NCBI RefSeq assembly: GCF_001311985.1
Contig: NZ_BBCJ01000004.1
Span: 62,001-126,000, forward strand
DNA from: Geotalea toluenoxydans JCM 15764
GTDB taxonomy: Bacteria; Desulfobacterota; Desulfuromonadia; Geobacterales; Geobacteraceae
Length of the DNA: 64,000 nt
Direction of reading: 5' to 3'
Shown in pieces: positions 1-64,000 of the stretch (its first letter is position 1; each line of letters opens with the position of its first letter). Under the pieces are notes generated by a model. That model was given only the letters and a program-made list of their open reading frames with translations. It did not search any database and was not told the DNA's origin. Position numbers and translations under genes: made by a program.

Positions 1-346
1 TAATAGCGTAGTCTTCGGCTCTTCTGGTTGCATTGATGGCATTCAGCCTGCTTCGGTCGATGGCAAAGACATTGGTTACCGTGGCCTGGAGAAGCGCTTC
101 CAGTTCCCCCGGATCAAAGAACAGCCCCAGGCACTCATCGCATCTTTCGACGAGGAATTTCCCTTCCACCTTTAGGTCAATGGTCTTGAGCCTTACGTTG
201 CATCGCGGACAGATCCGCTCCGACTCCGGTTCGTTGGTCGTGTAGTAGTTGATCCCTTTGAGATCGATATCGTTGCGGCTGCCGCAGTATTCGCACCTTA
301 TGGAGCCAGAGGGGAGGGGGGCGGAACAGTTGGAACAGTTGGCCAT
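1..346 (-). CDS. zinc-ribbon (TFIIB-type zinc finger) protein, 3' end beyond window
   Basis: Reading the minus strand from the ATG at 346 gives an open frame of 115 codons that runs off the left edge, so only the N-terminal part is seen. It has four Cys pairs: C4/C7, C18/C21, C46/C49 and C69/C72. The second half, CPRC followed about 20 residues later by CDECLGLFFDPGELE, matches the zf-TFIIB zinc-ribbon family. Such proteins bind zinc and have no assigned reaction. It starts 17 bases after the SPFH gene stops on the same strand, so the two probably form an operon. The start follows directly from the reading frame and the first Cys pair. Function is unknown. Confidence 0.75.
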   Translation of the reverse strand, partial: MANCSNCSAPLPSGSIRCEYCGSRNDIDLKGINYYTTNEPESERICPRCNVRLKTIDLKVEGKFLVERCDECLGLFFDPGELEALLQATVTNVFAIDRSRLNAINATRRAEDYAI

Positions 347-362
347 GCTGTGTTTTCTCCCT

Positions 363-1466
363 TTATTCGAACAGAGGTGGCGGGGTTGATTTCATTTCGC
401 CGGCAAACTCGGGAAATAATTCAGCTGGCTGCCACTTGTCCATCCCCTCTTTCCACATCAGGGTTTCCCTGGTGATGGAGCCCTTTCTTATGTAAGCGAT
501 GATGGCATCCCTATCGAATGGTCCGGCTTGTTTACCATTTTTCCCCACGTAGTACTTGCAGCTCTCTGCTTCAGGAAGGGGGGGCGGGACAGTCTGCGCC
601 GCTGCCTGGGGAGCGGCGACTGCCTTTCCCATCTGGTTGGCCATGGCAAAGCCCATCCCCATGCCGATGCCTGCCGAAGCGTCGCCGCCGGGGTTCTGTG
701 CTGCAGCTTCCATGGCATTGGCCGTCTGGAAGCGGGTATAATCGTCCAGATTGCCGATGATGCCCATGCTGCTCTTTTTATCCAGCGCCTCCTCAACCTC
801 TGGCGGCAGGGAAATGTTCTCTACCAGGAGTTTGGTCACTTCCAGCCCGTATTCATTGAATTCGGGAGCAATCTTTTCCGTGAGATAAAGTGAGAGTTCA
901 TTGTACCTGGCGGCCAGATCAAGAACAGGTATGCGGTGCTCACCTATCATGTCCGAGAATCTTGTCACGATCAGGTTTCGCAGCTGGTCCGACACATCGT
1001 TGAGGGTGAAATGCCCGCTGGTGCCGACAATCTCCCTGATGAATTTTGCCGGATCGCTGGACCGGATCACATAGGTGCCGTAGGCCCTGAGTCGTACCGG
1101 GCCGAATTCGGGGTCCCGGAGCATGATCGGATTTTTGGTGCCCCATTTCAGGTTGGTAAAGCTTCTGGTGTTGACGAAATAGATTTCCGCCTTGAATGGG
1201 CTTTGAAAGCCGTATTTCCAGCCCCTCAGGGTGCTCAGCACGGGCAGGTTTTGTGTTTCCAGCCGATACTGTCCAGGCATGAATACATCGGCAATCTCTC
1301 CCCTGTCGACGAAAACCGCCGCCTGGGCCTGCCTGACCACCAGCTGAGCCCCATACTTGATCTCGTTCTCATAGCGAGGGTGTCTCCAGACCATGGTGTC
1401 GCTTGAATCGTCGGTCCACTCGATAATATCGATAAATTCCGCTTTAGCTTTTTCCCACAGAGTCAT
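363..1466 (-). CDS. SPFH-domain protein with C-terminal GYF_2 domain (YdjI-like)
   Basis: This is an intact 367-residue protein. Residues about 30-240 look like the SPFH/stomatin-like family often annotated as virion core protein or YdjI. A low-complexity Gly/Ala/Met/Pro linker follows (about 255-300). The last 60 residues (KYYVGKNGKQAGPF to MDKWQPAELFPE) form a GYF_2 domain, which usually binds proline-rich or membrane-associated partners. There is no signal peptide or clear membrane helix, so a membrane-peripheral scaffold is likely. A strong ribosome site (AGGGGGG) precedes the ATG. The zinc-ribbon gene follows after 17 bases. In related bacteria such pairs are linked to envelope stress and membrane repair; that role is inferred here. 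Confidence 0.8.
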   Translation of the reverse strand: MTLWEKAKAEFIDIIEWTDDSSDTMVWRHPRYENEIKYGAQLVVRQAQAAVFVDRGEIADVFMPGQYRLETQNLPVLSTLRGWKYGFQSPFKAEIYFVNTRSFTNLKWGTKNPIMLRDPEFGPVRLRAYGTYVIRSSDPAKFIREIVGTSGHFTLNDVSDQLRNLIVTRFSDMIGEHRIPVLDLAARYNELSLYLTEKIAPEFNEYGLEVTKLLVENISLPPEVEEALDKKSSMGIIGNLDDYTRFQTANAMEAAAQNPGGDASAGIGMGMGFAMANQMGKAVAAPQAAAQTVPPPLPEAESCKYYVGKNGKQAGPFDRDAIIAYIRKGSITRETLMWKEGMDKWQPAELFPEFAGEMKSTPPPLFE

Positions 1467-1764
1467 TGTGTATCCCCCCTATTACTGGTTTGTCGGCTGA
1501 TCAGAAAAACCTGCTGCTTCTGCTCCACTTCTCTGAACATGGCATTTACCTTCCCATCAGGATCTAATCAGGCTACATCATCAGATTAATGAATTCAATT
1601 GAAATATCAGGATATATCCGTCCCCTTCTTTTCTCCATTTCTGGCAAAATTCAGGCTGCAGAAATCGCAAATAAAGGATATCCCTTGGCCGAGACGGGAG
1701 TATAATTAATGCAGGTGGGGATGTAAATCCCCGGAAATGATGACAATGGGCAAGGAGGTGTGCC

Positions 1765-2115
1765 ATGACAGGACTGGAAGCTGTAAAAGCAGTGAAGGAA
1801 CGGCGTACCGAAAAAGATCGGTTCGTAAGGTGGTGGCGCAAAGAGGAGGATTTCCTCGACTACGACCTGATTGAACGCTTCGAAGCCGAGAGCTCAGGCA
1901 CCGAGGAAATCGGCGGCCTTGACTTGTTGAGCATGGAGGACATGTGGTCGGTGGTGAAAAAGGTCGGTGGCACGCGGGTTAATCTGGTGCACGATACCGG
2001 GGGCGACCGGATCAAATGGGCTCACAAGGGCAAAGAGGATGTCTGCAGTTTCACCCCGGAAAATCTGCTGACCATATTGGATGCCGAAACTCGGGGCAAC
2101 CCGGTCGACTCATGA
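1765..2115 (+). CDS. hypothetical protein, 116 aa
   Basis: I do not recognise this family. It is a small soluble protein, acidic overall but with a basic N-terminus rich in Lys and Arg (about residues 8-27). There are no Cys pairs, signal peptide or membrane helices. A strong ribosome site (AAGGAGG at 1751-1757) sits 7 bases before the ATG, and a rho-independent terminator follows, so it appears to be a single-gene transcript. The 298 bases upstream hold only a possible -10 box (TATAAT, about 1701) and a short GGGGATGTAAATCCCC palindrome before the ribosome site. Coding is supported by the ribosome site, the terminator and the lack of any competing frame. Confidence 0.65.
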   Translation: MTGLEAVKAVKERRTEKDRFVRWWRKEEDFLDYDLIERFEAESSGTEEIGGLDLLSMEDMWSVVKKVGGTRVNLVHDTGGDRIKWAHKGKEDVCSFTPENLLTILDAETRGNPVDS

Positions 2116-2141
2116 TCGGCAATTCCAGGGAAAGACACTGT

Positions 2142-2179
2142 GGCCAGGGCATGCGACAATACCCTGGCCTTTCTTTTTT
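2142..2179 (+). terminator. rho-independent terminator
   Basis: An 8-bp perfect stem, GGCCAGGG/CCCTGGCC (2142-2149 and 2162-2169), is followed by a T-rich run. It ends the small gene at 1765 and separates it from the converging PHP gene. Confidence 0.85.
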
Positions 2180-2238
2180 CAAAAGGGGATTGTTGCTGAC
2201 TCGGCAAAGTTTCCCACGAGCAGAAGGAAACTTCTTTG

Positions 2239-2852
2239 TCAGTGTTCAGCGTATTTGCCGATCCGGGGAGAAATTCGGCCTGCTTTGATGCAGGCTACCA
2301 ACTCTTCGATCCTTCCTATCTGGCAGTCAAACTGTACCGGATAGAATTCGCTGAAGTCGATTCTGTGAATATCGGAACCGCTGCTGGCCCGGTATTTCCA
2401 TCGCTGCCAGTCCGAAACGGCTCGGTAATTTTCCTCTTCGGTGTGGTGAGGATTGACAATTTCTATGGCGTCGAAATCTGTATTCATAAGCTCCACAGCG
2501 GTGGGAAGATGGCCGTAACGGTAAGGATGGGCCCAGACCAGTGCCACATTCGGATGGTCTTTCCTCAGTGCGGCAAGGGACATGCCATGGGGGATGGATC
2601 TGGCAGCTCCATAGACGAGCACGTCACCATAATCGGCTGTAAGTACCTCCTGGCCTGACAGGATCATGAAGTTGCCTGGCAAGCGGCTTTCTCTTTTCAA
2701 TTCTGCAAGTTCCTCTTTCGGCCACATATAATGGTGATCGGTGATGACCAGGCCGTCGCTCCCCCTGTGCCTGACAGCGGCAGCGAGCTCCATGGCTGGT
2801 ACCTGCTGCAGGGGGAATGTTCCTTAGTGTGACAATGAAGCTCAATTATCAT
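2239..2852 (-). CDS. PHP-domain metal-dependent phosphoesterase (one frameshift)
   Basis: PHP proteins are metal-dependent phosphoesterases. The usual start would be taken at 2793, but that lacks the first metal-binding motif. In another frame, starting at the ATG at 2852 behind GAGGTG, the sequence reads MIIELHCHTKEHSPCS, the classic HxHT motif I. The frame changes near 2795-2805 and one missing base restores it. Motif II (TDHH), an HPY motif and the late GSDIH motif are all in the longer frame, so the metal site is complete. The joined length is about 204 aa, suited to a stand-alone PHP enzyme rather than a polymerase domain. The substrate is unknown. Confidence 0.8.
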
Positions 2853-2885
2853 GGTCACCTCTGGACAGGCTGACAAACAAGGTGG

Positions 2886-3602
2886 CTACGGCTGGAATCC
2901 AATACCCGCTTCAGACAGCTGCCGTAGTGCAACCTCACTCCAGCCCCGGTTCGCAGCAGGACTGGAGGGGCTTGGGTGGAGGATTTTAGTCACATTTACC
3001 GGCAGCCCCTGTAAAGCGGTTTCTGCCTGAATTGCAGCAAAATTACCAACTCCGACAACATATTCAGGTTTGAGATATTCGATCATATGGCGAAGTGCCC
3101 CGTTGCAGGTATCCTCAAGCGCATGACGTTCCACAGTCGGAAGCTTGTCCGGGGTCAGGTTGGTCCCTTGGGCATCTAGAAAGAGCAGCGGACAATAGTT
3201 AAGGACCAGGTAATCCTTGAAAAACTGCGCAGGTGTCTCAAAGCGCTCACGGATCATGCCCCATAGACGCTTGCCGCTCACCTCACTGCGGGGGCAGTTC
3301 AGTCCCTGGACCGGCTTTTTGGGGTGTTCAAGACCTGGCCTTTCTACAGGTTCGACTATTCTCAGCCAGTCCCGCACCACCGCCACCTCGCCAAACGGCA
3401 CCCCGGTCTGGGTCATGCCCCACGGCCCGGGATTCATCCCAATCAGCACCGCTTTCTTTCCTGTTCCTCCATAGCGGTTCAGGTACTCCCTGTGTGGCCG
3501 CCAGGCATAACGCAACGGGTTGTACACATGGGCAACCGGACAGGAGAATTCCAGCCGGTCAAGCTTTTCTGCCAGAGCTTCGCTTATGCTTAAAAGATCC
3601 AT
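2886..3602 (-). CDS. SMUG1-family uracil-DNA glycosylase
   Basis: This intact 238-aa enzyme removes uracil, and probably other damaged bases, from DNA as the first step of base-excision repair. Motif 1, GMNPGPWGM at residues 55-63, provides the catalytic Asn. Motif 2, HPSPSSP from residue 209, provides the His that supports base flipping and leaving-group stabilisation. These motifs place it with SMUG1 rather than Ung. SMUG1 is mainly a vertebrate enzyme but is established in Geobacter and a few other bacteria, which fits this genome. It stands alone between the PHP gene and the divergent mogA. Confidence 0.88.
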   Translation of the reverse strand: MDLLSISEALAEKLDRLEFSCPVAHVYNPLRYAWRPHREYLNRYGGTGKKAVLIGMNPGPWGMTQTGVPFGEVAVVRDWLRIVEPVERPGLEHPKKPVQGLNCPRSEVSGKRLWGMIRERFETPAQFFKDYLVLNYCPLLFLDAQGTNLTPDKLPTVERHALEDTCNGALRHMIEYLKPEYVVGVGNFAAIQAETALQGLPVNVTKILHPSPSSPAANRGWSEVALRQLSEAGIGFQP

Positions 3603-3793
3603 TATCGATAAATACCTTTCAGGGGGCGACAGCTGATTCTGCCCTTGATAATTTTACCATATTTCCCCGGCCGCTATTGTCGCATCACCGATTTGAATAG
3701 CCCATCCATTCGTCATAAACGGTGCTTGAGACTTACCTTCAGGGCATGTTATGGTATCACAAGAAGATAAAAGAATCAGCTTAGGAGGCGTGA

Positions 3794-4287
3794 ATGAAGG
3801 CGGCAGTTTTGACTTTAAGCGACAAGGCGCCCGCGGAGAACGTGAAGACGGCAGTGGACCGGCGCTGCAGAACTGGTTGGCGGAACATGGGGTAGCCGTT
3901 GTTAAAAGCGCCATTGTTGCCGATGAGCATGACGAAATTGTGACCATATTGAAGGAATGGGCGGACAGCGGTGGGGTTGACCTGATTCTGACCACGGGAG
4001 GAACAGGCGTTTCGCCACGGGATGTGACTCCCGAAGCAACCATGGCCGTTTTGGATAGGGTCATACCCGGTTTTGGTGAGGTAATGCGGGCAAGGAGCCT
4101 GGAAAAGACGCCGCATGCCATGATTTCGCGAGCCATAGCCGGCATCCGGGGCAAGAGCCTGATCATCAATCTGCCCGGCAGCCCGAAAGGGGCGGTGGAG
4201 AATATTGACGCTGTTTGGCCGGCAGTACCGCATGCTGTGGAAAAAATCCAGGGTAGTACCAGGGATTGCGCCGCCCCCCCCAGGTGA
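3794..4287 (+). CDS. MogA/MoaB-type molybdopterin adenylyltransferase (one frameshift)
   Basis: This family adenylates molybdopterin before molybdenum insertion. The main frame carries [16 protein letters not shown], the signature for the MPT-binding loop, and a C-terminal [13 protein letters not shown] segment. The true N-terminus is in a neighbouring frame: the ATG at 3794, behind TTAGGAGG, reads [20 protein letters not shown] after one G is restored at about 3824. The joined protein is about 164 aa, normal for the MogA/MoaB family. Sequence alone does not cleanly separate MogA from MoaB. It stops 3 bases from the end of the converging receiver gene. modABC lies in the same window at 61-64 kb. 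Confidence 0.82.
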
Positions 4288-4290
4288 CGG

Positions 4291-4749
4291 TCAGATCAGG
4301 GATGATGGCCGTGGAGCCGGAGCTGGGATGCAGCTGGGCAAGTTTATCTGGAATCCCAGTTCCTGTAGTGTTTCGGCCAGCTCTCTGGCATCCAGAGGCT
4401 TGTTAAGGTAGCCTTTAACCCTGAGGGTCCGGCAACGGTTAACATCCTTATCATCTTTGGAAGAGGTGACAATAATAACAGGGATGTCCTTGGTCCTTTC
4501 ATCAGCTCTGATTGCCAGCAGGCATTGCAGGCCATCTATCTTGGGCAGCTTGAGGTCAAGCAGAATGAAGCTGGGTTTCACCTTGACGGAAAGGCCATCG
4601 GCATCGACAGCTGAAAATAAATAATCAAGGGCTTCTGCTCCGTCACGGGTCACTACCACGTTACGGATATTGCATTTCTTGAGGGCCCTCAAGGTAAGAA
4701 GTTCATCGTCAGGATTATCTTCAACCACCATAACATGATGCTCGTACAT
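4291..4749 (-). CDS. single-domain response regulator (Rcp1-like CheY)
   Basis: This is a stand-alone receiver of 152 aa. The acidic pair (VVEDNPDDE), the phospho-acceptor Asp in [11 protein letters not shown], the Thr in VTSS and the Lys in YLNKPLD are all present, so it should be phosphorylatable. The [14 protein letters not shown] start and the loop before the acceptor Asp are typical of the Rcp1 subgroup that pairs with hybrid or phytochrome-like kinases. There is no output domain. I chose the ATG at 4749 because GGAGG lies 5 bases upstream; the longer frame to 4815 has no ribosome site. A chemoreceptor gene lies upstream on the same strand, but no kinase is adjacent. Confidence 0.85.
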
Positions 4750-4902
4750 TAAAACCTCCGTTGTCAGATTCGAGTAGGTTATTACGGAATAGTTCCTTGT
4801 GGGGGCACCTCCCAAGTATGCCGATCTACTAACCTTTTGATATAATTAGCTGAAGTACCTTTTATAACACTAAGTTCGCATTTGTCAATGAATTGATTAT
4901 AA

Positions 4903-6611
4903 TTATTTTCCCAATTCTATTTTAAAGATCGACATTTCCTTGCTCAGGACCCCTATCTGCTGGGAAAGACCCGCGGCAACGCCATCCATTACTCTGGTGG
5001 CATCCACTGTCGTTTTCGTGGACTCGGCGATATCTTCAATTGCCTGAACGATACGACAACTGCTTTCCGCCTGCATTCCGCACGCTTTTTTGATGTTTTC
5101 TATCATAGAGGAGATACCCTCAGTAGAGCGGACAATAAGACTACTTGAGCTGCTTTGTTCCTGAGATGATGATTTAACCTGGCTGGTCAGGGTTTTCATG
5201 CGCTCTGCGGCAGACATGATCAGCTCGCTCCCCTTGCCCTGCTCCCTGGTGGCCTTGGCAATCTGCTTGACCATGTCGGCAACACGGTCCATTGCCCCGC
5301 TGATTTCTTGGCTCCCTTGGGACTGTTCCACCGTCGTCCGTGCGATCTGGTTTACCTGTTCCGTAGCCATCTGGCTCCAGAGACGATTTTTTCCAGCATT
5401 TCACCAGAACGCTGGGAAAGCTTCTCGCCTTCACCGATGCGCTGCTCAGCAAGGTTGAATGCCTTTACAGCCCGCTGGGTCTCTTCCTGAACCCCTTTGA
5501 TGATATCCGTGATCTCCCTGGTGGAATTGCCGGTACGCTGGGCAAGTTCTTTTATCTCTCCGGCAACGACGGCAAATCCCTTGCCGTGCTCACCGGCCTG
5601 GGCAGCGATGATCGAAGCATTGAGAGCCAGCAGGTTGGTCTGTTCGGCGATTTCGTCTATCACCTGGATAATTTTGCCGATGTTGCCCGCCCGCATTGCT
5701 AGATTCTCTATGGATTCAAAGGAGGTCCGGGAAGCGCGGCGGATTTCTTCGATCCCGGAAATGGTCGCCTCCACCGATGCACGCCCCGATTCGGCATCGT
5801 TGCGCACCTCTTCGGAAATGGCCGCCGTATTCAGGGCATTTCTTTCCACCTGTTTGATGGAGTCTCCCATTTCCGTCACCAGCTTGGCCGTAGTCGTGGA
5901 ATCGGACATGAGACTGTTGACGCTGCGGCCAATCTCCTTCTCAGCAGATGCCATTTCTATGATGGAGCTGCTTACCTCTTCGACCGCCTCAAAAAGCGCC
6001 TCCACATGCTTTGCCACCTCTTCGATGCTGGCCGACATCTCCAGGATGGATGACGCATTTTCCGCCGAGGATCTGGAAAGGCTTTCCACTCCCTGCGCAA
6101 CGTCATTTATGGATTGATTAATCTCCTGGACGGCAATGGTAGTCCCTTTGACCCCTTGGGACTGAACTTCGGCGACGGTGACCCCACGCCTGGAAACTTC
6201 CTTGATATCCACCGCCATCCTGCTCAGTTCGTGGATGGTAATCTTAACCCTTCCAGCCATCCCCGACAGATTTTGTAGCATGACATTGAAGCTGCTGCCG
6301 AGAATTCCGAGCTCGTCCCCTGAATCCACCTGCACCCTGGCGGTCAGGTCCCCGTCTGCCCCACGGTTCATGGCATCGGCTATGATATGTACCCTTTTGA
6401 CCATTTTTCGGGCGGCCAGCATCAGGAACACAGTCAGCGCAACCAGGGCATTCACGGAGAAAGCAACGCCGGCAAGAATGGCATATATATGAGAAGCTGA
6501 AGCTGACCGACCCATCTTCATGCTGATATAAATACCGGACAACGAAGCAACAAAACCGCAAATCAGTGAAAAACGGATAAAGCTGGAGCCGAACCTGAGA
6601 TTTCTAGCCAT
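4903..6611 (-). CDS. methyl-accepting chemotaxis protein without a periplasmic sensor domain (one frameshift)
   Basis: The joined protein is about 569 aa. Two membrane helices near the N-terminus are separated by only a few residues, so there is no periplasmic ligand domain. A HAMP segment follows and then a long methyl-accepting coiled coil. The signalling hairpin reads [20 protein letters not shown] with the conserved GKGFAVVA tail. The frame changes at about 5375: restoring one base joins KIVSGA to [15 protein letters not shown] chose the ATG at 6611 because AAGGA precedes it at proper spacing; the frame could begin 36 bases earlier. The receiver at 4291-4749 lies downstream on the same strand. 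The signal sensed is unknown, perhaps cytoplasmic or within the membrane. Confidence 0.85.
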
Positions 6612-6745
6612 ATTGTTTTCCTTGACAAACATAAATATGAAACTCATTGCATATTAGATGAAGCATTGGGAGCCCGCAAGGGGAAAATAGCAAAAAAAGA
6701 ACAGGGTTCTATTATTTTGCATTAAAGCTTTCAACAGGTTGGCTG

Positions 6746-8654
6746 TTAACCTTTGCGCAGCACGCGCTTATCTCCAACACGGATGGTCAGCTTTTCCTGA
6801 TCAAAATACTCCAGAAGGGGGATCATGAATTTCCGGGAAAGACCGGTAAGTTCCCTGAACTCAGGTGGGGCGATTTCCCCCTTGTCCTTGAGATAAGCAG
6901 TCAACTTTTCCCGTATTGTCACAATGGGATCAGGCGCGTAAAAAACATCACCTTTGATTTTCACCGCCTTATGATCCCGCACCAGGAGATTCAGAAGCTC
7001 GAGCACCTGTTTCTCTGTGCATTTGCAGTCATTGCATAATTCTTTTATGGTGGGAGGCTCCATTGCACCCTTCTGCAGGGCAGCCGCAATCTTTGCCTGG
7101 ATGGCGGCCTGATCGATGGTAGCCTCCCCCTTGCGCCCCGGCAGCCTGATAATATCCCTCTCCGAGACCGCCTTTCCTTCCTTCTCAAGGGCAGCCAGGA
7201 TCGGGCCGAAGAAACGGGGGTCACTGCGCCTGGGTATGCGAGACTTGAGTTCTTCCTTGTTGATGCCGTCTTTCATGGGATTGTCGCGGAGATAGGTCTG
7301 CAGTTCCTCCATCAACTTCGCCTTCAGCCCTTCAAAGGCAGCTTTGCCGAGAAAAATCCTGGGTTCGCGTACCACCTGCAGCACCTCTCCAGAGGTAAGA
7401 AGGGTTGCCAGAGCTGCATCGATTCTTTTTACCGACATGCCGGTACGGTTGATGATTTCATTGAGAGGGAGGCCTGACAGGAGGCTGGCGGCGACCATCA
7501 TCCTGACCTTATCCGCCTCGTTGCCCGCTTCAATGGCCTCAAGGAGTGCAATGGCCTCTTCGGAACGCCGGCGACGGCGAGGTGGATCCGGATCGAGGAT
7601 GCTACCACCCCCAAGGGTAGCCTGGGGCGAATAGGTTCGCAGGACGAATGGGTCACCGGGAAGAAGCAGTACCGGATTAGCAAGACGCAGCTGTGCACAG
7701 GCGGTATCTCCCGGTTTGAGCGTGTCCCGATCCAGAAGAATGACCTGTGCCGGCACCTCATAGGTGGCCGAATGGAGACGCAGGGTGGCACGGTGCTTCA
7801 GCTCTCTCGGTGCCGTACTCAGGTAGTTGAGGCGTACGTCCACGACCCGGGTCGGCCGGTACAGGCCTTTGGGCACCACCACGTCACCCCGCAAAACCTG
7901 GTCATGGTCCACCCCCTGCAGGTTGACGGCAAGCCTTTGACCGGCCAGACCACGGTCGGTTTTTGCGCCATGGGCCTGGATGCCGCGGACTCTGCATTCG
8001 CGACCGGCCGGCAGCAATTCAACCTCATCCCCAACCTGGACCTCACCGGAAAGGAGCGTTCCGGTGACAACCGTTCCAAAGCCGGTCACGGTGAAAACCC
8101 GGTCTACCGGCAGGCGAAAGGGGCCATCATGCCGTTTCTCCTCCACCTCCAGTGCCAGCCGTGCCAGCTCCCCCTTCAGCTCATCAAGTCCTGCACCGGT
8201 GCGCGAGGAAACCGGGACTATGGCGCTTCTTCCAGGAAGCTGCCGGACAGGTATTCCCGCACCTCTTCCGTCACCAGACCAAGCCATTCGCTGTCCACCA
8301 TATCGGTCTTGGTCAGGGCCACCAGCCCCTTCTTCACCCCGAGAAGCTGGCAGATCTCCAGATGCTCCCTGGTCTGGGGCATAATCCCCTCATCGGCGGC
8401 AATGACCAGCATCACCAGGTCCATGCCGCGACCCCGGCCACCATGGCCCTGACAAACCGTTCGTGACCCGGTACATCGACGATGCCGAACTGTATCCCTT
8501 CCGGCAGTTCCAGATGGGCAAAGCCAAGCTCGATGGTTATGCCCCGCGCCTTCTCTTCCTTGAGCCGGTCGGTGTCGATGCCGGTCAAAGCCTTGACCAG
8601 CGAGGTCTTACCATGGTCGATGTGTCCTGCAGTACCGAGAATGAGATGTTTCAT
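6746..8654 (-). CDS. selB: selenocysteine-specific elongation factor SelB (two frameshifts)
   Basis: SelB is the GTPase that delivers selenocysteyl-tRNA to UGA codons marked by a SECIS hairpin. The start at 8654 gives the G1 motif [13 protein letters not shown] and the DVPGHE switch II motif. The middle piece carries the TKTDM G4-like segment. The long third piece holds the beta-barrel domains and the C-terminal winged-helix repeats that bind SECIS RNA. Frame changes lie near 8430 (VAGVGGMD restored by one G) and near 8223 ([13 protein letters not shown] restored by one G), giving about 636 aa, normal for SelB. Its presence implies a selenocysteine pathway, as expected for formate dehydrogenases in Geobacter. 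selA and the Sec tRNA are not in this window. Confidence 0.93.
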
Positions 8655-8703
8655 GATTTAGGTTCCATGATCATAATTTGGTTTTGGCGCTGGTTTTGAA
8701 ACC

Positions 8704-9375
8704 TCACTTCTTGTTTGATTTGCTGGATGACGTAGATCTTTTATTGGCGCGCACCCGGTAGAGGCGCTCGGTGAAGCCGCCTTCGGTTTCAAAGGCGGTT
8801 GCCTGGGCTGCAATCTGCTTGTCCAGCAGGCTGCACGCCACTGCCAGCAAGGTCAGGGCGGCGTTTGCGGCGATTTCAGCATAAGAGCTTGTGGACGACG
8901 TGGACTGTATGGACGAAGTGGACAAATCAGCTTTTGGTCCATGTAGTCCACTGTTTTGTCCACGAGGTCCATGGTTTGCGCTTTTTTGTTCCTTCACCCA
9001 GGTCGACACCTCATCCACCGTTTTGCAACGTCGGGCAATCAGCCCGGCTCTGCGGGGATCTTGCCGGTCCCAAAGCGGCAGACCGCGTTGCCGCAGGAAA
9101 TCCTCATAGTCCAGTTTCAGCTCTTCAAGACTCGCTCTGGCAACGTTCGTCAGCTTGAGTTCTGTTTTCTTTGATGTTCCTGAAGCCTGGCTTCCTTCGG
9201 CGATATTTTGAACGCCGGACCTTGCCGCCTGCACCATCTGGTCATTGGTACGACTGAACCTGGAAATATATCGTGCACAGAAACGGACGGTCAGGTCATA
9301 GACCAGCTGCGCCACCTGAAAACTCTTCAGGCTGCGGTAGCCGCCATGCTTCAGGATAAGCTGTTCGTCTGCCAT
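8704..9375 (-). CDS. four-helix-bundle protein with C-terminal suffix domain
   Basis: Residues about 1-115 match the four-helix-bundle family related to the protein encoded by 23S rRNA intervening sequences (LKSFQVAQLVYDLTVRF, IAEGSQASGTSKKTELKL). The C-terminal 80 residues resemble the separate suffix domain found on some members. Between them lies a low-complexity Ser/Thr/His-Gly-Pro linker whose DNA holds repeated GTGGAC/GTCCAC words. I chose the ATG at 9375 because the family begins with this region; the longer frame to 9531 reads through unrelated sequence. It lies 49 bases upstream of selB on the same strand. Function is unknown. Confidence 0.75.
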   Translation of the reverse strand: MADEQLILKHGGYRSLKSFQVAQLVYDLTVRFCARYISRFSRTNDQMVQAARSGVQNIAEGSQASGTSKKTELKLTNVARASLEELKLDYEDFLRQRGLPLWDRQDPRRAGLIARRCKTVDEVSTWVKEQKSANHGPRGQNSGLHGPKADLSTSSIQSTSSTSSYAEIAANAALTLLAVACSLLDKQIAAQATAFETEGGFTERLYRVRANKRSTSSSKSNKK

Positions 9376-9386
9376 GTGTAAAGCCT

Positions 9387-9509
9387 TTACATGAATTGAT
9401 TGAGTGATACGTAATCCTTGATGTACTCGGGGATGCGACCGCGCCATTCCTGGGGCACCCCCTTGAAGTCGGCCATGCCGAAGGTCGGGTTGACATTCAG
9501 TCGAGTAAA
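9387..9509 (-). other. short open frame, possible gene remnant
   Basis: Between the exporter gene and the four-helix gene, one minus-strand frame is open for about 40 codons and ends at the TAA at 9387-9389. It reads NPTFGMADFKGVPQEW followed by RIPEYIKDYVSLNQFM. The pattern of Phe-Gly, then Phe-x-Gly-x-Pro-x-x-Trp resembles the tail of p21-Rho-binding (CRIB-type) domains. There is no convincing start or ribosome site, so it may be the 3' end of a gene whose 5' part is lost or shifted in frame. I record it because its composition looks coding. Confidence 0.3.
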
Positions 9510-9527
9510 TCAATTGTTTAACCAAGC

Positions 9528-11294
9528 TCAATCCTTGAACTGCAGCTGGTGCAGCCGGTAATAGAGCCCCTTGGCTGCCATCAGCTCCTGGTGGCGGCCC
9601 TCTTCAATTTTCTCTCCCCGATGGATGACGGCGATCCGGTCTGCATCCTTGATGGTCGAAAGGCGGTGGGCCACCACCAGTGAGGTGCGCCCGGAGAGGA
9701 GTCCTTTCAGGCCTGTTTCTATCAGACGTTCCGCTTCGCTGTCAACACTGGCGGTGGCCTCGTCAAGGATCAGGATCTCCGGATCAAAGGCAACGGCCCG
9801 GGCAAAAGAAATCAGCTGGCGCTCGCCCGCGGAAAAATTAACCCCGCGCTCCCGTACTTCCTCGTCAAAGCCCTTTGGCAGCTTGCGGATAAATCGATCG
9901 GCGCCGACCACCGCCGCTGCCTGCTCCATGCGTGCCTCTGCAGCAGGATCGCCAAGGGTGATGTTGTAGGCAATGGTGCCGGTGAACAGGTAGGGATCCT
10001 GGAGCACTATGCCGATCTTGCGCCGCAGGGTGGCCAAGGGCAGGGTGCTTATATCAGTGCCATTAATTCTTATGGAGCCACGATTGATCTCGTAAAGCCT
10101 GGACAACAGGCGCGTGATTGTCGTCTTGCCGCCGCCGCTCTCTCCGACTAACGCCACCTTTTCCCCCCGCCTGAGCTGCAGAGTGAAGTCCTTGAGAACA
10201 TAGTCGTCCCCCTGGTAGGCAAACCAGACATTTTGGAAATGGATGAACGGTTGGCCCTTCCCCTTCCCCCCTCCCATGAAGGGAGGGGGAGTTTCAGAAG
10301 CAGAATTCTGATTTAAGGCACCCTCTTCCCTTGTGGGAGACGGTGAAACCTCCTTCTCCGCATCCAGCAACAGAAAAATCCGTTCCAGGGCCGCCATCGC
10401 CCCCTGCATGACAGAATACTTGGCCGACAAGTCGCGGATGGGGGAGAAGAATTTCTCGATATACTGAATGAAGGCCACCAAAGCACCGAAGGTCAGGGTG
10501 CCGCGGCCGATCTCCCCCCCTCCATACCAGATGATCAGGCCGACCGCCACGGCAGAAATCGCCTCTACCCCGGCGAAAAGGGAGGCATCCCAGGTGATTA
10601 CCGGCAGATTGGCGTCCCGGTATTCCCTGTTGAGGCGGCGGAATTCTTCCTGCTCGCCACGCTGGCGGTTGAAAAGTTGCACGATTGCCATGCCGCCGAT
10701 ACTTTCGGCAAGAAAGGTGTTGAGGTTGGCCAGCCGGGCCCTGACCTGGCGAAAGGCGGTGCGCATCCGGTTGCGGAAGGTGAAGGCGACCCAGACCAGT
10801 ACCGGCAGCACGGAAAAGGTGACCAACGACAGGCGAAGGTTCATCCAGAGCATGATGCCGATGATGCCCGCCAGAACCAGGATGTCGCCGACAATTGTAA
10901 TGATGCCCGCAGCAAACATTTCCCCCAGGGCCTCCACATCGCTGGTCAGCCGGGTAACCAGACTTCCCGCCGGGGTCCGGTCAAAAAAACGGGTGGAGAG
11001 CCGCTGGACGTGGCTGAATAACTCAATGCGCAGGTTGAACATGATCCGCTGCCCCAGGTACTGGAGCAGGTAAACCTGGATAAAGGTGAATGCGGCCTCG
11101 GCAATAATCAGCCCCAGATATGAGGCGGCGATGACCGGGAGCCCCTCCATCTTGCCGGCGACGATGTGATTATCGATGGCCACTTTCAGGAGCCATGGCT
11201 GGGCTAGCCTGCAGGCAGCCACCAGAGGCAGCACGATCAGCGTTCCTGCCACCAGCCGCCGGTATGGCAAAAGATAGCGCAGAAACCGCCCCAT
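9528..11294 (-). CDS. ABC exporter subunit with canonical ATP site (MsbA/MDR-type half-transporter)
   Basis: This intact 588-aa half-transporter has six membrane helices in the first 300 residues, then an ATPase domain with Walker A GESGGGKTT, signature FSAGERQL and Walker B ILILDEATASVD with the catalytic Glu present. A Pro/Ser-rich insert of about 35 residues, before FIHFQNVWFAYQG, separates the two domains. It follows a second half-transporter (11353-13209) by 58 bases on the same strand. The pair looks like a heterodimeric exporter of the TM287/288, YheI/YheH or SmdAB type. The substrate (drug, lipid or peptide) cannot be told from sequence. Confidence 0.88.
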   Translation of the reverse strand: MGRFLRYLLPYRRLVAGTLIVLPLVAACRLAQPWLLKVAIDNHIVAGKMEGLPVIAASYLGLIIAEAAFTFIQVYLLQYLGQRIMFNLRIELFSHVQRLSTRFFDRTPAGSLVTRLTSDVEALGEMFAAGIITIVGDILVLAGIIGIMLWMNLRLSLVTFSVLPVLVWVAFTFRNRMRTAFRQVRARLANLNTFLAESIGGMAIVQLFNRQRGEQEEFRRLNREYRDANLPVITWDASLFAGVEAISAVAVGLIIWYGGGEIGRGTLTFGALVAFIQYIEKFFSPIRDLSAKYSVMQGAMAALERIFLLLDAEKEVSPSPTREEGALNQNSASETPPPFMGGGKGKGQPFIHFQNVWFAYQGDDYVLKDFTLQLRRGEKVALVGESGGGKTTITRLLSRLYEINRGSIRINGTDISTLPLATLRRKIGIVLQDPYLFTGTIAYNITLGDPAAEARMEQAAAVVGADRFIRKLPKGFDEEVRERGVNFSAGERQLISFARAVAFDPEILILDEATASVDSEAERLIETGLKGLLSGRTSLVVAHRLSTIKDADRIAVIHRGEKIEEGRHQELMAAKGLYYRLHQLQFKD

Positions 11295-11352
11295 CAGCTT
11301 TCGATCATAGCTTTGCCGACTATTTCGTCTTCATAGATGCCGCCGAAGTGCA

Positions 11353-13209
11353 TCAATACCCCTCTATTTCCATGCGCAGCAGCTGCTCGCGGTGGATGGC
11401 CGCATATCGCCCCTGTAATGCCAGGAGTTCTTCATGGCTTCCCTGCTCGATGATGCGCCCTTCATCCATGACCAGGATCAGGTTGCATTTCCGCAGGGCC
11501 GAAAGACGGTGGGAGACGATGATAACCGTCCGCTCGCCATAGTAATCCGCCAGGTTGGCCAGTATTTCCTCCTCGGTGCGGGCATCCACAGCCGACAGTG
11601 GATCGTCCAGGATGAGGATTGCCGGATTCTTCAGCAGCGCCCGGGCGATGGCGGTACGCTGTTTCTGCCCGCCGGAAAGGGTTACCCCCCGCTCCCCGAC
11701 CAGCGTTTCATAGCTGTCGGGAAAGCGCAGAACGTCCGGGGCAATCCCTGCCAACCGCGCGCTGTTCTCCATCTCCTCCCTGGTTGCCCCTTCCTTGCCA
11801 TAGGCGATGTTGGCGCCGATAGTCCGGGAGAAGAGAAAACTTTCCTGGGGAACGAAACCGATGGCCTCACGTAACTGCTTGAGCGGAATGTGGTTGATGT
11901 CGGTGCCGTCAATGAAGATCTTGCCGTCGGCCACCGGATAAAGGCGCGGTAGCAGCCGCACCAGTGAGGACTTGCCGCTCCCGATGGGGCCGACAATGCC
12001 CAGGCGCATGCCTTTATTAATATGGAGGCTGATATGGGAGAGGGCTGGAGAGAGGGAATTGTCATTATAGCTGAAGGAAAGATCCCTTATTTCGATGTTG
12101 CCGGTAATTGTCACCGGTGTCGGCTGCGCCGGTTCCCTGACGGTCTCCTTTGCCTCCAGCACCTCGTTTAGCCGTGACATGGAGCCGCTCCACGCTGCAG
12201 CAGGTTGAGAATCCAGGCCAGCATCAGAGTCGGCCAGACCAGCATTGCCAGGTAGCCGTTGAAAGCGACGAAGTCTCCCAAAGTCAGTTCCCCGGAGATG
12301 ACCCGCTGCCGCCGACAAAAAGCACGATCAACGTCCCCATGGCGCCACTGGCGGCCATGATCGGTATCATGGCGCCTCGAATCCTGGCCATGCCCATGTT
12401 GCTTTCCAGATAGCTGCTGCTGATTTCTGCAAATGAGCCGGTTTCAGCATCTTCCCGGCAGTATGACTTGATTACCGTGGCAGCAGAAACGTTTTCTTCC
12501 ACCTTACTTGTCAGTCGCGACAGATCCTCCTGAACAGTCTGGGCTCGCGTGAACATGGAGGCACTCATACGCTTGACGATGAAAATGGTCAGAGGAAACG
12601 GGATGATGGCACAGAGCGTCAGGTGGATGCTGATATGCCCCATCAGGGAGAGGGCCGCTACATAGACGATGGCGGTATTGATGACATTAAGCATGCCGAA
12701 ACCAAGAAGCATGCGGACATTGGTCAGGTCGTTGGCAAAGCGGGACATGATGTCGCCGGTACGCTCACGGGAAAAATAGGGCAGATCCAGAGTGAGGAGC
12801 TTTGCATAGAGGTCTTCGCGGATCATGTATCGATGCGGCGGCCGGCGTGGAGGAGGGTAGTCCTGGAAAAAATGCGGATCACCCCCTGGAGCAGGGCCGA
12901 AACCATGATCAGCAGCGCATACCAGGCGGGGCTGTGCATGGATGTTCCCTGTTTGCCCAGGCTGTCGATGGCCAGTTTAAGCAGCCACGGAATGAGCAGA
13001 GCAAAGCCGTTGGTGCCGAAAAGCCAGAATAACCCTGTAAAATAAGCACCGCGGCAGGTTGCTACATAACGGTATAGTCTGGAAAGCTCGCTGATACAGA
13101 CCTCGGAAGATGAAAAATAGTGGAAGGGTTCATTTTTATTCTTTTTTACTCCGGCTGTCAAAATGAGTTTCAAGCCGAAACAGATGCAGTTGCTATTTCC
13201 CAGGCCCAT
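11353..13209 (-). CDS. ABC exporter subunit with degenerate ATP site (three frameshifts)
   Basis: This is the first gene of the exporter pair. Three pieces join into about 619 aa: membrane helices, then an ATPase domain with Walker A GPIGSGKSS and signature LSGGQKQR. Walker B reads ILILDDPLSAVD, with Asp where the catalytic Glu normally stands, as in the degenerate half of heterodimeric exporters. The frame changes near 12825, near 12300 (SGVISGELTLGDF restored by one G) and near 12185. The start is uncertain: the frame opens at 13209, but the family's usual N-terminus would lie nearer SELSRLYRYV, and no strong ribosome site is seen. The hdr operon diverges from it across about 245 bases. Confidence 0.82.
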
Positions 13210-13296
13210 GAACTATACTCGAAGCTCCTGATCCGCCTGATTGCTGTCGATAGCGGACGCTGTTTTATTTTTATCAAGGCCATCATGCCATTAATG

Positions 13297-13325
13297 TTGA
13301 CAAAGCGCTTTCCAGTATGTTATTC
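13297..13325 (+). promoter_or_regulatory. possible sigma-70 promoter of the hdr-flx operon
   Basis: A perfect TTGACA (13297-13302) is followed after 17 bases by TTATTC (13320-13325), in an AT-rich gap between the divergent exporter and hdrC. The -35 is good and the -10 weak. The leader would be about 125 bases. Confidence 0.4.
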
Positions 13326-13455
13326 AATTTTTACCTAAATTAAATTTTATAAGCTAACTAGTTATTTTATAAGGCTCTTGCCTGTCGAATATTTTAACTT
13401 TGCTAAAAATGCTCTCTTTTAAAAAACGATTTGAAAGATAAAAAGAGGTGGAGCG

Positions 13456-14040
13456 GTGAAACGCAAAAAAATGCTCCTTTCCAACGAAACCATGAACATC
13501 GGTTTCGTCAATAAAGTCGAGGCCCTCTCCGGCACCTCGGTCCGCCGTTGTTTCCAGTGCGGTAAATGCTCGGCCGGATGCCCCATGGCCAGCTTCATGG
13601 AACATCCCCCCAACCGGGTGGTTCGCCTGCTTCAGCTGGGCCAGTGGGAGCGGATACTGGCCGGGCGTTCCATCTGGTACTGCGCATCCTGTGAGACCTG
13701 TGCCACCCGCTGTCCCAACAAAGTCAATCTGGCAGCCATCATGGATGCCCTGCGCAAGCTTTCGTGGGATGCTGACGGACCCTCAAAGGAAAGCTTCGTT
13801 CAGCTGGCCAACCGGCTCTTCATCGATAACATCCGTACCTATGGCCGCCAGTACGAGATGCGCCTTGGCGCCGTCTTCAATGTCAAGAGCGGCCAGTTCA
13901 TGAAGGACCTGCTGCTCGGCCCCAAGCTCCTTTCCCGGGGCAAGCTGAAAATGTTCCACTCCAAGAACAGGAATATCAGTGAAATAGAAAATATCTTCAG
14001 TCGCATCGAAGAGATGCGGAAAAAAGGGGAGGCGCCGTGA
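13456..14040 (+). CDS. hdrC: heterodisulfide reductase-like subunit C (HdrC)
   Basis: This intact 194-aa iron-sulfur protein has two complete [4Fe-4S] motifs, CFQCGKCSAGCP and CASCETCATRCP, within the first 100 residues, in the HdrC arrangement. It passes electrons from HdrA to the catalytic HdrB. It starts at a GTG (13456) behind AGAGGTGGAG. The stop overlaps the hdrB start by four bases (GTGA), so the two are translationally coupled. It is the first gene of the seven-gene hdr-flx operon. There is no membrane segment, so the complex should be cytoplasmic. Confidence 0.92.
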   Translation: MKRKKMLLSNETMNIGFVNKVEALSGTSVRRCFQCGKCSAGCPMASFMEHPPNRVVRLLQLGQWERILAGRSIWYCASCETCATRCPNKVNLAAIMDALRKLSWDADGPSKESFVQLANRLFIDNIRTYGRQYEMRLGAVFNVKSGQFMKDLLLGPKLLSRGKLKMFHSKNRNISEIENIFSRIEEMRKKGEAP

Positions 14041-14927
14041 CCCCCGGTAAAAAGATTCTCAGTTACGCCTATTATCCCGGCTGTTCCCTCCATGCCTCGG
14101 CCAAGGAATATGATATCTCCACTCGCGGTGTCTGCAAGGCGCTGAAGATCGGACTGGAGGAAGTGCCAGACTGGTTCTGCTGCGGCGCGACTCCGGCCCA
14201 CAACGTGGATGAACTGCTCTCCCTCTCCCTGTGTGCCAAGAATCTTTCTCTGGCCGAAGGGGTAAAGGGGGACTTGGCCGTCGCCTGTGCCGCTTGTTTT
14301 TCGCGGCTCAAGACCACCCAGCATCATCTGAGGCACAACGATATCCAGCGCAAACAGGTGGAAAAGGCCATTGCCGCCCCGGCGCCTATGGAGAAGAAGG
14401 TCAAACACCTGCTGGAGATCCTGGCCAGAGATTTTGGACTGGATAAACTTGAACAGGCTGTAACCAAACCATTGAACGGCCTCAAGGTCGCCTGCTACTA
14501 CGGTTGCCTGCTGACCCGTCCTCCTGAGGTGCCGGAACTGGATGACTGTGAAGCCCCGAGCATCATGGAAAACGTCCTGGCTGCTCTTGGAGCCGAACCT
14601 GTCTCCTGGTCGCACCGTCTCGAATGCTGCGGCGCCAACTTCACCCTGTCGCGACCCGGCGTTGTCCTGCAGCTTTCAAATGCCATACTTGCCTCGGCCA
14701 AGGCTGCAGGCGCCGACTGCGTCATGGTCGCCTGCCCGCTTTGCCATGGTAACCTGGACATCCGTCAGAAGGAGATCGAGGAAGGCTATAAGGTCCAGTA
14801 TGGCATGCCCGTCTTTTATATCACCCAGATGGTGGGGCTGGCGGTCGGTGTATCCGCCAGCCGCCTGGGCCTGGAAAGCATGATGGTCAATCCGCAGCCG
14901 CTTTTGAAGGAAAAGAATCTGCTGTAG
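14037..14927 (+). CDS. hdrB: heterodisulfide reductase-like subunit B (HdrB)
   Basis: An intact 296-aa protein with two CCG (cysteine-rich) domains: YYPGCSLH with WFCCGATPAH, then YYGCLLT with LECCGANF and CPLCHGNLD. In HdrB these ligate the non-cubane [4Fe-4S] clusters that reduce a disulfide. The true substrate here is unknown, since this group lacks CoM-S-S-CoB; a ferredoxin, thiol or DsrC-type partner has been proposed for bacterial versions. It begins at a GTG overlapping the hdrC stop. Its own stop codon lies inside the left arm of a short interspersed repeat. Confidence 0.92.
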   Translation: MTPGKKILSYAYYPGCSLHASAKEYDISTRGVCKALKIGLEEVPDWFCCGATPAHNVDELLSLSLCAKNLSLAEGVKGDLAVACAACFSRLKTTQHHLRHNDIQRKQVEKAIAAPAPMEKKVKHLLEILARDFGLDKLEQAVTKPLNGLKVACYYGCLLTRPPEVPELDDCEAPSIMENVLAALGAEPVSWSHRLECCGANFTLSRPGVVLQLSNAILASAKAAGADCVMVACPLCHGNLDIRQKEIEEGYKVQYGMPVFYITQMVGLAVGVSASRLGLESMMVNPQPLLKEKNLL

Positions 14928-14995
14928 GGGCAGGCCCGTGTGACTGCCTGAACGGTCGACCACATGGGCAGGGCGACCACACAGGGTCGCCCCTA
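14924..14995 (+). repeat. short palindromic interspersed repeat (GTAGGGGC family), copy 1
   Basis: The element begins with GTAGGGGC and ends with GCCCCTAC, with imperfectly complementary arms (GGCCCGTGTG against CACACAGGGTCG). It lies wholly in the hdrB-hdrA gap and includes the hdrB stop codon. A second member is at 18971-19029. Both end just before the ribosome site of the next gene. Confidence 0.65.
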
Positions 14996-15009
14996 CGAGG
15001 AACGTGTAA

Positions 15010-17003
15010 ATGTCAAGAATCGGCGTATTCATTTGTCACTGTGGAGAGAACATCTCCCGAACTATAGACGTGGAGCGGGTTGCAGCTTATGCAGGCAGGC
15101 TGCCAGGTGTTGCCTGCGCCACCGAATATAAGTATATGTGCTCCGATCCGGGGCAGAACCTGCTGAAAAAGGCCGTGGCCGAGCACAAGCTCACCGGCAT
15201 CGTAGTTGCGGCTTGCAGTCCGCGCATGCATGAGAAGACCTTCCGCAAGGCGGCCCAGGCAGCTGGCCTCAACCCGTTCATGTGCGACATGGCCAACATC
15301 CGCGAGCATTGCTCGTGGGTTCATGAGGACCGGGAAGAAGCGACGGCCAAGGCGAGCGATATCGTCAGGTTGATGGTGGAACGGGTCAGGCGTGGAAAAA
15401 ACCTTGAGCCGATCACCGTCCCCGTGACCAAGCGGTCGCTGGTCATCGGTGGCGGCATTGCCGGCATCCAGGCTGCTCTGGACATCGCCGACGCCGGACA
15501 CCAGGTGGTGCTCGTGGAGCGGGAACCCTCCATCGGCGGCCATATGGCACAGCTTTCCGAGACCTTTCCCACCCTTGACTGTTCCCAATGCATCATGACC
15601 CCAAAGATGGTCGATGCCGCCAATCATCCCAACATCAAGCTCTACACCTGGTCGGAGATCGAAAGCATCGACGGCTATATCGGCAACTTCTCCGTCACCA
15701 TCCGCAGGAAGGCCCGCTCGGTTGATGAGGATGCGTGCACCGGCTGCGGTATCTGCATGGCCAAATGCCCGCAGAAGAAAATCCCCAACAAATTCGACCA
15801 GAACCTGGGCCTGCGCTCTGCCATTTATGTCCCCTTTCCCCAGGCGGTACCCAATACGCCGGTCATTGACCGGGAAAACTGCCTCAAGTTCAGGACCGGT
15901 AAATGCGGCCTCTGCGCCAAAGTATGCGGACCTCAGGCCATAGATTTCGAACAGCAGGACCAGCTTGTAACGGAGCCGGTCGGCGCCATCGTCGTTGCCA
16001 CCGGTTTCGACCTCTACTCCATCGACAGGAAGCCTGAGGGAAGCCCCATCGAGGGTTACGGCGAATTTGGTTATGGCGCCATCCCCGATGTCATCGACGG
16101 TTTGACCTTCGAGCGCTTAGCCTCGGCCTCCGGCCCTACCGGAGGCAAAATCCTCCGTCCTTCAGACGGCAAGGAGCCGAAACAGGTGGTGTTTATCCAG
16201 TGCGTTGGCAGCAGGGCCAGGGAAAAGGGCATTTCCTACTGCTCCAAGATCTGCTGCATGTACACCGCCAAGCATACCATGCTTTACCACCACAAGGTTC
16301 ACGACGGCCAGGCTTACGTCTTCTACATGGATGCCCGCACCCCCGGCAAGAGCTATGACGAGTTTTGGCGGCGGGCGGTGGAGGAAGAGGAGGCGGTCTA
16401 TATACGCGGCATGGTTTCCCGGCTCTACCAGAAGGGGGACAAGGTGGTGGTTATGGGGAGCGATACCCTGGTGGGGGTCCAGGTGGAAATCGAGGCCGAC
16501 CTGGTGGTATTGGCGACGGCAGTCCAGGCCCAGCCTGGCGCTGACAGCCTGGCCCAGAAGCTTGGTATCTCATACGACAAATACAACTTCTATTCGGAAG
16601 CCCATGCGAAACTCAGGCCGGTGGAGTGCGCCACGGCCGGCATCTATCTGGCCGGAGCCTGCCAGGGGCCGAAGGATATACCCGATACGGTGAGCCAGCC
16701 TCGGCAGCAGCGGCCAAGGTGATGACTCTCTTCGCCAAGGATCAGCTGGAGCGGGAGCCGATTGTGGCCCGGGTCAACGAGAAAAATTGTGTCGGCTGTT
16801 TTACTGTAAAAAGTCTGCCTTATGGCGCCATTGAAGAAAAGGAAATCAGGGACCGCCAGGGGAACCTGATAAGGGTCGTCGCCTATGTTAATCCCGGCGT
16901 CTGCGGCGGCTGCGGCACCTGCCAGGCCACCTGTCCGTCCAAATCGGTCGAGCTGGATGGCTACACGGATGAGCAGATCGTAGCGATGATAGAGGCACTG
17001 TAA
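15010..17003 (+). CDS. hdrA: heterodisulfide reductase-like subunit A (HdrA), one frameshift plus a damaged cluster motif
   Basis: HdrA is the flavoprotein at which electrons are bifurcated. The N-terminal ICHCGENI segment, the FAD loop GGGIAGIQAALD, the HdrA-specific TLDCSQCIMTPKM and the cluster motif CTGCGICMAKCP are all present, followed by a second Cys-rich stretch (CLKFRTGKCGLCAKVCGP). The frame changes at about 16697; restoring one G of GG joins DTVSQ to ASAAAAKVMTLF. In the C-terminal ferredoxin domain one motif is complete (CGGCGTCQATCP). The other reads CVGCFTVKSLPYGA, where a normal protein would have two more Cys, fitting three lost bases. The joined length is about 664 aa. FlxD follows after the repeat block. 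Confidence 0.92.
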
Positions 17004-17014
17004 GAAGAAGCAAT

Positions 17015-17480
17015 CCACCACTAAGACACTAAGAGCACTAAGGAAGGCGAAAGACGCAAAAACAAGAGACTCGATTGCTTTAGCGTTGCCCCCAAAGATC
17101 TTGGTTTTCTTAGCGTCCTTAGTGCCTTAGTGGTTAAAGGTTTTAAGATCGCCATTGTCGAGGCGTTGTAAGAAAAACAGGATCCACCACGAAGGCACGA
17201 AGAGCACGAAGGAAGGCGAAAGACGTAAAAACAAGAGACTCGGTTGCCTTAGCGTTGCCCCCAAAGATCTTGGTTTTCTTAGCGTCCTTAGTGTCTTAGT
17301 GTTTAAAGGTTTTAAGATCACCATTGTCGAGGCAGTGTAAGAAAACAGGATCCACCACGAAGGCACGAAGAGCACGAAGGAAGGCGAAAGACGGAACAAA
17401 AAGCTGGATAGATCCTAGGCTTGGCTTTACACCTAAAAGTTTTTGATTTCTTCGTGTCCTTCGTGTCTTCGTGGTGAAAG
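17015..17480 (+). repeat. three tandem copies of a palindromic CACGAAG/CTTCGTG repeat
   Basis: The 486-base gap between hdrA and flxD holds no gene. It carries three head-to-tail units starting at 17015, 17184 and 17352 (period 169 and 168). Each begins CCACCAC(T/G)AAG with several (C)ACNAAG words and ends with the complementary words, for example CTTCGTGTCTTCGTGG. The linkers between units end ATTGTCGAGGC-nTG-TAAG, resembling the last codons and stop of hdrA. A fourth, separate copy lies at 20044-20187. The palindromic ends can form a long imperfect hairpin in mRNA. Confidence 0.85.
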
Positions 17481-17489
17481 GTTTTAATC

Positions 17490-17990
17490 ATGCAACCAGA
17501 AAAACAACATCACGACTTCGAACCAAAAATCGTCGCTTTTGTCTGCACCTGGTGCACCTATGCCGGGGCCGACCTGGCTGGGACCAGCCGCCTGCAGTAT
17601 CCGGCCAACGTGCGCGTCCTCAAATTCCCCTGCACCGGCCGCATCGATCCGGTCTTCATCTTGAAGGCCTTTCAGAAGGGAGCAGATGGCGTGCTCGTCT
17701 CCGGCTGCCATCCCGGCGACTGCCACTACATGGCCGGTAACTTTCACGCCCGCCGCCGCTTTGCCGCCTTCCGAAAACTGTTGGAGTTCGTTGGCGTCGA
17801 TCTGAACCGCCTCCAGTTCTCCTGGGTTTCCGCCGCCGAAGGGGGGAAATGGGTGGAGGTGGTCACCGAGCTCACCGAGCGGGTCCGCACCATGGGACCC
17901 ATGACCCAGTTCAAGGAGTTGGAACTGGAAGAACACTGGTCGGGAAAGCTGGATACTCCGGAATTGAAAGAGGCGTATGGCAGCATCTAA
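17490..17990 (+). CDS. flxD: FlxD / MvhD-type electron-transfer subunit
   Basis: An intact 166-aa protein of the methyl-viologen-reducing hydrogenase delta family. It carries CTWCTYAGAD near the N-terminus and GCHPGDCHYMAGN in the middle, Cys residues that hold the [2Fe-2S] cluster linking the electron-input module to HdrA. Here the partner should be the Flx NADH-oxidising subunits rather than a hydrogenase, as no hydrogenase gene is near. The ATG at 17490 directly follows the third tandem repeat. It lies between hdrA and flxC, as expected for the Flx-Hdr complex. Confidence 0.9.
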   Translation: MQPEKQHHDFEPKIVAFVCTWCTYAGADLAGTSRLQYPANVRVLKFPCTGRIDPVFILKAFQKGADGVLVSGCHPGDCHYMAGNFHARRRFAAFRKLLEFVGVDLNRLQFSWVSAAEGGKWVEVVTELTERVRTMGPMTQFKELELEEHWSGKLDTPELKEAYGSI

Positions 17991-18019
17991 GCTGGAAAGA
18001 CTCGCACTGAAGGTTATAC

Positions 18020-18966
18020 ATGAACAATACGGCAGAAAAAATCGTAGCAACCCCCTCCATCGATACCACCGGGTACGCCGCCACCAGCGAAACCATCCGG
18101 AAGGAAGCGGCCAAACTGCTTGCCGACGGCAGCGTCACCGCCGTCATCGGCTACAAGGCCGGCCGCCGGGCCGGCACCGCAATCCCCTATATCATTACCG
18201 ATCCGGCTAAGGCCAGTGAACTTATCTTCTCGCCGGCTTGCGTCAACAACCTGGCCCTTTACCTGACCAAGGCCAAGAAAGAGATCCGCCGAGCCGGCAA
18301 GATAGCCATCGTCGCCAAGGGATGCGATATGCGGGCACTGGCAGGCTCTTGGGTGAATCACAGCTCAAGAGGGAGGATCTCTATATCATTGGCGTCGCCT
18401 GCGCCGGGGTAAAAGGGAACGGACCTGCGAACAGTGAGCAGCTTACCGCCGGAAACATTTCCCGCAAGTGTCGCGAGTGCCCCGTCCATACACCCGAAGG
18501 GGCTGATCTCATTGTGGGAACAATCCCTGACCTTCCGGAACTGACCCCGCTGGAGGGCGAAGAACTGGCACGGCTGGAGGCGATGACCCCTGGGGCGCGC
18601 TGGGCCTTCTGGAAAGAGCACTTTTCCCGCTGCATCCGTTGCCTTGCCTGCCGCCAGGTCTGCCCTTTCTGCTACTGCGAGCAGTGCATGTGCGACCGTA
18701 ACCGCCCACAGGCAGTGGAGACAACGCCGCGTCCGGCAGGGAACACAGCCTGGCACATCGTCCGTGCCATGCACCTGGCAGGACGCTGCGCGGGTTGTGC
18801 AGAATGCGAACGGGCCTGCCCCATGGATATTCCCTTGAACCTCCTTAACCGTAAAATGGCCAAGGAGCTGAAGGCACTCTATGACTTCGAGGCTGGGCTC
18901 ACTCCAGTGGAGAAGGGGCCGCTAGCAGAATACAAAGATAATGACGACCAGAGTTTCATCAAATAA
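18020..18966 (+). CDS. flxC: FlxC-type iron-sulfur protein (one frameshift)
   Basis: The joined protein is about 315 aa. The first half resembles the FrhB / coenzyme F420 hydrogenase beta fold, with a Rossmann-like start and CVNNLALYL and KGCDMRALAG segments. The second half has Cys-rich motifs: CRECPVHTP, the long CIRCLACRQVCPFCYCEQC, and CAGCAECERACPMDIP, enough for at least two [4Fe-4S] clusters. The frame changes near 18346; restoring one base joins MRALAG to LLGESQLKRED. It lies between flxD and flxB. Assignment as FlxC rather than FlxB rests mainly on gene order and is the less certain part. Confidence 0.8.
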
Positions 18967-18970
18967 TTTA

Positions 18971-19029
18971 GTAAGGGCGGCTCTCCGTGGCCGCCCATCA
19001 TCAGGGCAACCACAGGGGGTTGCCCCTAC
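18971..19029 (+). repeat. short palindromic interspersed repeat (GTAGGGGC family), copy 2
   Basis: A left arm starting GTAAGGGCGG and a right arm ending GTTGCCCCTAC surround a short centre. The right half matches copy 1 (14924-14995) closely. It fills the flxC-flxB gap and stops just before the AGGAAA ribosome site of flxB. Confidence 0.65.
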
Positions 19030-19039
19030 AGGAAACAAA

Positions 19040-20042
19040 ATGCAGAAAACGATCACTGACCAGAACCTCTGTATCCTTATCGACATCCTCATCAAAGAGG
19101 GGACACGCGTTGTTGCGCCCAGGCAGAACGGCAGCATAACCCTTTACGAGCCGCTTGACAGTGGCGAGCAACTGGCCCTTGGCACTCTGCCACGACGCTC
19201 GGCCAAGGAGACCTTCTTCCCCCTCTGCGAAACCATCCTCACCTATGAGAAAAACTGCGATGGAGTAAAGGTGGCAGATGTGGATGTGGCGGCTTTTACC
19301 GAGACCGTTCTTGTTGGGGCGCGCCCTGCGATGCTGCTGCACCTTCCATTCTCGATGCCGTTTTCTCCTGGGATTACAACGACGAGTTTTTCCTTGAGCG
19401 TCGCCGTAAGACCACCATCATCGGGTTGGCCTGTGCCACTGCCGACGACGCATGTTTCTGTACGGCTGTAGGACTCTCTCCCCAGGACAGCAAAGGTCGG
19501 ATCTTTTTCTTACCCCCTTGACCGAAGGAGGCTATGCCTGTGATGGTTTCACGGAAAAGGGGAAGGCTTTTCTGGGTCGATATGCATCGCTTTTCGATGA
19601 GCAGGGTGAAACAAAGCCGCTGCCTGTGTCGGAACCTGTGGCAGCTCGCCTGGATTTGGCCAAGATCAAGACCTGGCTCACAGAAAACTTTGAAAGCCCT
19701 CTCTGGCAGGAGATCGCCGACCGCTGTGCCGGCTGCGGCGCCTGTGCCTTTCTCTGCCCGGTCTGCCACTGCTTCGATATTGTTGATGAGGGGACCGATG
19801 CCAAGGGAGCGCGGCGGAAGAGCTGGGATGCCTGCGGCTTCGGCAAGTTCACCAACCACGCCTCAGGCCACAATCCCCGCGATATCCAGAACAAGCGCTA
19901 CCGAAACCGGATCATGCACAAGTTCAAGTACTACGGTGACAAGTTTGGTCAGACCCTCTGTACTGGTTGCGGCAGATGCATCCGGCATTGCCCCGTGGGG
20001 ATCGATATCAAGGCGGTCCTGGAGAAGATTCAAAAACAATAA
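19040..20042 (+). CDS. flxB: FlxB-type iron-sulfur protein, sulfhydrogenase beta / AsrA-like (two frameshifts)
   Basis: The joined protein is about 334 aa. The N-terminal half resembles the beta subunit of sulfhydrogenases and AsrA (VRPCDAAA once the frame is restored, then a Cys-containing ACATADDACFC). The C-terminal half carries two clear [4Fe-4S] motifs, CAGCGACAFLCPVC and CTGCGRCIRHCPVGID. The frame changes near 19325 and near 19495 (SKGSDLFLTP restored by one T of TT). I chose the ATG at 19040 because AGGAAA precedes it. It should relay electrons between the FAD subunit FlxA and FlxC/FlxD. A CACGAAG repeat follows immediately after the stop. Confidence 0.8.
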
Positions 20043-20043
20043 A

Positions 20044-20187
20044 TCCACCACGAAGACACGAAGAGCACAAAGGAAAGATGAAAGACACAATTCAGGACAA
20101 TCAGGATCAAAGGCAAAAACAGTTTGGCATATGCTTTTGTCCTGAGATGATTTACTTAGTGTCCTTCGTGGCTTCGTGGTGAAAAGG
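20044..20187 (+). repeat. CACGAAG/CTTCGTG palindromic repeat, single copy
   Basis: The left arm CCACCACGAAGACACGAAG is matched by a right arm ending CTTCGTGGCTTCGTGG. It is the same family as the tandem block at 17015-17480, but with unrelated central sequence. It fills the flxB-flxA gap. Confidence 0.8.
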
Positions 20188-20193
20188 CATCTT

Positions 20194-21038
20194 ATGTGCG
20201 ATCACAATAAAAATATCTATAAACCGCATCTCGCTACCATCGAATCGATCATCGATGAAACCCCGGACGTGCGTACCTTGCGGCTGGTGTTCCAGGACGA
20301 GCAGGTAAGGGATACATTTTCATTCCGCGCCGGCCAGTTTGCCGAGTACTCCGCCTTCGGTGCAGGCGAGTCCACCTTCTGCATTGCCTCTTCGCCCACC
20401 AGAAAAGGCTATATCGAGTGCTGCTTCCGGGCAACCGGCCGGGTGACCGAGGCACTGCGCAGGTTGGAGGTGGGTGAGACCATCGGCGTGCGAGGACCCT
20501 ACGGCAATTCCTTTCCCATTGAATCCTTCTTCGGCAAAAACCTGGTCTTCGTTGCCGGAGGCATCGCGCTCCCCCCCTTGCGCACGGTGATCTGGAATTG
20601 CCTGGACTGGCGTGACAAGTTCGGCGACATCACCATCGTCTATGGTGCCCGCACCGAGGCCGATCTTGTCTATAAGCAGGAATTGCAGGATTGGCAGGAG
20701 CGGGGGGACGTGAAGCTGGTGAAGACGGTGGATCCGGGGGGAAATGGCCCTGAATGGGACGCAAGGTCGGCTTTGTGCCCACCATCCTGGAAGAGGCCGC
20801 CCCTGCCGCAGAAAACACGATCGGCCTGGTCTGTGGCCCGCCGATTATGATCAAATTTACCCTGCCGGTGCTGGAAAAGCTGGGCTTCAAGGATGACGCC
20901 ATTTATACGACCTTGGAAAATCGTATGAAATGCGGACTGGGGAAATGCGGCCGCTGCAATGTGGGCAATGTCTACGTCTGCAAGGATGGACCAGTATTCA
21001 CTGCTGCCCAGGTCAAGGCCATGCCCCAGGAGTTCTGA
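20194..21038 (+). CDS. flxA: FlxA, FAD/NAD(P)-binding oxidoreductase with [2Fe-2S] tail (one frameshift)
   Basis: This belongs to the ferredoxin-NADP reductase family, of the DHODH electron-transfer-subunit type. It has the FAD segment FRAGQFAEYSAF, a GPYGNSFP loop, the nucleotide-binding VFVAGGIALPPLR and CGPPIMIKF, and a C-terminal MKCGLGKCGRCNVG with a fourth Cys nearby for [2Fe-2S]. In the Flx-Hdr complex it oxidises NADH. The frame changes at about 20760; restoring one G of GG joins GPEWDG to KVGFVPTILEE, giving about 281 aa. The ATG at 20194 is the first after the repeat. A strong terminator downstream shows it is the last gene of the operon. Confidence 0.9.
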
Positions 21039-21070
21039 GGCTGGTGACTCAGAGTTTGTTGGAGGGGTTT

Positions 21071-21100
21071 GGGTCCGGGAAGTTTCCGGACCCTTTTTTT
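21071..21100 (+). terminator. rho-independent terminator of the hdr-flx operon
   Basis: A 9-bp stem, GGGTCCGGa/tCCGGACCC, with a short loop is followed by seven Ts. It lies 33 bases after the flxA stop. Confidence 0.92.
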
Positions 21101-21218
21101 ACAGGTTACGGTTACCGATGTCTGGCTTTCTCCTTATACCTGCAGTAGATAAAAAAACGGCCAGGGCTGATGTTTACTTCCTGACCGTCTGAAAACATCA
21201 TCGACAGATGTTCCTTCT

Positions 21219-22103
21219 TCACATGTTGATGCCGGTAACTATCTGCAACTGCCGGTTTGCCGGATCCTCTTTCTTCTCGCCTGCATAAAGGCCACGAATC
21301 TTGCACAGCATGTCGAGGCCCATCATCCTGGTCGTCCAGTCGGGTTTTTCCACTCCTTCAACATACTTGACCGCCTGACAGATTTCCTGGACCATCTGCA
21401 CCACATAGTCGTCGTTCATTCCATGGGCATCCAGCTTTGTCATGATGCCCTTCACCGCTCTGTTGGAGATCTGATTAGCAGGCGGTTGCCCATCGACAGA
21501 TGTTACCACCTCGGGTACGCGGGTAGCAGACATCGCCTCTGCAGCTGCTTTCGCGGGCTCAGGGTCTTGTTTGTGCCGTTCGACAAAGGTGGCAAAGGCA
21601 TCGTATTCAGACTCCGGCTTACCTGCCATGGCGGGCTCTTTGGAAAAAGCATCCGCCAAACCTTCGGCACCTTGAGTTTCAGTTTCGTATATTTCTGTCG
21701 CGTCATCAAAACTGCCATTGTCAGTTATTTCGACGACAACATCCCCTTGTCCATCGGTGTCTTTGACCGGCTTTGCTGCAGTTTCCGCTGCAAACCTTGA
21801 GAAAAAAGGCCCGCCGCTGCCCATGAGCGGGCTTTGCCTTTTGGCCCTTTCCGGAGCTGCATCGTTGAACATGGAAGCATCAAATCCGGTAGTGCCGCCT
21901 GATTTAGCCTGTGCCTGAACGGGTTCTCCCTGGGCCAGTCGGTCGGCTGTCCCAGGTGGGGAGGCAGATGTGGTCACAACAGGCTCTTTTTTCAAGACAA
22001 ATGCGTGTGAGCAAACTGAGCAGCGGGCTTTGATGCCCGTATCGGGTATTTTTGCGTCATCAACCTGAAACTTGCTGTTGCACTTTTCGCAATAAACGAT
22101 CAT
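21219..22103 (-). CDS. MJ0042-type zinc-ribbon protein
   Basis: The first 40 residues form an MJ0042 zinc ribbon: YCEKCNSKF and ARCSVCSHAF, two Cys pairs, followed by a typical VLKKE. The middle (about 45-190) is low-complexity, acidic and probably disordered. The last 80 residues form a predicted helical domain with no name I recognise. In delta-proteobacteria the same zinc ribbon heads several gliding, secretion and regulatory proteins, but no partner is adjacent here. I chose the ATG at 22103 because CAGGAGA precedes it; the longer frame to 22124 lacks a site. Confidence 0.7.
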   Translation of the reverse strand: MIVYCEKCNSKFQVDDAKIPDTGIKARCSVCSHAFVLKKEPVVTTSASPPGTADRLAQGEPVQAQAKSGGTTGFDASMFNDAAPERAKRQSPLMGSGGPFFSRFAAETAAKPVKDTDGQGDVVVEITDNGSFDDATEIYETETQGAEGLADAFSKEPAMAGKPESEYDAFATFVERHKQDPEPAKAAAEAMSATRVPEVVTSVDGQPPANQISNRAVKGIMTKLDAHGMNDDYVVQMVQEICQAVKYVEGVEKPDWTTRMMGLDMLCKIRGLYAGEKKEDPANRQLQIVTGINM

Positions 22104-22317
22104 CCACGTTCTCCTGAAAAACAACTAATCCCTGCCGCCTCAATCACTTATATTCGAACTATTTTTATAGCAGAAGGGGGACAAGAGTGTCAAATATTCC
22201 ATCTTTACAGCAATGGATGGCCATCTGAGAGACCTGAAGCTTACTTTACCGTTGCAGGGATGAAACGGTCATGTGGGAAATCCTCCATGGCCGCACGTGC
22301 TCTGCCCCAACCGGCAG

Positions 22318-23731
22318 CTATCTTTTCTGCAGATGTTCCATAACCTCGTTGCTGCTCCTCTCGGCTGCCGCCACACAGTCATTGAGACCGATGCCTCGGT
22401 AGCTGTTGCCGGTAAGCAAAAGCCCCTGGTGATTCCGTCCGGCATCCAGCAAGGCCTGCAGCCTTTTGCCGTGCCCGACGGTGTACTGGGGGATTGCTTT
22501 TTCGTGGCGGAAGATCCTGACAAAATCTGGTGGCGCAGCTATTCCCATGATGGTCTTCAGGTTGTCACATACCCTGCGTTGCACCTCCTCATCGGATAGC
22601 TTGATGTACTCGGGAAAACAGGCTCCGCCCATCATGCTTCGCAGCAGCACCCTGCCTTGGGGCGCCCTGTTCTCGAAGATGCTGGAATCCCAAAGGGTAC
22701 CGAGGATATTCATTCCTTCTCCCTTGGGAATCAGATAGCCGAACCCGTTCAGGTCATGGCTGATCTTATCCTGCTCATAACCGAAGCAGACAACGCTCAT
22801 CGTTGCATAGGGGATCTGACCAAGGATGCCGGTCATGGCACTGTCCAGTCCTTCCAGCATCTTCCCCGTAGCGTAGGCCGGGGTCGCCAGCACGACCACG
22901 TCGGCATCAAGATCCCTGCTGGCTGTCTCGACCCGGTACGGTACCGAGCTTCCCTTGCAGATCCTGACAACCTCTTCACCGACAGAGAGCATTTCGCAAC
23001 CCAGCTGGCCGCGGATGATTTCGGTCAAGGTCTGGAGACCATCACGGAACGAGGTGAGAATGCCGCCCGGCCCTGCCGCACTTGCCACCGCTTTACCTTC
23101 GGCAAGTTCCTGTTTTTTCTTTTTCGCCAGCTTGACCATGGCCATGACCAGTCCGCCGTATTCACGTTCCAGTTCGGCAATCCTCGGGAAGCAGGACTGC
23201 AGGGACATGGTCTCAGGATCACCGGCAAAAATGCCGGAAACCATGGGCGCTATCAGCTTGCGTAGCGCTTCGTCACCAAGTCGGCGTCGGCCGAAGGCAG
23301 CCAATGTCTCGTCCACTCCATCAGGCGCTTTGGTGATTAAGGGGGTGGGTTCCAATGCGAGGCGCAACTTTCCGGGCCAGGAGATAAGCTTGCTTTTGAA
23401 GAAAGAGGGACCGTTCTCAGGCAGTTGGTGCAAAACGCCTTCAGAGTAGATGAAACGTTTTCTTGCATTATCATTGCTGCGCAGAAGCTGCGAATCAGCC
23501 TGCAGGTCCCGGCACAGGTCCAGAGTCTGGGGCTTGTTGTCGAGAAAACCGTTGGCCCCATTCGCAGAGATAACCATCTGCTTTAATGCTCCTGATCTTT
23601 CCACCGACCCGCTCTTCTTTCTCCAAAAGGGCTATTTCCAGTTCCATCCCGGCGTTTTTTGCCTTCTCCCGCAGGAGCCAGGCTGTTGCAAGACCGGAAA
23701 TGCCGCCGCCTACAATTATCGCTTTTTTCAT
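22318..23731 (-). CDS. hemG: FAD-dependent protoporphyrinogen/coproporphyrinogen oxidase (HemY type; frameshift)
   Basis: This enzyme oxidises the porphyrinogen ring late in haem synthesis. The N-terminal GGGISGLATAWLL binds FAD. The EWGPNGF motif of the family lies exactly at the frame break near 23555, where two bases appear to be missing. The C-terminal TGNSYRGIGLNDCV closes the FAD site. The joined length is about 471 aa, normal for the HemY-type oxidase (often named hemG in this lineage; not the small flavodoxin-like HemG of E. coli). The ATG at 23731 follows GGGAGAG. Haem supply matters here, as Geobacterales make many c-type cytochromes. Confidence 0.9.
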
Positions 23732-23899
23732 TTTGTGCTCTCCCTGTTGGGCTTTATGGGGCTGGAACAGCTGAATACTAAGCCCTTCTAACCTTTCTTG
23801 TCAAGGCATACGCTGGTGTTACAATGGTTGACATAAGAACTTTGCGCCATTACATTGGCTGTTCCGAATTGAAATTGAATATATGGCGAAAGGACATTC

Positions 23900-24797
23900 A
23901 TGGCAACCACCGACTATTATCAGGTGCTTGGGTTGAAAAAAGGGGCATCTGCCGACGAGATCAAGAAAGCTTACCGAAAGCTGGCCGTCAAATATCACCC
24001 GGACAAAAACCCTGGCAATAAGGAGGCTGAGGAAAAATTCAAGGAGATAAACGAAGCCTATGCGGTTCTCTCCGATCCCCAAAAAAAGGCACAGTACGAC
24101 CAGTTCGGCGATACCGGCTTTCACCAGCGCTTCTCCCAGGAGGATATTTTCCGCGGTTTCGATGTGGGGGACCTTTTCAAGGACAAAGGCTTCGGCACCG
24201 ACGACATATTTTCCCGCATCTTCGGCGGCGGTTTTGGTGGCTTCCAACAGGGGGGTGGTCGGTTCGCCCAGAGACCCCACAAGGGTGACGACTTCTCCAT
24301 GGAAGCGAACGTGTCCTTTCGCGAAGCGTTCAGCGGCTGTGAAAAACGCATTGCCTACATGAAGGACGGCCAGCGGGAGGAGCTTTCGGTAAAGATCCCT
24401 GCCGGCATTGAAAACGGTGCCAAGCTGAGGCTGCAGGGTAAGGGGGGCAGTGGCATCCATGGCGGGCCTAACGGCGACCTTTATCTTACGGTGAAAGTCG
24501 GAGGAGATCCGGTACTGCAGCGGGAAGGTGATGACATCGTCGTCTCCCAGGAGGTGAGGTTCACGGAAGCGGCCTTGGGTGCCTCCCTGGATGTGCCGAC
24601 CATGGATGGGACCAAGAGGATCAAGATCCCGGCAGGCATCCAGCCGGGCACGAAGATCCGGCTGAAGGGGCTTGGATTCCCGCGCCTGGCAGTCCGGACG
24701 CGGTGATCTCTTCGTCAGGGTCGGGGTAAAGGTGCCGGAACAGCTGACCGGACCACAACGGCAGTTGCTGGAAGAACTGTCGAAGAAAGGCTTGTAA
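23900..24797 (+). CDS. cbpA: DnaJ-class co-chaperone, CbpA-like (frame break near the C-terminus)
   Basis: The J domain (residues 1-70) has the HPD motif in KYHPDKNPG, which stimulates DnaK. A Gly/Phe-rich linker follows, and then a C-terminal substrate-binding domain, with no Cys-rich zinc domain. That domain order is that of CbpA rather than DnaJ. The frame breaks at about 24690. Two missing Gs restore [19 protein letters not shown] and extend the protein to the TAA at 24795-24797, giving about 299 aa. The ATG at 23900 starts the standard [11 protein letters not shown]. It stands alone, divergent from hemG. Confidence 0.9.
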
Positions 24798-24839
24798 AAC
24801 TACTGCAAATGCTAACTACCTGGAATGCAGCGCCTTTTG

Positions 24840-25802
24840 TCACTGCTTTATTTCAATGGCGGCCTCTTTGCGAAGATCGTTGACCCACTGGTTGAATCGC
24901 TCTTCCGATTTCTTTTTATAGAGAAGATCTTCGATTTCCGCCTTTACCTCTTCAAAGGGCCGCGGTTTGCCTTTGCTGCGTTCTTCCAGCTTGATGATAT
25001 GGAAACCGGCGGCAGTCTTGACCGGATCGCTGACCTCTCCGGGTTTCATGCCGCTGACTGCGGCTTCGATCTCCCCTATCATGTCCCCTTTTTTAAAGGT
25101 ACCAAGGTCTCCGCCATCCTTTTTTGCCGCAGGGTCGTCCGAGAACTGCCTGGCCAGCTCGGCGAAATCCTTGCCGCTCCGAGCCTCCTGCAAAACCTGC
25201 GTTGCCGTCGTCATTACCTTTGCCGCTTCACTCTCCGGCGCATTTTTGTCGACCTTGAAGAAGATGTGGCGGGCGCGGAAGAACTCTTCCTCGCCGTAAC
25301 GGTTGTGATTGGCTTCGTAATATTCCCTGATTTCACGCTCCCCAACCTGAATCTTTGAGCGCACTTCCTGGCTCATCAGCCTCAGGCGCTCAAGTTGTTC
25401 CCTGAGTTGGGTCTTGTACTGTTCAAAAGAAAGTCCTTGTCCTGCAAGGGCAGCGACTAAAGCTTCCTGCGTCAGGTTGTTCTGTTTCTTTACATCCTCA
25501 ATGGACTGTCTCAGTTCCTCTTCGGGAACCTTGATATCCAGCTCTTTGATCTTTTGCTCAACCAGCTTTTTGTCTATCAGGCGGTCAAGTGCAATTTTGC
25601 CTAATGCAGCCTTGTCCGGAGTCTCGGCAGTTTCTTTTTTCTCCATCTCCTTGATTATCTGGCCAGTCTCTTTCTGCACTTCAAGGGTGGTAATGATATC
25701 GTCGTTGACAATGGCGGCAACTGCAGTGATCAGCTCCCCTTTCGCAGCTGCGGGATAAATGAAGAGGACACCGACGGCAAAATAAAGCAAGAACTTGTTC
25801 AT
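24840..25802 (-). CDS. SurA-like parvulin peptidyl-prolyl isomerase, exported
   Basis: An intact protein of about 320 aa. An N-terminal signal peptide (FLLYFAVGVLFIYPAAAKG) is followed by a SurA-type helical chaperone region and one parvulin domain at about residues 170-270 (FRARHIFFKV, ARQFSDDPAAKKDGGDLG, GFHIIKLEE). It should assist folding of outer-membrane proteins in the periplasm. I prefer the ATG at 25802, which starts the signal peptide directly; an ATG at 25814 adds four residues. It is preceded by a terminator and by a second parvulin gene on the same strand. Confidence 0.88.
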   Translation of the reverse strand: MNKFLLYFAVGVLFIYPAAAKGELITAVAAIVNDDIITTLEVQKETGQIIKEMEKKETAETPDKAALGKIALDRLIDKKLVEQKIKELDIKVPEEELRQSIEDVKKQNNLTQEALVAALAGQGLSFEQYKTQLREQLERLRLMSQEVRSKIQVGEREIREYYEANHNRYGEEEFFRARHIFFKVDKNAPESEAAKVMTTATQVLQEARSGKDFAELARQFSDDPAAKKDGGDLGTFKKGDMIGEIEAAVSGMKPGEVSDPVKTAAGFHIIKLEERSKGKPRPFEEVKAEIEDLLYKKKSEERFNQWVNDLRKEAAIEIKQ

Positions 25803-25830
25803 AATGGCTTCCATGGGCTCGGGTTAGTGC

Positions 25831-25861
25831 AAAAAAGCGGCCGGACGAAACGCCCGGCCGC
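25831..25861 (-). terminator. rho-independent terminator between the two parvulin genes
   Basis: On the minus strand, a GC-rich stem GCGGCCGG/CCGGCCGC with a 9-base loop is followed by six Ts. It lies between the parvulin lipoprotein gene and the SurA-like gene, so they are at least partly separate transcripts. Confidence 0.88.
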
Positions 25862-25884
25862 AGTTCCAAAAGTAAAAAGGGTGG

Positions 25885-26808
25885 TTATTTCTTGTCCGGT
25901 GCTGGCGGCTGCGCGTTAGATTTATCTGCAGGTTTTTCACCGTCCAGTGTCTTGAGTGCATCTTCTTTCACCGTGACCTTGGCGCCCTTTTTCAGATCTT
26001 CCTTTAGCTTCTTGAACACTTCCTGCTGTTTCTCGGGAAGGATGGCCGCTTTAATCTGCTCTTTCACCTCATCCAAAGGTCTGACCCCTGCAGGACGTTT
26101 TCCCGTGAGCTTGATGATGTGGTAACCGTACTTGGTCTGGACTATGCCAGAGGTTGCACCTTCCTTGAGGCTGAAACTACGTTCTCGAATTCGGGGAGCA
26201 TGGACCCTTGCCGAACCAGCCCAGGTCTCCTCCTTTTGCAGCGGCTGCATCGATGGATTGTTTTTTCGCCAACTCTTCGAAGTTGCCCCCTGCCTTGAGC
26301 TGCTTGAGGATTTCCTGCGCCTCGGGCTCGGTTTTCACCAGAATGTGGCTCGCCCTTACCTGTTCGCCAGTGCGGAACTTTTCCTTGTTCTTATTGTAAA
26401 AATCCTGAAGCTCAGCGTCGCCTATATTTGCCTGCTCCTCGACTTTTTTCTTCAGGAATGCCTCAACGATAATCCGGTTTTTCAACTCTTCCAGCTTGTC
26501 GGCCACAGCCTGACTCTTGTCGATACCATCCTTCTTCGCCTGCTGGAGAATGAGCTCCCGGACCACCATGGTATCGAGCAGCTCCTTCTTGCCTTCACTG
26601 TTTCTGCCATTGGCTTCAGGTATGGGGGAAGCGCTTCCACCTCTTTATTGAAATCACTGCCGGTAATGGTCGAGCCATTGACCTCTGCCAAGACCGGCCC
26701 GGATTTCTTTTCTTCCTTGGCTCCGGTACCTGTTTGCCCCTTGCAGCCGAAAACTGCGGTAAAGCAGAGTGCGACAAAGAATAGCTTTCCAGTTTGTCTG
26801 TAGTTCAC
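25885..26808 (-). CDS. parvulin-type peptidyl-prolyl isomerase lipoprotein (frameshifts)
   Basis: The N-terminus has a signal peptide ending in a lipobox (TAVFGC, Cys 22), so it should be a lipid-anchored periplasmic protein. After it come EVNGSTITGSDFNKEV and a SurA-like helical part, then a parvulin domain (ASHILVKTEPEAQEIL, KGGDLGWFGKG, GYHIIKLTGKRPAG), and a Lys- and Pro-rich tail. The protein comes in three frames, with changes near 26580 and near 26195, giving about 308 aa. PrsA/PpiC-like foldases of this layout act on secreted proteins. It lies just downstream of mfd on the same strand. Confidence 0.85.
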
Positions 26809-26862
26809 GCCATGACTCCTTAGATTATATTAATATTTTCTCAGTCTTTTATAAGTAGCACA

Positions 26863-29800
26863 TCACCCTAGGGTTTTCAAGAGATTTCCCGCCTCCTTGA
26901 GTACGCCATCAAAGGAGGTGTCGGCAAGTTCGGCGCAAAGACGGAAATCGGGGGTAAACTGGTATTTTTTCGGTTGTTGACGGATCAAGCCAATGATGGT
27001 GTCTGGTGAAACGGGAGTCTTCTGGTGGAAGGAGAGAACCAGCTTTTTGCCGTCGAATTCTATCTCCTTGACCAGCATTGCCTTCAGCGCTACCCGCAGC
27101 TTCATGACCTCAACCAGATAGAGGGCCGCCAGCGGCAGTTTGCCGAAGCGATCGACAAGCTCGCCCATTATCTCCGCCACATCCTCCTCTGAAGTTGCCT
27201 GGGTAAGGCGTTTGTAGATGATCAGCCGCTGGTTCGGTTCTCGGACATAATCCTCGGGGATAAACGCCGGAATACGCAGCTTGATCTCCGGCTCCACCCG
27301 TTCCGCAAGCTCTTCACCCTTCAACTGTCTGATTGCTTCTTCCAGCAACTCGGTATAGAGCTCGAAACCTACCGCAGCAATATCGCCAGATTGACGTGCA
27401 CCCAGCAAATCACCGGTACCCCTGATCTCGAGATCGTGGGTCGCAATGCGGAATCCGGCTCCCAGCTCGGTCAGCTCCTGAATGATCTTCAGCCGCTCCC
27501 TGGCATCTGCCGATATGGCACCCTCGCCGGGTATGAGCAGGTAAGCGTAGGCGCGCTGCTTGGAGCGCCCGACCCTGCCGCGCAGCTGGTAGAGCTGAGA
27601 AAGCCCGAAGGTGTCGGCCCGGTTGACGATGAGGGTATTGGCAGTGGGAATGTCCAGGCCGGATTCGATGATGGTCGTACAAAGCAGCAGGTTGCTTTCC
27701 CCATGCATGAACGAAAGCATCACCCTTTCCAGCTCCTTCTCCTCCATCTGTCCATGCCCGACGGCTATCTTCGCTTCGGGGACGATCCTTTGCAGGTGCT
27801 CCGCCATGGCGCCGATGGTCTGTACCCGGTTGTGGACGAAAAAAATCTGTCCCCCCCGGCGCAATTCCCTGAGCACCGCCTCGCGGATCAAATCATCGGA
27901 AGTGCGGGCAACGAAGGTTTTAATGGCAAGCCGATCCACCGGAGGGGTATCGATGATGGAAAGGTCCCTGATGCCCATCAGCGACATGTAAAGTGTCCGG
28001 GGAATAGGGGTGGCGGTCAGGGTCATGATGTCGACCACCGCCCGGTATTTCTTCAGCCTCTCCTTGTGGGTCACCCCGAAACGCTGCTCCTCGTCGATGA
28101 TGAGTAGCCCCAGGTCCTTGAATACGATGTCCTTCTGCAGGAGACGATGGGTGCCGATAACAACGTCCACCGTCCCGTTTTTCACCCCCTCGATGATCTC
28201 CTTCTGCTCCTTGGGGGTGCGGAAGCGGGAGAGCATTTCCACCTTCACCGGGTATGATTTCAGACGCGCAGAAAAGGTTTCCATGTGCTGCTGGGCGAGA
28301 ATGGTCGTCGGAACCAACACAGCCACCTGTTTGCCGTCCATGACTGCCTTGAAGGCGCCACGCAGAGCAACCTCGGTCTTGCCATAGCCAACATCGCCGC
28401 AAATCAGCCGGTCCATTGGCTTCTTGCTCTCCATGTCGAGCAACACGTCCTCGATTGCCGCCTGCTGGTCAGGGGTTTCCTCATAGGCGAAGGCCGCCTC
28501 GAATTCCTGGTAAAGCTCATCGGGAGGCGAAAAGGCGTGACCTTCTTCCACCTGGCGTGCTGCATATATCTTCAACAGCTCGCCGGCCATTTCCTGGATG
28601 GCTGCCCGGGCTTTGGCCTTGGTTTTCTCCCAGCCGGCCCCACCCAGCTTGTCCACATGGGGTTCAACTCCCTCGGCCCCCACGTAACGCTGCACCAGGT
28701 TGATCCGGTCCACCGGCAGGTAAAGCTTGTCGGCTCCGGCGTATTCCAGGAGCAGGAAATCACCTTCCATGCCGGAAAAGGTGAGATGCTGCAGTCCCCG
28801 GTAGATGCCGACACCGAAATCGATGTGCACCATGTAATCGCCGGGCTTCAGTTCGGCCAGGGAAGTAAGAAGCTGCTTCCTTCTCGCCTCGGAAACGCCA
28901 CGGCGTTTGATCCTGACGCCGAAGATCTCCTCCTCGGCAATAACTGCCAACTGGTCTTCATCTAGCTGGAATCCCCGTGAGATATCCCCGACCATGATGC
29001 GCAACTGGCTGTCGGAACGCCCCAACTCACCGGGAAAATCCCGTTCCGAGAGAGCCAGCGGCAGATTGTAATGGGAAAGCATCTCATAAAGGCGCTGGGC
29101 CTGATTGCGCTGGTGGCAAACCATGAGCACATGTTTTTGTTCGGCCTGCCGGGCAAGAAGCTTTTCCACCAGGGGTTTCAGCACTCCTTCACCCTCGGCC
29201 GTAACATCCAGCTTGAAGCAGCTGTTGTCCTGCACCTGAAGTCGGATGGTCTGACCGGCGTCCCTGCCGCCGGCTATCTCCAGGAAGGGGATGGATAGCG
29301 CCGCCCCCGGTCAAGGTAGCTGCCAAGCTGCTCTTGATCCAGAAAGAGATCATTTCTCTCACAGACAATGCTGTCCCTTTCCAATGATTTACGTTCACCA
29401 TCCGCAAGTTCTTCGGCAAAACCATTCTCCGCTGCTGCCATGGCTGCAGGGTCGTAGATGACCTTGAGGAAATCTTCACCGCAGTAGTCAAAAAGGTTTT
29501 CCAGGTCAGGGTGGAACAGGGGTTGAAGGTACTCGACCCCGGGGGGGTAGATGGCGCTCTGCAGCTGCTCCAGTAGTTCACGACGTCTGGTAGCAGGTAT
29601 CTCAAGGGCGTCGCACCTTCTTTTCAGCCGGGGTGCAAAAGCTGTCAGGACTTCTTCGGAGATGACCACCTCGCGTGAAGGGAGAAGGATCAACTCCTGC
29701 AACGGCTGCAGGGAGCGCTGGGTAACCGGGTCAAAGGTGCGGATGGTGTCGACGAAATCGCCGAAGAACTCGATACGGACCGGTGTCGGCAGGTCCGGGG

Positions 29801-30392
29801 GGAAGATATCCAGTATTCCTCCCCGGATGGAAAACCCACCCCGATCCTCCACCAGCGGCACGTGAGAGTAGCCTAACTTGACCAGTTTCTCAAGCAGCAG
29901 ATCCCGCTCCGCCTCTTCACCGGCGACGATATACTGGGAAATTTGACCAAGGGTTTTTCGCGGCAGGACCTTCTGCATCAGTGCGGGCAGGGGAACAATC
30001 ACAGCGCCGGCCCTGCCGTCCATCATGCGGAACAAGACGTTGAGCCTCTGCCCTACGATATCGCCATGGGGAGAGGCCGTGTCGAACGGGGTCGTATCCC
30101 AGGGGGGGAAATAGAGAACCCGCTCATCGCTGCCGGAATAAAAGCGCATCTCCCGGTACAGCTCCTCTGCTGTGTCGGTGTCAGGTGTGATTATGAAAAG
30201 AAGCCGAGAGTGCTCATCCCACAGGCGGGAAAGAATGTAGGCGGGAGCAGAGCCTTTCAGTCCGGCAAGGGAGACACTGGCATCGTCTGGTGCAATGGCG
30301 GCGACAATTTTTTTTTGGCTGGAGATAAAAGCGGTCATGGCAACGGTTGCAGCAATTGGAATAAACGGCATTGAACCTGAAAAGCATAACAA
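26863..30392 (-). CDS. mfd: transcription-repair coupling factor Mfd (one frameshift)
   Basis: Mfd removes RNA polymerase stalled at DNA lesions and recruits UvrA. The N-terminal UvrB-like part starts at or near 30392. The RNA-polymerase-interacting segment contains HIDFGVGIYRGLQHL. The RecG-like translocase has Walker A GDVGYGKTEVA, motif II DEEQRFG and motif VI LRGRVGRS. The C-terminal TRCF domain ends at 26863. The frame changes near 29300, where one missing base restores IPFLEIAGGRDAGQTIRL. The joined length of about 1176 aa is normal. Several Met codons lie near the start, so the exact N-terminus is uncertain by up to about 20 residues. Confidence 0.95.
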
Positions 30393-30561
30393 AAAAGCAG
30401 TTGTTTAGCCACAATTATGGCAAGAGCAGCTTGCTGCGCTCTTTTTCCGGCCGGACATTATTCCTTAAAGAAAAAAGGTCCATCGCCGAAAAGTTTTTTA
30501 AGCCGCCAAAAGCACCTGACTCTGGTGCTTGGCACGACAACATCCATACGGGATTATAATA

Positions 30562-30876
30562 ATGACAGATGAGACAAATGTTTATGGAACAGTGTTGACT
30601 TACTTTTCCAATGAATTTACGACTATCAAGGAACGTCTGAAAACCGGGCAGTTTGAAAACTATCGGGAGCGGGTGGTTGTCAGTCAACTGATATCCGAGG
30701 CAATCAATCTGCTGGCGCCATACGTGCGCAGCGATGCCCGTACCCGCATACTGGTAAGAAACGGAGAGACGCTGAAAAAGGATCTTCTTTCGGTTCGTGA
30801 TCTCATCACCAGGAAATCATCCCCTCGCCCTGAAAATCCCTCCCTGCTCAAGGCCCTTCTGGACAAAAAACAGTAA
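30562..30876 (+). CDS. hypothetical protein, 104 aa
   Basis: I do not recognise this protein. It is short, soluble and rich in Leu, Arg and Lys, probably mostly helical (VVVSQLISEAINLLAPYV is the best helix). It has no Cys, signal peptide or membrane segment. The ATG at 30562 has a weak GGGA site 8 bases upstream; an earlier ATG at 30529 is possible. It lies divergent from mfd and just before a promoter-like sequence for the next gene. Confidence 0.55.
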   Translation: MTDETNVYGTVLTYFSNEFTTIKERLKTGQFENYRERVVVSQLISEAINLLAPYVRSDARTRILVRNGETLKKDLLSVRDLITRKSSPRPENPSLLKALLDKKQ

Positions 30877-30894
30877 CTGCCGCTTGAACCAGCG

Positions 30895-30921
30895 TTGACA
30901 AAATCCGCTAAAGTGTATAAA
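30895..30921 (+). promoter_or_regulatory. possible sigma-70 promoter
   Basis: A perfect TTGACA (30895-30900) and TATAAA (30916-30921) are 15 bases apart, upstream of the methyltransferase gene at 30972. The spacing is shorter than ideal. Confidence 0.4.
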
Positions 30922-30971
30922 GAGGGGTGCCCTTTGGCATTGCCGTACGTCATTGCAAGGAAAACTGATTC

Positions 30972-32035
30972 ATGCAGATGCCTTTCAGTGTTCATCCCAG
31001 CCTTGCCTCAAAAGTTGCAGAAGAACGTCTCGCCCACCTGCTGGTGCCGGGGAAGATCGAAGATCATGACCTTGACCTACGCATTTCCCGACTTGACCGT
31101 TTATTTCACTGCTATGCCACGAGCATTACCCATGGCCTGTGGGTGCCGGGACTGGTCATAACCCATGAAATGCAGGCCTTTGCCGAGCTCCTGTTTCCTC
31201 TTGATCGAATAATTCCCGTATTCAATCGATTTTTTGCCAAGCAACCTTATTCACACCGTTCCTTGGTGCTTCGGCCATTCACAGCGCTCCCAGCTGGCCC
31301 GATGCCTTGCATGAGCTTCAATCTCTCGTGACAAGTGCCAACCCTGCCGAGCTGCTGCGCAGCCTCCTCGCCGACGAGAAAAAGAGGCGCCATTTCTTCT
31401 TTCTCAATTTTCTGCCGCCACGATACGGGGGCGGTTTTAACCGTTATCCGAAGCAGTTGGACTTCCTGAAGGACTGGCTCAGGGAAAACAGGCGCAGATT
31501 CAACGATGGGATTAACTGCCTTGATGCTGCCTGCGGCTGCGGTGAAGGGACCTATGAACTGGCGGCACTGCTGCTGGATTGCGGTCATTGCCCGGAAACT
31601 TTCCACATCTGCGGTTCAACCATTGAACCGTTCGAGCTGTTTGCCGCCGCCCATGTCTTTTTTCCCCATGATCTGCAGCGTCAGGCTAATTACCAACGTC
31701 ATGTGGCGCCATTGTTCAGCGATGAAATCTCCAAGAGAATGGCTTTCCGTTTGGAAGACATTGTCGGTACACCGGCTACAGCCGAACGATTCCACGCGAT
31801 CCTCTGTAATGGCATTCTGGGAGGTCCTTTTCTCCACGAAAAAGTGGCGCTGGAAAAGGCGGTCGCAGGACTGGCGGCGAGATTGAACCTGGGAGGTATT
31901 CTGCTCGCCGCCGACAAATTCCATGGCGGCTGGAAGAAAAAGGCGCCGGCAACACTGCTGGTGGAGATTTTTACGAAGGCTGGTCTTGAGGTGTTGAAAT
32001 TGGAGGAAGGGCTGGCGGGTATTAAAACTGGATGA
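30972..32035 (+). CDS. class I SAM-dependent methyltransferase, CheR-like (one frameshift)
   Basis: The joined protein is about 354 aa. The C-terminal 250 residues form a class I methyltransferase fold: motif I CLDAACGCGEGTYELA binds S-adenosylmethionine, with an acidic GSTIEPFEL strand after it and a late HAILCNGILGGPF segment. The region before motif I (HFFFLNFLPPRYGGGFNRYP) recalls CheR. The N-terminal 110 residues have no clear match. The frame changes somewhere in 31230-31290; past it, LGASAIHSAPSWPDALHELQ reads in the frame of the methyltransferase part. It overlaps the converging fabH by 14 bases. The target is unknown. Confidence 0.7.
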
Positions 32036-33010
32036 GGATGCCCCCCCAGGAGAGTCCGCCACCGAAGCCCATGATCAGGACCAGATGGCCCGGTTTGATC
32101 TTGCCGCTGGTCACGTTCTCGTCCAGTGCCAGGCCGACGGAAGCAGCTGCAGTATTGCCGTAACGGTCAAGATTGAGCAGGAATCTGTCCTTGTTGATGC
32201 CGGTCTTTTTGGAAATGAAATCGATAATGCGGACATTTGCCTGATGGGGAATGATATGGTCGAGCTGGTCAGGGCGGATACCGGCCTTGGCGGTGACTTC
32301 CCCGATGATTTGCGGAATGACGTCCGTGGCAAAGATGAAGACGCTTTTCCCGGCCATCTTGAAGGTATTTTCCTTTGCCGCTATGGTCTCGGCGGTTATT
32401 GGTTTCCTTGACCCGGATGATGGCACCTGGATCAGCTCCCAACCGTTGCCGTCGCTTTTGACAATGCTCTGCAATATGCCCTTTTTCTCCTGAGTGGATC
32501 CGAGAATCAAGCGCCGGCGCCGTCACCGAAAAGAGGGCAGGAGGTCTTGTCCTGCATATCAAGTATTTTGGAATAGGTATCGGCGCCAATGACGAGGACT
32601 TTCCCATACTTGCCGGACCTGATGAAGTTGTCGGCCGTCTCCACTGCGTAGATGAAACTGCTGCAAACTGCATTCATGTCGAAGGCAAAGGCGTTTGCTG
32701 CCCCGATATTCTTCTGCACCATGCAGGCTGTAGGCAGGATCATATCGGGAGTCGATGTTGCAACGATGATGCAGTCAATGGATAGCGGGTCTATCTTCCC
32801 CTTTTGCAGGGCATCTTTTGCAGCTGAAGTGGCCAGGTCAGAGGTGGATTCAGTTGCAGAGGCAAATCGCCGCTCCCTTATTCCCGTCCGCGAGCGTATC
32901 CATTCATCAGCGTCCTCCACCAGATAATCGAAGTAACTATTAGCTATGGCGTTTACCGGGACGAAGCCGCCGGTGGCAAGTACTTGTGAATATAACATCA
33001 TCTCTCCCAT
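32022..33010 (-). CDS. fabH: beta-ketoacyl-ACP synthase III, FabH (one frameshift)
   Basis: FabH condenses acetyl-CoA with malonyl-ACP to start fatty-acid synthesis. The catalytic Cys lies in NAVCSSFIYAVE, the His in IIPHQANVRI and the Asn in DRYGNTAAASV, so the Cys-His-Asn triad is complete. The frame changes at about 32512; one missing base restores FGDGAGAMILGS. The joined protein is about 329 aa, normal for the family. Three ATGs lie near the start (33010, 33001, 32998); GGGAGAG suits the later ones best. No other fab gene is adjacent, so this may be a second, pathway-specific copy. A promoter-like sequence is just upstream. Confidence 0.92.
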
Positions 33011-33050
33011 CTGCCTGGCAAATTTGCCTGCAAATCCAAAACAGCGTTAG

Positions 33051-33080
33051 TTTATCGCACATTTGAGCTGCATTTGTCAA
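33051..33080 (-). promoter_or_regulatory. possible sigma-70 promoter of fabH
   Basis: On the minus strand, TTGACA (33075-33080) is followed after 18 bases by GATAAA (33051-33056), about 40 bases before the fabH start. Confidence 0.4.
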
Positions 33081-33120
33081 ACCAATAACTCCGTTGGTTG
33101 CGTGTACAAAAATCTTCCGG

Positions 33121-33435
33121 CTATTTCCTTCTACCCAGAAGGGCATCGGCCACACCATAGAGCCAAAGGCCGAAAAAAGCAGCCAACAACCATCTGGCAG
33201 CAGGGGTATCATTCCTCATTGTTTCCAGCACCTGTCGCATATCCGGTGAGCCGGGCATTTTCGAAGAAACGATTATTTTTGCGACTCCTTTAAGGGCGAA
33301 CAGGAGCGCTCCGATGAGAAAGATGTTCACCAGCGCGATCATTATGGAACCCTTGATTTTGCACCCCTTATAGAGCTGGCCCAAACCGGGGAGCACCAGG
33401 CCCGAAAGCAGGGCTGCCTTTAGATTCATACCCAT
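33121..33435 (-). CDS. small membrane protein with two or three helices
   Basis: This 104-aa protein has a hydrophobic hairpin near the N-terminus (AALLSGLVLPGLGQLYKG, then ALVNIFLIGALLFALKGVA) and a third helix near the C-terminus (WLLAAFFGLWLYGVADALL). The Pro-Gly-Leu-Gly-Gln-Leu-Tyr-Lys-Gly turn resembles TM2-type and related small membrane proteins of unknown role. I chose the ATG at 33435 because GGGAG lies 7 bases upstream; an earlier start at 33468 lacks a site. It lies upstream of fabH on the same strand, across the promoter-like sequence. Confidence 0.6.
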   Translation of the reverse strand: MGMNLKAALLSGLVLPGLGQLYKGCKIKGSIMIALVNIFLIGALLFALKGVAKIIVSSKMPGSPDMRQVLETMRNDTPAARWLLAAFFGLWLYGVADALLGRRK

Positions 33436-33495
33436 GAAAAAACTCCCAAAATGAAATTTATTGTCCAACGTGTCCTTTTTTGATAGAAATACCCA

Positions 33496-34075
33496 ATGGA
33501 TTCAAAAGCCCTCAACAAACGACGTCAAGCTCTTATTGCCGCACTCAAGGATTCAAGTGAAGCGGTGCGCGCCGCTGCGGCACATTCTCTGGAATGCCTG
33601 GAAGGGCTCGGTAGCCGGGAAGAAATTCTCGATCTGTTGAAAAAAGGGAACCGCTCTGCAAAGATAAAGGCCATTTATGCACTGGGGCAATTAGGGGGAG
33701 AGAAGGCTATTCCTCCGCTTCTTTACTGCATCTCCCGTCCGGAAGAAGATATAAAATCGGCAGCCATTGAGGTGCTGGGCAAACTGGCCAATCCTTCCAC
33801 GTTAATGCCGCTCGTCGACAAGCTGAAGGAGCCGAATTCAGCCATCAGGCAAAGGCCATCGCGGCATTGGCCAACTTCAGGGATCCATCCCTGGTCCCTA
33901 TCCTGTTGCCGTTCCTCGATGCGGGCGATGGACTTCTTGATGCAGAAGCGGCCCGGACACTTGGCTGATCGGGAACCTGCAGCTTGAGGAACGTCTGATT
34001 TCGCTGATGCAGTCACCTCACGCAGCGACCAGGGAAGCAGCGGCTTCTGCCCTGGGGCGGCTGGCGCTGTCATAG
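33496..34075 (+). CDS. HEAT-repeat protein (two frameshifts)
   Basis: The joined protein, about 193 aa, is made almost wholly of HEAT/PBS-lyase-type helical repeats: AVRAAAAHSLECLEGLG, SAKIKAIYALGQLGGEKA, DIKSAAIEVLGKLANPS, and, once the frame is restored, AKAIAALANFRDPSL and ATREAAASALGRLALS. Such repeats form scaffolds for protein binding. The frame changes near 33850 and near 33966 (TLGLIGNLQLEE restored by one C of CC). It converges on the HD-GYP gene, which sits next to a second, larger HEAT protein on the other strand. Confidence 0.75.
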
Positions 34076-34102
34076 CAGGTTTTTTGCCTGCCGAAGACCG
34101 AC

Positions 34103-35479
34103 CTACCTTGCTGAAGACATGTTGAGACAGCCGGCAATATCGATATTTTTCACTAGAGGATCTACTACCGCCACAATTCTGGCGTAGGTATTTCCCTTTT
34201 CGTCAACCAGCTTCCTGCGCAGAGGTATAGCAAGTCTTTTGCCGGCAGCATCCATTACAATCTTCACCTTCGGTGCTTCAGACACCTGGAGATTCGGCCG
34301 GTAGACAATGGCGATTTCATTATTATCCAGCCTCACCACCGTTCCTACCGGGTACGGCCCCATCATCTCTTTGAACTTATCCACTATATCGCCATTCAAA
34401 TAAGAACCCGCTATCGTCTGCAGGTGGGCAATGGCCTCTCTGGGGTTGTATGACTTTTGGTAAACGCGGACCGTAGTGATGGCGTCATAACAATCGGCAG
34501 CGGCAACAATTTCGCTCATTGAGGTGAATGGCATTTCCCTTGCCCACTCGGGGTAACCCTTACGATTATAGCCGATGTGGTGTCCAAGCACGGCCTGTGC
34601 CACCTTTGGATTGATTCCTTTCATTTTAACGATGATTTCAATGCCCGATTCGGTATGTTTCTTCATCTCTTCGTATTCAATTGTCGTCAATTTTCCTGGC
34701 TTGTTAAGGATGCTCTTTTCTATGCGGACCTTTCCCACATCATGGAGGAAACCGGCCATGCCGACCGTCTCTATTTCCTCCCGCCCAAGATCCATATGGG
34801 AGGCGATGGTCATGGAAATTACCCCCACATTGACACTGTGATTGAAGGTATAGTTGTCGTAGTCCTTGATCATCGATAACGCCAGCAGTGCTGCCGAATC
34901 CTTGACCGCCAATGAAGCCATTTCCCGGACCACGGTTGATATTCTGTCGCTGCCGGGAATTCTGCCCAGCTCAACTTCCCTGAAGATCTGCTCCACCGTT
35001 TCGAGGGCTTCATGACGAGTCCTGAGGCAGGCTTCCTCCTGCTGAATCTCTTCCTGGTCCTCATCCATGGCCGTGATGATGGAGAGACCCGTTATCCCCT
35101 GGGAGCTGATTTCGGTGTTGATCTGTTCAGCCTTCAGTTGATTCTTTCCCAGGAGGGTAACGAACCGGGCAAGTCCGCTGACGTTAATACCGGGACTGAG
35201 GATGATGCCGGTGATTTCCTTCTCCTGCAGGCGGGTTGCCAGCTCTTCAATGCTTGTGGATGGTGCGAAAAACAGCTGCTTCTCGACAAATAAGACCCCA
35301 TCCACAACTCCCAGCCTGACCTCGGGGTGAGCTCGCAGGGCTGTCTCAACAATGGTCACAATTTCCTGAAGCGGGTTGAGAATGGCTGGATGGCCGGAGG
35401 GGTAAAAGCCGACTCCCTTGATCGAACCCGACAGCAGTGTCGCCATGCGCTGGGCGATTTCCTGGCTGATTTCACTCAT
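34103..35479 (-). CDS. HD-GYP domain protein, probable cyclic-di-GMP phosphodiesterase
   Basis: An intact protein of about 458 aa. The second half is an HD-GYP domain: FLHDVGKVRI gives the HD pair, AVLGHHIGYNRKGYP gives the HH and GYP motifs, and AADCYDAITT follows. These residues bind metal and hydrolyse cyclic di-GMP. The first 170 residues carry no named sensor domain that I recognise; no receiver is seen. I chose the ATG at 35479 because GGAAGG precedes it, and because it overlaps the HEAT gene's stop (ATGAGTGA), implying coupled translation. The pairing suggests the HEAT protein is its partner or scaffold. Confidence 0.85.
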   Translation of the reverse strand: MSEISQEIAQRMATLLSGSIKGVGFYPSGHPAILNPLQEIVTIVETALRAHPEVRLGVVDGVLFVEKQLFFAPSTSIEELATRLQEKEITGIILSPGINVSGLARFVTLLGKNQLKAEQINTEISSQGITGLSIITAMDEDQEEIQQEEACLRTRHEALETVEQIFREVELGRIPGSDRISTVVREMASLAVKDSAALLALSMIKDYDNYTFNHSVNVGVISMTIASHMDLGREEIETVGMAGFLHDVGKVRIEKSILNKPGKLTTIEYEEMKKHTESGIEIIVKMKGINPKVAQAVLGHHIGYNRKGYPEWAREMPFTSMSEIVAAADCYDAITTVRVYQKSYNPREAIAHLQTIAGSYLNGDIVDKFKEMMGPYPVGTVVRLDNNEIAIVYRPNLQVSEAPKVKIVMDAAGKRLAIPLRRKLVDEKGNTYARIVAVVDPLVKNIDIAGCLNMSSAR

Positions 35480-37095
35480 AGAGACCTTCCGCCACCCTCT
35501 CGATATTGTCAACCGCGTCACTGCAGGCTTTCCCCAGAGATCCGCCCCTTGCCGCACAAGCGTTCAGAGAAGGGAGCGCTGCTTCATCTCCGAGTCGGCC
35601 AAGCGCCGTAGCGGCCACAATCTTCATTTCGTCCCACTTACTCCATGGCAGCCAGCTGTTTGATCCAAGCAGGCTGAGCAGTGGGGTGACGGCCCGTCTG
35701 TCACCAATCCTGCCAAGGGCGATGATCGCTTCCTTCTTTACCTTGATTTGCCTGGAGAAAAATCCGATTTTTCAATAATCTGGATCAGCAGTTGCACGGC
35801 GGCATCGCTCTTTAAAAGACCCAGAGACATTATGGCATGAAGGACAATGGCCGGGTCTGCATCTTCAATAAGCTCGATAATCATGGATTCGGCATCTTTG
35901 CCGCCGATTTTTACCAGCGCATGGATAGTTTCCTTCCTTACCCGCTGATCGCCATGATAGAGCGCCGGCCTGAAGGCATTGGCGCTGTCCCTGCAGCCGA
36001 TCTGCCCTAAAATGGCCACCATGTTCCGGACCACATACCATCTCTCGTCCTTGAGCATGGCGAGAAGCGGAGGAACCGCCGGCTGGCCGATGGCGAGCAG
36101 TGCTGCTGCAAGTGATTTTCGGGCATGAAGCCGTCAGCCAGGCAGAGCCTCTGAATGATCACATAGCAATCTTTGCCCCCAGTTTTTTAAGTATGGGATA
36201 AATCTTTGCCGTCTCCAGCGGACTCTTGCTCTCCATGTGCTGCAGAAGAAAATCGATCGTAACCCCTTCAGCAATTTGCTCCAGGGTAAAAACAGCATAA
36301 TCTCTCTGCACTTGGGACCGGTTTGTATCTTCATTATGCTGCAGGAGCGCATGCAAAACCAGAAAAAGAGGGGCGCAAACAGCTCTTTCTTTGAAACCTT
36401 CTGCCTTGCTGGCCAGATTGCGGGCCAACTGCTGGTAGCGGTTGTCGTCGGTTTCCCGGTCCATTCGGGCAAGCAGTTCCATCAAGGTATCTGTATCAGT
36501 GTTCCCACTGTCTGCGGGATAAGAACCTTCTTCCTCCGCAGCCCATTCAGGTCCCTCTTCGTCCGTTTTGGCCAGCGCATCTCCAGACTCCATTTTCTCT
36601 TCAAGCGCCTGCCGCTTTTCCCAGATCACCGACAGATCTATCTCATTGGCCCATATTGTTCGTATGCCCCTTGCCGGCATCAGCTGTGCCATCCCCCCGG
36701 AAAGCGCAAGATTCTTTTGGTCCATGGACAACAGGTGCAGGAACGCACGCAGGTCATCGAGGGACAGATCCGGGAGAAATGTAAGCTGCTGAATCCTGCG
36801 GATGAACAACTCAGCGGCAAGGCTGACAACCATCTGGTTCAACTCTGCCTTTATCGGCTCACCTGCGTAGGAGAACCCTGCCCGGCTGATGGTCAATGCC
36901 AGTTCTTTTTCCTGCACAAAATGCCCTAAGGTATTATAGACATTGGTGACTATCTCCTCGCGCTTCGGGTGCTTCGGGATAAAAGCCGATGGCTCTCATT
37001 GCCTTGTAAATATCTGCCAGAATAGGACCGGGGTTTCCAGGCTTTTCTGTCTTGGGGCGTACCAGCTTCAATATGGATTCGGTGCCTAAATTCAT
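35472..37095 (-). CDS. HEAT-repeat protein coupled to the HD-GYP gene (at least four frameshifts)
   Basis: Reading from the ATG at 37095, the frame gives MNLGTESILKLVRPKTEKPG and breaks near 37000. It continues as HPKREEIVTNVYNTLGHFVQ and then a long alpha-helical region with an acidic insert (about residues 140-180), then HEAT repeats (WYVVRNMVAILGQIG, RVRKETIHALVKIGG, IVLHAIMSLGLLKSD, EAIIALGRIGDRRAV). Further breaks lie near 36158, 36127 and 35765. The stop at 35472-35474 overlaps the HD-GYP start. The whole is about 540 aa. I infer one gene because the pieces follow one another with no stop in the restored frame. Confidence 0.7.
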
Positions 37096-37253
37096 CGTTT
37101 CCCTGTTTACGCAGGATAATGGTAGAAAAGGAATTTTATATTAATGTCAAAATCATTGTCAAACTAATACACCGATAGCCGCCACAAGGGTCGCTGTTGA
37201 CACCCCTGGAGAAAGGGACTACTATCCGGGCCAGTACAAAGAGGGATAAGACA

Positions 37254-38642
37254 TTGAAAACAAAGACCCTTTACAGTTGCCAGAAATGCGGCTACCAGTC
37301 CGCCAAGTGGCTTGGCCGATGCCCCGACTGCGGGGCATGGAATACCATGGAGGAAGAAGTTGCCATTAAATCCGGGGCAGCCGCCAGCAGGTCACTCCCC
37401 GGAGGCCCCCCCTTGCCGATCAACCAGGTCGGTGGGGAAGCAGAGATGCATCTTCCCACCGGCATCTCAGAGTTCGACCGGGTGCTGGGGGGAGGGCTGG
37501 TGGCAGGTTCCCTGGTCCTTATCGGTGGTGATCCCGGTATCGGTAAATCTACCTTGCTTCTGCAGGCCATGAACCACGTGGCTAAGGCCGGCGCCGTCCT
37601 TTATGTTTCCGGAGAAGAGTCCGCCCGGCAGATCAAGTTGCGCGGCGCGAGAATGGGAGTCAATGCCCCTGGCCTCTACGTCCTGGCCGAAACGGCCCTG
37701 GAAAACATCCTTGCCCATATTGCCAGGATGCAGCCGAAGGCGATAGTTATCGACTCCATTCAAACTATCTTCACCTCAGGGCTGGAATCGGCACCCGGCA
37801 GCGTCAGTCAGGTGCGTGAGACAGCCGGCCGGCTGATGATAATGGCGAAAGGGAGCGGCATTCCGGTCTTCATTGTCGGCCATGTGACCAAAGATGGCGC
37901 CATAGCCGGCCCACGAGTGCTGGAACATCTTGTTGACACCGTCCTCTACTTTGAAGGGGACAGCGGTCATCCGTTCAGGATTCTGCGTGCGGTTAAAAAC
38001 CGGTTCGGTTCCACCAACGAGATCGGTGTCTTCGAAATGAAGGAAGGAGGGCTCTGCGAGGTCAGAAATCCCTCCGAGCTTTTCCTTTCCGAACGGCCCA
38101 TCGGGGCTTCCGGCTCTGTGGTCGTGGCGTCTCTGGAAGGGAGTCGCCCAGTCCTCGTCGAGCTGCAGGCCCTGGTCAGTGCCTCTTCACTTGGTGTTCC
38201 TCGCCGCACAACCATTGGCGTCGATCATCACCGTCTGTCCCTGCTTGTGGCTGTTCTTGAGAAAAAAGTGGGGCTGTCGCTGGCGGGCCAGGACATTTTT
38301 CTGAACGTGGCGGGCGGGGTAAAACTGAATGAGCCTGCCGCCGACCTGGGCATGGTTGTTGCCGTCGCTTCAAGCCACCTTGACAAGCCCATAGCCGGCA
38401 ACACCCTCCTTTTGGGGGAGGTGGGTCTGACCGGAGAAGTGCGAGGTATTACCCAGCCCGAGCTTCGAGTCAAGGAAGCCGCCAAGCTGGGATTCAGCCG
38501 CTGCATCCTTCCAGCCGGCAATCTGAAACAGGTTAAAGCAAAGGGTCTTGAACTCATTGGCGTGAAATCGGTAGACGAAGCCTGGACAAGGTCTTTTAGG
38601 TCACTCCTCGGCAGGCTTGACCACAAAATTTTCCTTTACTAA
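37254..38642 (+). CDS. radA: DNA repair protein RadA
   Basis: RadA is a RecA-like ATPase that promotes branch migration during recombination. The N-terminal zinc finger has C9/C12 and C23/C26. Walker A is GDPGIGKST at residues 92-100. The RadA-specific KNRFG motif follows, and the C-terminal Lon-like domain (SLAGQDIFLNVAGGVKLNEP) completes it. At 462 aa it is a normal length. I chose the TTG at 37254 because GAGGGATAAG lies upstream and the zinc finger then starts nine residues in; an upstream TTG at 37197 adds unrelated residues. It reads through no frame break, unlike most neighbours. Confidence 0.93.
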   Translation: MKTKTLYSCQKCGYQSAKWLGRCPDCGAWNTMEEEVAIKSGAAASRSLPGGPPLPINQVGGEAEMHLPTGISEFDRVLGGGLVAGSLVLIGGDPGIGKSTLLLQAMNHVAKAGAVLYVSGEESARQIKLRGARMGVNAPGLYVLAETALENILAHIARMQPKAIVIDSIQTIFTSGLESAPGSVSQVRETAGRLMIMAKGSGIPVFIVGHVTKDGAIAGPRVLEHLVDTVLYFEGDSGHPFRILRAVKNRFGSTNEIGVFEMKEGGLCEVRNPSELFLSERPIGASGSVVVASLEGSRPVLVELQALVSASSLGVPRRTTIGVDHHRLSLLVAVLEKKVGLSLAGQDIFLNVAGGVKLNEPAADLGMVVAVASSHLDKPIAGNTLLLGEVGLTGEVRGITQPELRVKEAAKLGFSRCILPAGNLKQVKAKGLELIGVKSVDEAWTRSFRSLLGRLDHKIFLY

Positions 38643-38696
38643 ATAGTTAAATTCCTTTTTAATATTATAATGATTTAGCAAAGGATGGTGAAGTCC

Positions 38697-39053
38697 ATGG
38701 ATTCAGAAAAGCTTGAGTATTTTAAAAACGTGCTGCTGGAAGAGATCCGCGTCCTCAGGGAAGAAGCCGGCAGGACCGTATCGGAAATGACCTCGGACAC
38801 GACGAATTTTCCCGACCCAAATGACCGGGCTACCCAGGAATCGGATCGCAACTTCGAATTGCGCATCAGGGACCGGGAACGGAAACTCATCAACAAGATC
38901 AAGGAAGCACTTCAGCGTATCGAGGACGGCACCTTCGGCATCTGCGAAGTATGCGAAGAAGACATCAGTGAAGCGAGACTCAAAGCACGCCCGGTAACCA
39001 CCCTTTGCATTGACTGCAAAATGGATCAGGAACAGAAAGAAAAGCTGCGATAA
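38697..39053 (+). CDS. dksA: DksA/TraR-type zinc-finger transcription regulator
   Basis: An intact 118-aa protein. It has a coiled-coil N-terminus (MDSEKLEYFKNVLLEEIRVL), a conserved middle (DTTNFPDPNDRATQESD) and a C-terminal zinc finger, CEVCEED and CIDCKMD. DksA binds the secondary channel of RNA polymerase with ppGpp to adjust rRNA and amino-acid promoters. The Asp pair at the coiled-coil tip is present (FPDPNDRA). I prefer the ATG at 38697, eight bases after AAAGGATGG; a start at 38685 has the ribosome site too close. A TATAAT (38666-38671) lies just upstream. Confidence 0.9.
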   Translation: MDSEKLEYFKNVLLEEIRVLREEAGRTVSEMTSDTTNFPDPNDRATQESDRNFELRIRDRERKLINKIKEALQRIEDGTFGICEVCEEDISEARLKARPVTTLCIDCKMDQEQKEKLR

Positions 39054-39109
39054 TTTTCAGTATGCTCTGACTTTTCACCCTCCACTACACATCCCGCCGG
39101 AGTTTTGCC

Positions 39110-40935
39110 ATGACCTTTCGGGACAGGTACAACCTCTTGAGTTATGCGGTGCGCATAGCCGACGCCCCAAACCGCACTTCTCTCCAGAAGTTGAAATCTC
39201 TTGTCAAACGTCTTGCCGGTTCACTCCAGCTAACATCCGTCACCATTTATCTCCATGATCAGTATCAAGGATGCCTGTCCAGGAAAATAAGCAGCGCCGA
39301 TCCGGGCACCATGACTCCATGCAATATCCCACCAGGACAGGGCGGCGCCGGAATTTGTGCTGCCAGAAGAATTCCGCTCTCTATCCCTCCGCAGGCTCTC
39401 CATGCCGACGAAACCAGGCATGGTAGTGAAGTCGAATTTCTTTGCGAACCCATCTCACGCAATGACCGATTTTTTGGCGTTCTCGCCATCGGCCTGGGGC
39501 CAAACGAGAGCCTGACCGCTACCAGGAAAAAGGTCCTGGAGCAGGTGCAAACCATTGCCCTTCAATTGTTGACCAACCTTTCTGCTGAAAATGACAAAAA
39601 ACTGAAAGACCTGTCCCTTCTCTACCGTGTCAGTAATACCATCCTTTCCACCATTGAACTGAACAAGCTGATCCACCTTACCCTGACGGCGCTTACTTCG
39701 GGGCCGGCTCCCTTTTTCGACCGGGCCATGCTTTTCCTTATCAACAAAAGGTCAGGAATCATGCAGGGAATGCTTGGCGTGACCAGGGAAACAGCAGCTC
39801 GCTGCACCGATCCCTTCAACGAGTCTGAGGATATCCTGGCCAGTCGCTGGGATATCTCCGATGATAGCATGGTCTGCCAGCGACAATCCGACTTCAATCA
39901 AAAGGTAATGGCCAGCCGTCTGGAGTTGGACAAGTCACTGAACCTGGCGTCCCGGGCCGTGCTGGAAAAACGGCTGATCTATGTGCCCGTGGCCGCCCGC
40001 GAAAAGCAGGCGGATCATACTTTCATCAAGCGCTTCGGCATCAGCTCCTTCGCTGTCGCCCCCCTCATAGCCCGTGAAAAGGTGGTAGGGGTCATCGTGG
40101 TCGACAACAGCCTCGAAGGAAGGCCTATCAGCAAAGATAACCTGCGCTTTTTACAACTCTTCACCAATCAGGCCGGCATGGCCATCCAGAATTCCATCCT
40201 CTATAATCGGATCGAAGATACCAATCGCGATCTGTCGGAGGCCCAGGACCGGCTCATCCAGGGAGAGCGTCTGGCGGCCATAGGTGAAATGGCTGCCGGC
40301 ATTGCCCATGAGCTCAAGGGCCATTGGTTGCCATCGGCGGATTTGCACGGCGGTTGGCAGGCAGGCTGGCCAAGGCATCCGACGAGAAAGAAAGTGCCGA
40401 CCTGATCGTCAGAGAAGTGCTGAGACTGGAGAAGATGCTGACCGATATCCTTTCTTTCTCCAAGAAGACAACAATCTGTTACACCCCCTGCAATATCTCT
40501 GAGATAGTTAAGGACGCTCTGGCAGTGGTCCGGCCCTCCTTGGAAGAGAAAGGCATCCGGGTTACGACCCGCTTTCCCCGAAAGATCGAGGCGCTTCTCG
40601 GCGACTGTCAACAACTGAAACAGGTGTTCATCAACCTTTTCTTCAACGGACAGGAAGCGATGAAAAATGGCGGTGAGCTTGCCATTCGTGTCGGGACCTC
40701 AACCATCGACGGACAGAAAGCCGTTGCCGTCAAGGTCAGGGATACCGGCGGAGGCATTCCGCTGGAAACTCTTCACCACATCTTCAATCCCTTTTACACC
40801 ACAAAAGACACCGGCACCGGCCTTGGTCTTCCCATAGCAAACCGCATTATCACCAACCATTGCGGCAAGATCCATATCAACAACCGCCCCGGTATCGGGG
40901 TGGAATTCAGCGTCGTCGTGCCCATCCAGAACTGA
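39110..40935 (+). CDS. GAF-domain sensor histidine kinase (one frameshift)
   Basis: The joined protein is about 608 aa. One or two GAF-like domains fill residues 20-360 (FFGVLAIGLGP, SFAVAPLIAREKVVGVIVVD). The HisKA H-box is AAGIAHELKG, where the frame breaks: one missing base after it restores PLVAIGGFARRL. The HATPase domain has the N box NLFFNGQEAMKNG, the G1 motif VRDTGGGIP and the G2 motif TGTGLGLPIA. No membrane helices or receiver are seen, so it is a soluble kinase. It ends 51 bases before the tRNA-Ala gene. Its partner regulator is unknown. Confidence 0.85.
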
Positions 40936-40986
40936 AAATTCCTTTTCAACCGGTACAATTTGCGGTATACATTGAGAAAATCATCA

Positions 40987-41062
40987 GGGGATGTAGCTCA
41001 GTTGGGAGAGCGATGCGTTCGCAACGCATAGGCCGTCGGTTCGATCCCGATCATCTCCACCA
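40987..41062 (+). tRNA. tRNA-Ala (anticodon CGC)
   Basis: A 76-base tRNA folds with a 7-bp acceptor stem (GGGGATG with CATCTCC), a D arm (GCTC/GAGC), an anticodon arm ATGCG-TTCGCAA-CGCAT with anticodon CGC, a T arm with the loop TTCGATC, and an encoded 3' CCA. The G3-U70 wobble pair, the identity mark of alanine tRNAs, is present, agreeing with the anticodon. Its 3' 50 bases are repeated exactly at the far end of the island (47957-48006), so its 3' part was probably supplied by the inserted element. Confidence 0.95.
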
Positions 41063-41066
41063 ATAA
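41013..41066 (+). repeat. left attachment repeat (attL) inside tRNA-Ala
   Basis: This 54-base sequence, from the anticodon stem through CCA and into the next AATAA, is identical to 47957-48010. It begins in the anticodon arm, a usual crossover site for tRNA-targeting tyrosine recombinases. The bases just before the two copies differ (GCG here, ATT there), so the repeat ends there. Confidence 0.93.
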
Positions 41067-41068
41067 TA

Positions 41069-41104
41069 ACGAGGGGGTAGGCGATACAGCCTAGCCCCTC
41101 GTTG
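41069..41104 (+). terminator. hairpin after tRNA-Ala, probably element-borne terminator
   Basis: An ACGAGGGGGTAGGC arm pairs with GCCTAGCCCCTCGT (13 of 14 bases), with a 6-base loop. Only a weak T-rich tail follows. Because it lies inside the island, it was probably brought by the element to replace the displaced native terminator. Confidence 0.6.
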
Positions 41105-41348
41105 CATTTCAATCTGTTAGCGTGTCCTCCAGCATCTATGCTTGAAAATGAAAAAATCCCCCTCCGGGCAACTCCTTTTCCCTTGATCATATCTGTCCAC
41201 CCTACGTCTCATCGAAACTTCATTGGGTGAATCACTTCCCGGTGGCAATTGCGCATGCCAGTCAAACAGCTGGTAAAACCTCAAGAAATCTGGTATGTTT
41301 CAACAATTTCTAACACAAGAGAGTCCCATAAGAGACAGAGGATCGCAC

Positions 41349-42898
41349 GTGGAGAAACTGAGGATATTCGTCAGCTCGGTTCAGAAAGAGCTCGAAAACG
41401 AACGCATTGCCATTACTGAGCTCGTTTCGTCCGATCCCTTTCTCGGCCGGCATGTGGAGGCAATTCTGTTCGAGGAGCTTCCGGCGGCGGCCATTTCTGC
41501 TGAGGTAGCCTACCTTAGCGCCCTGCGTTCTTGCCACATATACATCGGGATTGTTGGCTTCGAATACGGTCGCAAGGGGGCTGATGGCCTTTCCGCGACT
41601 CACCGGGAATACACCGAGGCCAAACGGCTGGGAATACCCACCTTCTTCTTTGTCAAAGGCGACAATACGCAGGATGAGCGCCGTGATGAGGAGATGAAGG
41701 CCCTCTTTGCCGAAATCCGCGACGAACAGCACGGCCATGTCTATAAGCGCTTCACCCACTACCAGAGCCTGAAATCATCCGTCCGGGCTGTGTTGCTCAC
41801 GGAACTTGGAAAACAGGGCATGCGCCCGACCTCCGAGGAGACGGCAATTGCCGAGCAGACCATTGCCCAGGCCTCCGATTTCGACTCCCGTCTCATGGAA
41901 CGCGCCGATATAGCCGAGTTGGACAAGGCTCTGTGTCGCCGTCTTGTCGCGGCATGCACCGGCATCCCGGAGAGAGACCTGGAGGAGGACAGCATTCGCA
42001 AGACATTGATGAACCGCGGTTGATCTGGCAGAATGAAGAGTCCAGGGCCATCCACCCGACGGCCGCCGGTCTGCTCTTGCTGGGGAGAAGTCCCGAGACC
42101 TTCTTCCCGCAGGTTCGCATTGCCGCCAACGCTTTCGGAGGGAAAGAACGGGGCGAACCGATTGACCGCGAGGACATTCGTGACCCCCTGCCCATCGCGA
42201 TCGAGCGTACGTTTCAGTTCCTCAAGCGCAATATGCGGCACACCACCCGCATCGAAGGCTTCTCCAAGGTCGAAATTCATGAGTACCCCTATGAAGCCTT
42301 GCGGGAAGCCGTCGTCAATGCCGTTGCCCATCGTGACTACGATCTTGCCGGTTCAAGCATACGGGTGGAAAAGTATGCCGACCGCATCGAGATTGTCAGC
42401 CCCGGCCTCCCACCTGAACCAATCACCCTGCAGAAGATCGAGCGGCTCGATTACATTGCCTGTTCCCGTAATCCGAATCTGGCCCGAGGGCTTTCCTTTT
42501 TCGAGCGCATTGAAGAGCAGGGAGACGGCTTGCGCCGGATCGTGCGCGAGTCGGAAGGAATCGGCTTGTCACGTCCTCAGTTTCAGTTCCGAGACGGACA
42601 CTTCAAGGTCATCTTCTTCGCCCCGGAGGACATTCTGATGCTGAAGAGCCAGGGTGCCAGGCCGGTTTTCGAAGTGCCTGGGCATTTGCTTGCCAATCTT
42701 AGCGAGACGCAACGCACTATTATTAAACAATTGATTAAGCGGCAAACAGTGAAAGTGCCGGAACTTGCGGTTGAACTGAACGTAACGCCTCAAGCCATTC
42801 GTAAAGCTATCATGCCACTTATTGAGGCCAGGCTGGTTGTTCAGGAAGGTAAGGCGAGAGGCACGACCTACTCTCTCAAGGAAGGCTTACCGGAATGA
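41349..42898 (+). CDS. DUF4062 - ATPase - winged-helix protein (one frameshift)
   Basis: The joined protein is about 516 aa. The first 110 residues form a DUF4062 domain (LRIFVSSVQKELENERIAI), a TIR-like fold often seen at the start of bacterial STAND and other conflict proteins. The second half matches ATP-binding proteins of the COG2865 type, with the GHKL-like ALREAVVNAVAHRDYD (N box) and VEKYADRIEIVSPGLPPE. The end is a winged-helix domain (VPELAVELNVTPQAIRKAIM). The frame changes at about 42020; one T of TTT restores MNRGLIWQNEESRAI. I prefer the GTG at 41349, behind AGAGG, over 41295. It is the first gene of the island. Its role is inferred to be regulatory or defensive. Confidence 0.75.
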
Positions 42899-42900
42899 AA

Positions 42901-43106
42901 TCCGCAACTATTCGCAACCTGTTTACGCCGTATCCGCAACCATCGGCGGATATTGGTATCAACCAGAGAATCCGCAACTATCCGCAACCGGATTAGTGAG
43001 TATCCGCAACCGACTTTACGTCGGCCACCATTGGGGTATCTGCTACCATCCGCTACCGATTATAGCGGTATCCGCTACCAGAAAATGCCGCAACCGTTTT
43101 GCAACC
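42901..43106. repeat. iteron-like array: three degenerate ~69-bp units of TATCCGCAACC words
   Basis: Eleven words of the type (C/T)GC(A/T)AC, mostly within TATCCGCAACC, begin at 42903, 42913, 42935, 42973, 42983, 43005, 43041, 43051, 43073, 43089 and 43100. The first nine fall into three triplets, each with internal spacings of 10 and 22 bases, starting at 42903, 42973 and 43041 (steps of 70 and 68). The step is not a multiple of three, so this is not coding. Spacings near one and two helical turns suggest stacked protein-binding sites. It begins right after the DUF4062 gene stops. Confidence 0.8.
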
Positions 43107-43285
43107 GGATTTGGATGATTCCGAACCCAAGTTATGAGGCATCGGGGACTTGGCAGTGCACTTTGCAAGCTTGGCGCGGAGTCCGATGATATCAGGAGGT
43201 TGAATGCCCCCAGGAGGATTTGTCTGCCAGCAGGTGCGGCCATTGCTGTCTTAACCTCGGCGCGTTGGCATTTGAAGCAATCATT

Positions 43286-43331
43286 AAGCAAATCATGATG
43301 CAAAGATGCTGGTTTGCATCATTGTTTGCTT
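43286..43331. repeat. long inverted repeat after the primase-helicase gene
   Basis: Two 19-base arms (43286-43304 and 43313-43331), with only two mismatches, surround an 8-base loop; the left arm begins AAGCAAATCATGATGC. It lies 17 bases beyond the stop of the primase-helicase gene. There is no T run on either strand, so it is not a standard terminator. It could be a processing or protein-binding hairpin. Confidence 0.65.
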
Positions 43332-43347
43332 CAGTGTAGCAAAGGAG

Positions 43348-45772
43348 TTATGAAGCACGCTGTGGCGTGGCCTGCAAATACCCCATCGCCTTGAACCCCT
43401 TCATCCGCTTGTCATGCATCTTCGCCAGCATCGGCACTGAACTGTCCACATAGTCGTAAACCTGCACCTCACCCTTGCCGGGGTGGATTCGATGCAATCT
43501 GCCGGCGTATTGCACAAGCATTCCCTTCCATGAAAACGGCAGCGCCAGAAAGAGGGTGTCCAGCCGGGCATCATCAAAACCTTCGCCGATATAGCGTCCG
43601 GTGGCAAGGATCAATCGTTCCTCGTCATCGGGAATGGAAGCCAGATGATCCATGACCTTGCGCCGTTGCTTCACTCCCATCCCTCCCTGGAGCACCACCA
43701 GATGTTTCACCGAGTCACGTAGTTCCCCGGCAAGAAATTCCAGATGGTCTTTTCTCTCAGTCAAAAGGATAGGCGATCTTCCTTCGGCAAGTGACTGCCG
43801 GATATCATTGATGATGAGTCTGTTCCGCTGACGATCAGCGGTCAATAGGGCATAGATTTCCTGGATTGTCTTTTCACTGTTCGTGTCCGGCAGGCTGAAG
43901 CTGGTTTCCCGCAGGATCAATCGGCGAGTAAATTCTTCGTCTGTCGCCAGTTGTTTCCGGTTCAGTGAAAATCTGGTCGGACCGCACTGTAGGTGAATGA
44001 TCGGCTGATGGCCGTCCCGCCGGTACGGGGTAGCTGTGAGTCCTACACGTATTTTGCCTTGACCTCGGCCAGCACCCTTTCAAAGGAAAATGCCGGCAGG
44101 TGATGGCATTCATCCACGATGATCTGGCCATAGTTGGCCACCAGGTCGGCGACCTCTTCTTTTCGGACCAGACTCTGCATCATGGCCACGTCAAGGACAC
44201 CGGTAGCCTTGCTCTTGCCGGAGCCGATAGTGCCGATCGTCTTTGGCGGGAGGTCAAGAAAGCGGGAGAGCTGTGACACCCACTGGTCAAGGAGCGGTTT
44301 ACGATGGACCAGGACAAGAGTTGAGCAGTTCCGGGTCGCAGCCAGCCATGCACCGATCACCGTCTTGCCGGAACCGGGTGGGGCAACGAAGATACCGATG
44401 TCATGCGGCAAAAGCTCATCAACTGTCTGCTGTTGGATGTCGGAAAGCGTGCCGTGAAAGGTGAAAGTGGTTGTTGTGCCGGTTTGTCGTTTGTCGTCAA
44501 GGTGTAACGCAATACCATACTCGTCCATAAGAGACTGGAGGACATCTCGACAGCCCCTCGGCAGGGCTACATGCCCTGGCAACTCCTCGAAACAGGCAAT
44601 TACCCTTGGGGTGTTGTGGGTGGAAAGCCGCATCTTCTGCTTCTTGAAGAATTCCGGATTCTGGAAAGCGGCCAGCCGTTTGATCCGGTTCAGCAGTGCA
44701 GAGGGAATTCCTTTCGTCTCGATGAAGATCCGTTGCGCGAGAATGGCGGCGATCTTTTTCGGCAGTTTCCCTTTTATCCGTTGTTCCGGCAATCGGCCTG
44801 ACGGTGAACGTTCCCACGGGGCCTGTTCCTCGTCATCATCGGATGGCAATTTCAAGCCGATCACCTGGCCCTTTCGGACAGCCCGGTCGGCGATTATTTG
44901 CACTTCTTGCGGAGAAAGGTGCTTGAGCGAGGCCAGATAGCCCCACTGATCGGCATATGGAACAAAGGATTCATCGACAAAGACCGAGTTTTCCAGCTTA
45001 CGGGGCTCCCCTTGCATCGGCAGGGCGATCAGGTTGCCAAAGCCGCCACGGGGCATGGTGTCCTGGCTGGGGAAAAGTCGATCATAGGATTCCATGCTGA
45101 GTTGATGACGTCGGGACATGGTCTCGGTGATGAGGTAACATCCCATGACTCGGGCAACCGAGGCCATGACCGGATTGGTAAAAAAGAACCAGACATGAGC
45201 GCCATTGCCGGAACGTGAGCGTTCCACGGCCACAGGGAGGTCAAGAGAGGAACATGTTGCCCGGAAGGCCGCTACGTCCTCCTGCCAGGTAGACTTGTCA
45301 AAGTCCACGGCCAGAAATCGGCAGGTGTCGTCCGGCAGCAGCGGATAAACGCCTATGGTCTCTTTGCCTTGAAGATGCTCGCGAAGTACCGCATCACCGA
45401 CCGGGATATAGGCCTGGTGGTCACAGTCGCTACACTTGATGCGGGGAAACTTACGTTTTCCGCAGAGCGCGTATTTGCCGTCATTGGCGCAAGCGGCATG
45501 TAACCTTTGCGGTCATCTTTCTTGCTGAGCCAGAGTTTTGGGTATACATCTTCCCTTCCCCTGAAGAGGGAACGGAACAGGGCAATCTTTGCTGTCGGGG
45601 ATAACGTGGTATTCCCCTGGGTTGGGGAAGGGTCTATATCAATGCCTGACAGTTGCCGACGCAGGTCAAGAAGACGTTCAAGTATCGTCTGCCGCTCAAT
45701 ATCGAGCCGGGCAAGTCGACCTTCCTCCTGAGCGATTGTTTCACTAAGCCGATCTTTGATAGTCTTCGCCAA
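43348..45772 (-). CDS. TOTE-type archaeo-eukaryotic primase fused to SF2 helicase (frameshifts)
   Basis: The joined protein is about 808 aa. A coiled-coil start (to about residue 45) is followed by a Cys-rich zinc element (HAACANDGKYALCGKRK with IKCSDCDHQAYIPV). The primase domain has motif I AVDFDKSTW and motif II RSRSGNGAHVWF. The superfamily-2 helicase has Walker A FVAPPGSGKTVIGAWLA, DECHHLPAF, LTATPYRRDG and motif VI YAGRLHRIHPGKG. Frame breaks lie near 45497 and near 44040 (VLGLTATP restored by one T of TT). This domain order is that of the TOTE conflict-system family. It starts 38 bases after the SWIM gene on the same strand, so the two form an operon. Confidence 0.85.
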
Positions 45773-45810
45773 AGTTTTATCCGTGTGGTCCTGAGTGAAT
45801 TATCTCGGCT

Positions 45811-47755
45811 TCAGCCGGTAATCTTTTTCCCCGACAGGCTATCGAGCACCTCCATCAGTCGCCGCTTTGCCTTGTGGTCCCTCCGCAGCTCAATGAGCAG
45901 GTTCTGCCAGTCAGAAATGCGCCTGGTCTCCTGGTAGACTTTGCACATGCGTCGCAGATAAATAGCAGCCTCTTCGTAAGCCTTCGGTTTGACCTGCCCG
46001 ATCAGACTCTCCGCGATGGCCCGCCAGATGTCGAGGGCGATCTGGGGGTGGGATTCGGCGACTGCCTCGGCAACGGCCTTGTCCGTATCCCAGCCCCAGC
46101 GTTTGGTTTTCCGCAGCTCCTGGTACAGGGCAACCACGTCGTCGAAACGCCTCTCCAGGATGGCGATGTCGATAAGCATGTTGAGGTTCGGGAACCTTTC
46201 GTACCGCATTTCTGCTTTGTTTTGGGGTCTCATGACTTCCGGCTGCGGCAGTGGCCACTCCTTTGATCTCTTTTCCTTGCCGGACGGGTCGGGACGCTGA
46301 CCGGTCTCAAGATAGCGGAGCACGCAGCCTCTGACCGCAGGCCAGACCCTGGCCTTCTCCGCAGCCTTACGCAGCTCCGTGTAACTCTTGCGGGAGGCGC
46401 TGACAAAGAAATCCTCAGCCCGGTAAGCGGCGGCCAGATCATATTTCTTTTCTTTTTCAGCCATTTCCCGCAGCCTCACCTGCAGTTCGGCAGCAATGCC
46501 GGAAGCATTTTCCACGGTGCGCTCAAAGCCCCGAACGCACCACTGCCGCGCCTTTTCCTTTTCACCGGCGGCAAAGAGTGCGTCGACAAGTTTCCCATAA
46601 CATCGGCAGGCATCCGCTTCCTTTTCAAGGAGAGGAATGATGTCTTGCCGCCGGCCGCTCCGCTCAAAGGCGTCAAGGAGCATGTTCAAGATCCCGTTCC
46701 GCTGGTAGGTTTCGGAGAAGGCGGCGGACGCCGGCCTGGCTATGGATTTCAGGCGGGCTTCAAGAATATCCGCCACTTCACGCCAATTGGCTTGGGTGTA
46801 TGCCCCGCTCTCCAGCATCTTCCCGTCTGATTCCAGAAGGCTGTATTCGTCCGCCAGCGTATGATCGATCACCCACAGAAGCTGCTCCGACGGGGTCATG
46901 GAGGATTGAGGCACGGCGGCCAGCACAATCTCCATGCATTCGGCGATCGCCGTGGCAGTATCTCCCTCATCGTGGGACTGTTCCACCTGTTCGTTCCCCC
47001 TGGTCCAGAGCTCCTCTCCCAGTTGGAGCACCGCATCGGCATGGCCGTTGGTGAGGAGCGCCTGCAGTTGCTTCCGCACATGGGTATAATCGGGGAGGTT
47101 CCCTTCGTCTTCCCAGTGGCTGTGCCAGGCGGGCTCGGCGGTGATGTTTCTGATCTCCCGCCGCAGGGAACTCACGACTTTATCGACCCGGCCCGTTGCG
47201 AGTTGTTCCTTTTCCAGCATCCCACGCTCAATCTCAGGATAGCGGCCGCTCAGGTCCATCAGCAGCGCCACCAGCTCTTCCTTGTCCATCCCCTCAAATA
47301 TCTTCCGCAGTCGTGCCTTTCCCTTTCCCGTTGCGGGCGTGGCAATGAATTCAGACTCTTCATCTTCCTCCCCCATTCGTCATCATCCCCGTAATCGTCG
47401 GTCGAATCGTCGAAGAGGGCCTGGAATAGATCATCATCCTCGGCGAGCAAAGGTATCGTCTTCTTTTGCTTCACGTGCTCCGCCGCCGCCAATACGACCG
47501 ACACCGTATGCTTGCACGGACCCAGTCATAGGGGCAGGTGCAGAAATAGTCGAAGTCACCGTGTGAATCCAAGTGGACGGAGGTGGCGTACTCCTCGCTT
47601 CCCGACACCCATGCCGCCAAGGTGCCGTCTTCCGTGCGTGAAAGCCCTTTGACGTTGCTTACGTAGGATTTGCCGCGACTCAAAATCTTTGCGCCCGCCC
47701 ATTCCCGAAGGTCATCCAGGGTCAGATTCCGGAGAATAGCGTTGATTTTTTTCAT
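45811..47755 (-). CDS. SWIM zinc-finger protein, partner of the primase-helicase (two frameshifts)
   Basis: The joined protein is about 648 aa. The N-terminal 70 residues include a SWIM zinc finger: FCTCPYD, then, after a frame break near 47510, GPCKHTVSVVLAAAEHV, giving the CxC...CxH signature. SWIM fingers bind DNA or protein and are common in mobile and conflict genes. An acidic linker (DDSTDDYGDDDEW) follows, the frame breaks again near 47370, and then comes a long alpha-helical, tetratricopeptide-like region to the C-terminus. The start at 47755 gives MKKINAILRNLTLDDL. It is the first gene of the operon with the primase-helicase. Confidence 0.8.
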
Positions 47756-47956
47756 TTTCTGCCTCCGTAGTCAATGGGGGAAACAGTCGTGCAGTACTGT
47801 CAATTTCAGGCTATGATCCCGAGGTCGGTGTGAGAGCCTTCCAAGGATAACAAAAAGGCGCAAATGATATGGCAAAACATATTGAAAGTAAAGGGTAATT
47901 TGATAATTAAAGAATCAGACGGGCACATTTTGAAACATCGGGAAAACGGTAAAATT

Positions 47957-48010
47957 ATGCGTTCGCAACGCATAGGCCGTCGGTTCGATCCCGATCATCT
48001 CCACCAATAA
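47957..48010 (+). repeat. right attachment repeat (attR), 3' fragment of tRNA-Ala
   Basis: An exact 54-base copy of 41013-41066: anticodon arm, T arm, acceptor 3' strand and CCA of tRNA-Ala(CGC). The 5' half is absent, so it cannot make a tRNA. It marks the right end of the island and is followed directly by a strong terminator, the probable original downstream end of the tRNA gene. Confidence 0.93.
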
Positions 48011-48049
48011 AAGAAGAGGTTGTGCTGGGGGCATAACCTCTTCTTGTTT
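48011..48049 (+). terminator. rho-independent terminator, probable native tRNA-Ala terminator
   Basis: An 11-bp perfect stem, AAGAAGAGGTT (48011-48021) with AACCTCTTCTT (48035-48045), lies immediately after the tRNA fragment and is followed by GTTTG. Before the island inserted, it would have ended the tRNA transcript. Confidence 0.75.
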
Positions 48050-48097
48050 GACGGTAGTTTTTCAACAGATTCTTACCCTTCTTCATTTCCTGTCCCA

Positions 48098-49251
48098 CTA
48101 CAGAATAAAATAAAAGGTGGCCCCTTTCCCCACCTGTCCTTCTGCCCAGATCTCGCCACCATGGCGCTGAATGATGCGACTGACGGTGGCGAGGCCGATG
48201 CCATGGCCGGCAAACTCCCTGTCGCTGTGCAGCCGTTTGAATGGGCTGAACATGGTTTCGGCATACATATTGTCGAAACCGGCACCCTTATCCCGGATAA
48301 AGTAGCAGTTCCTCCCCTTCGATTCGGTTCTCCCCAACTCGATGAAGGTCTCCTCCTTCTTGCTTGAATACTTCCAGCATTGCCGATGAGGTTCTCCAAG
48401 GCGATTTGCAGAAAAATGGCGTCACCGTCAACTCTTATGCCGTCTGCAATTATGCATATTACCCTATGATCGGGAGTCTTCATTCTCAGGCTGTCGGTGA
48501 TTTCCCTGGCAATCATGCTCAGATCAACCTCTTCCCTCCGCAGTTCACATCTGGACAGTCTGGAAAAGCAGAGCAGGGAGTCGATGAGTTTTCCCATCAC
48601 TCGGGTGCCTCCTGGATTCGCTTCAGGTAATCCAGATGTTCTCCTTTCAGCAGTGGACCGCACTGTTCCCTGAGCAGGTGGCAGAACCCGCCGATAATGG
48701 TCAGCGGGCCGTTGAGGTCATGGGAGACCGTGTAGTTGAAGGCCTCCAGTTCGCCGTTTGCCATTTCCAGTTCCATCTTCCTTGCCATAAGGTCCGTATT
48801 CAGCATCTCTATCTGCTCTTCGAGATGTTTCCGTTCAGTAATGTCCGTTATGAAGGCAAAGATGCATGGCTCGCAGTTTATCTCGATGAGCTCGGCAGAA
48901 AAAAAGTCCGGCGAAGATATTATTGTTCTTATCCCTGAAATAGATGTCCTCATTTTTCAGCTTGCCCTTATCTATGAGTGAGCTGATTATGCGGACCCGG
49001 TCGTTGTAATCCAGCCAGATGCCGATTTCGGCGGAAGTAAAACCGATAACCTCCTCTCGGCAATAGCCGCTCCTGTCGAGGAATTCTTCATTCACCTCGA
49101 TGAACCGTCCGGCCAGGGTGGTAATACACATGGCAACTGGTGCAGCATGGAAAAGCCTAGCGAAATCAATCTGGGAGGCCACGGTACTTTGCCGTTCAAA
49201 CTCGTTTTCTTCCTGCTCCATGTGAGACATTTTCACGTTAAGCATATGCAC
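48098..49251 (-). CDS. PAS-domain sensor histidine kinase (frameshifts)
   Basis: The joined protein is about 385 aa. A PAS domain (FHAAPVAMCITTLAGRFIEVNEEFL) ends with FAFITDITERKHLEE. The HisKA H-box is FNYTVSHDLNGPLTIIGGF. The HATPase domain has ALENLIGNA (N box), IRDKGAGFDNMYA (G1) and GHGIGLATVSRIIQRHGG (G2). Frame breaks lie near 48935, 48605 and 48365. No membrane helix is seen. The start at 49251 is uncertain, as several Met codons lie within 30 bases. It sits just outside the island, reading toward it, and upstream lies the remnant of another kinase. Confidence 0.8.
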
Positions 49252-49334
49252 GGTGCTGCTCCCTCTATTGGTTCCGGCTTACCAGAGCCAGTATTTTTTC
49301 ACCAATTTTTTTCCGGACGGTCCCTGTGGGGAAT

Positions 49335-49508
49335 TCAGACACCAACCGGCAGAGTGAACCAAATGGTTGTCCCGTTGCCGGGTTCCCGGCTTTCCACCCA
49401 GATATTCCCATTGTGGTGCACCGCTTTTCTGCAGATGGTGAGGCCAAGACGGACGTGGTCACTGTGGTCATGGGTCCTTTGTTCTCGAAAAGAAGGGGAG
49501 AGGGCTTC
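49335..49508 (-). pseudogene. C-terminal fragment of a sensor histidine kinase
   Basis: One minus-strand frame reads HDHSDHVRLGLTICRKAVHH, then NIWVESREPGNGTTIWFTLPVGV and a stop at 49335-49337. This is the G2 box and final strand of a HATPase domain. Nothing before it on this strand supplies the rest of a kinase: the cheB stop lies immediately upstream. It is either a remnant left by a deletion or recombination, or the end of a gene broken beyond recognition. Confidence 0.6.
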
Positions 49509-50596
<1,088 letters not shown>

Positions 50597-50603
50597 GGCG
50601 GAT

Positions 50604-51491
50604 TCAGCTCCTCAGGGCGTAAACGGTCTTGCCGCAGAGCCGGAACAGGTCGGTGGCATGGTGGAAGCTTTCAGAGTGGCCGGCAAAGAACAGGCCATGG
50701 GGATTAAGGTAACGGGCCAGGTTTGTCAGCACCCGCTGTTGGGTCATCTTGTCGAAGTAAATCATGACGTTGCGGCAGAAGATGGCGTCGAATCTTTCTG
50801 ACAGCCCCCAGTCCGTGCTGAGAAGGTTGAGCTGCCGGAAGGTGATCATCCGCTGCAATTCCGGTTTGACCTTGGCAAAGCCGTCGTTTTCTCCTCTTCC
50901 ACGGAGGAAGAAGCGTTTCATCCTCTTCGAAGAGAGCATTTGCAGCTGTTCAAGGGGATAGATGCCTTTGCGCGCCCTCTTCAGAACATTGGTATCTATA
51001 TCCGTGGCAAGGATGCGCACCGGAGCATTGAAACTGTTGAACTGCTCAATGGCGGTAATAGCCAGTGAATACGGCTCTTCACCGGTGGAAGAGGCACAGG
51101 TCCAGATGGTAATCGGCCTGTTGAATTTGATACTTCCCAGGTGGCGGGCGAGAATGGGGAAATGATGGGCCTCGCGAAAAAAGGAGGTCATATTGGTGGT
51201 CAGCGCATTGATGAAAGCTTCCCGCTCAAGATTATTGCCGCTTTCCAGGATGCCGATATAGTCGGTGAAAGAGGTGAGCCGTCTGGTGCGCAGGCGGCGG
51301 GCCAGACGGCTGTATACCAGGTCATGCTTGTTTGGTGAAAGGGAAATGCCGGCGATGCTGTGAATGAGTGCGCGAATGCGGCCGAACTCCTCCTCAGTAA
51401 GGGGAGAAAGGACCGCCTCCTTCCCATCCCATAGTCTGTCCGGTGCCGGCGTCTTGCCGGATGGTGCAGTCAGCATCCCCATCATTTCCAT
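50604..51491 (-). CDS. cheR: chemoreceptor methyltransferase CheR
   Basis: An intact 295-aa CheR. The N-terminal helical domain and the SAM-binding domain are both present: [17 protein letters not shown], then [16 protein letters not shown] (motif I) and [15 protein letters not shown]. It methylates Glu residues of the receptor next to it in the operon. The start at 51491 may be slightly long, since MEMMGML has three possible Met codons. It lies between mcp and cheB, 18 bases after mcp. Confidence 0.93.
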
Positions 51492-51509
51492 TGTTCCAGT
51501 CCCGGCGGT

Positions 51510-53232
51510 TTAAAATTCTTTCCAGTCACCCTCGGCCTCTGCCGGCACAGCGCAGTCATGCCCTTCCGCCTTGGCCAGCCGCATTAGAGCAGTGGCCGGC
51601 CTGGCCTTGGCAGTCAAAGGTTTGTTCGGCAGGGATTCGATCCTGCGTACTTTCTTCTCCACTGTTACCTTTCGCGATTGCATGGTTTCATCCAGCTTGA
51701 AGCGGCTGACCATTTGCACCAGTTGCCCTGCCTGTTCTTCCAGTGACTCTGCCGCTGCTGCCGCCTGCTCCACCAGGGCGGCGTTCTGCTGGGTCACATC
51801 ATCCATCTGGGTAATGGCGGTGTTGACCTGTTCGATGCCGCTGGACTGCTCCAGGGAGGCGGCGGAGATTTCGGCCATGATATCGGTGACCCTTTTTATG
51901 CTGGTGACGATCTCCTGGGTGGTGTGGCCTGCCTCCTCCACCAGTTTGCTGCCGTCTTCCACCTTGCTTACCGAGTCTTCAATGAGTGATTTGATCTCCT
52001 TTGCCGCAGCGGCGCTCCGCTGGGCCAGACTCCGTACCTCGGCGGCGACCACGGCGAAACCTCGTCCCTGTTCACCGGCTCGGGCGGCCTCCACGGCAGC
52101 ATTTAGGGCAAGGATATTGGTCTGGAAAGCGATGCCGTCGATGACGCCGATGATGTCGGAAATTTTGCGGGAACTGTCGGAGATGGAACCCATGGTGTTG
52201 ACCACTCTGGTAATGACCTCTCCCCCTTTGACCGCTACCGAGCTGGCACTGATGGCCAGCTGGTTGGCCTGCTGGGCATTGTCGGCATTCTGCTTGACGG
52301 TTGAGGTCAGCTCCTCCATGCTGGAGGCGGTTTCTTCAAGTGCCGAAGCCTGTTCCTCGGTGCGCTGGGAGAGATCAGCATTGCCGGCGGAGATCTGCTC
52401 GGTGGCTGTGGCAATGGAATCGGCGCCGTTGCGTACATCCTGGACGATATTGACCAGGCTGCCGTTCATTTCCTTCAGGGCCAGGAGCAGCTGGCCGGTT
52501 TCATCCTGAAATTTCGGGTCCACCTTGCAGGTCAGGTCGCCATCGGCTACCAGCTGGGCGGTGCGCACTGCCTCCTGTAGGGGAGTGGTGATGATGCGGG
52601 TGATGAAGACGCCGAAACAGATTGCAGGATAATCCCTACCACCGCCAGGATGAGGGTGGAGCGGATTGCGGCATTGGCCATGGCCGTGTTCTGCTCGGCG
52701 GTTGCCGCCGCCTGCTTGACCTTGAAGTCCACCAGCTTGTTGACGGCAGCCTGTTCAATCATGGCTGCCTGGGTCGCGTCCCCGTTATAGACGGCGAGGG
52801 CTTCGGCATCCCTGCCGGCCATGGACAGGTCGGCTATCCTGCCGATGAGCGGCCTGAAGACAGTGCGGCTGTCGCTGAAGTCCTTCAACAACCCCTTCTC
52901 CTCGCTGCCGGTAAAGGCCTTCTCAGCCATTTCCACATTCTTGGTGATCTCTGCGCTCAGTTCCTTGATCTGTTCACTGTATTTCTGTTTTTCCGCCCGG
53001 TCCTGTACCAGCAGAATCTTGGCCAGGTTCACCCTCACCCGCTGAAAGGCGGTGGAAATGGCTCCCAGTTGGGAAATTGGCATGGTGACATTTTCATAGA
53101 GCATCTGTCCATTGTCGTCGGCCTTATGGATGTTGGCAATGCCGATCCAGCCGATGATCCCGCGATGAGGGCCAGGATGATGAAGCTTGACAGCAGTTTG
53201 GTACCGATCTTCAGATTGTAGAACCATTGCAT
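51510..53232 (-). CDS. methyl-accepting chemotaxis protein with 4HB sensor and C-terminal tether (two frameshifts)
   Basis: The joined protein is about 574 aa. A first membrane helix ([13 protein letters not shown]) precedes a four-helix-bundle periplasmic sensor, a second helix, HAMP, and a signalling domain with the hairpin tip [20 protein letters not shown]. The last residues, DWKEF, resemble the NWETF-type pentapeptide that tethers CheR and CheB, both encoded next to it. Frame breaks lie near 53158 and near 52620. The ATG at 53232 follows AAGGAGAA and lies inside the end of cheW (22-base overlap). Confidence 0.9.
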
Positions 53233-53768
53233 AGCTGTTCTCCTTGGGCAGTTTTTGTATCCACCGGCAGTGCCGACGGTAGCATGCTTTCTGCGTTGTT
53301 CATCAGCTGCATCTCCGGGCTGGACATCAACCGCTCGATGTCCACCAGGATCAGCATCTGGTCATTGATGGTGCCGAGGCCGGTGATGTACCTGGTATCA
53401 AGACCGGAGCTGAATTCCGGAGCTGCCTTGACCTGTTCCGGAGCGAGGCTGATGACGTCAGATACCCCATCGACAACCATGCCGACCACTCTGCCGGCGA
53501 CATTGATGATGATGACGACGGTGAATTCGTTGTAAACGGCGTTGCCCAGGTTGAATTTGATGCGCATGTCGACGATGGGGACGATGACGCCGCGCAGGTT
53601 GATGACTCCCTTGAGGAAGTCGGGTGAGTTGGCAATGTGCGTTACCGCGTCATAGCCGCGAATTTCCTGTACCTTGAGAATATCCATGCCGTACTCTTCT
53701 TTGCCAAGGGTAAAGGTGAGATACTCTTCTCCCTCCCCGCTCTGCGTTGATCCCTGTTCATTCTGCAT
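53211..53768 (-). CDS. cheW: chemotaxis coupling protein CheW
   Basis: CheW links receptors to CheA. It has a single SH3-like CheW domain: [39 protein letters not shown], then [13 protein letters not shown] and [16 protein letters not shown]. The frame happens to be open upstream into cheA, so it looks like a fusion. The ATG at 53768 has its own AAAGGAGG eight bases before it, and a stop for CheA exists 33 bases upstream in a neighbouring frame, so I treat it as a separate protein of about 185 aa. It overlaps the receptor gene by 22 bases. Confidence 0.88.
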
Positions 53769-53800
53769 CCCACGCCTCCTTTGATCTGGTCCGGTGCCAG

Positions 53801-55846
53801 TTACTGTTCCCTTTTTCCCGGTTGCATCAGCTCCCACGTCAAGGATCAAGGCTACACGACCGTCGCCAAGGATAGTTGCGCCTGAAGTGCCTTCCACCTT
53901 GCGATAGTTTTCCTCCATGCTCTTGATTACAACCTGGAGTTCGTCCTGCAGATTGTCGACCAGCATTGCCCCCTTTTCCCCTTCCACCTCTATGACCATG
54001 AGAATGCCACGCCGGGGATCGGTCACCGCATCGGCAAGGTTGAAGAGCCGGTGGAGGCGCAGGATGGGGATATATTCTCCCCTCACATGGACCACTTCGT
54101 TGCCGTTAATGGTTTTCAGATTTTCCCCGGTGGGTTGGAGGGATTCGACAATAGCGTTGACTGGCACAATCAGACGTTCATTGCCGACACCAACGCTGAG
54201 CCCGTCCAGAATGGCGAGGGTGAGGGGGAGGCTTATGGTGACGCTGGTTCCCTTACCCTGCTCCGACTTGATGGCAACCCGTCCTCCAAGGCTCTGAACG
54301 TTTTTCAACACCACATCCATGCCGACGCCGCGTCCGGAGATATCGGTGACCGCTTCGGCGGTGGAGAACCCCGGGGCGAAAATGAGCTGCCAGACTTCTT
54401 CATCGGACATGGTGTCGGCAGCAGCAATACCGCGTTCAGCCGCTTTCATCAGGATCTTTTCCCGGTTGAGGCCGTCGCCGTCATCGATGACGTCAATGAC
54501 GATCCTTCCCCCCACCTGGGACGCCTGCAGGATCACGCTGCCGGTGGGCGCTTTGCCGGCGGCTAGCCGCAACTCCGGAACCTCCAGGGCGTGATCCAGA
54601 GCATTACGCACCAGATGGGTGAGGGGATCGGCGATTTTCTCCACCAACCCCTTGTCCAGTTCCGTTGTCTCGCCGACCATTTTCAGTTCAACCAGCTTGC
54701 CCAGCTTGGTCGCCAGTTCCCGCACCAGCCTGGGGAAGCGGTTGAAAACGATGCTGATGGGAACAAGCCGGATGGACATTACGCTCTGCTGCAGATCCCT
54801 GGTGTTCCGTTCCAGTTGCAGCAATCCCCGATGCAGGTTTTCAAAAAGAACCGGATCCAGCTGCCCCCCCATCTGGTCGAGCAGGGCTTGGGTGATCACC
54901 AGCTCTCCCACCTGGTTGATCAGCTGGTCGACCTTGGCCACGCCAACCCGGATGGAAGATTCCGCCTCTCCCCCCCGACGGCCGAAGGCTCCCGGCGCCG
55001 TTTCATCCTTGTCATAGGCCTTCTGCCGAACGGTTGTGTCTCCGCTGCCGTCCGGGAACCACTTGCCGTCACCGGCTGCGGCTCCGGCCTGTCATTGCCA
55101 ATTTCAGCGCTTTGAACCCTGCGGATGTTCAACTGATCATCATCAGCCACAAACTCGAAAACATCGCGGATTTCCATATCGTTGCAGGTGCCGGCGAGCC
55201 GTAGCTGCCAGCGGGTGTGGCAATGTTCGGGATCAAGCTGCTCAACCGGCGGAGCATCAGCTATGATTGCCTGAGCCGTCAATTCTCCCAGTTCCCCCAG
55301 TTCGTCGAAGAGATAGTCAAGGCGGGCGCCACGCATGAAGAGGTCCGTGTCCGGGCTGAAGCGGAGCTCGAAGGGGCTTTGCATCTTTCCATCTTCTGCC
55401 TGGGCCTGAACTGCGGGTGAATCCTCTTTTGTCGAGGGGGAGGGAAGGGCGTCCTGTTCGGTTAGATGCCGCAGGCTGCAACAGACCTCCTCGATAAACT
55501 GCAGGTCGACCCGTTCTCCATCACGGTGACCGGCCAACTGCACGGCGATGGCATCCTTTGCCTTCAGAAAAAGGTCAACCATCGACGCGGTGAGCAGCAT
55601 TTCGTGGCCCCGGATCCGGTCGAGCAGCGATTCAAGCAGGTGGGTGACCGAGGTCATATCCTCGAAGCCGAAGATGCCGGCACTTCCCTTGATGGTGTGG
55701 GCCGAGCGGAAGAGGGCATTCAATTCCTCTTCATCCGGCCTGTTCAGATCCAGGGAAAGGAGGATCCGTTCTATTTCAGCCAGATGCTCGCTGCATTCCT
55801 CAAAGAAGGTCTGGCAGAATCGGGCCATGTCCATGGAGGTTTTCAT
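53801..55846 (-). CDS. cheA: chemotaxis histidine kinase CheA (frameshifts)
   Basis: The joined protein is about 682 aa. The N-terminal Hpt domain has the phosphorylated His in [16 protein letters not shown]. The dimerisation and ATP domains have [11 protein letters not shown] (N box), [10 protein letters not shown] (G1), GFSTA and [12 protein letters not shown] (G2). The CheW-like regulatory domain ends the protein. Frame breaks lie near 55000, and near 53830 just before the stop ([11 protein letters not shown] restored by about two bases). It overlaps the STAS gene by four bases at the start (ATGA). It belongs to the operon STAS-cheA-cheW-mcp-cheR-cheB. Confidence 0.92.
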
Positions 55847-56187
55847 TGCTCGATCGCTTCAGGATCCAGGATTTGAAAGTGGTGGGTAAAGCCCAGGGCA
55901 TTGATGATGCCGTACAGGTTATCCGACACGGCGGTAAGGCATGGCTCAATGCCGATCTCTCGCACATCGCGGACGAAGATCGCCAGAAGCTGACATCCGC
56001 AGGCATCCAGTGCATCAATGCCCTCCATGCCGATCAGAATCCGCCGGCTGGCTTTATCTGCACCTTCGTTGTCATTCTTGAGCCCGGCCAGGTACGCTGA
56101 AACCAGTGCCCACTGGCCAGCTATGCCGGCCACCGACCAGTCACCATGCAGACTGAGTGTCAGCGGCTTCTGTAACGATACGGTCAT
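55843..56187 (-). CDS. STAS-domain protein, first gene of the chemosensory operon
   Basis: A single STAS domain of about 114 aa: LTLSLHGDWSVAGIAG at the start, IGMEGIDALDACGCQLLAIF in the middle (where anti-sigma antagonists have the regulatory Ser), and LGFTHHFQILDPE at the end. The usual phosphorylated Ser is replaced here by the DACGC stretch, so it may act by binding alone. The ATG at 56187 has AGGGAGG at good spacing. The stop overlaps the cheA start by four bases. Its role in chemosensory signalling is inferred from position. Confidence 0.85.
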   Translation of the reverse strand: MTVSLQKPLTLSLHGDWSVAGIAGQWALVSAYLAGLKNDNEGADKASRRILIGMEGIDALDACGCQLLAIFVRDVREIGIEPCLTAVSDNLYGIINALGFTHHFQILDPEAIEQ

Positions 56188-56444
56188 GGCAATCCTCCCT
56201 GCTGCATTTGTCAGTCTCACTTTGCAGGGGCAATGCAAGATTGAATCGATAAATTTAAATGTAAAATCAATAAGTTGGCAAAAGGACAGTTTGTGGGTAG
56301 CGTGCGACGTTTGTTGCGCCTGAAAAATGGGAATTCCGGTTGAGTGTTGATTTTTAGCGGGGTGAGAGGGGAGCGACAAAGGTTACGCCTGCAACTTTTG
56401 TCGCAGGGTTTGGAGTGGGGAGGCTCTTCGTCTGGATTAATATC

Positions 56445-57860
56445 TCAGTCTGGCGGATTTTCACCCCGGCGGCTCAGGCGCTTGTTCAGAGCCTGCCTGC
56501 TGATGCCCAGGTGGGAGGCTGCAATTCCCTGATTGCCGCAGGCAGCTTTCAGGGCATGGGCGATGAGAGCTTCTTCCGCTTCCTTGATGGTTGGCATACG
56601 CTCACCTGCTGCTCCGCTGCAGTGCTTGAAATAGTCAATGGGATCGGGGCCATGGGGGGCATGGTCGTTGCCGATGGCTTTCCGGAAAGTTTCGAGGGAA
56701 AGCACCCCCTGTTGATGACTGGCCACGGCGTCGAAAATCAGCCTTCAACTCGCGGATATTGCCCGGGAAGCTGTAAGCAGCAAGGTAGCCGTTAAGCTCG
56801 ACTGGGGTAACCGGCCTGCTTTTGCCTATGGCCGCAGCTGCTTCATCCAGGAAGTGGTTGACGAGCAGGGGCATATCTTCAAGCCGGTCGCGCAGTGGCG
56901 GCACCTGGATCCGGTGCGTTTTTAGCCGGTAATAGAGGTCACTGCGGAAGGAATTCCCCTCCATCATCTGCTTCAGGTCGCGGTTGGTGGCGACGACAAT
57001 TCTGGCATCGCTTTTCTTTCCATTGTCGGAGCCGAGAGGATAATACTCCCTTTCCTGCAGAAGACGCAGCAGCTTGATCTGGGACGGCAGTTGCAAGTCG
57101 CCGATCTCATCGAGGAAAAGGGTGCCCCCTGCCGCCTTTGCCACCAAGCCTTCACGCGCCTGGTCAGCCCCTGTAAACGCTCCCCTGGTGTGGCCAAAGA
57201 GGGTGTCCGAGAAAGCCTGGTCATCCAGACCGGCCACGTTGACGGCTATGAACTGGCCTTTGCGGTGGCTGGCATCATGGAGAGCGCGTACGACCATTTC
57301 CTTGCCGACCCCGGTTTCTCCAGTCACCAACACCGGCTGATCACTTGCCGCCACTGCCTCCATATAGCGGAAGATGCGTCTCATGGCCGGGTTTCGCGTG
57401 ATGATAGAGGCAAATACCTCTTCCCGGTCCAGGCGATCCGAGAAAAAATGCCTTGTCAGCAGGGAGACCTCGTTGCGCAGGGAATGCAGCTCGAGAGCCT
57501 GTTGACACTGGCCAGCAGCCGGCTTTTCTCGGCAGGTTTGACAAAATAGTCGAAGGCCCCGGTTTTCATGCATTCCACCGCCAGCTCGATTTGGTTGGCC
57601 GCGCTCATGATGATGACAGGGATCTGAGGAAAACGGTCTTTGATCTCCTTGAGCAGCTCTAAACCACCGAGGAACGGCATATAGAGGTCGAGAACAATCA
57701 GGGCGACGCTCCTTTCCTCAAGCAGGGGCAGCACCTTGCGGCTGTCGCTCAGGGTGGTCACTTCGCTGAAACCGGCCCCCCTGAACATGACGCTGTGGAT
57801 GAAGAGCATCTCCTCCTCGTCATCGACAAGAAGAATTGGAAATTTCCCCGGGACTGTCAT
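56445..57860 (-). CDS. NtrC-family sigma-54 response regulator (frameshifts)
   Basis: The joined protein is about 472 aa. The receiver has LLVDDEEEM and the acceptor Asp in LIVLDLYMPFLGG. The AAA+ domain has Walker A LVTGETGVGKEM, the sigma-54 contact loop HTRGAFTGADQ and Walker B GTLFLDEIGD. The C-terminal Fis-type helix-turn-helix is GNQGIAASHLGISRQALNKRL. Frame breaks lie near 57490 and near 56740. The ATG at 57860 starts the receiver 13 bases after the stop of the sensor kinase, so they form a two-component pair. It should activate a sigma-54 promoter; its target is unknown. Confidence 0.9.
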
Positions 57861-57873
57861 TGTAACCTCGCCG

Positions 57874-59914
57874 TCAAATCTGATAATCTGCTGCCATTTT
57901 ACAGTCGCCGTCGGTAGCAGTCGGTAATCCAGCGCCGACTGCCGCCGGGAGCCGGACCGTTGCGGTGGTGCCCCCATCGGGGATGGAATCGAACAGCAGG
58001 TAGCCCCCGTGCTCCTTGATGATGGTGTCGGTAATGGAAAGTCCGAGGCCGGTGCCCCCCTCGTCAAGCCTGGTGGAAAAGAACGGCTCCGTAAGCCGTT
58101 CGAGCACCTCCGGCGCATCCCTTTTCCTTCGTCTTTCACTGTAACCGTGATGAAGCCGGACTGCTCATCAAAGGCCGAGGACACAGAAACAGCTCTGGAT
58201 TTATCGGCAAGGGACTGGAGTGAGTTCATCACCAGGTTGATCATCACCTGCTCTATCTGCTGCGATCTTCCTCTGGCAGGGGGAAGATTTTCCCCGAGAC
58301 AGAGCGAAAAGTGATTGGTGTGCTTGTGTATGTGATGGATGAGAATGGAAACACCATCACCGATCGCCTTGTTGATGTCGAATGGCGTCGCGACCGCCCC
58401 TTTTTGTTCCCGGTAGAAGCCTTTCAGGTTATCGATGATGGCGCTGATCCGGCGTGAACCTTCGGTAAGCCCGGAACAAAGTCGGTATCACCTGCTGCAT
58501 CTCGGCAAAGGGCAATCCTCCCAGGTATATCTCTCCGTACTCCTCGCCATGGCGCCGCAAGACGGGAACGGCATCGTTCCAGGCCTCGGACAGAAGGGTC
58601 GCATTTGCGAGATATAGCTGTTAGGATTGTTGATCTCATGGGCAATGCCCGCCGTGAGAACTCCCAGTGCGGTCATCCTGTTGGCATGAATCAGCTTCGC
58701 CTGGGTCTCCTGCATCTCCTTTTTCAGGCGGATACTTTCGCCGATGTCGCGGAAGGAGCAATAGACAAACTGGTCGCTGTCGATTTTTATCAGTTTGCAG
58801 CGGATGGAAACCGTGATGTTCATGCCGTCCTTGGGCATGACTGTCGCTTTGTCCAGCTGAACACTGCCGGCATGGTCGGAATTGGCAAGGAGATCTGCAA
58901 GCCTCGCCAGATCATCGGCGTCAAGAATTGCAGACAGCTCAAGGAATATCAATGCGTTGTCATCGTAACCGAACATCTTGCCAGCTGCCGGATTTGCATC
59001 CACAACCCGGAATGTCTCCGGCGACAAAAGGAGAATGGCATCCCAGTTCTGGGAAAAAAGCTGGTGGAATCGCTCCCCCATGTCGCGCACTTTCTCCTCG
59101 ACACGCTTGCGGTCGGTTATGTCGAGCATTATGCCGACCAGTCCCTCCGGTATCCCTTCGGTATTGGTGAACAGTGCTTTATAAAAGACCACATCACGAT
59201 AACTGCCATCGGCATAGGGGGTTCTTGACTCGTAAACCTGTACCCCCTGCCGTTTTGCCAGTTCCAGGTCTGAGGTGTGGTAAATGTCCGCCAGTGCTTT
59301 TGGTGCAATGTCATAGACGGTTTTGCCTATGATCTGGATGCGGGGCATGCCGATAAAGGCTGCAAACGAGGCGTTGCAGCCAAGATACCGGCCGGTCATG
59401 TCCTTATAAAACACAGCGCCGGCATGGTGTCCATCAGCACCTGCAGGAAGCGGAGCTGTTCCTGAATGGTTTTCTTCTTCATATTCAGTTCAGACAGTAT
59501 TTTGTTGAACGCCCCGGCAGGGGATCCTATCTCCTCACCGGCTTCAATCTCCACCGGTTTCTGTTCATCCTCCGCGGCAACCTTTTTCACGTGGCTGGTG
59601 AACCGGTGTAATGGCGCTGTCAGCATGCCCATCAAAAGCCAGACCATGACAATGGACAGGAAAAGAACGGTTGGAGCTGCAAGCAGCATGAGTTCCGGCG
59701 TAACCCGCTCAGCCACGGCGACGACTTCTGTCCGGAAAGTCATAATCTTGCCGTTGATCCCATTGGCCATGGAGGAGGCCAGAGCACTTTGCTGCCCATA
59801 GATGAATGATTTTAGATGGCGCTCGAAATAGATCCCCGAATAAGCACCTATGGACATGAACAGAACGACGAAAGCAGAAGTCGTCAGGACTATCTTGGTT
59901 TTGAGACTCACCAT
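57874..59914 (-). CDS. membrane sensor histidine kinase with PAS domains (several frameshifts)
   Basis: The joined protein is about 680 aa. Two membrane helices (IVLTTSAFVVLFMSIGAY; VLFLSIVMVWLLMGML) flank a short periplasmic loop. HAMP-like and coiled-coil segments, then two PAS domains (KDMTGRYLGCNASFAAFIG; SPETFRVVDANPAAGKMFG) follow. The H-box is GIAHEINNPN, and the HATPase domain has VMINLVMNSLQSLAD, VKDEGKGM and GGTGLGLSITDTII. Frame breaks lie near 59405, 58600, 58470 and 58110. I chose the ATG at 59914, which starts the first helix; the 59947 start adds 11 residues. It is paired with the NtrC-type regulator downstream. Confidence 0.85.
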
Positions 59915-60270
59915 ATCGGCTGTTCCCTTTGAATATTTAACCGGCAACTATCCGCTCCTTCGACCTTTCCTGATTGCACCTGATAATGTATATGAAAGTT
60001 CTGCAGGCAACAAGACCTCTGAACTTATCTGCCCAATATGGCCAGAGTAGCTGCAGGATTGCCAGTTACAAGCTGTTTTCTTCAGTTCCTGTAAATTGAG
60101 CTCACCTGTTATCCCTCTTGCCGATTAGCGCATATTGAAGTTATCGGGACAGGTCAACCAAAATTTAGATTTTTCAGGGGTTGTTCTGTTCTTCGACTTT
60201 CATCCGGCAGATATTTTCGCTATACTGGCATTTCTGTACCACATTCGGATCATTGTCTAAGGAACAACGA
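59915..60270. promoter_or_regulatory. divergent intergenic region
   Basis: These 356 bases separate the divergent kinase gene and the TVP38 gene. I see no gene or strong repeat. A TATACT (60221-60226), a plausible -10 box for the rightward gene, is the only clear element, and its -35 is poor. The start-proximal AAGGA (about 60260) is the ribosome site of the next gene. Confidence 0.25.
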
Positions 60271-60938
60271 GTGAAAAAAATATTACTCCCACTGCTGCTG
60301 CTCTTAATTCTTCTTTTTTTCTGGCTCGATCTGGACCGCTTCCTGACTCTCGATGCGCTGAAAGCCAACCATGCTGGTCTTGTTTCCTACTATGAACACC
60401 ATAAGACTGCCGCTGCCGTGGTCTTCATTGCCATCTATGTTCTGCAGACAGCCCTCTCCCTGCCGGGGGCGGCGATACTTTCCCTTGCTGCCGGAGCAAT
60501 CTTCGGGGTGATGTTGGGAACAATCTACGCCAATATCGCTGCCACCAGCGGAGCTACTCTGGCATTCCTCGTCAGCCGCCATCTGCTTCATAATGTGGTG
60601 CAGAAGCGGTTCGGCGCCAGGCTGGAAGCATGAACACAGAACTTGAGCAGCGGGGCTTCGGCTATCTGCTGTTCCTCCGCCTGGTGCCGGTTTTCCCTTT
60701 CTTTCTCATCAATCTCGCCGCCGGCCTGACCCGCCTGAAACTACGCACCTTTTTCTTTGCCACGCTGGTGGGAATTATCCCCGGCAGCTTGGTTTTCTGC
60801 AACGCCGGGGCTAGTCTTGCCAGTATTGAGTCACCGGAGCAGGTGCTTTCGCCGCGGGTGCTTGCCTCCTTTGCCCTGCTGGGTTCGTTTGCTCTCATCC
60901 CCGCTGTTTATGGGAAATGGAAGGGGAAGCGGCCTTGA
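60271..60938 (+). CDS. TVP38/TMEM64-family membrane protein (one frameshift)
   Basis: The joined protein is about 222 aa, with five or more membrane helices. The family core lies at FLRLVPVFPFFLINLAAGL, with the preceding SLPGAAILSLAAGAIFG half-helix. These proteins (DedA/VTT superfamily) are linked to lipid scrambling in other organisms; the role here is unknown. The frame breaks at about 60632, where a stop (TGA) interrupts GARLEAMNTELEQRG; one missing base removes it. I chose the GTG at 60271, behind TAAGGAAC, because it begins the first membrane helix. Confidence 0.85.
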
Positions 60939-61199
60939 AATATGCACGGCTGACTGGCGCCAGCATTATCAAAGACTTTTGCCGCTTTATTAGGCATTCT
61001 GCTATTGCCGTTAATATGCTGTGGGTTTTTCTCTAATCCACGTTCTTGTACACAGCGATGTCCACAACGCCTGTTGAATGGGAACCCCCCGGAATCGGCA
61101 TCTCATGAGAACGTAATGGGGGCCGTTAAATCTGACAAGGCATATTAGCTGCATCACTATAAATGAGTCCCTCTGCTTTTCAGGAGAAAGGAGCCGATA

Positions 61200-61930
61200 A
61201 TGAAGCGGCTGATCATGCTTTTTGTGCTGCTGTGGTCAACATCTGCCTCTGCAGGGCAAGTTCACCTGTCTGTTGCTTCCAGTCTCAAGGAAGTTGTCAA
61301 TGAACTTTCCGACAGTTTCAGCAGAAAAAACAGGAATATTACCGTGTATAAAAATGCAGGCGCCTCAGGAACCCTTGCCAGGCAGTTGGATAACGGCGCA
61401 CCTGCAGATATCTTTATTTCTGCCGACAGCCTGTGGATGGACTACCTTGTCGGCAAAAAGCTTGTGGCATCCTCCAGCGTCGTCACGTTTGCCGGCAATG
61501 AGCTCGTTTTCGCCGGCAAGGCCCATAAGCGGATTAAATCACTTAAAGATATTGTCCTGCTGGAAAGGATCGGCATCGGCAACCCCAAAAGCGTACCCGC
61601 AGGCGAATATGCCATGCCGCCATAAGAGCTGCCAATATGGAAAAAGATGTTGCAAAAAGACTGGTCATGGCCAAGGATGTGCGGGAATGCCTTCTTTACC
61701 TGGAACGAGGCGAGGTAGACGGGGGATTTGTATACAGGACGGAGGCTTTGCAGGCAAAGCAGGCGCAAGTTCTTTTTGCCGTGCCGCCAGCGCTTTACCC
61801 AAAAATTGTCTACAGGATGGGACTCACCGGCACCGGCAGCAGGAACCCACAGGCGGTATCCTTCTATAATTATTTGAAAGGTGTCGAGGCGCAGGCGATC
61901 TTGCTCAAGAAAGGGTTCAAGATAAAATGA
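61200..61930 (+). CDS. modA: molybdate-binding protein ModA (one frameshift)
   Basis: ModA is the periplasmic protein that binds molybdate or tungstate. It has a signal peptide (LIMLFVLLWSTSASAG), then VHLSVASSLKEVVNELSDSF and KNAGASGTLARQLDNGAPADIF, with the two Ser positions that bind the oxyanion. The frame breaks near 61620; restoring a base joins PAGEYA to the MAAIRAANMEKDVAKRL part, giving about 243 aa. The ATG at 61200 follows AAAGGAG. The 261 bases before it hold no clear ModE operator that I can recognise. It is the first gene of modABC. Confidence 0.9.
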
Positions 61931-61963
61931 CCATTCCGGAACGGCTTTTACGAGAGGCATGCG

Positions 61964-62646
61964 ATGACAGCACTTACTCCCCCAGATTATGAGGCTATCT
62001 ATCTGTCGACCAAGGTAGCGATGGCCGCCACGGCCCTTTCTTTGCCCTTCGGCATTGCCTTCGCCTATGTCATGAATTTTACCGCATTCAGGGGCAAGCT
62101 GCTTCTGGAGGTCCTGATAAATCTCCCCCTGACCTTGCCCCCGGTGGTGATCGGCTATCTGCTGCTGTTGGTGCTGGGCAAGAACGGCTGGATCGGATCT
62201 TTCCTTGATCAGCTCGGGATAAGGATAATATTTACCTGGAAAGCGGCTGTAATTGCTCGGCAGTTGTCGGCTTTCCCCTGCTGGTCCGTGCGGTGCGCCT
62301 GAGCATGGAGCATATCGATTATCAGCTCATTCAGGCATCCCGCACCCTTGGGGCGAGCAGGCACGATACCTTTCTCACCATCATTCTGCCCCTTTCGCTG
62401 CCTGGAGTGGTTGCCGGCTCACTGCTGATGTTTGCACGCAGCCTTGGCGAATTCGGCGCCACTATCATCGTCGCCGGCAACATCCCCGGAGTCACCCAGA
62501 CAATTCCCCTTGCCATTTATGATTATGCAAGCTCCCCGGCCAGTGAGGCTATGGCCATATCCCTTTGTGTCATCTCCATCCTCATGTCGGCGGTTGTGCT
62601 CCTCTTACACGAATTCATCAGCATCAAGCTGGCCAAGAGGGGGTGA
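61964..62646 (+). CDS. modB: molybdate ABC transporter permease ModB (one frameshift)
   Basis: ModB forms the membrane channel. The joined protein, about 227 aa, has five membrane helices. The EAA loop that contacts ModC reads ASRTLGASRHDTFLTIILPL. The frame breaks near 62265, where one missing base restores GVVGFPLLVRAVRLSME. The ATG at 61964 begins MTALTPPDYEAIYLS, typical of the family. It lies 33 bases after modA and 3 bases before modC. Confidence 0.92.
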
Positions 62647-62649
62647 AAC

Positions 62650-63705
62650 ATGGAATTGTCCGTGCAGGCAAAAAAGAGTTTCGCAGGCTTCACACTTGAG
62701 GCCGATTTCACCGTCTCCGGCGACCGGATTGGCATTTTCGGTCAATCGGGAGGGGGCAAGTCCACCCTGGCTTCTCTCATTGCCGGCTTGCATAGTCCCG
62801 ACGCGGGGGAAATCTGCCTCGATGGCCATTGCCTTTACAGCAGTCGAAGGGGGATATCTGTGCCGCCCGAAAAAAGGCGGATAGCAGTCGTTTTCCAGCA
62901 GCCATGCCTCTTCCCCCACCTGGATGTCAGGTCCAATCTGCTCTACGGTTTCAAGCGCTGTGCCCCCGAGCATCGAACCGTCGACTTTGCCGTTCTGACG
63001 GAAGTCCTCAGGCTTGACGGCCTGCTGGGGCGGGGTGTCAACAATCTCTCGGGGGGCGAAAAGCAGCGGGTGGCCCTGGGAAGGGCAGTTCTGGCAAATC
63101 CCGCACTGCTGCTCATGGACGAACCTCTCTCTGCCTTGGATGATGGGCTCAAATTTCAGATCATTCCTTACCTGAAAAGTGTCAGTGTCGAGTTCGGCAT
63201 TCCCTATCTTTTCATCTCCCATTCGCTGATAGAAATGAGGCTGATGGCGGATCAGGTCCTGCCCGTCGAACGGGGCAGGATCCTTGAGCGCACGACCCCC
63301 GACGAGTTGGCCAGGGCACGTATGGGCTACAGCCAGGTGGGTTACATCAATCTGCTCAGGCTTGAAGACCCACGGCAGGTCGGCGGCATCCATGCCTACC
63401 GGTGGGGAGAAGCGGAGCTTTTCGTTTCCTCAGGGAGTGTTGAGTCTGCGTCCTTATTCGAACTCTCATCCAAAGACATCATCATCTTCAAAAAGCATCC
63501 GGAAGCCATAAGCGCCAGGAACCTGCTGAGATGTGTGATCGTCAAGACTTTTTCTTCGGGGAATACGGTGGGGGTTGAGCTCGCCTGTGGGTCGGGACGT
63601 CTGGTATCCGAAGTTGTAGCCGAAGCGGCCGAGGAACTGGGGATTGTGCCGGGATGCGAGGTATTTGCTGCAATCAAGGCTGCTTCTTTCAGAAAGCTGG
63701 AGTAG
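62650..63705 (+). CDS. modC: molybdate ABC transporter ATPase ModC
   Basis: An intact 351-aa ATPase. Walker A is GQSGGGKST (residues 31-39), the signature NLSGGEKQRVALGRA and Walker B LLLMDEPLSALDD. The last 120 residues form the MOP domain that binds molybdate and can regulate the transporter. It starts 3 bases after modB, so they are one transcription unit. A bidirectional terminator follows. MogA at 3.8 kb is another molybdenum-related gene in the window. Confidence 0.95.
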   Translation: MELSVQAKKSFAGFTLEADFTVSGDRIGIFGQSGGGKSTLASLIAGLHSPDAGEICLDGHCLYSSRRGISVPPEKRRIAVVFQQPCLFPHLDVRSNLLYGFKRCAPEHRTVDFAVLTEVLRLDGLLGRGVNNLSGGEKQRVALGRAVLANPALLLMDEPLSALDDGLKFQIIPYLKSVSVEFGIPYLFISHSLIEMRLMADQVLPVERGRILERTTPDELARARMGYSQVGYINLLRLEDPRQVGGIHAYRWGEAELFVSSGSVESASLFELSSKDIIIFKKHPEAISARNLLRCVIVKTFSSGNTVGVELACGSGRLVSEVVAEAAEELGIVPGCEVFAAIKAASFRKLE

Positions 63706-63731
63706 ACGGCATGTTTGATCATTAGGTACAG

Positions 63732-63768
63732 AAAAAAGAGGGCTGCCATTTCGGCAGCCCTCTTTTTT
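63732..63768. terminator. bidirectional rho-independent terminator
   Basis: An 11-bp perfect stem, AGAGGGCTGCC/GGCAGCCCTCT, with a 5-base loop, has an A run before it and a T run after it. It ends modABC and the converging gene at the right edge. Confidence 0.93.
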
Positions 63769-63789
63769 CTTGTTTATTTCAATGGAATC

Positions 63790-64000
63790 CTAGTGGGATC
63801 CCCCGGCAAGGAAGGCGAACAGCATGAGCACGACAAGGGTAAGACCGGTAATTACGGCTGTGAAGCCGAAGGCCTTGACGATGAAATCATAGGCGATACC
63901 GCTGGTGCGCTTGGCCCTGAAATTCTCGGTGATTCCCTGTTCCTCGTAACGTTTCCACTGGTCGCCACGCTCCTCAAGGAACTCATGCTTGGGCAACTGT
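63790..64000 (-). CDS. small membrane protein, 5' end beyond window
   Basis: The minus-strand frame is open through the right edge (cut there), and runs 70 codons to its stop. It has a polar N-terminal part (EFLEERGDQWKRYEEQG) and one C-terminal membrane helix (FTAVITGLTLVVLMLFAFLAGG). I do not recognise the family. The true start probably lies beyond 64000; the TTG at 63996 has no ribosome site visible. It ends just before the bidirectional terminator shared with modC. Confidence 0.6.
   Translation of the reverse strand, partial: QLPKHEFLEERGDQWKRYEEQGITENFRAKRTSGIAYDFIVKAFGFTAVITGLTLVVLMLFAFLAGGSH

What the first reader, a model, noticed from the sequence alone, without database searches (positions are those of the whole stretch)
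41013..48010. Exact 54-bp direct repeats from tRNA-Ala define a 6.9-kb genomic island
The 3' 50 bases of tRNA-Ala(CGC) plus four more recur exactly at 47957-48010 without the 5' half of the tRNA. The crossover point lies in the anticodon arm, as for tyrosine recombinases. The right copy is followed by a strong hairpin (probable native terminator) and the left copy by a different hairpin (probable element-borne one), which agrees with insertion. Seen directly: the repeats and hairpins. Inferred: integration.
Basis: partly seen in the sequence, partly recalled or inferred. Interest (0 to 1): 0.88.

Follow-up and report, generated by a model that had tools for sequence, protein, structure and literature searches.

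The report
Stranded mobile island in tRNA gene
In a relative of Geobacter, a 6.9-kb block of predicted defence genes lies between two identical pieces of an alanine tRNA gene; it is likely what remains of mobile elements that inserted there and then lost their insertion enzyme, which is a known kind of island with cargo that also sits in such islands elsewhere.

Summary
In detail: tRNA-Ala(CGC) 40987-41062, exact 54-bp copies at 41013-41066 and 47957-48010, and a hairpin behind each. Integration is well supported. Of 58 genomes searched, 7 carry a 5'-truncated second copy of this tRNA (49 bp or more), and 5 of those 7 have a tyrosine integrase just inside it. The window island has no integrase. 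Its right 93 bp match the right end of an integrase-bearing element (G035), and its TOTE primase-helicase and SWIM genes match the module next to the integrase in G023, so an integrase-bearing end was probably deleted. Best reading: a CIME-like island, possibly fused from two elements. TOTE genes also sit in three other 4-kb tRNA-bounded islands without integrase (tRNA-Arg CCT, tRNA-Phe, tRNA-Arg TCG), one keeping arm-type repeats at both ends. Frame breaks in the window genes are probably assembly errors. New member of a known kind; the repeated pairing of TOTE with integrase-less tRNA islands is the interesting part.

The parts
40987..41062 (+). tRNA-Ala(CGC), full gene, target site
   Evidence: ARAGORN
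41013..41066 (+). left 54-bp copy (attL core)
41068..41103 (+). hairpin, likely tRNA terminator
   Evidence: sequence; similar hairpins after tRNA-Ala in relatives, by eye
41120..41129 (+). GCGTGTCCTC, likely a single remaining integrase arm-type repeat; the tandem form stands at a similar distance in G004 and G055
   Evidence: apart from this box the left end aligns with no relative above shuffles
41295..42898 (+). DUF4062 + HATPase_c_4 + winged-helix gene in two frames (41295-42023, 41933-42898)
   Evidence: Pfam PF13271 3.2e-18, PF13749 5.2e-21, HTH_11 1.2e-5; 93% identical relative in G008 in one open frame of 536 aa
42901..43095 (+). array of TCCGC(A/T)ACC boxes after the DUF4062 gene
   Evidence: also behind the same gene in G008 and G023
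43348..45772 (-). TOTE-type primase-helicase, three frame pieces (45353-45772, 44043-45308, 43348-43920)
   Evidence: PF22548 4.1e-56 and 3.6e-10, ResIII, Helicase_C; intact 810-aa relative in G023
45811..47755 (-). SWIM-finger protein gene, pieces 47471-47755 and 45811-47376
   Evidence: PADLOC PDC-S62 1.5e-11 and 5.2e-5, no Pfam match in the pieces; intact 686-aa relative in G023 with PF04434 SWIM
47864..47956 (.). right end, homologous to the right end of the integrase-bearing element in G035
   Evidence: alignment score 32 against a maximum of 0 in 2000 base shuffles
47957..48010 (+). right 54-bp copy (attR core), no 5' tRNA half
48011..48045 (+). hairpin, likely terminator, right side
   Evidence: sequence

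Best explanation
A 6.9-kb stretch bounded by two identical 54-bp copies of the 3' part of tRNA-Ala(CGC) carries a TOTE-type primase-helicase gene, a SWIM-finger gene and a DUF4062/ATPase gene but no integrase, and it is likely the remnant (a CIME-like island) of tyrosine-integrase elements that inserted at the anticodon loop and lost the integrase end by deletion. Shown: the repeats, the gene content, the absence of an integrase, the absence of the island from G003, and integrase-bearing elements at the same tRNA in relatives with matching short repeats at both ends. Inferred: that these short repeats are integrase arm sites; that an element of the G035/G023 class brought the TOTE and SWIM genes and the right end; that deletion of its integrase, the AbiEi-like gene and the right arm sites stranded it; and (less sure) that the left part with the DUF4062 gene came from a second element of the GCGTGTCC arm class, so that the island is a fusion. 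It could then move only with an integrase from outside, or be carried along with a later element that inserts in tandem. The cargo likely acts in defence against invading DNA; this rests on family names only.
For: Exact 54-bp pair. 7 of 58 genomes searched (own included) hold a 5'-truncated copy of this tRNA of 49 bp or more (shorter pieces of 25, 29 and 37 bp in G033, G034 and G037 were not counted). In 5 of these 7 (G004, G023, G031, G035, G045) a PF00589 domain lies 0.8-0.9 kb inside the distal copy, and all five proteins carry an arm-binding domain. In 6 of 6 integrase-bearing elements checked (these five and L134) the two ends share a short repeat (for G004, G031 and G035 the two ends lie on different contigs). 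No PF00589 match lies in the island, searched in six frames with stops read through by the tool: the 4 matches of G000 are on C1, C2, C10 and C43. Right 93 bp homologous to G035 (score 32, maximum 0 of 2000 base shuffles) and weakly to G023 (5, maximum -4 of 500), not to G045, G031 or G004. In G023 the order from the distal copy is integrase, AbiEi-like gene, SWIM, TOTE, and its SWIM/TOTE stretch is 78% identical to the window over 4.4 kb. G003, a complete genome, has no AEP-TOTE match (E up to 0.001) and no DUF4062 relative (E up to 1e-15). The DUF4062 gene stands without an AEP-TOTE gene beside it in G008 and G023, in G023 1.2 kb behind a tRNA-Asn.
Against: G003 is not a clean pre-insertion site: its tRNA 3' half differs from both window copies and its terminator differs, so the order of events is unclear. 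The left end outside the hairpin and one 10-bp arm-like match aligns with no relative above shuffles, so the fusion part rests on little; the window's two ends share no direct 9-base word. The G023 contig with the DUF4062 gene also has an 85-bp match to the end of the TOTE gene 7 kb away, so the two modules may have met before. The integrases of G000 on C10 and C43 are only 22-28% identical to the tRNA-Ala integrases; those on C1 and C2 were taken as Xer-like by length and not compared. So no resident helper was found, in an assembly 84% complete. G+C of the island lies in the range of the flanks, so composition does not mark it as foreign. G016 has the truncated tRNA copy but no integrase match nearby.
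Confidence: 0.75

Rival explanations
1. The island is a non-autonomous element that moves as it is: its attachment sites are used by an integrase supplied in trans by another element.
For: TOTE genes recur in other small tRNA-bounded islands without integrase (L073, L130, L141), and L130 keeps tandem arm-type repeats at both ends.
Against: The window copy has no arm-type repeat at its right end and a single box at its left; no fitting integrase was found in G000; in L073 and L141 tandem repeats are seen at the right end only (for L073, by eye for L141), though L073's ends do share one 11-base word.
Confidence: 0.13
2. The integrase was never lost from this island: recombination between two chromosomes brought the cargo in, and the tRNA repeats mark an older element edge.
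For: Flank identity is unequal on the two sides (97.6% and 93.7%), and G003 differs in the tRNA 3' half.
Against: The right 93 bp are homologous to an integrase-bearing element end next to the attachment core, which plain recombination does not need.
Confidence: 0.08
3. Assembly artefact: a misjoin at the 54-bp repeat placed foreign sequence next to the tRNA.
For: The genome is a draft of 77 contigs with 5.16% contamination and many single-base length differences from G003.
Against: Both flanks are collinear with G003, so the join would have had to leave and re-enter the same place; the same module sits at the same tRNA in G023.
Confidence: 0.04

Closest known systems
CIME (cis-mobilizable element)
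   Same: Keeps attachment-site copies at both ends and lacks integration and transfer genes, as defined in passages read of PMC5704250.
   Different: Right arm-type repeats are not seen, so it may not be movable even with help; a parent with conjugation genes is not shown.
ssrA genomic islands of Dehalococcoides without integration module (PMC3146451, passages read)
   Same: Islands at an RNA gene that lack the integration module while relatives at the same site have it; the authors suggest they might be CIMEs.
   Different: There the integrase is a serine recombinase and the site is ssrA (tmRNA); here tyrosine integrase and tRNA-Ala.
Integrase-bearing tRNA-Ala(CGC) elements in G023 (Geobacter sp. 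UBA5735, identified through L064) and G035
   Same: Same tRNA, same crossover region; G023 has the same SWIM/TOTE module, G035 the same right end.
   Different: They have the integrase, and matching short repeats at both ends.
Small tRNA-bounded TOTE islands L073, L130, L141
   Same: TOTE gene, crossover in the anticodon region, no integrase found.
   Different: Other tRNAs (Arg CCT, Phe, Arg TCG) and other partner genes (AbiEi/AbiEii, Fic, nucleotidyltransferase).

Membership tests
CIME | attachment copies at both ends | tested here: met
   54-bp exact pair, anticodon-stem start
CIME | no integrase | tested here: met
   no PF00589 match between the copies, stops read through by the tool; a profile of 11 integrases finds none in island frames of 120 aa or more
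CIME | no transfer genes | tested here: met
   the seven main ORF pieces of the island show none in Pfam, PADLOC and NCBIfam
CIME | derived from an integrative element | tested here: inconclusive
   right end and module homologous to integrase-bearing elements; the direct parent was not seen
CIME | attachment sites still used (mobilised by helper or accretion) | not testable with these tools
   needs junction reads; no arm-type repeat seen at the right end
autonomous tRNA integrative element | own integrase | tested here: not met
autonomous tRNA integrative element | absent from a close relative | tested here: met
   G003 lacks the cargo at the site and has no AEP-TOTE or DUF4062 match in its genome
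autonomous tRNA integrative element | empty site identical to joined ends | tested here: not met
   G003 tRNA 3' half, terminator and next 0.4 kb differ
TOTE (Pfam name) | AEP-TOTE primase domain with helicase | tested here: met
   PF22548 above cut-off in two pieces, ResIII, Helicase_C
TOTE (Pfam name) | acts in conflict with invading DNA | not testable with these tools
   name only; three literature searches for the term gave 0 papers

The most novel reading that the evidence does not exclude
Integrase-less TOTE islands are a recurring class of small non-autonomous elements (4-7 kb) that insert at the anticodon loop of many different tRNA genes with an integrase borrowed from other elements, the tyrosine-recombinase counterpart of MITEs, and serve to spread primase-helicase defence modules; the window carries a decayed copy and L130 an intact one with both sets of arm sites.
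Probability: 0.15. Interest if true: 0.7.

Novelty: new member of a known kind. Interest (0 to 1): 0.42.

Why it matters
If the reading is right, it documents one tRNA gene as a heavily reused docking site in Geobacter and its relatives, with integrase classes told apart by their arm repeats, and shows how a defence module is left behind when the integrase goes. Searches that look for islands by their integrase would not see such islands (inference). The repeated finding of TOTE genes in integrase-less tRNA islands gives a testable question: stranded leftovers, or passengers that move with borrowed enzymes?

Tried and rejected
Helper integrase in the own genome: those on C10 and C43 are 22-28% identical to the tRNA-Ala integrases, so not a fitting helper; those on C1 and C2 were judged Xer-like by length only. 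Composition as a sign of foreign origin: no difference. The left end as homologous to a known element end: no alignment above shuffles. Frame breaks as decay: against G003 the flanks show 27 gaps in 12 kb, 21 of them of one or two bases, 15 of these 21 being bases missing from the window, mostly in short runs of one base; so the broken frames in the island are probably assembly errors, and the genes were searched as pieces. DUF4062 in the G004-type element as proof of fusion: no match in the stretches fetched. Resident match to L130's arm repeat: the 12-base pattern that I chose does not even fit L130's own repeats exactly and gave one match, with one for the reversed control, so that search said nothing. 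Literature on TOTE: 0 papers for 'TOTE conflict system', for TOTE with archaeo-eukaryotic primase, and for TOTE with primase and Aravind, in this open-access library only. The tRNA-Ala piece in G016 lies beside a tRNA-Ser and has no integrase match nearby; not followed.

Limits of the TOTE count: the control (40 stretches, 38 from neighbouring contigs and 2 from elsewhere on the same contig of the same genomes) is small and not matched for contig length; the 120 TOTE loci come from two samplings and were not freed of possible duplicates; the 40 phylum stretches are the 42 strongest rows less G048 and G408. One of the 10 tRNA fragments (L106) lies at a contig end and may be a whole tRNA cut off. 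The pair in L127 is two neighbouring tRNA-Ser genes and was dropped.

Full report
Observation. The window holds tRNA-Ala(CGC) at 40987-41062 and an exact 54-bp direct repeat, 41013-41066 and 47957-48010, 6,944 bp apart. The repeat begins in the 5' strand of the anticodon stem and ends four bases past the CCA. A hairpin follows each copy. The search of the own genome found these two places and one 76% identical place elsewhere.

Contents. Pfam, PADLOC and NCBIfam on seven ORF pieces give, left to right: DUF4062 and HATPase_c_4 with a C-terminal winged helix (+ strand), an AEP-TOTE primase with ResIII and Helicase_C (- strand) and a protein matching PADLOC's PDC-S62 (- strand), whose intact relative in G023 has a SWIM zinc finger. 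Each of the three genes is split over two or three frames. The flanks show the same kind of difference from the complete genome G003: 21 of 27 gaps are of one or two bases. So the splits are more likely assembly errors than decay. No integrase: a six-frame search of the own genome with PF00589, stops read through by the tool, finds four matches, none on this contig.

The site in relatives. Of 58 genomes (own included), 57 have a match to the tRNA query and 7 have a second, 5'-truncated copy of 49 bp or more (G000, G004, G016, G023, G031, G035, G045). Shorter 3' pieces in G033, G034 and G037 (25-37 bp) were left out. The seven copies begin in or close to the anticodon loop. In five of the seven an integrase with arm-binding domain lies just inside the distal copy and points inward; G000 and G016 lack one. 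The five integrases are 37-71% identical to one another. The two ends of each of these five elements, and of the tRNA-Asn element in L134, share a short repeat, often in tandem pairs, placed as integrase arm sites would be: GTGATACTT in G023 and G035, GCGTGTCCT in G004, TGTTGCCG in G045, TTGTACTTTT in G031, GGGTACACTT in L134. For G004, G031 and G035 the left and right ends lie on different contigs, so their pairing rests on the shared repeat. Tandem pairs 11-12 bp apart also follow tRNA-Ala in other relatives: 7 of 28 left ends scanned gave one, 5 of these with a shuffle frequency of 0.005 or less. That these are arm sites is inferred.

The absent site. G003 (one contig, 4,304,501 bp; recalled, not looked up, as the size of Geotalea daltonii FRC-32) is collinear with the window on both sides. 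It has no AEP-TOTE match and no DUF4062 relative at E 1e-15 or better. Between its tRNA and the PAS-kinase flank lie another terminator and about 0.4 kb with a MITE-like inverted repeat, seen by eye. Its tRNA region differs from both window copies at 4 of 54 bases, two of which swap both sides of one T-stem pair. So the island is absent there, but G003 is not simply the window minus the island. One of the two genomes has probably had its tRNA 3' half replaced; the data do not say which.

How the island came to lack an integrase. The 93 bp inside the right copy match the same place in G035 (score 32, best of 2000 base shuffles 0) and weakly G023 (5, best of 500 shuffles -4), not G045, G031 or G004. 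In G035 the arm-type repeats and the integrase follow inside this stretch; in the window 107 bp that matched nothing here and then the SWIM gene follow. In G023 the order from the distal copy is integrase, AbiEi-like gene, SWIM, TOTE, and SWIM/TOTE is 78% identical to the window over 4.4 kb. The simplest account is a deletion that took the arm-type repeats, the integrase and the AbiEi-like gene. The left end has one GCGTGTCCTC box at nearly the distance seen in G004 and G055, a different repeat class from G035/G023. The DUF4062 gene stands without an AEP-TOTE gene beside it in G008 and G023, in G023 behind a tRNA-Asn. A fusion of two elements fits this. Against it: apart from that box the left end aligns with nothing above shuffles, and the G023 contig with DUF4062 has an 85-bp match to the end of the TOTE gene 7 kb away. 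I give the fusion less than even odds.

Other TOTE loci. A scan of genome contigs with the window helicase kept the best 80 of 342 related stretches. A PF22548 search of 395 genomes of the phylum found matches in 106, from whose 42 strongest rows 40 stretches were taken. A full tRNA lies in 24 of the 120 loci against 1 of 40 control stretches (Fisher p 0.006); tRNA 3' fragments lie in 10 of 120 against 0 of 40 (p 0.067, not significant). The control is small and unmatched, and one fragment (L106) lies at a contig end. Four loci hold a full tRNA and a second copy of its 3' end in the same orientation around the TOTE gene: L073 (tRNA-Arg CCT, 4.5 kb), L130 (tRNA-Phe, 4.2 kb), L141 (tRNA-Arg TCG, 4.1 kb) and L134 (tRNA-Asn, 11.5 kb); all four come from the 80, none from the 40. 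L134 has an integrase. In the other three, at 100 aa or more and leaving overlapping frames aside, the only genes beside TOTE are AbiEi plus AbiEii, Fic, or an NTP_transf_8 gene, and a profile of this integrase family finds none in these loci. L130 keeps tandem CTCTGGTCG-type repeats at both ends. L073 shows a tandem repeat at the right end and L141 one by eye; L073's two ends also share an 11-base word that is not part of it. The genomes of these three hold integrases; whether one fits was not tested. L066 and L064 carry TOTE in integrase-bearing elements, so TOTE is not confined to integrase-less islands.

Reading. The window island meets those features of a CIME that can be tested: attachment copies, no integrase, no transfer genes. 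The definition was read in passages of PMC5704250; passages of PMC3146451 report 15 Dehalococcoides ssrA islands without integration module and suggest the same. Of PMC11389934 I saw two passages, one of which names integron cassette arrays without integrase as a helper-dependent kind. The kind is known. Three searches for the TOTE name gave no paper, which may only mean that the term is absent from this open-access library, so I cannot say that the pairing of TOTE genes with integrase-less tRNA islands is unreported.

Noticed in passing
window 42901-43095; L256 11437-11660; L257 4829-4870: Directly behind the DUF4062 gene stands an array of TCCGC(A/T)ACC boxes in groups of three with spacings of 10-11 and 22 bp: three groups in the window, a similar array in G008, one group in G023. 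It may be an operator for the winged-helix end of that protein; unexplained.
   Followed up: partly
L035 about 11040-11205 (G003): A MITE-like element with a terminal inverted repeat (about 19 bp, by eye) between tRNA-Ala and the PAS-kinase flank of G003.
   Followed up: no
L146 about 5933-6281 (G016 C23): A truncated tRNA-Ala(CGC) piece lies about 0.2 kb from a full tRNA-Ser(CGA), in a genome with no full-length match to this tRNA-Ala above 81% identity and no integrase match close by.
   Followed up: no
window 35000-54000: Host genes on both sides (for example the GAF/histidine kinase at 39110-40935 and the PAS kinase around 48073-49251) are split by short length differences against G003; probably sequencing errors in this draft.
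   Followed up: partly
L062 8525-11944; L063 4561-7983: tRNA-Phe and tRNA-Ser(CGA), respectively, are followed directly by a metallophosphoesterase-like gene and a TOTE gene; no second tRNA piece was found in the stretch held.
   Followed up: partly
window 43264-43341 and L043 9256-9333: A 78-bp stretch with an inverted repeat between the DUF4062 and TOTE genes recurs at 82% identity in G035, outside that genome's element.
   Followed up: no
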